IMG/VR virus record: IMGVR_UViG_3300044984_002597
Location: 1 to 21,868 of that record
Strand: one strand, 5' to 3'
Source: a virus
Length of the DNA stretch: 21,868 nt
In this document: positions 1-21,868 of the stretch, one piece after another
Numbering within the stretch: position 1 is the stretch's first letter
Layout of the letters: every line of letters begins with the position of its first letter
The notes under the pieces: model-generated
What the model was told of the DNA's origin: nothing
Seen by the model: only the letters and a program-made list of their open reading frames with translations
Databases searched by the model: none
Translations under genes and position numbers: made by a program

Positions 1-1325
1 ATGACATGCCAGCCTGGGGGCAGCACGCGGAAGCCACGGCATGGAATGAAGACACACGCGCCCTGACCTTGAGCGAACCGATGACCTTCGCGGGCGGCGC
101 TCACTACGTTGGCCTGCGCACCAAAGCAGGCGGCGTTGATGGGCCGCATCAGGTTGTGCAAGGATATGTCCAGACCAACATGCTGCGACACTCCGAAGCG
201 TTCAACGAGGCGATTTGGGCCTCGTTGGGGTCCAAAGTGTTGACTGCTAACACCGACGTCGCCCCGGATGGTGAGCAGACAGCCGACACGCTCACAGATA
301 GCAGCGCGGTTTCGTATTTTGGGATTTGGCAAGCAGTAACGGTGCCGAATAATTCCTCGGACTACACATTTACTGTATATGTGAAGAAAACCAGCGGCGG
401 AACAGCTCCGACCTTTGGTGTCAATATGGCTTTGACTGGGGGGACTCCTGTATATACAAACCATCGTTTGAACACTGATACAGGGGTTGTTTCCTTAGCT
501 TCCATCCAGAGTTCAGGGGACTACTGGAGATTTATTTGCAGAATCACAAACAACACAACAGGAAACACACAGCTTGGAGTGAGTCTTTATCCTGCCGCTT
601 GCGCTGCTGGATCTAAGTCTGACTCATCGGCGGCACAAGGTTCGGCGGTGATATGGGGCGCACAACTGGAAACCGGAAGCGTGGCGACCAAATACCTGCG
701 CACCGACGCGAACGGCCATCTCGACCCCTACACCGTGATTCTTTCCTCAACCCCGTCATTCACTCCCTACACGGGCAGCCAATACGAGCGCACGCATGTT
801 GTGTTCGGCGCGGGCGAAACGTGGCGGCAGCCGGCGCGGGTGATTGCCATCCGTCCGCGTGGTCTTTACGAGGTCGAGGTCGAAGCGGTCAATGAAGACC
901 CAAGTGTTCACACGGCAGAAAGCGGCATGACCGCGCCAGCCGTGACCTACTCGACGCTGCAAACACTCTACACCGCGCCCGTGATTTCCAACCTGACAAT
1001 GGCGAGCAGTAGCACCGACAACACAAAAGCATTGCTGACCTGGACGCCGGCACCAGGAGCGGACGGATACCAGATCGAGATGGCGCAAGGCACCGACCCC
1101 TATGCTGCCAACGTGAGTTGGACGCGGGTGGGGGAAACCAGCGCGAACAACTTCGCCGTCACCGCGCTTTATGGCGCACAAACCCTGATCCGCATTCGTG
1201 CCACCGGCATGACGGTCGGGCCGTGGGTCACGATGTTCTACGGCAGCAGCGCAGACTATATGTGGACCAACGACGCAGCGTTGATGTGGAACGCCGTCAC
1301 AACAACCCCGATGTGGAGATATTGA
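1..1325 (+). CDS. Tail tip / host-specificity protein, 5'-truncated
   Basis: The reading frame is already open at the window start (codons from position 3), so only the C-terminal ~440 residues are present. They look like the distal part of a lambda J-type tail-tip protein that contacts the host receptor. Counting from the first ATG at 6, residues ~58-235 form a jelly-roll/carbohydrate-binding-like module (starts NMLRHSEAFNEAIW, ends IWGAQLETGSVATKYLRT), a type common in phage tail proteins. Residues ~325-410 look like a fibronectin type III domain (SNLTMASSS...ALLTWTPAPGADGYQIEM). The middle of the module (about 290-600) is clearly more AT-rich than the flanks, suggesting recent exchange. 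The gene stops one base before the next ATG, which fits a tail operon. The family call is from domain pattern only. Confidence 0.75.
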   Translation, partial: DMPAWGQHAEATAWNEDTRALTLSEPMTFAGGAHYVGLRTKAGGVDGPHQVVQGYVQTNMLRHSEAFNEAIWASLGSKVLTANTDVAPDGEQTADTLTDSSAVSYFGIWQAVTVPNNSSDYTFTVYVKKTSGGTAPTFGVNMALTGGTPVYTNHRLNTDTGVVSLASIQSSGDYWRFICRITNNTTGNTQLGVSLYPAACAAGSKSDSSAAQGSAVIWGAQLETGSVATKYLRTDANGHLDPYTVILSSTPSFTPYTGSQYERTHVVFGAGETWRQPARVIAIRPRGLYEVEVEAVNEDPSVHTAESGMTAPAVTYSTLQTLYTAPVISNLTMASSSTDNTKALLTWTPAPGADGYQIEMAQGTDPYAANVSWTRVGETSANNFAVTALYGAQTLIRIRATGMTVGPWVTMFYGSSADYMWTNDAALMWNAVTTTPMWRY

Positions 1326-1326
1326 T

Positions 1327-2403
1327 ATGCCAGCCCTACCCGCTTCATCCGCCTTCACCGGCAGCGCCGTCACCGAAGCGCAATTCAAGACCGCGATCAC
1401 AGATCAGCGGGAATTCCTTGCCGGCTTGCTCGGCACCCTCGGCACCCAGGCCAGCGCACTCACCGCAATGGGAGCGCTGCTCAACAGCACCACGGCGAAA
1501 ACAACCACCTATGGCGTTGTGGCCGGCGACAGAGGCAAGATGATCGACTGCACTAGCAGCACGTTCAGCCTCACCTTGTTGGCAGCGGCGACAGCCGGCG
1601 ACGGTTTCGCGTTCGCCGTGCGCAACAGCGGCACCGGCACGATCACCATCGACCCCAATTCGTCGGAGTTGATCGACGGAGCAACCACGATCACGTTGGC
1701 GGCGGGCGAGTCGTGCCTATGCGTCTGCAATGGTTCGGCCTGGAAGACGGTCGGCCGCACATCCGCCACGGCAATTGATGTTCAGACGTTCAACTCCAAC
1801 AATAACTGGATCAAGCCAGTAAAGGGCACGGTGGCACTGGTTGAAGTGTGGGGCGCGGGCGGAAGCGGCTGTAGATCCGGAGGTGGTGGCCGAGCCGCTG
1901 GTGGTGGGGGTGGTGGCGGATACGCTGCGAAAGTGTTTTTCCTGGCAAATCTTGCGAGCACGGTGACCGTGACCGTAGGTGCAGGAGGGGCGGCACGATC
2001 ATCAGGTACAGCCCTTGGTCAGAACGGAGGCAACACCACCTTCGGATCACTCCGAGGTTTAGGTGGTGGTGGGGGCTTGTACGGAGGTTTAGATAGCCCG
2101 ACTGGCAGTGCGGGAGGTGGGGCAGGTGACTTTGATGGGCAGGGTGGAGAGGGGGGTGGTGGGGGTACTTTTGAGTTAGGCGTGACGGGTGGGGCATCAC
2201 ATTTCGGTGGTGGGGGTGGTGGCCACATCGGCACCAATACCGCCGGTGCTGGTGGCACTTCAACGTTTGCTGGGTCTGGGGGGAGTGCGGCGGCCGCCGG
2301 AACTGCTGGCTCCGGCATAACGCCGTCTGGCGGCGGTGGTGCGACCCTCACTGGGGTCAGTGGTGCTGGCGGCAATGGCCACTGCATTGTGACGGTTTTT
2401 TAA
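1327..2403 (+). CDS. Glycine-rich phage tail fibre protein
   Basis: A 358-residue protein with a conserved-looking N-terminal half (PALPASSAFTGSAVTEAQF; then SGTGTITIDPNSSELIDGA, a short beta-rich repeat motif found in many phage fibres) and a C-terminal glycine-rich domain from about residue 170 to the end, with many runs of 3 to 7 glycines. Glycine-rich ends of this kind occur in phage fibre and adhesin proteins and can pack as polyglycine-II sheets with variable surface loops that bind receptors. It starts one base after the tail-tip gene stop, with GGAG about 9 nt upstream. The domain has very skewed GGT/GGG codon use, which produces long proline- and histidine-rich shadow frames on the other strand that are not genes. 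Confidence 0.8.
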   Translation: MPALPASSAFTGSAVTEAQFKTAITDQREFLAGLLGTLGTQASALTAMGALLNSTTAKTTTYGVVAGDRGKMIDCTSSTFSLTLLAAATAGDGFAFAVRNSGTGTITIDPNSSELIDGATTITLAAGESCLCVCNGSAWKTVGRTSATAIDVQTFNSNNNWIKPVKGTVALVEVWGAGGSGCRSGGGGRAAGGGGGGGYAAKVFFLANLASTVTVTVGAGGAARSSGTALGQNGGNTTFGSLRGLGGGGGLYGGLDSPTGSAGGGAGDFDGQGGEGGGGGTFELGVTGGASHFGGGGGGHIGTNTAGAGGTSTFAGSGGSAAAAGTAGSGITPSGGGGATLTGVSGAGGNGHCIVTVF

Positions 2404-2412
2404 GGGGGTGAT

Positions 2413-2844
2413 ATGCGTATCGCAATGATCGAAAACGAAGTCGTCGTCAACATCAGCATTGGCGACGAAATCATTGAAAACGGCGTGGACATTGACGGCA
2501 TGGATGTCGATATTGGTGACACTTACATTGCCGGCGTGTTCAGCAAGCCGGCAGTGCCAGAACCTACTCCCGAACAAATCCAGGCCGAACTCACCAATGC
2601 CGTGCAGCGGCACCTGGACAGCACCGCCAGAACCCGTGACTATGACGGCATCCTGTCGCTTGCATCCTACGCACCCAGCACCGTGCCGAAGTTCGCGGCG
2701 GAAGGGTTGGCTGGCGTGGCGTGGCGCGATGCGGTGTGGGCGTACTGCTGGGGTGTGCTGGCCGATGTGGGCAACGGACTCAGGCCGATACCGACAGCGG
2801 CAGAGTTGGTGGCAGAGTTGCCGGCGATGAGTTGGCCGGAGTAA
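2413..2844 (+). CDS. Tail fibre assembly chaperone-like protein
   Basis: A 143-residue acidic protein directly after the fibre gene, with a strong ribosome-binding site (AAGGGGGTG) just before the ATG. The N-terminal ~50 residues are a short beta-rich domain. The C-terminal half (AVQRHLDSTARTRDYDGILSLASYA ... VAWRDAVWAYCW ... LVAELPAMSWP) matches a recurrent phage module seen at the end of tail-fibre operons, usually annotated as fibre assembly or hypothetical tail protein. Position as the last late gene before attP is the same as tfa in lambda. A chaperone role in fibre folding is inferred from family and position. It is the last gene before the att site, and the terminator at 2988-3012 probably ends its transcript. 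Confidence 0.65.
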   Translation: MRIAMIENEVVVNISIGDEIIENGVDIDGMDVDIGDTYIAGVFSKPAVPEPTPEQIQAELTNAVQRHLDSTARTRDYDGILSLASYAPSTVPKFAAEGLAGVAWRDAVWAYCWGVLADVGNGLRPIPTAAELVAELPAMSWPE

Positions 2845-2864
2845 GGCATAATCCGTGCCAAGTA

Positions 2865-2887
2865 GAAATGTCCCGCGAAATGTCCCG
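2865..2887 (+). promoter_or_regulatory. Putative integrase arm-type sites, P side (two copies)
   Basis: Two exact copies of GAAATGTCCCG at 2865-2875 and 2877-2887 (12-bp period). The same motif recurs as a 12-bp-spaced pair on the other side of the tRNA-derived core (3050-3060, 3062-3072). Paired direct repeats flanking a core are what arm-binding sites of lambda-type integrases look like. Assignment is by arrangement; binding is not shown. Confidence 0.6.
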
Positions 2888-2927
2888 GTTGGGCTGGAAG
2901 CCAGTGTTTACGCCATTGACGGCACCC

Positions 2928-2972
2928 TTCACACGGCGGGGGTCACAGGTTCGAACCCCGTACTGCCCACCA
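2928..2972 (+). other. attP: attP core: 3' part of a tRNA gene (Val-CAC type)
   Basis: The stretch reads as a tRNA from anticodon loop to CCA: loop TTCACAC (anticodon CAC, valine), GGCGG stem arm, T-loop GTTCGAAC at 2949-2956, acceptor arm ACTGCCC plus A and CCA at 2962-2972. The 5' half of the tRNA is missing: the bases before the anticodon loop do not pair well with GGCGG and there is no D-arm. This is the usual signature of a phage att core that rebuilds the 3' end of a host tRNA after integration. Tail genes lie on one side and the integrase 3' end on the other, so it is attP rather than attL or attR. One A-C mismatch in the T-stem is noted. Confidence 0.75.
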
Positions 2973-2985
2973 TAAAATCAAGGAC

Positions 2986-4047
2986 TTAGGCCACTTTCGG
3001 GTGGCCTTTTTTCTGACCAGAACCGCCTGAAACAGTGTCAGACTGGGGTGAAATGTCCCGGTTATTGTCCCGGTCTGAATTGCCCGCCCAACTAGCCAAA
3101 TACTCGGGCGCAAGGTGCGCGTACCTGAGAACCATAGACAGGCTGCTCCATCCGCCAAGTTTTTGGAGAACTTCGATTGGCGTTCCGGCCATGACGTGCC
3201 AACTTGCCCAGGTGTGACGCAAAGTGTGCCAGTTCACGCCAGACAGCCCGGCCCGCTTGACCGCGCGCTTGTATGCGTCGCCGATCTCGGCCATCGGGAC
3301 ATTTTCTGTCTTTTTGTTCCTGGTGAGCTCGTAGGTGAAGACGAAATCGTCATGTTGTCCAACTTGACCGAGAAGGATCTGAATGGCTTGGTCGCTCATC
3401 GGTATGCCGATTGCTTTCTTTGCCTTCGCTTCGTCTGGATGTATCCACATGACCTTGCGCTTCAGGTCTATCTCGCTCCAGCGAAGCCCAAGCAGATTCG
3501 ATTGGCGAATGCCGGTGGATACGGCAAATCTGGCTGGCGCCAGAAGGTGAGACGGCAATTCGGCCTCCAGTCGTAGCCATTCTGCCTGCGTGAGCCAGCG
3601 CGTTCTGCCGGCTGGCGTCTTGCGTGATGGGATGGTTGGGATTTTGTCTGACCAGCCCATTGCTTGCGCGTGGCGCAGGATGGCCATGATGGTGTTGCGG
3701 TATCTGTTCCAGGTGCCGGCTGACTTCAGGCCGATTGACCTTGTGATGTCGTCAGTGGTCAGGTCTGACAGAAGCGGGTTGCCAAGGGCGGCAGAGAAGG
3801 CGCGCAGCAGGTAGCGATCAGACTCGCCTCGCGCCTCTGCGGTCAACCATGAGATTGAGGCGTCATTCCACGTCTTGCCGTTTCCAGTTGGAGTATCTTC
3901 CCAGGCTTCCGCTCGCCAAGCGTCGTGGATTCGCTGGGCTTCCGTTTTGTCGGCAGTCCCAGTGCTGCGTCTAATCCGTGGTCTACCTTTGATCGTGATC
4001 GAGGCATACCAGAATTCAGACTTTGAGGCGTCTTTGTAGAGCGACAT
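2986..4047 (-). CDS. int: Tyrosine recombinase (phage integrase)
   Basis: A 353-residue site-specific recombinase that would join attP to a host tRNA gene. The catalytic set is visible: R181 (STGIRQSNLLGLRW), a lysine around 208-211, H274-x-x-R277 (WHTLRHTWASWH), W300 (LGGWSS, in the His/Trp position) and nucleophile Y309 (LRYAHLAPEYL). Residues 1-50 resemble an arm-binding N-terminal domain and ~60-130 the core-binding domain. Length is normal. The gene points at attP, as in lambda. A polar 30-residue tail after the active site carries the P' arm repeats. Its start lies inside the upstream excisionase-like gene, giving a 205-bp overlap. It is the last gene of the long leftward operon, so expression would follow early lytic transcription unless it has its own promoter. 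Confidence 0.95.
   Translation of the reverse strand: MSLYKDASKSEFWYASITIKGRPRIRRSTGTADKTEAQRIHDAWRAEAWEDTPTGNGKTWNDASISWLTAEARGESDRYLLRAFSAALGNPLLSDLTTDDITRSIGLKSAGTWNRYRNTIMAILRHAQAMGWSDKIPTIPSRKTPAGRTRWLTQAEWLRLEAELPSHLLAPARFAVSTGIRQSNLLGLRWSEIDLKRKVMWIHPDEAKAKKAIGIPMSDQAIQILLGQVGQHDDFVFTYELTRNKKTENVPMAEIGDAYKRAVKRAGLSGVNWHTLRHTWASWHVMAGTPIEVLQKLGGWSSLSMVLRYAHLAPEYLASWAGNSDRDNNRDISPQSDTVSGGSGQKKGHPKVA
2988..3012 (+). terminator. Intrinsic terminator after tail operon / att
   Basis: Perfect 7-bp stem AGGCCAC / GTGGCCT with a TTTCGG loop followed by six T on the + strand. It ends rightward transcription from the tail genes before it runs into the oppositely oriented integrase gene, whose last codons and stop (2986-2988) lie inside the hairpin. 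There is no T-run on the opposite strand, so it should act in one direction. Confidence 0.8.
3050..3072 (+). promoter_or_regulatory. Putative integrase arm-type sites, P' side (two copies)
   Basis: GAAATGTCCCG at 3050-3060 and the variant TTATTGTCCCG at 3062-3072, again with 12-bp spacing and the same orientation as the pair at 2865-2887. They lie inside the 3' end of the integrase gene, where they encode the Asp-Arg-Asp-Asn-Asn-Arg-Asp part of the C-terminal tail beyond the catalytic tyrosine. Confidence 0.55.
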
Positions 4048-4223
4048 GATGAAGTTGAGCCGTATTTCGACCTTACATATTCCATCAAATCATCCGCGAT
4101 GAAAATCCATGCGCGACCTATTTTTGCTCCAGGTAGCTCTCCAGATGCCGCTTTCGATCTAACCGTTTCGGTGTTGCACCTTAACAATTCTGCGGCAGCG
4201 TCTATGCCAATCGTTGCGCGCAC
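3843..4223 (-). CDS. Excisionase-like helix-turn-helix protein
   Basis: A 126-residue protein with a GTG start preceded by GGGAG. Residues 1-55 (IGIDAAAELLRCNTETVRSKAASGELPGAKIGRAWIF) form a winged-helix/MerR-like DNA-binding domain of the excisionase (HTH_17-like) type: an HTH followed by a wing ending in W-x-F. This part sits just upstream of int. The rest (from about residue 56) is basic, low-complexity and overlaps the int start in another frame. As I recall, similar proteins in other phages also carry a tail with an LGLPTK-x-KP motif, as here, so the overlap may be truly dual-coding. Likely role: directionality factor for excision or control of int. The short overlap with the preceding gene (4202-4223) indicates translational coupling. 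Confidence 0.7.
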   Translation of the reverse strand: MRATIGIDAAAELLRCNTETVRSKAASGELPGAKIGRAWIFIADDLMEYVRSKYGSTSSCRSTKTPQSLNSGMPRSRSKVDHGLDAALGLPTKRKPSESTTLGERKPGKILQLETARRGMTPQSHG

Positions 4224-4504
4224 GACAACTCCCGGTAAAGCAAATCCTCATCCATAACCACTTCAAAGTCCTCGACCTGGCCCAGCAGCAGGGCGGCGAT
4301 CTCGGCTTCCTTCTTGGCGGCGTTGAGGGTGCCGGGCGATACCTTGCTCAACACCATCAGCATGACCATGCAGTAGTTGTGCAGCCTGTCCAGGTCGAGG
4401 CTGTCGATCTCGCCATCGGTGCGCAAGCCGTGCAGGATGCGGGTGATGCGCTTGCGCAGGCTTGTGCGCCTTGATGCCCAGGATGCTTTCTCGGTGTGTG
4501 TCAT
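4202..4504 (-). CDS. Hypothetical phage protein, 100 aa
   Basis: Not recognised. A basic N-terminus (SRRTSLRKRITRIL) is followed by a hydrophobic helical stretch (YCMVMLMVLSKV) and an acidic C-terminus (VEDFEVVMDEDLLYRE). It overlaps the upstream gene by ATGA (start at 4504, upstream stop at 4501-4503) and the downstream excisionase-like gene by 22 bp, so it belongs to the coupled operon. A small helical protein acting next to xis/int is all that context suggests. Confidence 0.65.
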   Translation of the reverse strand: MTHTEKASWASRRTSLRKRITRILHGLRTDGEIDSLDLDRLHNYCMVMLMVLSKVSPGTLNAAKKEAEIAALLLGQVEDFEVVMDEDLLYRELSCAQRLA

Positions 4505-4695
4505 TCGTAGTCCTTTGCCATACGGCGTAATGATGATGCTGGTTCGTACTGCTCGTCCTCATAGAACCACTCCATTGCTCGCAGCAGCGCAACCTTGGCG
4601 CAGGCCCGCCCGTACGCTTTCATCTGTGACTCAAGGAAGATCGGGTTGTCACCGTAGTCCATCGGCTTGTCGCCGTAGCCTTGGGGTAGGTTCAT
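4501..4695 (-). CDS. Hypothetical small phage protein, 64 aa
   Basis: Start chosen at 4695 (MNLPQGYGDKPMDYGDN) because GGAG precedes it and the ATG overlaps the upstream stop as ATGA. An in-frame upstream ATG would overlap the preceding gene heavily and lacks support. The N-terminus carries two YGD repeats; the rest looks helical (QMKAYGRACAKVALLRAMEWFYED). Function unknown. Confidence 0.6.
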   Translation of the reverse strand: MNLPQGYGDKPMDYGDNPIFLESQMKAYGRACAKVALLRAMEWFYEDEQYEPASSLRRMAKDYE

Positions 4696-4850
4696 TTCAT
4701 CTCCTTCGGAATGTGAACAGTTGACGCCTCTACAACGCGCATGCACATCAGCAGTGCCATCATCATCGTTACCGGGGATTGGTTCCCCGCCGCCTTCAGG
4801 AGCTTTTTGGACAGGTCAATCACTGCCTGCTCTTGCTCTTTGTCAGTCAT
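4692..4850 (-). CDS. Hypothetical small phage protein, 52 aa
   Basis: Start at 4850 (MTDKEQEQAVIDL), with GGAAC upstream and an 8-bp overlap with the preceding gene's end; it ends in an ATGA overlap with the next gene. Residues ~26-42 (VTMMMALLMCMRVVEAS) are hydrophobic and methionine-rich, possibly a membrane or buried helix. A much longer open frame (from 5060) is mostly a shadow of the neighbour. Function unknown. Confidence 0.5.
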   Translation of the reverse strand: MTDKEQEQAVIDLSKKLLKAAGNQSPVTMMMALLMCMRVVEASTVHIPKEMK

Positions 4851-5154
4851 TTTGGTTCCTTCGGTAGCTGCCAATTCGACCTCCATTTCGTGCATTCGTT
4901 GATACGCCGCGTTCATCGCCGTCGCGTGCGCGGATTGCTTTAGCAAAAATATCTCCAAATTTAGCCTCACCCCTGCTCCATGCGTTGTCGGCGATTTCCT
5001 CGCATATCTTGGCACAGGCTTCGCGCTCTGCTGCTCGAATTGCCTCAGCGAACGCTTCAATCTGCCGGTCAGTTCCGTGCATTTCGCAGGTGTTTTCTGG
5101 TGTCAGGTAGTAAGCAATTCCACACCGCCTTGCTACATCAATGGCTATCGTCAT
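4843..5154 (-). CDS. Hypothetical phage protein, 103 aa
   Basis: Start at 5154 (MTIAIDVARRCG), directly behind AAGGAGG with 7-nt spacing and in ATGA overlap with the upstream stop. The middle (QIEAFAEAIRAAEREACAKICEEIA) is a charged helix of the kind common in short phage accessory proteins, and the C-terminus is Arg/Asn-rich. No catalytic motif is visible. Function unknown. Confidence 0.65.
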   Translation of the reverse strand: MTIAIDVARRCGIAYYLTPENTCEMHGTDRQIEAFAEAIRAAEREACAKICEEIADNAWSRGEAKFGDIFAKAIRARDGDERGVSTNARNGGRIGSYRRNQND

Positions 5155-5405
5155 ATCACATCCTCCTTGCGGTAAAGCGGAATAGCGAAACTCGCAATAC
5201 CTGATGGCACGCTGTAAAGCCATGCCGAGGAAGTGCCTTTTTTCATTCGCTCAAGGTCTTCACCCCTCACATAACCTACTCTTACATAGCCAACTTGCTC
5301 AGACTCAAGTTTTGCTTTGATTGCCGCGTCCCATGCGCACTTAGCTACCATTTGCTGCGCCGGGTCTAGCGGGATGGTTCTCGACAGCCATTCTTCAAAC
5401 GTCAT
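5151..5405 (-). CDS. Hypothetical phage protein with PLYRKEDV tail, 84 aa
   Basis: A short protein (MTFEEWLSRTIPLDPAQQ...) whose last residues, IPLYRKEDVI, repeat those of the upstream protein. A similar ending (hydrophobic-P-L-Y plus charged residues) occurs in many small phage accessory proteins. The DNA behind the shared tail is a 23-bp exact repeat (5158-5180 and 5406-5428) that also holds the AAGGAGG ribosome-binding site of the following gene. Start at 5405 overlaps the upstream stop as ATGA. Function unknown. Confidence 0.65.
   Translation of the reverse strand: MTFEEWLSRTIPLDPAQQMVAKCAWDAAIKAKLESEQVGYVRVGYVRGEDLERMKKGTSSAWLYSVPSGIASFAIPLYRKEDVI
5158..5180. repeat. 23-bp direct repeat, copy 1 (gene tail plus RBS)
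   Basis: Exact copy of 5406-5428. On the minus strand it encodes the PLYRKED end of a protein and contains the AAGGAGG site that serves the next gene, so the unit links one gene's stop to the next gene's start. Confidence 0.85.
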
Positions 5406-5971
5406 ACATCCTCCTTGCGGTAAAGCGGCATCTGTCTTCTAACTTCGTCCACAGCATCATCTAAAGAGTCTTCACAAACTCGAAACGTTTTTTCACCAGC
5501 GTAATCGGAAAATTCGACGCCAAGAAAACGTAGTGTTGAATACCGATCTGCGTTTATTTTAAGTTCGATATGCTCAGGCTCAGGCTTTGCCAGTTCGGCG
5601 CGAAGGGCATAGTGAAGCCCGTCGTTGCCGTTGGGGCCAATTATGTCCATACGGTCTTCGTCCCACTTTACCGGCAGCGCAGCCATTGCATCACGCAGAA
5701 CACTGCGCGCCTTGTGGCAGTCTTCCAGCGCGTCGAAGAACTGTTCTGAATCAAGCCAATCCTGCCCGTTCATAGCCAGCGAGCAGAAAAAGCGCAGGCG
5801 CTCAAGCGGCGATTCTTCTTTGTCGCCTTCGCAGGCGTAAAACCGAGTAATTGCGGCATCAGGTTCAGGCTTAAAAATCTCAGTTTCCAGAGCCAACATG
5901 ACAGGTGCATCGTCTTTGTAATACTCGCGCAGCGCATCAAACGCCAGTTGCATCACTTCTCTTGTGCTCAT
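5402..5971 (-). CDS. Hypothetical phage protein, 189 aa
   Basis: Start at 5971 (MSTREVMQLAFDALREYY), because AAGGAAGG precedes it and the ATG overlaps the methyltransferase stop as ATGA. An acidic helical N-terminal part (EVMQLAFDALREYYKDDAPVMLALETEI) resembles modules of composite phage proteins with mix-and-match ends. The middle holds DWLDSEQFFDALEDCHKARSVL, and the C-terminus ends in the duplicated MPLYRKEDV. Looks like a mosaic of small domains. No enzyme motif recognised. Confidence 0.65.
   Translation of the reverse strand: MSTREVMQLAFDALREYYKDDAPVMLALETEIFKPEPDAAITRFYACEGDKEESPLERLRFFCSLAMNGQDWLDSEQFFDALEDCHKARSVLRDAMAALPVKWDEDRMDIIGPNGNDGLHYALRAELAKPEPEHIELKINADRYSTLRFLGVEFSDYAGEKTFRVCEDSLDDAVDEVRRQMPLYRKEDV
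5406..5428. repeat. 23-bp direct repeat, copy 2 (gene tail plus RBS)
   Basis: Exact copy of 5158-5180, at the end of the 189-aa gene. Identity at DNA level, not only protein level, points to recent duplication or recombination between gene ends. Confidence 0.85.
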
Positions 5972-6702
5972 GGCCTTCCTTGCGTGCAAGTGTTTTTGCT
6001 GGCGGCTGGCCAGTTAGAAGGCTTCTTCCCGCCGCGTTCCAGCACCAGAAAGTAGCTGTGGAAAATCCTCGCGTGCTTCTGCGTTCCTGCCCGGTTTGGC
6101 GACGGAAGGCGGTGCTTTGCCGGAAGCACAAACAAATCCGCGAGCCTGAACCCTTCGATCTCCGCCCAAAAAATCACGTTCGCGTGGGTGCAGTGCATCT
6201 TGTGGTTGTGAATGATGTCCTGACACTTGAAAACCAAAACCCCGCCCGGCTTCAACACGCGGTACGCTTCGCTGATCGTGTCGCGGTAGTGGTCTTCCAG
6301 TTCGTCATAGCGCCAGTACCCGGCAAACCGTTTCGCCATCACCATCGAGCCATTGCCCTCGCGCCCCGCTCGAACGTAGGTCAAAAACGGCGGATCAAAA
6401 ACCACGCTTCGCAGGCTCTGCGCTTCAAGCGGCAGCATTCGGCTGCATGCCTGTTGCACACCAACCAGTTGCGGGTCAATGTCAAACTTCAGGCGCGGCT
6501 GCGGAAGGTTCTTCCAGAATTGCCCGTTCCCGTATGTCATGTCGCAATCAAACCCTTCCGGGCTGTGCAGCTTCATAATCCCGCGCAGAATCTCGTCCTG
6601 ATCGAAATACACCGACCGCACCACTTCTGGCTTGTCGGCAATCGCCGTGTTGCCAGCGCCGACTTCTTGCGGTTCGTTTCCTGCAAAACATTGGTAGTCC
6701 AT
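5968..6702 (-). CDS. DNA methyltransferase (amino-group type)
   Basis: A 244-residue protein with methyltransferase motifs: DMTYGNGQFW at ~54-63 (SAM-binding side), FDIDP at ~73-77, catalytic FDPPF at ~102-106 (the D-P-P-Y/F motif of N6-adenine or N4-cytosine enzymes) and LKPGGVLVFKCQD at ~150-162. Such enzymes add a methyl group to bases in phage DNA, often to escape host restriction or alter regulation. Start taken at 6702 because GAGG lies 6 nt upstream; TTG or ATG starts 6-12 nt earlier are possible. No restriction enzyme gene is adjacent, so it looks like an orphan phage methylase. Target sequence cannot be read from the DNA. Confidence 0.85.
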   Translation of the reverse strand: MDYQCFAGNEPQEVGAGNTAIADKPEVVRSVYFDQDEILRGIMKLHSPEGFDCDMTYGNGQFWKNLPQPRLKFDIDPQLVGVQQACSRMLPLEAQSLRSVVFDPPFLTYVRAGREGNGSMVMAKRFAGYWRYDELEDHYRDTISEAYRVLKPGGVLVFKCQDIIHNHKMHCTHANVIFWAEIEGFRLADLFVLPAKHRLPSPNRAGTQKHARIFHSYFLVLERGGKKPSNWPAASKNTCTQGRP

Positions 6703-6710
6703 AGTCATCC

Positions 6711-6887
6711 TCAAAAGCCTTCTAACCCGTCAATCCAGCGGGACGGCTTCGCCGCCCCTGATTTTTGCGATAGGTATCTCGCTGATACAGACTTGGGTTT
6801 GCGCCCAGGCGGATTGACTGGCGCCAGCGAGAATTGCTTGTGAAGCTGATCAATCCAAGATGGGTATTTCTTGGCGCGGGCAGTCAT
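6711..6887 (-). CDS. Hypothetical small basic protein, 58 aa
   Basis: A short frame that fills the gap between the MazG-like and methyltransferase genes: begins MTARAKKYPSWIDQL and ends PSRWIDGLEGF. It starts inside TAATG at the end of the preceding gene, with a GAGG upstream, and stops 8 nt before the methyltransferase start. Both ends carry a W-I-D motif (SWIDQL and RWIDGL). The protein is rich in Lys/Arg and Pro. Function unknown; coupling and exact gap-filling support it as real. Confidence 0.6.
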   Translation of the reverse strand: MTARAKKYPSWIDQLHKQFSLAPVNPPGRKPKSVSARYLSQKSGAAKPSRWIDGLEGF

Positions 6888-7507
6888 TATTTCGCCTCCA
6901 GCGCAGCGACTTTTTGATGAAGCAACTCGTTCACCCTGGCTAGGTCGGCGGCAACAGATTGAAGCGACATTGAACGCCTGCGCTCTGCGATAAGCTCGCG
7001 GTGAAGTTGGTCAGCTTCGCCCTCTACCCAGCGCTCCCGCTTGTTCTTGCGGTGATTGGCATGGGTGAATTGCGCCATTTCAGGCGGCTTCCAGCCTTCC
7101 GGCTTGATGACCTTGCCTTGCTCGTTCTTCATCATCATGCCGTCTTTGCCTCGCTTGGCCAGATTGGCATGAGCCACTTCGGCGGCAGCGCCGGCTACGT
7201 CAGCGCCGAGCGCGAATGAGCCGCCAAGCGAGACCCAGGCCAGATCAATGTCAGCATCAAGCAAGTGTTCGTCCTGGTCGGGCGAGAGGTCGGCGAAAAG
7301 CTGGTCATACTTGCCAGCCTTGAAGTCGCCGGATTCTTCGTGCAGATAGTCTGCCGTGCCGGTCAGGCCGATGGCGTGCATCTTTTCTGCCAACTCTTCC
7401 AGTTGCAGGCCGGTATAAAGCGCCGCCAGCCGGGTATTGCGTTCCGTTATTTCAAACCCTGATGCGCGCATGAATACAGCGACGCTTTCGATCATGTTAT
7501 TGCTCAT
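6887..7507 (-). CDS. MazG-like NTP pyrophosphohydrolase
   Basis: A 206-residue protein of the all-alpha NTP-pyrophosphatase group. Metal-binding acids appear as LQLEELAEK (E37, E38, E41) and DADIDL (D85, D88), followed by the family-typical end AHANLAKRG...GKVIKPEGWKPPEM. It would hydrolyse a (d)NTP or related nucleotide to the monophosphate and PPi, for example cleaning the nucleotide pool or lowering alarmone levels. From about residue 150 a charged helical extension (ADQLHRELIAERRR...LARVNELLHQKVAALEAK) looks like a coiled coil and is extra to the core domain. Start overlaps the Gp157-like gene as ATGA. Confidence 0.8.
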   Translation of the reverse strand: MSNNMIESVAVFMRASGFEITERNTRLAALYTGLQLEELAEKMHAIGLTGTADYLHEESGDFKAGKYDQLFADLSPDQDEHLLDADIDLAWVSLGGSFALGADVAGAAAEVAHANLAKRGKDGMMMKNEQGKVIKPEGWKPPEMAQFTHANHRKNKRERWVEGEADQLHRELIAERRRSMSLQSVAADLARVNELLHQKVAALEAK

Positions 7508-8025
7508 TTGATCTCCAGCTTCTCGCTAATTCCCAGGTGCGCGCCAGGAATAACCGCCGCCTCTCCAGCGCTCTTCTTTGCCCGCAGCGCAGCCAGCATG
7601 GCCACCTTGTCAATTGCCCAGGCTGATGGCACGAACAGCTTGTAGTCGCCCTCGATCTTGGCTTCGTCGTCAATCTCGACGTGCCCAGGCCCGAACTTGA
7701 CGCGAACGCTCATTTCAGCGGACTTGATCGTCAGGTTGTCGCTCATCTTCATCATCTGGATGCAGTAGCTAGTGATGGATGCGATGCGCGCCTCGATGGA
7801 CTTCACGGACTGCTGGCGGCGCTTGATGATTGCCTTCTGCGCTTCCGCCTCGACGGCCAGTGTTTCGACCAGCCCAGCAATGGATTGAACCTTGCTTTCA
7901 AAGGCGTCGTTCCAGTCTGCAAGCGCCTCATGTAGCGCGGCGACGCGCTCTTCCTGAGTGCTTTCCGTCTCTGCAAGGCGCTGCTCGATTTCAAGCAGCT
8001 TCTGGCTGATTTCATAGAGTTTCAT
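7504..8025 (-). CDS. Gp157-like phage protein
   Basis: A 173-residue protein resembling the siphovirus Gp157 family: MKLYEISQKLLEIEQRLAE start, a long coiled-coil centre, then a basic turn (IKRRQQSVKSIEARIASITSYCIQMMKM), a beta-rich end (NLTIKSAEMSVRVKFGPGHVEID) and a DK...GAHLG end. Gp157 proteins are common beside recombination or SSB genes of siphoviruses; one was linked to phage resistance in Streptococcus thermophilus, but the biochemical role is unknown. It overlaps both neighbours by ATGA, and the SSB-like, Sak4-like and nuclease genes follow upstream, so a part in the recombination module is plausible. Confidence 0.8.
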   Translation of the reverse strand: MKLYEISQKLLEIEQRLAETESTQEERVAALHEALADWNDAFESKVQSIAGLVETLAVEAEAQKAIIKRRQQSVKSIEARIASITSYCIQMMKMSDNLTIKSAEMSVRVKFGPGHVEIDDEAKIEGDYKLFVPSAWAIDKVAMLAALRAKKSAGEAAVIPGAHLGISEKLEIK

Positions 8026-8279
8026 TTTGATCTCCTGATGTTGTCGATGCCCTTGCGCACCGGGTAATACGCGCCACGGGCAATGAACAGTTCTTCGATT
8101 ACGTCATTGACACTTTCTGCGTCGCTTTGGCATTCACAGAAAACAGGCGTCCTTTCCGGGTCTTCCGCAAAGGTGCGTGACATTGCTGCGCGGCCAGCGT
8201 TGATGAGCCGGGTACGGAATGGCTCTTGGATTGGGAACTGAACAAGACGGACCAGCCCGGTGTGTATCGTTTCGGTCAT
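8022..8279 (-). CDS. Hypothetical phage protein, 85 aa
   Basis: Not recognised. Acidic centre with CECQSDAESVNDVIEELF and a mixed hydrophobic N-terminus (TGLVRLVQFPIQEPF). The ribosome-binding site is weak (GAAAG far upstream), and this gene comes right after an intergenic hairpin at 8312-8332. It is coupled by ATGA to the Gp157-like gene. Function unknown. Confidence 0.6.
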   Translation of the reverse strand: MTETIHTGLVRLVQFPIQEPFRTRLINAGRAAMSRTFAEDPERTPVFCECQSDAESVNDVIEELFIARGAYYPVRKGIDNIRRSK

Positions 8280-8311
8280 GCAAGCGGCTTTCTAAAAGGT
8301 AGCGAATTGGT

Positions 8312-8332
8312 GCCCGGCGACTTGCGCCGGGC
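8312..8332 (-). other. Intergenic hairpin in early operon
   Basis: Perfect 8-bp stem GCCCGGCG / CGCCGGGC with a 5-nt loop, between the SSB-like gene stop (8339) and the next gene. No T-run follows on either strand, so it is unlikely to be an intrinsic terminator; it may shape mRNA stability. It resembles the hairpins of the second leftward operon in position. Confidence 0.6.
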
Positions 8333-8338
8333 GGTTGG

Positions 8339-8977
8339 TCAGAACGGAATGTCGTCTTCGATGAAGGCGCTGGCGGCTTGTTGCTGCTGCGGGGCGGCTT
8401 GATACGAATTGTCCGCATGCGGCGTGACCTTCTTGTCCTTCATGAAGGCGGCGGCTTTCTGCATCTTCACCGGCTTGGTTGCCCGGTCAAGAATCTCCGA
8501 CGATGTGAACTCGGTACTGGCCTCAAACGGCATGAAGATCGCCATTTTGGAGCCGATGGAGCCATCACTCTTCTGGTATTCCTCAAGCTGGAGCAAAAGG
8601 CCAATCTTCTTGGTAAGCAGATCAGGAAATACGCTACCCTGAACCGTCACCTTCTGGCCGGATGCTGCGTCGAACTTCTCGATTCCGCCCTGCGTGGACT
8701 TGATGCCGTCGCGCAGCTTCAGGCAGGTCATAATGGCGTTCAGTTGGTCAAGGCCGCGAAGCTCTTTACCTTCTGCATTGACGGTCCAGAGCGTCAGGTA
8801 ATCCGCCGTCTGGCCATGCTCGTCCTTGAACGAGAACTCGATTCCCTTGGTGCCTTTCTTGCTAACCACTTCATGCGCCTGAGTGAAGGTGCCAACGTAC
8901 TTGCCAGTCTCTGCGATGCGGGCGCCGATGCTGTCTGCGTTGCGTGCTGACTGCGTATTCAAACTGTATTCGCTCAT
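8339..8977 (-). CDS. SSB-like single-stranded DNA-binding protein
   Basis: A 212-residue protein starting MSEYSLNTQSARNADSIGAR. Its last residues, ASAFIEDDIPF, closely match the acidic C-terminal tip of bacterial SSB (DDDIPF), which recruits replication and repair partners. Before the tip is a Gln-rich flexible linker (QAAPQQQQAAS). The N-terminal ~170 residues are beta-rich (KGIEFSFKDEHGQTADYLTLW), compatible with an OB-like fold but without clear sequence identity to SSB. Neighbours are a Sak4-like ATPase and Gp157-like gene, a usual recombination set. Start at 8977 is supported by AAAGGAA; longer in-frame starts run into the neighbouring gene. ssDNA binding is inferred from the tail and context. 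Confidence 0.75.
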   Translation of the reverse strand: MSEYSLNTQSARNADSIGARIAETGKYVGTFTQAHEVVSKKGTKGIEFSFKDEHGQTADYLTLWTVNAEGKELRGLDQLNAIMTCLKLRDGIKSTQGGIEKFDAASGQKVTVQGSVFPDLLTKKIGLLLQLEEYQKSDGSIGSKMAIFMPFEASTEFTSSEILDRATKPVKMQKAAAFMKDKKVTPHADNSYQAAPQQQQAASAFIEDDIPF

Positions 8978-9008
8978 TTCAAAGTTCCTTTGCTCTAAGT
9001 TCAGGTGT

Positions 9009-9027
9009 GGGCGGCATTGCGCCGCCC
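9009..9027 (-). other. Intergenic hairpin upstream of SSB-like gene
   Basis: Perfect 7-bp stem GGGCGGC / GCCGCCC with a 5-nt loop, between the stop of the 75-aa gene (9033) and the SSB-like start (8977). No T-run. Same stop-hairpin-RBS order as the units in the second operon. Confidence 0.6.
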
Positions 9028-9032
9028 CGTGA

Positions 9033-9260
9033 TTACTGCTGACGCCAGACGCCCAAACCAGCGACGCCTTCTTGCTCAAACTTGCGGGCCACGAACTTCT
9101 TGCTGGCATCCGCCTTGTTGGTCAGATTGACCGCATGACAGGTCTTGCGGCCAGCCAGGAAGAACATATCGCCCACTTCCATATCGGCGAACGGATAGCT
9201 CTCGGCGGGGCGGTTGCGCGTTGCTTTGGGAAAGTTGACGCCTTTGATGATTGTGACCAT
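9033..9260 (-). CDS. Conserved-type small phage protein, 75 aa
   Basis: MVTIIKGVNFPKATRNRPAE, then YPFADMEVGDMFFLAGRKTCHAVN and ending VAGLGVWRQQ. The layout (basic start, P-F-x-x-M-x-V-G-D-x-F-F, small-residue helix, W-R end) is one I know from many phage recombination/replication regions, function unknown. Start at 9260 overlaps the Sak4-like stop as TAATG. It sits between Sak4-like and SSB-like genes. Confidence 0.7.
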   Translation of the reverse strand: MVTIIKGVNFPKATRNRPAESYPFADMEVGDMFFLAGRKTCHAVNLTNKADASKKFVARKFEQEGVAGLGVWRQQ

Positions 9261-9916
9261 TACTTCTTTTCTCCTTGAGTGAGCGAGTAGTACCCGCAGA
9301 TTGCACTGTCCACAGTGGACAGATCGTTTTCGATCAGTTCCTCGTCAAACATCCCAATGGGGGATTTAACGGTGTCCTGACCGTTGTTCTGGTTCCTGAA
9401 CAGGTAGTTGCCATTCGATACCAGCGTGCGAAGGACAATGGTGAACATGCCCTCGACGGTGATCTTTTCGTCCAGCAGCTTGCCTATGGTCTTGACGCGC
9501 ACGTTGCCGTGTTCATCGGCCTGACTGTGAGCCATCAGATAGACGCGAACATCATCCGGCAGCGAGGCGGCGGCGTTCAGAATGTCCCAGGCATGCCGGC
9601 CAATGTCGGTGAACTTCTGGAAACCCGTCTCGCTGGTGCGGCGCATGAACTCGTTGGCCAGTATGTATTGCCAGTCATCAATGACAATGACCTTGCGCTT
9701 GGTCTTGTTCATCACCGCGATGATGTGATCGTGCAGATCGGAAACGATGATGTTGCCGGTCTGGTTTGTGCCAGACAGGAAACCCCAGCCATCGGCACGG
9801 AACGGCAGCGGCTTCTTGATGGCCTGGATAAGCAGTGTTTTTGTTGGGTCCATCTTGCGCAGGCTTGAGGTCTTGCCTGTGCCGGATTCACCGATGATCA
9901 AAGTGGCGACGCTCAT
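9260..9916 (-). CDS. Sak4-like / AAA_24 RecA-fold ATPase
   Basis: A 218-residue P-loop ATPase. Walker A is GESGTGKT at 9-16, Walker B RKVIVIDDW with D80-D81, and a sensor-like YLMAHSQADEHG segment follows. Length and the ATLIIGESGTGKTSSL start match phage Sak4-type or AAA_24 proteins, which share the RecA core and promote single-strand annealing with help from a cognate SSB. The SSB-like gene two positions downstream, with a DDIPF tail, fits this partnership. Coupled by ATGA upstream and TAATG downstream. Alternative: a generic phage nucleotide-binding protein. Recombination role is inferred from family and context. Confidence 0.8.
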   Translation of the reverse strand: MSVATLIIGESGTGKTSSLRKMDPTKTLLIQAIKKPLPFRADGWGFLSGTNQTGNIIVSDLHDHIIAVMNKTKRKVIVIDDWQYILANEFMRRTSETGFQKFTDIGRHAWDILNAAASLPDDVRVYLMAHSQADEHGNVRVKTIGKLLDEKITVEGMFTIVLRTLVSNGNYLFRNQNNGQDTVKSPIGMFDEELIENDLSTVDSAICGYYSLTQGEKK

Positions 9917-10284
9917 TTTGAGCCCCCTGCCAACTGCTCAATCAGGTCGTCAAATGCTTTGGCCGATGCGGCGGTGGGCGCCACAAGGTCAATATCGTCC
10001 ATCCTGGCTTCCTCGATCTGAGCAGCCAAACGCTTAGAGAGCCCCATGATCTCTGTGTACTTGCTGGAAATGCTGGTCTGAATGGCTTCAACATCCGCTT
10101 CCGTGAAGCCAGCCACTTGATCAATGATGGAACAGAGCGCCATCAAATCAGACATCATGCCGACGCCAGCCGCTTGCGCTAGTTCAGAGTTCCTTGGAAT
10201 TACTGCGTCTTGCATCATCTTTGCGATGACCAGTAACCGCGATGCTGGCCCAGCCATTTCTTTCATTGCCTCTTGCTTGTTCAT
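9913..10284 (-). CDS. Hypothetical phage protein, 123 aa
   Basis: Start taken at 10284 (MNKQEAMKEMAGPASRLLV), because AAAGGA lies 6 nt upstream; an ATG 6 nt earlier would touch the ribosome-binding site. Mostly alpha-helical, with LAQAAGVGMMSDLMALCSIIDQVAG and a glycine-rich end. No known motif. ATGA overlap with the Sak4-like gene suggests a coupled accessory factor. Confidence 0.6.
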   Translation of the reverse strand: MNKQEAMKEMAGPASRLLVIAKMMQDAVIPRNSELAQAAGVGMMSDLMALCSIIDQVAGFTEADVEAIQTSISSKYTEIMGLSKRLAAQIEEARMDDIDLVAPTAASAKAFDDLIEQLAGGSK

Positions 10285-10372
10285 GTTCATTCCTTTCGTT
10301 GCGTTCAAGTTCTTGCTGTTCAAGATGTTCAAGGTGTTGCTGCATCCACCAACCGGGTCTGTCGTCGTCCAT
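10184..10372 (-). CDS. Possible small Glu/Arg-rich protein, 62 aa
   Basis: MDDDRPGWWMQQHLEHLEQQ start with GCGAGAGGAA just before the ATG, the same element used at the start of genes in the second leftward operon. It overlaps the next gene by 101 bp, so coding is less certain. The N-terminus is acidic and aromatic; the centre is an E/R/N-rich helix (ELERNERNEHEQ). The good start element is the main support. Confidence 0.45.
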   Translation of the reverse strand: MDDDRPGWWMQQHLEHLEQQELERNERNEHEQARGNERNGWASIAVTGHRKDDARRSNSKEL

Positions 10373-10471
10373 CACTTCCTCTCGCTGCACTACAAAAAAG
10401 GTATGAATGCAGAATAACAAAAAGATAGCGAAATGGAAGCATCAACTCGAAAATAGTTTAAGTAATTCGTA
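10373..10471 (-). promoter_or_regulatory. AT-rich gap with possible internal promoter
   Basis: About 100 bp without a gene between the DUF1064-like stop and the 62-aa gene. It is markedly AT-rich for this genome and contains GTACTAGA at 10469-10476, a string also present at 21711-21718 in the second control region. The start element GCGAGAGGAAGTG occupies its downstream end. A promoter is plausible, but I cannot assign -35/-10 boxes with confidence. Confidence 0.3.
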
Positions 10472-10825
10472 CTAGAAGGATTCCACGCTCCACCCACCAC
10501 CGTCTTTCTTGGCTGCGGCTTTCACGGCAATGAACTGGAACGGATAAAGGTCTGCGGCTATTTTGATTTTCTGTCGCGCATCATCCATCCAGTGACCTTT
10601 CACTTCATGGCACTCAATAAGCCCGTCTGCCATCATGACTGCGAAGTCTGGTGTGTAAAATGTGTTGTCAGCCAACCTGAACTTCAAGCCTTCAAACTTC
10701 CACCAAAGAATGACGCCGGAAGACTTGAGCCTTTCCAGATAGTCCGCATAGGCGGTCTCGGTTTTGTTCATCACGCCAGTCTTGAGCCGGCCAAGTGCGA
10801 ACATGGCTTTCTTGTTGTTGAACAT
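10472..10825 (-). CDS. DUF1064-like PD-(D/E)xK nuclease-fold protein
   Basis: A 117-residue protein with a nuclease-type core: early glutamate E24 in KTETAYADYLERLK, then FYTPDFAVMMADGLIECHEVKG, where D60 and E74-V-K76 give the PD...E-x-K signature. Such small phage enzymes are thought to cut branched or unusual DNA during phage recombination or packaging. Start at 10825 (MFNNKKAMFALGRLKTG) shares a base with the upstream TGA stop (TGATG) and has GAGAGG upstream. An in-frame ATG 33 nt earlier lies inside the upstream gene. Role inferred from fold signature and location among recombination genes. Confidence 0.75.
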   Translation of the reverse strand: MFNNKKAMFALGRLKTGVMNKTETAYADYLERLKSSGVILWWKFEGLKFRLADNTFYTPDFAVMMADGLIECHEVKGHWMDDARQKIKIAADLYPFQFIAVKAAAKKDGGGWSVESF

Positions 10826-11070
10826 CAGCCAACCTCTCGATTGAAGCAGCCAGTGCATGACGGGTCGCTGATGCGCATGTCATGCCCGCACTTGATCTGG
10901 CGCCAGTCAGTAAACACTTCCTTTACCAACTGGACGCGCTCGGTCTGCCCAGGAGACCGAGAAGGGATGTCAATCACAGCAAACGGCGATACAACCGAGT
11001 GCCTGCCGCCGCGAACTGTGTTGTGGCAGCCATAGCGGTGGCCAGGAGAAACTTCGGTTTCAATTTTCAT
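10825..11070 (-). CDS. Hypothetical phage protein with Cys motif, 81 aa
   Basis: Starts MKIETEVSPGHRYGCHNTVRGG and ends with KCGHDMRISDPSCTGCFNREVG. The C-terminal C-G-H...C-x-x-C set could bind zinc and is similar in spacing to small phage zinc fingers. Coupled to the gene upstream by ATGA and downstream by TGATG. No enzyme motif. Function unknown. Confidence 0.65.
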   Translation of the reverse strand: MKIETEVSPGHRYGCHNTVRGGRHSVVSPFAVIDIPSRSPGQTERVQLVKEVFTDWRQIKCGHDMRISDPSCTGCFNREVG

Positions 11071-11222
11071 ACTTTGCCTTCAATGAACTTTCTGACAAAC
11101 GTTTCCACGTCTTCTCCGTATTCCTGTCGCCAATGGATCAGCATCTGCTCGCGGAATCTGGCGTAGTTGTGGCCTTTGTAATAACGGATCAGACCATCGG
11201 CCAAGTGTTCGGCCAGGGTCAC
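11067..11222 (-). CDS. Hypothetical small phage protein, 51 aa
   Basis: A short frame that exactly bridges two genes: GTG start (MTLAEHLADGLIRYYKGHNY) overlapping the upstream stop as GTGA, and a TGA overlapping the next ATG as ATGA. Mostly helical and amphipathic (RFREQMLIHWRQEYGEDVETFV). The precise double coupling supports it. Function unknown. Confidence 0.6.
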   Translation of the reverse strand: MTLAEHLADGLIRYYKGHNYARFREQMLIHWRQEYGEDVETFVRKFIEGKV

Positions 11223-11512
11223 AGGCCAAGCGCCTTCTTGGTCTCGTCAAGGATTTCCCGCTCGGTGACGCCAAAGTGGCGCTCCCAGGCTCTTCGCCCC
11301 ATGCCGTGGATGCCAGTATTGCCAGCGTGATGTTCGTGGCAGAGCGGCATGGTGTCGAAGTGGCTGGCGCGGCCCAGCCCAGTGCCAGAGCGCAGATGGT
11401 GGACAAGCGCTGGCGTGTCCGGGTGGCCGGATCGGCGGCAGATGGCGCAACCAAGTTCGGCCACGCGGGCCATGTGATCGCGCTCAGAACGGGTCATCGA
11501 CTTCGCCGCCAT
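11219..11512 (-). CDS. Ref-like HNH nuclease
   Basis: A 97-residue protein with the zinc/HNH set of the phage Ref family (recombination-enhancing, RecA-dependent nuclease in phage P1): C22-A-I-C25, HHLRSG at 38-43 with tandem histidines, TMPLCHEHHAGNTGIHG at 54-70 (C58, H61, H62, H69). P1 Ref cuts ssDNA or D-loops bound by RecA. It overlaps the previous gene by 29 bp; a start 15 nt further in (second Met, MTRSERDHMARV) would reduce the overlap, and neither has a strong ribosome-binding site. Neighbouring recombination genes support the call. RecA dependence here is not tested by sequence. Confidence 0.8.
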   Translation of the reverse strand: MAAKSMTRSERDHMARVAELGCAICRRSGHPDTPALVHHLRSGTGLGRASHFDTMPLCHEHHAGNTGIHGMGRRAWERHFGVTEREILDETKKALGL

Positions 11513-11999
11513 TGCGAATGGAGTCCATGTGGGCCATGTAGGGCAGGCGAATCTTGGTCAGGAACCTGTGGCCAGCGTCGGCGTCGTGGTCAAGCTCTGA
11601 CCTGCTGGCGACGTTGCAGATTGAGCGCACGCAAATTGCCGCCGCTTCGTGGTCGCCAAGACCTTCATTCAGTTGCTGGGTGCGCAGCCAGATCGGCGCC
11701 ATCGTCTCCGACAGCCATTCGGCAAACGAAGGCTGCGAACACCACATGCCGGAAAGACGCGCCAGAGGCCCGCCAGCAGCCCTTTGCTTCTCGGGTGAGG
11801 TCGAGGTATCGGCTGCCGAAATGGTAGCGTTCTCGGTGGCAAGGCGGGCCACGGCGACAGGACTGCCAGGCATGCCAAAGATGGCGAAAGCAGCGGCGGC
11901 GTCATTTGGCTCAAAATCCAGCTTCACGCGGATGGTGCCATCAGCCAGCGTGGCCATGACGCCGCGAGAGATACCGCGAACGATTGCGGGCTCGCTCAT
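11484..11999 (-). CDS. Hypothetical phage protein, 171 aa
   Basis: N-terminal ~55 residues (RGVMATLADGTIRVKLDFEPNDAAAAFAIFGMPGSPVAVARL) form a beta-rich module that recurs in phage replication/recombination regions, usually unnamed. The rest is helical with several Cys/His (LSGMWCSQPSFAEWL...AAICVRSICNVASRSELDHDADAGHRF), reminiscent of proteins fused or paired with phage HNH nucleases. It overlaps the Ref-like gene by 29 bp and the HTH gene by ATGA. Function unknown; a partner of the Ref-like nuclease is possible. Confidence 0.65.
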   Translation of the reverse strand: MSEPAIVRGISRGVMATLADGTIRVKLDFEPNDAAAAFAIFGMPGSPVAVARLATENATISAADTSTSPEKQRAAGGPLARLSGMWCSQPSFAEWLSETMAPIWLRTQQLNEGLGDHEAAAICVRSICNVASRSELDHDADAGHRFLTKIRLPYMAHMDSIRNGGEVDDPF

Positions 12000-12226
12000 G
12001 GCGCCAACCTTTTTGGTAGCCGATATTCAGCAACGCGGGCCGATTCGCCGAACTGGTTGACGACATCGACCGGCGCGGACGTGATCGGGTGGCCATCCTG
12101 GCGCAAGTCGAAGATGCGCGCGCCAAGTCGGTAGATGCCAAGCTCTACCCAGGCTTGCAGCGGGTTGATCTGCTCATGCCGCAGCAGGTAGGACAGCAGG
12201 CGCTCACATTGGGTGGACTTATTCAT
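11996..12226 (-). CDS. Small helix-turn-helix protein
   Basis: A 76-residue winged-helix domain of the HTH_39-like type: MNKSTQCERLLSYLLRHEQINPLQAWVELGIYRLGARIFDLRQDGHPI, where the recognition helix lies in YRLGARIFDLR and the wing in ITSAPVDV, ending in a Y-R-L strand. Such domains occur widely in phage early operons as small regulators or accessory DNA-binding proteins. Start at 12226 chosen for CGAGG 5 nt upstream; a TTG 15 nt earlier is less likely. The start overlaps the upstream stop by 8 bp. Confidence 0.75.
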   Translation of the reverse strand: MNKSTQCERLLSYLLRHEQINPLQAWVELGIYRLGARIFDLRQDGHPITSAPVDVVNQFGESARVAEYRLPKRLAP

Positions 12227-12617
12227 CGTCGCCTCGCTCAACGATCAATTCGCCACCACAGAACGGACAGAAGCCCAGCTTGTTCTCTTCCGGCGTGCCT
12301 TCGGTCAGGATGAACCGTTGACCGCAGCCGGTCTCGAAGGCGTCCGCTTCGTCGTCGTGCAGCCAGCGGCAGGACAGCATTTCCTTCGTAATCAGCCGCT
12401 CCAGGTAGATCGCCGCGTCAAGCATTTCTGCCTGTGCGTGACGCAGCCAATCGACGCGAGATAGATCCTCTCGCGTGGTGTCTACGCCGTACTTGTTCAG
12501 GCCAAAATTTGCGCGGTCAACCAGAAGCTGGCGAACGGATTCGACATTCGGGTCAAGCTGCGAACGCTTCATGGCGTCAAGCGCCTGCTGCATGTCTTCA
12601 AGTTTTTGCTGGTTCAT
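12219..12617 (-). CDS. NTP-pyrophosphohydrolase-like domain fused to a zinc ribbon
   Basis: A 132-residue two-domain protein. Residues ~25-77 (RQLLVDRANFGLNKYGVDTTRED...AQAEMLDAAIYLERLI) match the helical, acidic pattern of phage dNTP/MazG-like pyrophosphohydrolases (KYG, E64...D67). Residues ~83-127 form a zinc ribbon: C83, ETGCG with C98, and FCPFCGGEL with C117/C120, similar to Lar-type restriction-alleviation zinc modules. The fusion is unusual in being so compact. Coupled by ATGA to the P-like gene. Substrate and zinc-ribbon role unknown. Confidence 0.6.
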   Translation of the reverse strand: MNQQKLEDMQQALDAMKRSQLDPNVESVRQLLVDRANFGLNKYGVDTTREDLSRVDWLRHAQAEMLDAAIYLERLITKEMLSCRWLHDDEADAFETGCGQRFILTEGTPEENKLGFCPFCGGELIVERGDDE

Positions 12618-13225
12618 TGCATGCCTACGATTTTTTTGAGTTGATCAACGCCAGCACGGGAAACTTCTTTGGAGGCTGGCAGAACGGGGAGAGACAGGAG
12701 TGGCTCGGGTGGCGGCGGCAAGCTGGGCTCATCTTCAAACTCACGCAGCGCCTTCTCCCAGCGGCGCTTGATCGCGCTGTAGGGCAGGGAGCGGACTTCG
12801 TAGGAAGAGACATCGCGGACGGTCCAGTAAAGGACGGCATCGCCTTTCCAGTCGATGGGCTCTCGCCCAAGGATTTCAGCAGCGCGGCGGAATGCCGTCT
12901 CAGGGTCGCGCGGTTGCCGGCACATGGAGCGGAACTCGGGCAGCGTGGGCGGCCAGTCAGAGCGCAGGCAGGCTTTGAGCCCATCTGCGATCTCGTAGCC
13001 GCTGATGCCATGCAGGCCATCAGCCCAGGCACGCTTGGTGCCCGCAATGTCGCCGCCAATCTGGCTGATGAACTTGTTGCCATACATCTGGCTGAACCGG
13101 ACAAAGAGTCGGTCAACCCACTCGCTCGGCAAAGAGTTCGCCGCCAAAGTTGGCTGCTGCTCGCGGTGAGTCATTTCTGACAAGTTGTCCATCACTTGTA
13201 GTGTGATAGCCCCGATAGAGTTCAT
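12614..13225 (-). CDS. Replication protein P-like (helicase loader-like)
   Basis: A 203-residue protein. The central segment PSEWVDRLFVRFSQMYGNKFISQ...KRAWADGLHGISGYEIADGLKACLRSDWPPTLPEFRSMCRQP resembles the C-terminal domain of the lambda P family, which carries the host helicase DnaB to the origin. A proline-rich stretch (EPSLPPPPEPLLSLPVLP) follows. It comes straight after the initiator-like gene, as P follows O in lambda. Start at 13225 is supported by GCGAGAGGAA 7 nt upstream, the shared start element of this phage, and leads to a 113-bp overlap with the initiator gene; internal Mets without such a site are less likely. No P-loop is visible, so it is not a DnaC-type ATPase. Confidence 0.65.
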   Translation of the reverse strand: MNSIGAITLQVMDNLSEMTHREQQPTLAANSLPSEWVDRLFVRFSQMYGNKFISQIGGDIAGTKRAWADGLHGISGYEIADGLKACLRSDWPPTLPEFRSMCRQPRDPETAFRRAAEILGREPIDWKGDAVLYWTVRDVSSYEVRSLPYSAIKRRWEKALREFEDEPSLPPPPEPLLSLPVLPASKEVSRAGVDQLKKIVGMQ

Positions 13226-14075
13226 TCAGTGTTTCCTCTCGCTTGGTGGTGGGTCGTTGTTGAATACCTTTCTGGTAGTCATCATGAGCAAATTTTTTCT
13301 GAAAGTCACCCTTCAACTGAAATAAACCTGCCCAGCCTGAGAGGATTGATTGCTCGATCACTTTGTTCGGATCGTTGCCATCAGCGGCAAGACGTTCCAG
13401 TTCGCGAAGGGCGAGTTTTTTAGCATGGTCGGTCATTGGCTTTTTCAGTTCGACGCGGAACTGAACGAACGCCGCCCAGGTTTCCTGAGTCAGACCTACA
13501 GGCGGGTTTTCAGGAAGCGGCTCGCTCTTGGCTTTCGTTGTGCGCGCTGTTGTCGGCTTGGGGGGTAGGGGGGTTGTAGTCTCTGCTGTAGTCTCTGCTG
13601 TACTCTTACCTATATTAGATGGGCTGGTTTGTGCCAGCCTGTTGGGCTGTTTCGTGCCAGCCAGTTGGGCGCTTTCGTGCCAACTTGTCGGTACAGCGTC
13701 AGCCGCCTTGTTGGGCGCTTTCGTGCCATCTGTCTGGCAGTCAGGGATGCGGGCTGATTTCAGGTCATTTATGGCGGCTTCTATCGCGTCCAGGTTGACC
13801 CTGAAAAACAGCTTGGCCGGGATGCCTTTTCGGCTCTCTTCGATGAAGCCAGCGTCGCGCAATTTCTCCCTCGCGGTCTCTTGTTCACGGCGAGACAAAC
13901 AGGTTTCTTCCTCCCATTCGTCGCGCACTTTGAAGAACCAGCCGCCCGCTTCGGTGGTGCGGGTTGACCAGTAGATGGCTTGGCCCAGGAACAGGCCAGC
14001 GTTGATGGAGCCGCATATCCGCACCAGGACGGGGTGGAATGCGATGGGTTTGGTGAGCGCTTCGATGATTCTCAT
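13113..14075 (-). CDS. Replication initiator-like winged-helix protein (O-like)
   Basis: A 320-residue protein. Residues 1-95 (AFHPVLVRICGSINAGLFLGQAIYWS...TCLSRREQETAREKLRDAGFIEESRKGIPAKLFFRVN) form a winged helix seen at the N-terminus of many phage replication initiators/replisome organisers. A low-complexity linker (Thr/Pro/Lys-rich, about 145-190) leads to a C-terminal helical domain (ETWAAFVQFRVELKKPMTDHAKKLALREL). The linker DNA has tandem-like repeats around CCAACTGGC and TTGGGCGC, which could be origin iterons as inside lambda O, though they are imperfect. Start at 14075 overlaps the Cro-like stop as ATGA. Role: binds the phage origin and recruits the P-like protein; inferred. Confidence 0.75.
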   Translation of the reverse strand: MRIIEALTKPIAFHPVLVRICGSINAGLFLGQAIYWSTRTTEAGGWFFKVRDEWEEETCLSRREQETAREKLRDAGFIEESRKGIPAKLFFRVNLDAIEAAINDLKSARIPDCQTDGTKAPNKAADAVPTSWHESAQLAGTKQPNRLAQTSPSNIGKSTAETTAETTTPLPPKPTTARTTKAKSEPLPENPPVGLTQETWAAFVQFRVELKKPMTDHAKKLALRELERLAADGNDPNKVIEQSILSGWAGLFQLKGDFQKKFAHDDYQKGIQQRPTTKREETLNELYRGYHTTSDGQLVRNDSPRAAANFGGELFAERVG

Positions 14076-14302
14076 TGTGGCTTCCAGTTGATTGGGCGCT
14101 TGTTGCGCATGTTGTTGAAAACGATGTCGGCAGCTTTCAGTTCGCCGCCGCTGATCTCTTCCAGCTTGTTGGCGGTGGCTCGTCCACAGACCTTGGTGCC
14201 GTAGAGCAGATGGCGAAGATAGGCTTCTGACGACCCGGCCCGCTCTGCAATCTCGATCATCTTGCCGGCGCCGTGCTTGGCGATGTATTCGTGGCAGTTC
14301 AT
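14072..14302 (-). CDS. Cro-like HTH regulator
   Basis: A 76-residue HTH protein divergent from the repressor, first gene of the leftward lytic operon. The HTH is in GAGKMIEIAERAGSSEAYLRHLLYGTKVCGRATANKLEEISGG. Start at 14302 (MNCHEYIAKHGAG), with GGAAG 6 nt upstream; an earlier in-frame ATG at 14329 has no ribosome-binding site. By position it is the Cro (or CII-like) counterpart that would bind the operators between it and the repressor gene and favour lytic growth. Confidence 0.75.
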   Translation of the reverse strand: MNCHEYIAKHGAGKMIEIAERAGSSEAYLRHLLYGTKVCGRATANKLEEISGGELKAADIVFNNMRNKRPINWKPQ

Positions 14303-14339
14303 TTTTTCTTCCGTTTTGATGGTTTTCACCGCGACCTAT

Positions 14340-14368
14340 AAGGTAGCCAATTTGCACCAGAATATCAA
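14340..14368 (-). promoter_or_regulatory. Putative leftward early promoter
   Basis: On the minus strand TTGATA (14363-14368) and TACCTT (14340-14345) are separated by 17 bp, a good sigma-70 layout, placed to read the Cro-like gene and the whole lytic operon. The -35 lies inside the 19-bp palindrome at 14356-14374, as expected for repressor control. Confidence 0.5.
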
Positions 14369-14374
14369 TCTGGT
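14356..14374. promoter_or_regulatory. Putative repressor/Cro operator
   Basis: Perfect inverted repeat ACCAGA-N7-TCTGGT, 19 bp, in the gap between the divergent Cro-like and repressor genes and covering the -35 of the leftward promoter. A second perfect palindrome with identical geometry (6-7-6) lies at 21674-21692. Confidence 0.55.
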
Positions 14375-14491
14375 ACTAAAAGATTGATGCCGTCCCATGT
14401 TTGTTTCTTCGTTCGGCGTGCTACATTCCAAATTAGTATCAAACAAAACAGAAGTTAAACGGGTAGGAAAATTGTTTTACAAGGTGAATTT

Positions 14492-14854
14492 ATGGCTGAT
14501 GACATCAAAAAAATCAGGCTTGAAAACCTGAATTTTCTTTACGACCGAATGGTTGAGCAGTTCCCAAACGAGCCGGAACATGGCATGTTGCGCCGTTTCG
14601 GGCAGCGTGTAGGGGTTAGCCCAGCTTATTTGTCGCATCTCAGAAACGACCGGAAGAATGTCGGCCACGCCACTGCGCGGAAGATAGAAGCCGCGTTCAG
14701 GCTTGAAGAGGGCTGGATGGATAGCTCGCATGACGTTGTTGCGGATGTCGATGCGGCGACGAGAGAGGCGATGACGCTGTTTTCAGGCGCCAGCGCAGGT
14801 GTCAAAGAGGCTATGATTACGCTGCTGAAGGAATGGAGTAAGGGTAAGGTCTGA
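14492..14854 (+). CDS. CI-like repressor without peptidase domain
   Basis: A 120-residue protein transcribed away from the Cro-like gene. Residues ~10-75 carry an XRE-type HTH (GMLRRFGQRVGVSPAYLSHLRNDRKNVGHATARKIEAAF), preceded by a helical start (IRLENLNFLYDRMVEQF). The end (AGVKEAMITLLKEWSKGK) is helical and may dimerise. There is no S24/LexA-type peptidase part and no Ser-Lys dyad, so RecA-driven self-cleavage is not expected. Start follows AAGGTG. As the only rightward gene in this region it is the best candidate lysogeny repressor; binding to its own gap is inferred. Confidence 0.75.
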   Translation: MADDIKKIRLENLNFLYDRMVEQFPNEPEHGMLRRFGQRVGVSPAYLSHLRNDRKNVGHATARKIEAAFRLEEGWMDSSHDVVADVDAATREAMTLFSGASAGVKEAMITLLKEWSKGKV

Positions 14855-14923
14855 TCGGGGGGGCATGACAGGGGTCCGCTCATTTAATGCACGAATTAAT
14901 ATACGACTAAAAAGGTGCGGTAT
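14855..14923 (+). other. Gap after repressor; no gene seen
   Basis: About 70 bp, AT-rich in its second half (TTAATGCACGAATTAATATACG), leading to the AAGGTG site of the 33-aa ORF. A separate promoter for that ORF is possible but I cannot define one. Confidence 0.3.
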
Positions 14924-15025
14924 ATGCAGGAGTTTGCGACGTTATTGTCGGTTCTTACCGGAGAGGAGCGTTTGAAGGTTTTGGAGTTGTTGCGAGAGAT
15001 GGCGGCTGCTGAAAAGGCCGCGTAG
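14924..15025 (+). CDS. Possible 33-aa protein after the repressor
   Basis: ATG with AAAAAGGTG 7 nt upstream. The product is amphipathic and leucine-rich (MQEFATLLSVLTGEERLKVL ... ending EMAAAEKAA), likely a short helix or helical hairpin. It ends 8 bp before a strong terminator, so it is the last coding unit of the repressor transcript. Small size makes this tentative, but start signal, helical pattern and terminator position agree. Could be a small regulator acting on the repressor or Cro. Confidence 0.5.
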   Translation: MQEFATLLSVLTGEERLKVLELLREMAAAEKAA

Positions 15026-15033
15026 AAGAGTGG

Positions 15034-15066
15034 ACGCCCGGCATTGCACCGGGCGTTTTTTATTTC
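15034..15066 (+). terminator. Intrinsic terminator of the repressor transcript
   Basis: Perfect 8-bp stem ACGCCCGG / CCGGGCGT, 7-nt loop, then a T-rich run. It ends rightward transcription before the opposing leftward operon. On the minus strand an A-rich run precedes the hairpin and only a weak T content follows, so it is mainly one-way. Confidence 0.85.
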
Positions 15067-15074
15067 ACTCTTAT

Positions 15075-15281
15075 TTATCCTCTCGTCGTGAAGGTATAGC
15101 CGCAGGCACCAACGACATTGCCGTTGGCATCTGACAGCTTGGTGTGGATGACGTTGGTTTCGATCAGCCTTGCGGCCTCTCGAAGAATCCTGGCGACTTC
15201 CTCGCTGCGGTCCAGCGTGCTGCCGGTATGGCAGAAGGCATCGTTGTCGCACTGGATTTGAAGTTGAAATTTCACGCCCAT
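15075..15281 (-). CDS. Hypothetical phage protein, 68 aa
   Basis: Start at 15281 (MGVKFQLQIQCDNDAFC) behind AAGGGG. A beta-strand start, then ILREAARLIET helix and a beta end (GACGYTFTTRG). Last gene of the second leftward operon. The layout resembles small phage proteins of unknown function. An in-frame upstream extension only shadows the neighbour. Confidence 0.65.
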   Translation of the reverse strand: MGVKFQLQIQCDNDAFCHTGSTLDRSEEVARILREAARLIETNVIHTKLSDANGNVVGACGYTFTTRG

Positions 15282-15291
15282 GTCGATCCCC

Positions 15292-15513
15292 TTAAAGACT
15301 GCTGACCGCAACCATGTTGCGGTAATTGAGCATGCGCTGGCCGTTAAGCAGGCGCTGGTAGGTCTCCTGCTGAAACTTGTCGGCCAGCAATTGGCGAAGC
15401 TCGACGCCATCCCAGGCTGCCGGGATTTTGTCGTGAACGATCAGCAGCATCATTGCCGTGGCAATGCGGTTGCAGTGTTCCGTGACAAAATGGACCTGTT
15501 CTTCCTTGGTCAT
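15292..15513 (-). CDS. Hypothetical phage protein, 73 aa
   Basis: MTKEEQVHFVTEHCNRIATAM start, helical throughout, no motif recognised. ATGA overlap with the NinX-like gene upstream, so it is translated in the same unit and does not carry the start element of the other genes. Confidence 0.65.
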   Translation of the reverse strand: MTKEEQVHFVTEHCNRIATAMMLLIVHDKIPAAWDGVELRQLLADKFQQETYQRLLNGQRMLNYRNMVAVSSL

Positions 15514-15875
15514 TTCAGTTCCTCCGGGACTTCAACTTCATCCCCGAGGCGGGATGCCACGAAGCAGCGCATGGCTGCGATGAGAGGTGTGGGGCCGGTC
15601 ATGCGCACGTTCTTGCTGTTGACAGTGTCATGCGTCCCGTAGTGCGCCATATAGGGGCTTGTAGTCCAAGGGCCACAAGTGATTCTCTCACGTTCAATGA
15701 TCGGCCCGCCTTGTGACCAAGTTTGGTGATAGCGGTGGACGTACTCGCCGCTGCTTGTTGTCTTGTGCCAACGCTGTTCACGCCAGTCTGCTACGCCAAA
15801 ACGCAGCGCATCAGGCTCTTCGATGGTCGTCACCGCCCAATCCAGGCGAACGCCATCCAGTTCAGATGTTTTCAT
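15510..15875 (-). CDS. NinX-like (DUF2591-type) phage protein
   Basis: A 121-residue protein with the conserved ends of the phage NinX/DUF2591 type: MKTSELDGVRLDWAV at the start, WSQGGPIIERERI in the middle, and GPTPLIAAMRCFVASRLGDEVEVPEEL at the end. These proteins are common in lambdoid phage accessory regions and have no proven function. It starts behind a unit made of two hairpins and the GCGAGAGGAAAA element, so it heads the last cluster of the operon. Confidence 0.8.
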   Translation of the reverse strand: MKTSELDGVRLDWAVTTIEEPDALRFGVADWREQRWHKTTSSGEYVHRYHQTWSQGGPIIERERITCGPWTTSPYMAHYGTHDTVNSKNVRMTGPTPLIAAMRCFVASRLGDEVEVPEELK

Positions 15876-15876
15876 G

Positions 15877-15943
15877 GTTTTTCCTCTCGCGTATTCGGTT
15901 GCGGAATTGCAATCCGGTGGAGCGTACCCTTGCGGATGCGCTC
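15877..15943 (-). promoter_or_regulatory. Start-associated unit upstream of NinX-like gene
   Basis: Read on the minus strand: hairpin 1 (GAGCG/CGCTC, 15920-15943), hairpin 2 (CGGA/TCCG, 15902-15916), then CGCGAGAGGAAAAA (15878-15891) and ATG 7 nt after GAGAGG. The element is longer and better conserved than a Shine-Dalgarno site needs to be. Confidence 0.7.
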
Positions 15944-15950
15944 GGCCTGA

Positions 15951-16094
15951 TCACCTTTTTCTTGGGACGATGTAGTCGATGCCATCTTGCCGGCGAACGG
16001 TAAAAAGCCCAGGTTCATTGCTACCAATCGGTCCCCATTGTTGACTTACAAAAAAGTCGTATTCACGCAGGAGCCAATGAATGATTTTTCGCAT
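15951..16094 (-). CDS. Hypothetical small phage protein, 47 aa
   Basis: MRKIIHWLLREYDFFVSQQW start, RRQDGIDYIVPRKR end. AAGGA lies 7 nt before the ATG, and the gene fills the gap between the 91-aa gene and the next start unit. Amphipathic helix then beta strands. Function unknown. Confidence 0.55.
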   Translation of the reverse strand: MRKIIHWLLREYDFFVSQQWGPIGSNEPGLFTVRRQDGIDYIVPRKR

Positions 16095-16103
16095 GATTTT
16101 TCC

Positions 16104-16379
16104 TTAAATTGAGTCGATTGCTTTCCGCGCTCTCGCGTGGATCGGATCGTTGTGATGCGCGATGTGCAGCTTGAGAAGCTGCACAAGGCAATCAAGAAGC
16201 TCTGGCGCGGCACGCAGAAGCGCCTCGCGCCCGATGGACACACCTTCGTTGTACTCGGCCTCATAAATATCGACCGGGCCAGGGATGGAGTGTTCGGCGC
16301 CTCCAATTGCATCCAGGAATCCGTCACGCCGGAACGATGAATTGCCAAGCGCTGGGTTGAACTGCATCAGGCTTCTCAT
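16104..16379 (-). CDS. Hypothetical phage protein, 91 aa
   Basis: Start at 16379 (MRSLMQFNPALGNSSFRRDG), with GGGAGG 6 nt upstream and an ATGA overlap with the membrane protein gene. The C-terminal half is helical (EALLRAAPELLDCLVQLLKLHIAHHND), an A-x-A-P-E-L-L pattern common in small phage proteins of unknown role. Confidence 0.65.
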   Translation of the reverse strand: MRSLMQFNPALGNSSFRRDGFLDAIGGAEHSIPGPVDIYEAEYNEGVSIGREALLRAAPELLDCLVQLLKLHIAHHNDPIHARARKAIDSI

Positions 16380-16540
16380 TTCACGCCTCCCTTCATGGGG
16401 AATAGGCGGTAAACAAGACCGCAAGCCGGCCAGCAGAAAAACCCGATAAGGAATGCCGCATCGGGGTGCTTGGCCGACTCAGCCAGCAGGGCGGCAAACA
16501 GGAAAAGGACGCCGATGGATAGGTATTTGGCGAATTTCAT
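16376..16540 (-). CDS. Small membrane protein, 54 aa
   Basis: Two hydrophobic segments, YLSIGVLFLFAALLAES (~6-22) and AAFLIGFFCWPACGLVYRLF (~28-47), with a basic end, suggest a two-helix inner-membrane protein. Start at 16540 follows GGAGG and overlaps the upstream stop as ATGA. Holin is possible by shape, but position in an early-type operon argues for another role, such as exclusion. Not recognised. Confidence 0.65.
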   Translation of the reverse strand: MKFAKYLSIGVLFLFAALLAESAKHPDAAFLIGFFCWPACGLVYRLFPMKGGVK

Positions 16541-16761
16541 GGTTGCCTCCGGTTCAGGTTCTTTGCATCGAGCGCGTATTGCGCCGCCGTTTCGGCTTTC
16601 CGCTTGCGTGAGTAAGCCAAGGGAAATGATTTCGTTGCGTCGATGAACAGGTAGGCGTCTTCCTTCTTCGCGAAGGTAGCGACTTTGCTGTCTGTTGCTT
16701 CGTCGTAAACAGCACACTCGTCGTTCACGTCGATAACCAGACTCAGGTTTCGTTGTTGCAT
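16537..16761 (-). CDS. Hypothetical phage protein, 74 aa
   Basis: Start at 16761 (MQQRNLSLVIDVNDECAVYD), placed by the GCGAGAGGAAAA element 10 nt upstream; a longer frame would translate through that element. Beta-rich start, basic C-terminal half (RKRKAETAAQYALDAKNLNRR). First of a coupled trio with the membrane protein and the 91-aa gene. Confidence 0.65.
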   Translation of the reverse strand: MQQRNLSLVIDVNDECAVYDEATDSKVATFAKKEDAYLFIDATKSFPLAYSRKRKAETAAQYALDAKNLNRRQP

Positions 16762-16763
16762 GG

Positions 16764-16817
16764 TTTGTTTTCCTCTCGCGTTTGGTTGGTTGGTTGCCGG
16801 TGTTGTAGCCACCGGCA
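16764..16817 (-). promoter_or_regulatory. Start-associated unit upstream of 74-aa gene
   Basis: Hairpin TGCCGGTG/CACCGGCA (perfect 8 bp, 16795-16817), then a CCAACCAACC spacer and CGCGAGAGGAAAA (16768-16780) before the ATG. Only one hairpin is directly adjacent; a second lies further up at 16936-16960. Confidence 0.65.
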
Positions 16818-16966
16818 GGCATTGCGAGGCAGTGTGATTTGGCTCATCGAGTTACTTTCATACTCCTTCCGCCCCCGTCTTTCCGTGGTCCGTCAGGCTT
16901 GCGCCGCTCAGTCGCCTCATCGAAGCAACTCAGCGGCGCACCCGGTCTCGCCGGGCGCGCGCTCAC
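16818..16966 (-). other. Intergenic region with strong hairpin; no gene seen
   Basis: About 150 bp. A strong hairpin sits at 16936-16960 (GCGC-a-CCCGG / CCGGG-c-GCGC, 5-nt loop) just after the stop of the DUF3846-like gene, and an 8-bp GCGCCGCT/AGCGGCGC pairing spans 16901-16940. No T-run follows. No convincing ORF. Confidence 0.55.
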
Positions 16967-17446
16967 TTAATCAAAGCAGTTGGGTCCGAATGCCATAAAG
17001 CCGAACTCGGTACGCTCAACCTGGAGCCCTTTCGCTTCAGCCGCCTTGGCTGCCGCTTCCGACTGACCGCGAATCTGCTGCATGGCGTCAAACGGCGACG
17101 CCACCCAAGAGAAAATATTGCGATCAAAAAGGTAGCGAACATGGTCGAGCGAAATTGACGGCTCGATGGTATCGCCTTCTTTGTCGGTGCCGACCAGGAT
17201 GCCGATACCAGCAAGCGGCTGCATGCCAATGCGGTAAAACATCTGGTCGCTCTTGAACAACCCCTCGTCATCGATGTAGATCACGTCAGTAACGTCGCCG
17301 CCAATGCGGAAAACGTCGAACATATTCACTTCGATGCCAGCTTCAGGGTGGCTCAGTGCGCCATAGATGGCGCTAAGATCGCCGCCGCCTGGAAGATCAA
17401 TTTCAGTGATGGATTGATCAAACGGATTGATTTTGATTGCTTTCAT
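16967..17446 (-). CDS. DUF3846-like phage protein, 159 aa
   Basis: Start at 17446 (MKAIKINPFDQSITEIDLPGG), set by the shared start element. The pattern resembles DUF3846-type proteins: MKxIKI start, a Y-x-x-L/I-G-A-type helix, then IYIDDEGLFKSDQMFYRIGMQPLAGIGILVGTD, i.e. an acidic turn, a P-L-A-G core and a V-G-T-D end. These are found in phages and plasmids, function unknown. The C-terminus adds a helical tail (QQIRGQSEAAAKAAEAKGLQVER). Confidence 0.65.
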   Translation of the reverse strand: MKAIKINPFDQSITEIDLPGGGDLSAIYGALSHPEAGIEVNMFDVFRIGGDVTDVIYIDDEGLFKSDQMFYRIGMQPLAGIGILVGTDKEGDTIEPSISLDHVRYLFDRNIFSWVASPFDAMQQIRGQSEAAAKAAEAKGLQVERTEFGFMAFGPNCFD

Positions 17447-17447
17447 G

Positions 17448-17519
17448 GTGTTTTCCTCTCGCGGTTGTGGCAGGATTGCCATCGCCGCGCCCTGTTGCCA
17501 AGGCGCGGGAATTGCGATG
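17448..17519 (-). promoter_or_regulatory. Start-associated unit upstream of DUF3846-like gene
   Basis: Hairpin 1 (CATCG..CCGCGCC / GGCGCGG..CGATG, 17480-17519), hairpin 2 (TGGCA/TGCCA with a 4-nt loop, 17468-17481), then CCGCGAGAGGAAAA (17451-17464) and ATG. Confidence 0.7.
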
Positions 17520-17598
17520 CTGCTGTGTGGATTTCATTCGGCGGCCCGTCCACGCTGCCGGCCTCACCTTGAACCGCGCGGTGGGCTGTTTGCTGCAA

Positions 17599-17829
17599 TT
17601 ACTGCTCTGTTTCTGCTTCCATTTCCTCGCCGTCGCGCTCTACGTCCATTTCAATTCCAAGGGACGCGGCAAGCGAAACGAAAAGGTTCTCGGCATCTTC
17701 GATGGTGATGGCCAGCGCCCGCTTGGTGTCGCCGGTTTCCCAGGACAACTTGATAGGACGCTCGCGCAGCCATTCAGATTTTTCACAGTCACGGTCTTCC
17801 AATGTGGCTAAAATGCGGATGTTCTGCAT
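17599..17829 (-). CDS. Hypothetical acidic phage protein, 76 aa
   Basis: MQNIRILATLEDRDCEKSEW start; ITIEDAENLFVSLAASLGIE in the centre; the last 20 residues are almost all Glu/Asp/Met/Thr. Beta strand then helix. Own start element at 17836-17846. Function unknown. Confidence 0.65.
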   Translation of the reverse strand: MQNIRILATLEDRDCEKSEWLRERPIKLSWETGDTKRALAITIEDAENLFVSLAASLGIEMDVERDGEEMEAETEQ

Positions 17830-17831
17830 GG

Positions 17832-17906
17832 TTTGTTTCCTCTCGCAAAGTGATGAACTAGCCCGGTTGGGCGGCAGAGCAGGGCGGAGGCATCATGCTT
17901 CCGCCC
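17832..17906 (-). promoter_or_regulatory. Start-associated unit upstream of 76-aa gene
   Basis: Hairpin 1 (GGGCGGA-GC / GC-TCCGCCC, 17882-17906), hairpin 2 (GCCC/GGGC with 4-nt loop, 17861-17872), then TTGCGAGAGGAAA (17836-17848) and ATG 9 nt after GAGAGG. One C is missing from the CGCG of the other copies. Confidence 0.65.
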
Positions 17907-17913
17907 ATCTTTT

Positions 17914-18318
17914 TCAAGAACAACGTGTCAAAAACCGAATCTGAATTTCCTTGATCGCCATTGAGGCGAGCAAGTCGTTCTGAAACTGGCTTGTTGGCAG
18001 AGATACCTTCGTTGTCATCGACGTGAATGCAAGCGTCGCCAGCTCGTAGTCTATGAAGGCTTCGAGCTGTTCATCGGTAGCGTTGGCCCGCTTCATCCTG
18101 GCCGTTGACTTGACCGATGAAATCTTGCGGGCGCATGCGCTAACAATCGCCAGTTCCAGTTCCTTCGTGGCCATCTCGATTGAGGTGGTCGTCAAGGCGC
18201 TGTATTCAGGCAATTCCACAACCGGAGCTTTGATAACAGGGACCGACTCGGGCGGCAGGCCCGCGACGTGCGGGATTGCGCTTGCGGGACGGACCCGTTC
18301 CATTTTTGCTCGTTCCAT
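17914..18318 (-). CDS. Hypothetical phage protein, 134 aa
   Basis: MERAKMERVRPASAIPHVAG, then a proline/valine-rich stretch (PPESVPVIKAPVVELPEY) and a long helical part (SIEMATKELELAIVSACARKISSVKSTARMKRANATDEQLEAFIDYELA). No motif recognised. Preceded by its own two-hairpin start unit. Confidence 0.65.
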   Translation of the reverse strand: MERAKMERVRPASAIPHVAGLPPESVPVIKAPVVELPEYSALTTTSIEMATKELELAIVSACARKISSVKSTARMKRANATDEQLEAFIDYELATLAFTSMTTKVSLPTSQFQNDLLASMAIKEIQIRFLTRCS

Positions 18319-18320
18319 TT

Positions 18321-18383
18321 GCTTTTCCTCTCGCGAAATTGGGCAGGAATGCCCCGCAAACAGCCTCTCTCGAAGCCGTTTGC
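18321..18383 (-). promoter_or_regulatory. Start-associated unit upstream of 134-aa gene
   Basis: Hairpin 1 (GCAAAC-GC / GC-GTTTGC, 18356-18383), hairpin 2 (GGGC/GCCC, 18341-18354), then TTCGCGAGAGGAAAA (18323-18337) and ATG 8 nt after GAGAGG. Confidence 0.7.
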
Positions 18384-18391
18384 AGTGTTTC

Positions 18392-18715
18392 CTAACTGTT
18401 AAAATCGAATTGCACTTCTTCGCTGTTCCATGTGCCGCGCATGAAGAAGCTGGCTTTGACCATGCTGTTTGTTATCGGCGGGCACCCGCCTTCGTCATCC
18501 CATGAATAGGTGCAGTCGATAACTGGAGTGCCTAACTCCGGGTCAACATAGACGATCACCCGGCTGTTGTGGTTGGTGTGCCCTTCGATACCCCATGAAG
18601 TGGCGTAGCCCAGCGCAGCAAAATATTCGTGACGCCGCGCGGGATTGCTCGACGCCCACTTGATGGCGTCAGATTCGACGGTCATTTCTGTGGCCCGGTA
18701 GCTTGTGTCTGACAT
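18392..18715 (-). CDS. Hypothetical phage protein, 107 aa
   Basis: Start at 18715 (MSDTSYRATEMTVESDAIKW). Mixed alpha/beta, with strands RVIVYVDPELGTPVIDCTYSWDDEG and an aromatic end (FFMRGTWNSEEVQFDF). No motif recognised. Upstream in-frame codons run through the start element and are excluded. Confidence 0.65.
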   Translation of the reverse strand: MSDTSYRATEMTVESDAIKWASSNPARRHEYFAALGYATSWGIEGHTNHNSRVIVYVDPELGTPVIDCTYSWDDEGGCPPITNSMVKASFFMRGTWNSEEVQFDFNS

Positions 18716-18717
18716 GA

Positions 18718-18777
18718 TGTTTTCCTCTCGCGAAAGATGGGGCAAAAGCGCCCCCCACTGCCCAGCAAGCCGGGCAG
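18718..18777 (-). promoter_or_regulatory. Start-associated unit upstream of 107-aa gene
   Basis: Hairpin 1 (CTGCCC/GGGCAG, 18758-18777), hairpin 2 (GGGGC/GCCCC with GCTTTT loop on the minus strand, 18739-18754), then TTTCGCGAGAGGAAAA (18720-18735) and ATG. Confidence 0.7.
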
Positions 18778-18789
18778 AAGGTGGAGTTT

Positions 18790-19014
18790 TCAGTCGTTCA
18801 GAACTGTGATGGTGGAGCCGTCGCCGCGATCAATGTCACGGTAGATGTAGGCGTCTGCGCCACGTTCAGCCAGCACAAAGCGGCATCCGTTCTTGATAAT
18901 TTCCTTCGGCCAAATGCCGGGTGGGAAGTGAAGATCGGACGCATCGATCACTGCCTGCTCGCCGTGGCAGTAAACATCTGTCATGACGTAGGGTGACACT
19001 TGTGTCAGTTCCAT
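18790..19014 (-). CDS. Hypothetical phage protein, 74 aa
   Basis: Start at 19014 (MELTQVSPYVMTDVYCHGEQ), fixed by the start element. Beta-rich with VIDASDLHFPPGIWPKEI and an end IYRDIDRGDGSTITVLND. No motif recognised. Confidence 0.65.
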   Translation of the reverse strand: MELTQVSPYVMTDVYCHGEQAVIDASDLHFPPGIWPKEIIKNGCRFVLAERGADAYIYRDIDRGDGSTITVLND

Positions 19015-19016
19015 TT

Positions 19017-19086
19017 TGTTTTCCTCTCGCGTTGATGTGCAAAACAGCACATTGCGAAGCCCACGTTCCTGCATGGGCGACGCAAT
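19017..19086 (-). promoter_or_regulatory. Start-associated unit upstream of 74-aa gene (MELTQ)
   Basis: Hairpin 1 (ATTGCG..GCCCA / TGGGC..CGCAAT, 19051-19086), hairpin 2 (perfect ATGTGC-TGTTTT-GCACAT on the minus strand, 19035-19052), then ACGCGAGAGGAAAA (19019-19032) and ATG. The clearest example of the two-hairpin plan. Confidence 0.75.
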
Positions 19087-19092
19087 GGGTTG

Positions 19093-19917
19093 TCAATCGG
19101 CGCAGAACTCGGCGATCCGGTCTCTGATCCACTTTTCAGGGTTCAGGTAGATTGGGTCGTTGCTGTAAGCGCCACCTAAAACCAAGTCTTTTGGGCCGCA
19201 TTCCAGTAGCTCGCGGGCGATTTTTATCCGCTTGTACTCGTCGCCGGCGCCGAACATCCAGCCGCCACAGAATCCGAGTGCATCGGAGCAGTAGCAGTAA
19301 GACAGGCCGCGTGAAAAGCCCTGATGACTGAGCATGTAAGCGGCTTGGCCAAGATGCAGCGGCGCCGTATTTACCCGAACGATTGGGCAACTCCAGTCAT
19401 GGCGGAAGCGATCACCGTCCGCTTCGGTATACAGAAGCAATTCAACCGGGCGAATCTGAACCAGCGCCATGACTAGCGCCAGGATTGTTACCCCGCGCTT
19501 TTCAAGGTCGCTGGCATTGATGCCCGCGCTGCTTGTCGTGCTGACGTAGATTCTGATCGGCGAAACGTCTGACGCTTCGTCGGTCATTGCCAGCATGGAT
19601 TCGGGTTCGCCGGCCAGGAAGGCGGGCACGCTTGGAAACGCGCCTGCCATCGCTGGCGACCAGACCGGACTGGGGACTTCGATGTGCAAATCATCCAGCC
19701 GCGACAACATCGCTGCCGCGCGGCCTGCAAGCTCATCATTCCCCATCAACGCGCTTTCGCACGCTTGCTCAAAGGTCTGACGACCGGAGAATCCAAAATC
19801 CCACGAACGCTTGCTCTCATTCCGAACCGCTTTCGCGGCTGCAATGAACTCGCTCACGTCGCCGAACTCTTGGAACACGGCGGTTTGGCCGTGCCAGGTC
19901 TTTTTGGTTTGAAGCAT
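19093..19917 (-). CDS. Likely partner of the MoxR-type ATPase (DUF7192-like)
   Basis: A 274-residue protein right after the MoxR-type ATPase gene. Visible pattern: EFIAAAKAVRNESKRSWDFGFSGRQTFEQACESAL at the start, PSPVWSPAMAGAFPSVPAFLAGEPESML in the middle, IRIYVSTTSSAGINASDLEKRGVTILALVMAL, then YMLSHQGFSRGLSYCYCSDALGF. This order fits the phage DUF7192 type, as I recall it, whose members sit beside MoxR/CbbQ-like ATPases and whose IRIYVSTTSS strand recalls a von Willebrand A-type MIDAS region. Full MIDAS residues are not all present, so VWA fold is a guess. Likely an adaptor or substrate for the ATPase. Confidence 0.6.
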   Translation of the reverse strand: MLQTKKTWHGQTAVFQEFGDVSEFIAAAKAVRNESKRSWDFGFSGRQTFEQACESALMGNDELAGRAAAMLSRLDDLHIEVPSPVWSPAMAGAFPSVPAFLAGEPESMLAMTDEASDVSPIRIYVSTTSSAGINASDLEKRGVTILALVMALVQIRPVELLLYTEADGDRFRHDWSCPIVRVNTAPLHLGQAAYMLSHQGFSRGLSYCYCSDALGFCGGWMFGAGDEYKRIKIARELLECGPKDLVLGGAYSNDPIYLNPEKWIRDRIAEFCAD

Positions 19918-19918
19918 G

Positions 19919-19988
19919 ATTTTTCCTCTCGCGAAAGATTTGATGCACTAAAACAGCACATCGGAAGGCGGCCTTTATTGGAAGCCGC
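19919..19988 (-). promoter_or_regulatory. Start-associated unit upstream of DUF7192-like gene
   Basis: Hairpin 1 (GCGGC/GCCGC, 19968-19988), hairpin 2 (GATGTGC/GTGCATC with G-T pairs and a TGTTTTA loop, 19942-19962; the loop sequence is nearly that of the next unit), then TTCGCGAGAGGAAAAA (19920-19935) and ATG. Confidence 0.7.
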
Positions 19989-20002
19989 AATCCGCTGGGT
20001 TG

Positions 20003-21163
20003 TTACCTGATCGACGCCCACTGATCGGGCGTCATGCCTTTTACGACGGTCATGTCGGTGACGATTTCCTCGTCCAGTCCGGTTTGCAGCAGCAGCGCGC
20101 CGTAGAAGCTGGCGCGCGGGCTGATGATCACTTTCAGACCTTTCGAGGCGGCATTCGCACGCCAGCGCTGAACTTTTTTGGTCCAGGCCGTGTTGCTGCA
20201 TGCCGCCAGTTCAAGCGCTTCGTCAACATCCCACCGCAGCGTCGCGAAACGGTCCACAAAGGCACCGTCTTGCTTGTTTCTACCCACAAATTCGAAGGTA
20301 GCGCCGCCGCCGTAGGTATTCGCTGCGGCAATGCAGATAAAGTCGGCATGACGCTCGACGCGCCCGTCAGGGAAGTCGGCGAATCCGTTCGCCAGCGCTG
20401 CATTGAATGCCAGCGTGGCAGCCGGGAGTGAGCCGTCAACTTCGTCGAACAGGTACACGCCACCCTGCTCGTATGCCTCACGGAACGCTGTGCTGACCAA
20501 CCGGCCCTGGGCGTCAATAAAGCCGCTCAGTTTGTATTCCGAATTGATCGCGCCGTTGAAGTAGAACGGCAGGCTGAACGCTTTCGCGACCTGCTCCGCC
20601 GCGAACGTCTTGCCGCTGCCGGCTGGGCCGACAAGCAAAACATTCACACGGGCCGAACAGGTTTTGATCAGCGTTTCCAGTTTTGCGTGTGACATGCCGA
20701 GCGCTTCGGTGCTGCCGTCAATTCTCTTGATTTCCAGCAGCGTCGGACGGGGAATTTCAAGTTTGGCGATTTCAGCTTGAATCAGCTTGACCACCGCGCC
20801 TTCGTCCATTGCTGCATCGGGAATTTCGATCAAATCAGACAGCGCCATTTGAAGCGCCAGCGCTTTCACACTCATCGACTTGCCTTTTGGCTTAATGTCG
20901 GCGTCGTTGGTTTCGACCTTGGCGGTCTCTACCTTGTCGCCAGCCGCGTTGATTTCTTCATCTTCCGACTCGATTTCCAGGACACCGGCATCGACCAGCT
21001 TCGTGACTGCATCGTTGATGCGGTCGTTCGGGTAGCCGGCCAACTGCTCGCGCAGCGATGACTCGCGGCGACGGGCGTAATCGGTTTCTGTCGTGTTTTC
21101 AATCTGCATCAAAACTTGCATGATTGAGTCACGGTCGAAGTCGTTGATATTTACGTTTAGCAT
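20003..21163 (-). CDS. MoxR/CbbQ-type AAA+ ATPase
   Basis: A 386-residue protein, first gene of the second leftward operon. The AAA+ part spans ~150-386: Walker A GPAGSGKT (179-186), Walker B VYLFDEVD (236-243), sensor-1 asparagine in CIAAANTYG (N282) and arginine finger in FVDRFATL (R305). The N-terminal ~140 residues hold an acidic helical segment, not recognised. MoxR-type ATPases remodel or activate partner proteins that often carry VWA domains; the next gene may encode such a partner. Start at 21163 (MLNVNINDFDRDS), with the shared start element. In-frame codons further up would read through the element. Confidence 0.85.
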   Translation of the reverse strand: MLNVNINDFDRDSIMQVLMQIENTTETDYARRRESSLREQLAGYPNDRINDAVTKLVDAGVLEIESEDEEINAAGDKVETAKVETNDADIKPKGKSMSVKALALQMALSDLIEIPDAAMDEGAVVKLIQAEIAKLEIPRPTLLEIKRIDGSTEALGMSHAKLETLIKTCSARVNVLLVGPAGSGKTFAAEQVAKAFSLPFYFNGAINSEYKLSGFIDAQGRLVSTAFREAYEQGGVYLFDEVDGSLPAATLAFNAALANGFADFPDGRVERHADFICIAAANTYGGGATFEFVGRNKQDGAFVDRFATLRWDVDEALELAACSNTAWTKKVQRWRANAASKGLKVIISPRASFYGALLLQTGLDEEIVTDMTVVKGMTPDQWASIR

Positions 21164-21164
21164 G

Positions 21165-21243
21165 GTTTTTTCCTCTCGCGAAGGGTTGTAGTGCGGAAAA
21201 TGCACCCGAGAAGCTGACTTCTTGCGAAACCAGCAACCGGCTG
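21165..21243 (-). promoter_or_regulatory. Start-associated unit upstream of MoxR gene
   Basis: Three short hairpins (CAGC/GCTG 21231-21243; AGAAG/CTTCT 21209-21222; GTGC/GCAC 21191-21205), then TTCGCGAGAGGAAAAAA (21166-21182) and ATG. The complementary element at 21255-21270 lies directly upstream and could fold back over this site. Confidence 0.7.
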
Positions 21244-21254
21244 ATTTCTCAGCG

Positions 21255-21270
21255 TCGCGAGAGAGGAAAA
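21255..21270 (-). promoter_or_regulatory. Inverted copy of the start element (possible anti-RBS)
   Basis: The + strand reads TCGCGAGAGAGGAAAA, so a leftward transcript carries UUUUCCUCUCUCGCGA. This is complementary to the start element, with 10 contiguous pairs across GAGAGGAAAA and a 2-nt bulge before CGCG. It lies about 75 nt upstream of the sense copy of the MoxR gene. No + strand gene starts after it, so it does not act as a start element for rightward translation. Confidence 0.55.
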
Positions 21271-21277
21271 TATCGAT

Positions 21278-21325
21278 TTGTTAAAGAACCTTCCGCCTTT
21301 TGCACCCCTACGGGTTCCCTTTGGG
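21278..21325 (-). promoter_or_regulatory. boxA-like antitermination motif with upstream hairpin (proximal)
   Basis: Minus-strand TCTTTAACAA at 21278-21287 within GGTTCTTTAACAAATCG. It contains the core of the bacterial rrn boxA (TGCTCTTTAACA). A hairpin of GGGAATCC/GGTTCCC type lies just 5' of it on that strand (about 21302-21323). Order hairpin-boxA matches rrn leaders (boxB-boxA) rather than lambda nut (boxA-boxB). Confidence 0.55.
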
Positions 21326-21676
21326 ATTCCCCACAGCCCGAAATAGCACTCAATTTGCTGTGGCTCACACGCCTACTCTTGGTTACACCATGCCCGAGGG
21401 CTTTGTTTAAGGTCCGTTTCCAGACCAGCAGGCCGACCCCTTCCAGAACCGCCAGTAAACTGGCCACCCTTAGATAAGCTGTGCGCTAGGTAGTCCATCA
21501 TCAGGCAAGGCCATCAATCCAGAAGGCCCCGCCAGTTAGGTGCATGGTGTGCAATGGGCAGATTGTTAAAGATCTCTTTTTGGGCAAGGCTTTCCCCTTG
21601 CCCCTCAACTACTTAACTACTAAACAACAGGGGCCAGTAGACTACCAAAAAGGTAGCAGGGACAGATACAAATGTA
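21288..21676 (-). other. Structured leader region without a clear gene
   Basis: About 390 bp between the boxA copies and the repeat end. It holds a CCACAGC/GCTGTGG pairing near 21341-21373, the distal boxA unit, and a CTACC-AAAAA-GGTAG hairpin at 21642-21656. An open frame of 72 codons on the minus strand (21249-21467, GTG start) has no ribosome-binding site and runs through boxA and the inverted start element, so I do not call it a gene. Best read as an untranslated leader of the second operon. Confidence 0.45.
21563..21596 (-). promoter_or_regulatory. boxA-like antitermination motif with upstream hairpin (distal)
   Basis: Minus-strand TCTTTAACAA at 21563-21572 within GAGATCTTTAACAATCTG, identical over 10 bases to the copy at 21278. 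Directly 5' on the minus strand is a perfect hairpin GGGCAAGG / CCTTGCCC (21582-21603 region). Together the two copies form a repeated hairpin-boxA unit ahead of the second operon. Confidence 0.55.
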
Positions 21677-21692
21677 CTATTTTGAGTAGTAC
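21674..21692. promoter_or_regulatory. Second perfect palindrome, possible operator
   Basis: GTACTA-N7-TAGTAC, same 6-7-6 geometry as the palindrome at 14356-14374, and AATGTACTA recurs at 21709-21717. Position upstream of the leader suggests control of the second operon by a phage repressor. The half-sites differ from those at 14356, so it may bind another regulator. Confidence 0.45.
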
Positions 21693-21868
21693 AAAGGGAG
21701 TATCACCAATGTACTAGACTGTGCCTTCTCAGCTGCTTCCAGCTGCTGGCCTTGCTGCTGGCCTTGCTGCTGGCCTTGCTGCTGGCCTTGCTGCTGGCCT
21801 TGCTGCTGGCCTTGCTGCTGGCCTTGCTGCTGGCCTTGCTGCTGGCCTTGCTGCTGGCCTTGCTGCTG
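21677..21868 (-). CDS. Possible 3' end of a Gln/Gly-repeat protein, partial
   Basis: One minus-strand frame is open from the window edge to a TAG at 21677-21679. It reads as repeated QQQG units, then QQLEAAEKAQSSTLVI and a short end. The helical, charged stretch after the repeat is protein-like, but the frame is mostly made of the tandem repeat and overlaps the candidate operator, so it is weak. No start is in the window. Confidence 0.25.
   Translation of the reverse strand, partial: QQQGQQQGQQQGQQQGQQQGQQQGQQQGQQQGQQQGQQQGQQLEAAEKAQSSTLVILPLYYSK
21742..21868. repeat. 12-bp tandem repeat, about 10.6 copies, to window end
   Basis: Perfect head-to-tail copies of GCTGCTGGCCTT running off the edge of the window. 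Because 12 is a multiple of 3, each frame is a 4-residue repeat (QQQG on the minus strand). Could be a coding repeat, an iteron-like array, or an assembly end in a low-complexity tract. Confidence 0.9.

Follow-up and report, generated by a model that had tools for sequence, protein, structure and literature searches.

We found that a viral DNA stretch of 21,868 nucleotides (the window) carries a repeated start element preceded by hairpins, and both are confirmed as real. A motif search of the whole window returned ten exact copies of GCGAGAGGAAA, all on the minus strand and equal to the number originally counted, and 22 matches at up to two mismatches against 8.0 ± 2.8 expected. Nine of the ten exact copies lie 7 to 10 nt ahead of ATGs in one minus-strand operon (21163->15510), such that the same start signal of 11 to 13 letters precedes nine of its genes; the claimed combination of the element with GAGAGG at this distance was verified at all nine starts, numbered here g1 (ATG 21163) to g9 (ATG 15875). 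Within the operon, the element is present at every start whose spacer is 70 nt or longer (9/9) and at none of the tightly packed starts (0/5). The remaining exact copy lies before ATG 13225, within the preceding reading frame, and a one-mismatch copy, GCGAGAGGAAG, precedes ATG 10372; copies are distributed over two operons. Genes near int instead use the AAGGAGG type, as predicted (e.g., at 5405 and 5154).

The element is no common ribosome-binding site. It resembles an ordinary Shine-Dalgarno site in its position and its partial 16S complementarity, whereas its 11 to 13 identical nucleotides at ten starts exceed what such a site needs, as originally proposed. Specifically, it pairs over 7 bp (−9.9) with the betaproteobacterial 16S tail CCUCCUUUCU, compared with 5 bp for the E. 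coli tail; CCUCCUUUCU and CCUCCUUA are the tail variants at issue, and the host tail is our assumption. In the same comparison, the element of one viral contig (L107) differs only at a wobble base. The CGCG and AAA bases are invariant, though they fall outside the 16S pairing; therefore, the element may be read by more than the ribosome. A series of the element turned up in no other viral contig, and none of the 399 genomes examined from a single bacterial order has its longer form; within that order, the objection that the motif is an ordinary host ribosome-binding site did not refute the original prediction.

The spacers ahead of the elements are G+C-rich and structured. For g2 to g8, folds are more stable than those of dinucleotide-shuffled sequence (z from −1.9 to −4.5, p ≤ 0.04 in every case), and each of these seven spacers holds at least two hairpins. 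The claim of two hairpins in nearly every unit thus holds for g2 to g8; g1 has a different, larger fold, and the spacer of g9 is weakly structured (z −1.6). In a hand-anchored alignment of the units, from which one loop base was dropped in g1 and g2 and whose pair counts lean towards structure, the short hairpin shows two-sided (compensating) changes in 3/5 pairs. Together with the fold z-scores, these changes support the suggested selection for structure. The evidence supports stems that conserve pairing rather than sequence, apart from stretches common to the g2, g3, and g4 spacers (CAACCCA, TGTGCTGTTTT, and ATCTTTCGCGAGAGG), which contradict the statement that stems differ completely between units. 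The hairpins are indeed no ordinary terminators, as no minus-strand terminator-like site (hairpin plus T-run) was found in the spacers of the nine-gene operon. Element and hairpins are separable features, because each occurs without the other: the copies at 13232 and 10375 have no hairpins (fold z −0.2 and −0.5), and two spacers (9032-8978, z −2.5; 8338-8280, z −1.7) have hairpins without the element.

Features of the start-element array and its leader (g1 to g9, starts of the operon 21163->15510 that carry the element)
Feature	Position	Strand	Evidence
boxA-like TCTTTAACAA, first leader copy	21563..21572	-	exact match
boxA-like TCTTTAACAA, second leader copy, 7 nt before anti-element	21278..21287	-	exact match
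anti-element TTTTCCTCTCTCGCG, complementary to CGCGAGAGGAAAA with 2-nt bulge	21256..21270	-	duplex and folds
GCTGA-GAAA-TCAGC leader hairpin, boxB-like in shape	21240..21253	-	sequence and fold
element copy g1, before AAA ATPase gene (ATG 21163)	21169..21179	-	exact match
AAA ATPase gene, first of operon	20003..21163	-	PF00004 E 3.8e-11, phrog_249
g2 hairpins 1 (19993-19963) and 2 (19962-19942)	19942..19993	-	fold z -2.2
element copy g2, before DUF7192 gene (ATG 19917)	19922..19932	-	exact match
g3 hairpins 1 (19087-19050) and 2 (19051-19036)	19036..19087	-	fold z -2.8
element copy g3 (ATG 19014)	19020..19030	-	exact match
g4 hairpins 1 (18777-18758) and 2 (18754-18739)	18739..18777	-	fold z -1.9
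element copy g4 (ATG 18715)	18721..18731	-	exact match
g5 hairpins 1 (18385-18354) and 2 (18355-18341)	18341..18385	-	fold z -3.5
element copy g5 (ATG 18318)	18324..18334	-	exact match
g6 hairpins 1 (17906-17882) and 2 (17872-17861)	17861..17906	-	fold z -2.0
element copy g6 (ATG 17829)	17836..17846	-	exact match
g7 hairpins 1 (17508-17485) and 2 (17481-17468)	17468..17508	-	fold z -1.9
element copy g7 (ATG 17446)	17452..17462	-	exact match
g8 structured spacer, last hairpin 16817-16795	16795..16966	-	fold z -4.5
element copy g8 (ATG 16761)	16769..16779	-	exact match
element copy g9, before NinX-family gene (ATG 15875), weak spacer structure	15880..15890	-	exact match
element copy outside operon 21163->15510, before ATG 13225, without hairpins	13232..13242	-	exact match
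one-mismatch copy GCGAGAGGAAG, before ATG 10372, without significant hairpins	10375..10385	-	motif search and fold

Since the g2, g3, and g4 spacers are partly common, copying is suggested, and the element could be a linker at module borders, with genes gained as cassettes or by recombination and identity maintained through duplication and exchange rather than start-codon function. Every copy does lie at a gene border, among small, mostly family-less genes. However, the exact ATG spacing and single orientation argue against this explanation, as do the copies at 13232 and 10375, which occupy this position although the remaining spacer is missing, and the sharp limit of identity at the element, with co-varying stems. 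We regard it as unlikely. Still less probable, to the point of being barely credible, is that the spacers are DNA-level sites, i.e., promoters or operators inside the operon, which is what ESAS seems to be in cluster K. Their position between genes and the promoter-like sequence read ahead of common start elements in two viral contigs (L301 and L207) would fit such sites, but a search of 14000-21868 for sigma-70-type sites found none (3.8 expected), the G+C-rich spacers conserve pairing in their stems rather than sequence, and the element is asymmetric and directly at the start codon.

We give roughly even weight to the reading that the spacers are translation-start cassettes, in which hairpins separate the cistrons, a uniform extended ribosome-binding element precedes the ATG, and the first cassette is masked by the leader. 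In each cassette, one or two hairpins would be followed by CGCGAGAGGAAAA and its A-rich spacer, and these by the ATG. The element would act as one Shine-Dalgarno site, the same at each gene and matched to the host 16S tail (GAGAGGA with UCCUUUC), and the hairpins would separate cistrons on a long transcript through end protection or processing, or through screening of the start. Consequently, spaced genes would be translated independently of their upstream neighbors, and packed genes by coupling. The absence of any promoter-like site in 14000-21868 supports a single long transcript. Both exact copies of TCTTTAACAA in the window lie in the leader of this operon; judged by what we take to be the boxA consensus, they are boxA-like and suggest Nus-type antitermination of the long transcript, through which polymerase could pass the hairpins. 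We rejected insulation by a more open start, given that native spacers are in general no more accessible than shuffled ones (better in 2/7, not clearly so overall). This result counts against the cassette reading, as do the invariance of the unpaired CGCG and AAA bases and the separate occurrence of element and hairpins.

The leader also contains a single complementary copy of the element (21270-21256), which the earlier note on this DNA had missed and which is a new feature. The duplex of this anti-element with the element reaches −19.2 kcal/mol, a value attained by 0.8% of shuffled leaders, although this statistic (about 1%) is post hoc. In predicted folds, the g1 element pairs with the anti-element (unpaired probability 0.03-0.31). 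The leader copy, just past a boxA-like site, is thus predicted to mask the element of the first gene. As only the first cassette would be masked in this way, its gene would have to wait for the leader to be opened or cut. As computed duplexes, the anti-element can pair with every element copy (−14.6 to −22.2 kcal/mol). It is conceivable, if doubtful, that the leader copy is an RNA regulator that masks g1 in cis and, released as a fragment of the leader, base-pairs in trans with the elements ahead of the remaining genes; if so, one short RNA would control how nine to eleven genes of two operons are translated. A complementary leader copy is no general rule, as searches of L107 and around the first elements of L206, L216, and L221 found none; L207 has a 10-bp complementary match, but far downstream of its first elements.

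More broadly, the element might be the target of one trans-acting translation regulator that switches the gene set together, which we consider possible but clearly less probable than the cassette reading. Candidates are an RNA-binding protein from phage or host, a start-site endoribonuclease like T4 RegB, or an RNA with the leader's complementary sequence. The near-invariance of 11 to 13 nt, including bases without 16S pairing, the presence of copies in two operons, and an anti-element that can pair with all copies, with predicted masking of the g1 copy, would be consistent with such a regulator, as would a RegB-like protein annotated in the record of phage Mordin, which has a similar element. 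Against it, no regulator gene was identified, the anti-element statistic is post hoc, and the searches described above found no leader copy in those four contigs.

The description as a proteobacterial-type phage is plausible, given an integrase ~40% identical to Burkholderia phage integrases and the NinX-family gene of g9. No close relative of the phage was found. In DNA similarity searches, phage records matched the region over no more than 80 nt, in the NinX gene; no plasmid matched the leader together with the beginning of the first gene, and no Rfam family matched. In scans that reach only close relatives, no relatives of the DUF7192 (g2) and DUF3846-like proteins were found in viral contigs, and DUF7192 was not found in the genome contigs or the 399 genomes of one order; a genome-contig scan with the AAA alignment recovered distant AAA proteins only.

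Start signals of this kind are already known in a few other viruses. The start-associated sequences (SAS) of cluster K mycobacteriophages are near-invariant short sequences, present in 11-19 copies of one orientation that lie a few nt from the start codon (mostly ATG) of non-structural genes with >50 bp spacers; they are partially complementary to 16S rRNA and absent from the host genomes tested (PMC3203893). Both they and the window element are short, near-invariant, phage-specific, in a single orientation a few nt from the ATG, located at genes with >50 bp spacers, and longer than Shine-Dalgarno pairing requires (PMC3203893). In the window, a near-invariant sequence of >10 nt recurs a few nt from start codons, within the operon at spaced starts only, and is conserved beyond the 7 bp of assumed 16S pairing, such that the SAS-like label is supported as an analogy. 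It does not extend to homology: the SAS consensus GGGATAGGAGCCC differs from GCGAGAGGAAA, the host groups differ, and the window phage has RNA hairpins in its spacers. Also, the only reversed copy in the window is in the operon leader, whereas the reversed SAS of Anaya lies past a terminator-like hairpin after the last gene. The ESAS-like label is not supported. Both systems add an inverted-repeat feature upstream (in ESAS, at a subset of start elements), but the 17-bp inverted repeat of ESAS is conserved in sequence; Pope et al. 2011 (PMC3203893) considered mRNA hairpins improbable there, and later work reads it as containing a putative SigA promoter (PMC11373665). The window stems, in contrast, vary while pairing persists, with no sigma-70-type site in the region searched.

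A similar plan is found in the Felix O1-like Citrobacter phage Mordin, which has a 26-bp SAS-like repeat (PMC4611695). In our analysis, its element is present at 16/17 spaced starts, with hairpins just upstream of most copies (mean spacer z −2.5). As in the window, a single element thus precedes many spaced operon genes, with hairpins upstream in most spacers; the CCTAAACTGGAG core, host, lifestyle, and gene content differ, and no complementary leader copy was found in the part searched. Other viral contigs have phage-specific elements of differing sequence, some with hairpins, and L207, L221, L216, and part of L107 follow the same plan; in distant relatives, the plan is kept in some cases and the sequence is not. 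Start-linked 10-mers occurred on 14 locus strands at the true offset compared with 1, 0, and 1 at shifted offsets. A hammerhead ribozyme in L107 (CTGATGAG...GAAA after the second hairpin) was rejected on reading the sequence, as its GUC and stem arrangement do not fit. Altogether, the window, Mordin, and several viral contigs suggest that unrelated phage groups repeatedly build operons from cassettes of hairpins and a start element, the element being particular to each phage. The role of SAS, a question since 2011 in a slow-to-work host, would become testable with reporters in ordinary laboratory proteobacteria; the complementary leader copy offers a specific RNA-pairing hypothesis that can be broken and restored; and cassettes that uncouple cistrons would be natural counterparts of the insulated expression parts of synthetic biology. 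The nearest known kind is the cluster K SAS together with the 26-bp repeat of Mordin.

The element, a short start-associated sequence shared by gene starts, occurs in the window as 10 exact copies of GCGAGAGGAAA, all on the minus strand. As the original prediction had it, each of the nine listed ATGs of the second leftward operon (units g1 to g9) has an exact copy upstream, with the end of GAGAGG 7-10 nt from the ATG. Eight of the nine operon copies begin with CGCGAGAGG, and most reach the extended form CGCGAGAGGAAAA. The element is present at 9/9 operon starts whose spacer is 70 nt or longer and at 0/5 tightly packed starts (Fisher p 0.0005). Outside this operon, an exact copy precedes ATG 13225 and a one-mismatch copy precedes ATG 10372; therefore, the element is not limited to a single transcript.

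Features of the window, a linear IMG/VR virus record of 21,868 bp
Feature	Coordinates	Orientation	Remarks
Rightward genes	1-2850	+	
tRNA-like sequence	2940-2985		adjoins integrase gene; GGGTTCGAACC
Integrase gene	2986-4047	leftward	
First operon	about 14330 to 4200	leftward	replication and recombination
Regulator gene	14492-14854	rightward	taken for a putative repressor-type regulator
Second operon	21163 to about 15075	leftward	opens with AAA ATPase gene (PF00004/PF07728, phrog_249); 3' end, hairpin near 15058-15032
Anti-element	21270-21256	minus	TTTTCCTCTCTCGCG
Leader reading frame	21249-21467	minus	72 aa, GTG start
Second exact TCTTTAACAA	21572-21563		
Tandem repeat	21742-21868		perfect, 12 bp, 10.6 copies, to the record's end

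In the second operon, the AAA ATPase gene is followed by DUF7192, by small genes mostly without a family, and then by a gene weakly matching DUF3846 and one of the NinX family; the AAA, DUF7192, DUF3846 order is identical in Sinorhizobium phage phiM5. The tRNA-like sequence is similar to the 3' portion of a tRNA gene and is possibly the attachment site, with no whole tRNA found there by ARAGORN. In a leftward reading frame with its stop near 21680, the tandem repeat encodes a C-terminal (QQQG)n stretch.

Can the element be read as an ordinary ribosome-binding site? In computed duplexes, GAGAGGA reaches seven pairs, at -9.9 kcal/mol, with the 16S tail of betaproteobacterial form (end CCUCCUUUCU), here assumed for the host; with the tail of E. 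coli it reaches five, at -6.0. In the viral locus L107 the element is CGCGAAAGGAAAC; the change falls at a G-U wobble base, and 16S pairing is equally good. The conserved bases on either side lie outside this pairing, which leaves room for a specific factor reading the element. The longer form CGCGAGAGGAAAACAN{0,6}ATG matched 12 viral contigs once each, by our estimate about the chance level for a collection of such size, and 0/399 genomes from the bacterial order that includes a Massilia strain, a result for that order alone, which may not be the host's. The shorter form, among the matches listed, occurred once per viral contig, with no series.

The g2-g8 spacers fold more stably than their dinucleotide-shuffled versions (z -1.9 to -4.5, every p <= 0.04). 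Typically, a longer hairpin lies close to the preceding stop and a short one, with a stem of about 5 bp and a frequently U-rich loop, a few to about 25 nt 5' of the element. When the short hairpins of g1-g5 and g7 were aligned, 28/30 pair cells held standard pairs and 3/5 pairs showed two-sided changes, with shuffles and slid controls lower; because the hairpins served as hand-set anchors, this alignment is biased towards structure. In the first operon, hairpins are found in two spacers that lack the element, and the copies before ATG 13225 and ATG 10372 lack clear hairpins. Since each occurs without the other, hairpins and element are non-obligate partners.

The leader holds a single opposite-orientation near-copy, the anti-element, 75 nt 5' of the first element and complementary to 13 nt of it with a 2-nt bulge. 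Its duplex energy is matched by 0.8% of shuffled leaders, and 3/300 whole-strand shuffles gave an equal match, both post hoc statistics for a feature spotted first and tested later. Four folds (RNA 5' ends 21572, 21467, 21330 and 21290) contained the entire anti-element, and in each the first element was predicted to pair with it (9.0-12.5 expected pairs out of 13); when the 5' end lay at 21255, the first element was predicted to be mostly open (0.58). For the g2-g8 elements, the SD core is predicted to be more open (0.37-0.66), although g9 is also fairly closed in the local predicted fold. One TCTTTAACAA lies 7 nt 5' of the anti-element, and the window holds one further exact copy; these sites match the core of rrn boxA. 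Under boxA-type antitermination, polymerase would not be halted by the spacer hairpins. The leader reading frame ends just past the anti-element. It could be due to chance; if it is translated, ribosomes would unmask the first start by translational coupling.

We surveyed 217 fetched loci, each 8 kb or longer, for 10-mers recurring at least four times just 5' of ORF starts. Fourteen locus strands qualified at the true offset, vs 1, 0 and 1 when the offset was displaced by +40, +80 and -40; because loci were picked by an RBS-like pattern or an AAA gene, this rate is no census. The known SAS (start-associated sequence) of mycobacteriophage Anaya ranked first and the window second. Start elements vary in sequence from phage to phage: AAACGGGAGA in L206, CGCAACAAAG in L221 and L220, CGCAACAAGG in L216 and L209, CACAAAGGGT in L207 and AACCGCGAAAGG in L107. 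Hairpins lie upstream of them in L207, L221, L216 and part of L107, and are absent there in L206, L198, L301 and L030. Three L107 cassettes (1530-1560, 3205-3235, 4090-4115) carry a second hairpin, possibly a recognition hairpin, that keeps a TCATG/TCATC loop on differing 6-bp stems, with CTGATGAG or CTGACGAG after it. L207, which seems to have genes for both an integrase and an RNA polymerase of phage type, keeps a GGTTAACGC loop in its first hairpins; GCACTATTGAGGGA recurs 5' of its genes, preceding some hairpins, and is perhaps that polymerase's promoter. In L123, an AAA-bearing relative, 8-mers containing TGTTAAC occur up to 14 times and may be operators.

The simplest account of the operon is a row of translation cassettes, each running from structured spacer to standard start element to ATG, in which the element would give every spaced gene an identical ribosome-binding site. 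The hairpins would keep cistrons separate through end protection, processing or screening; folds of native vs shuffled spacers gave no clear support for their raising start accessibility (2/7 units). The leader copy would control the first gene and, less likely, the remaining genes in trans.

An SAS-type element is already a documented kind. Citrobacter phage Mordin has an SAS-like 26-bp repeat upstream of 8 genes (PMC4611695); we found its element core at 16/17 spaced starts of one region, where most spacers are clearly structured (mean z -2.5). Four K1 phages have one reversed SAS site each (Pope et al., PMC3203893); in Anaya (L250, 31871-31883) we located it past a T-run hairpin 3' of gene 96, outside any leader. 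Of the proposed SAS/ESAS-like character, the SAS part holds: by the tested features the window element is of the same type, although no homologue of the cluster K SAS in sequence. The ESAS (extended SAS) part does not, as the ESAS is conserved in sequence and has a putative promoter (PMC3203893, PMC11373665), unlike the window hairpins. To the known systems, the window adds RNA-level hairpins, a complementary leader copy and recurrence across unrelated phages.
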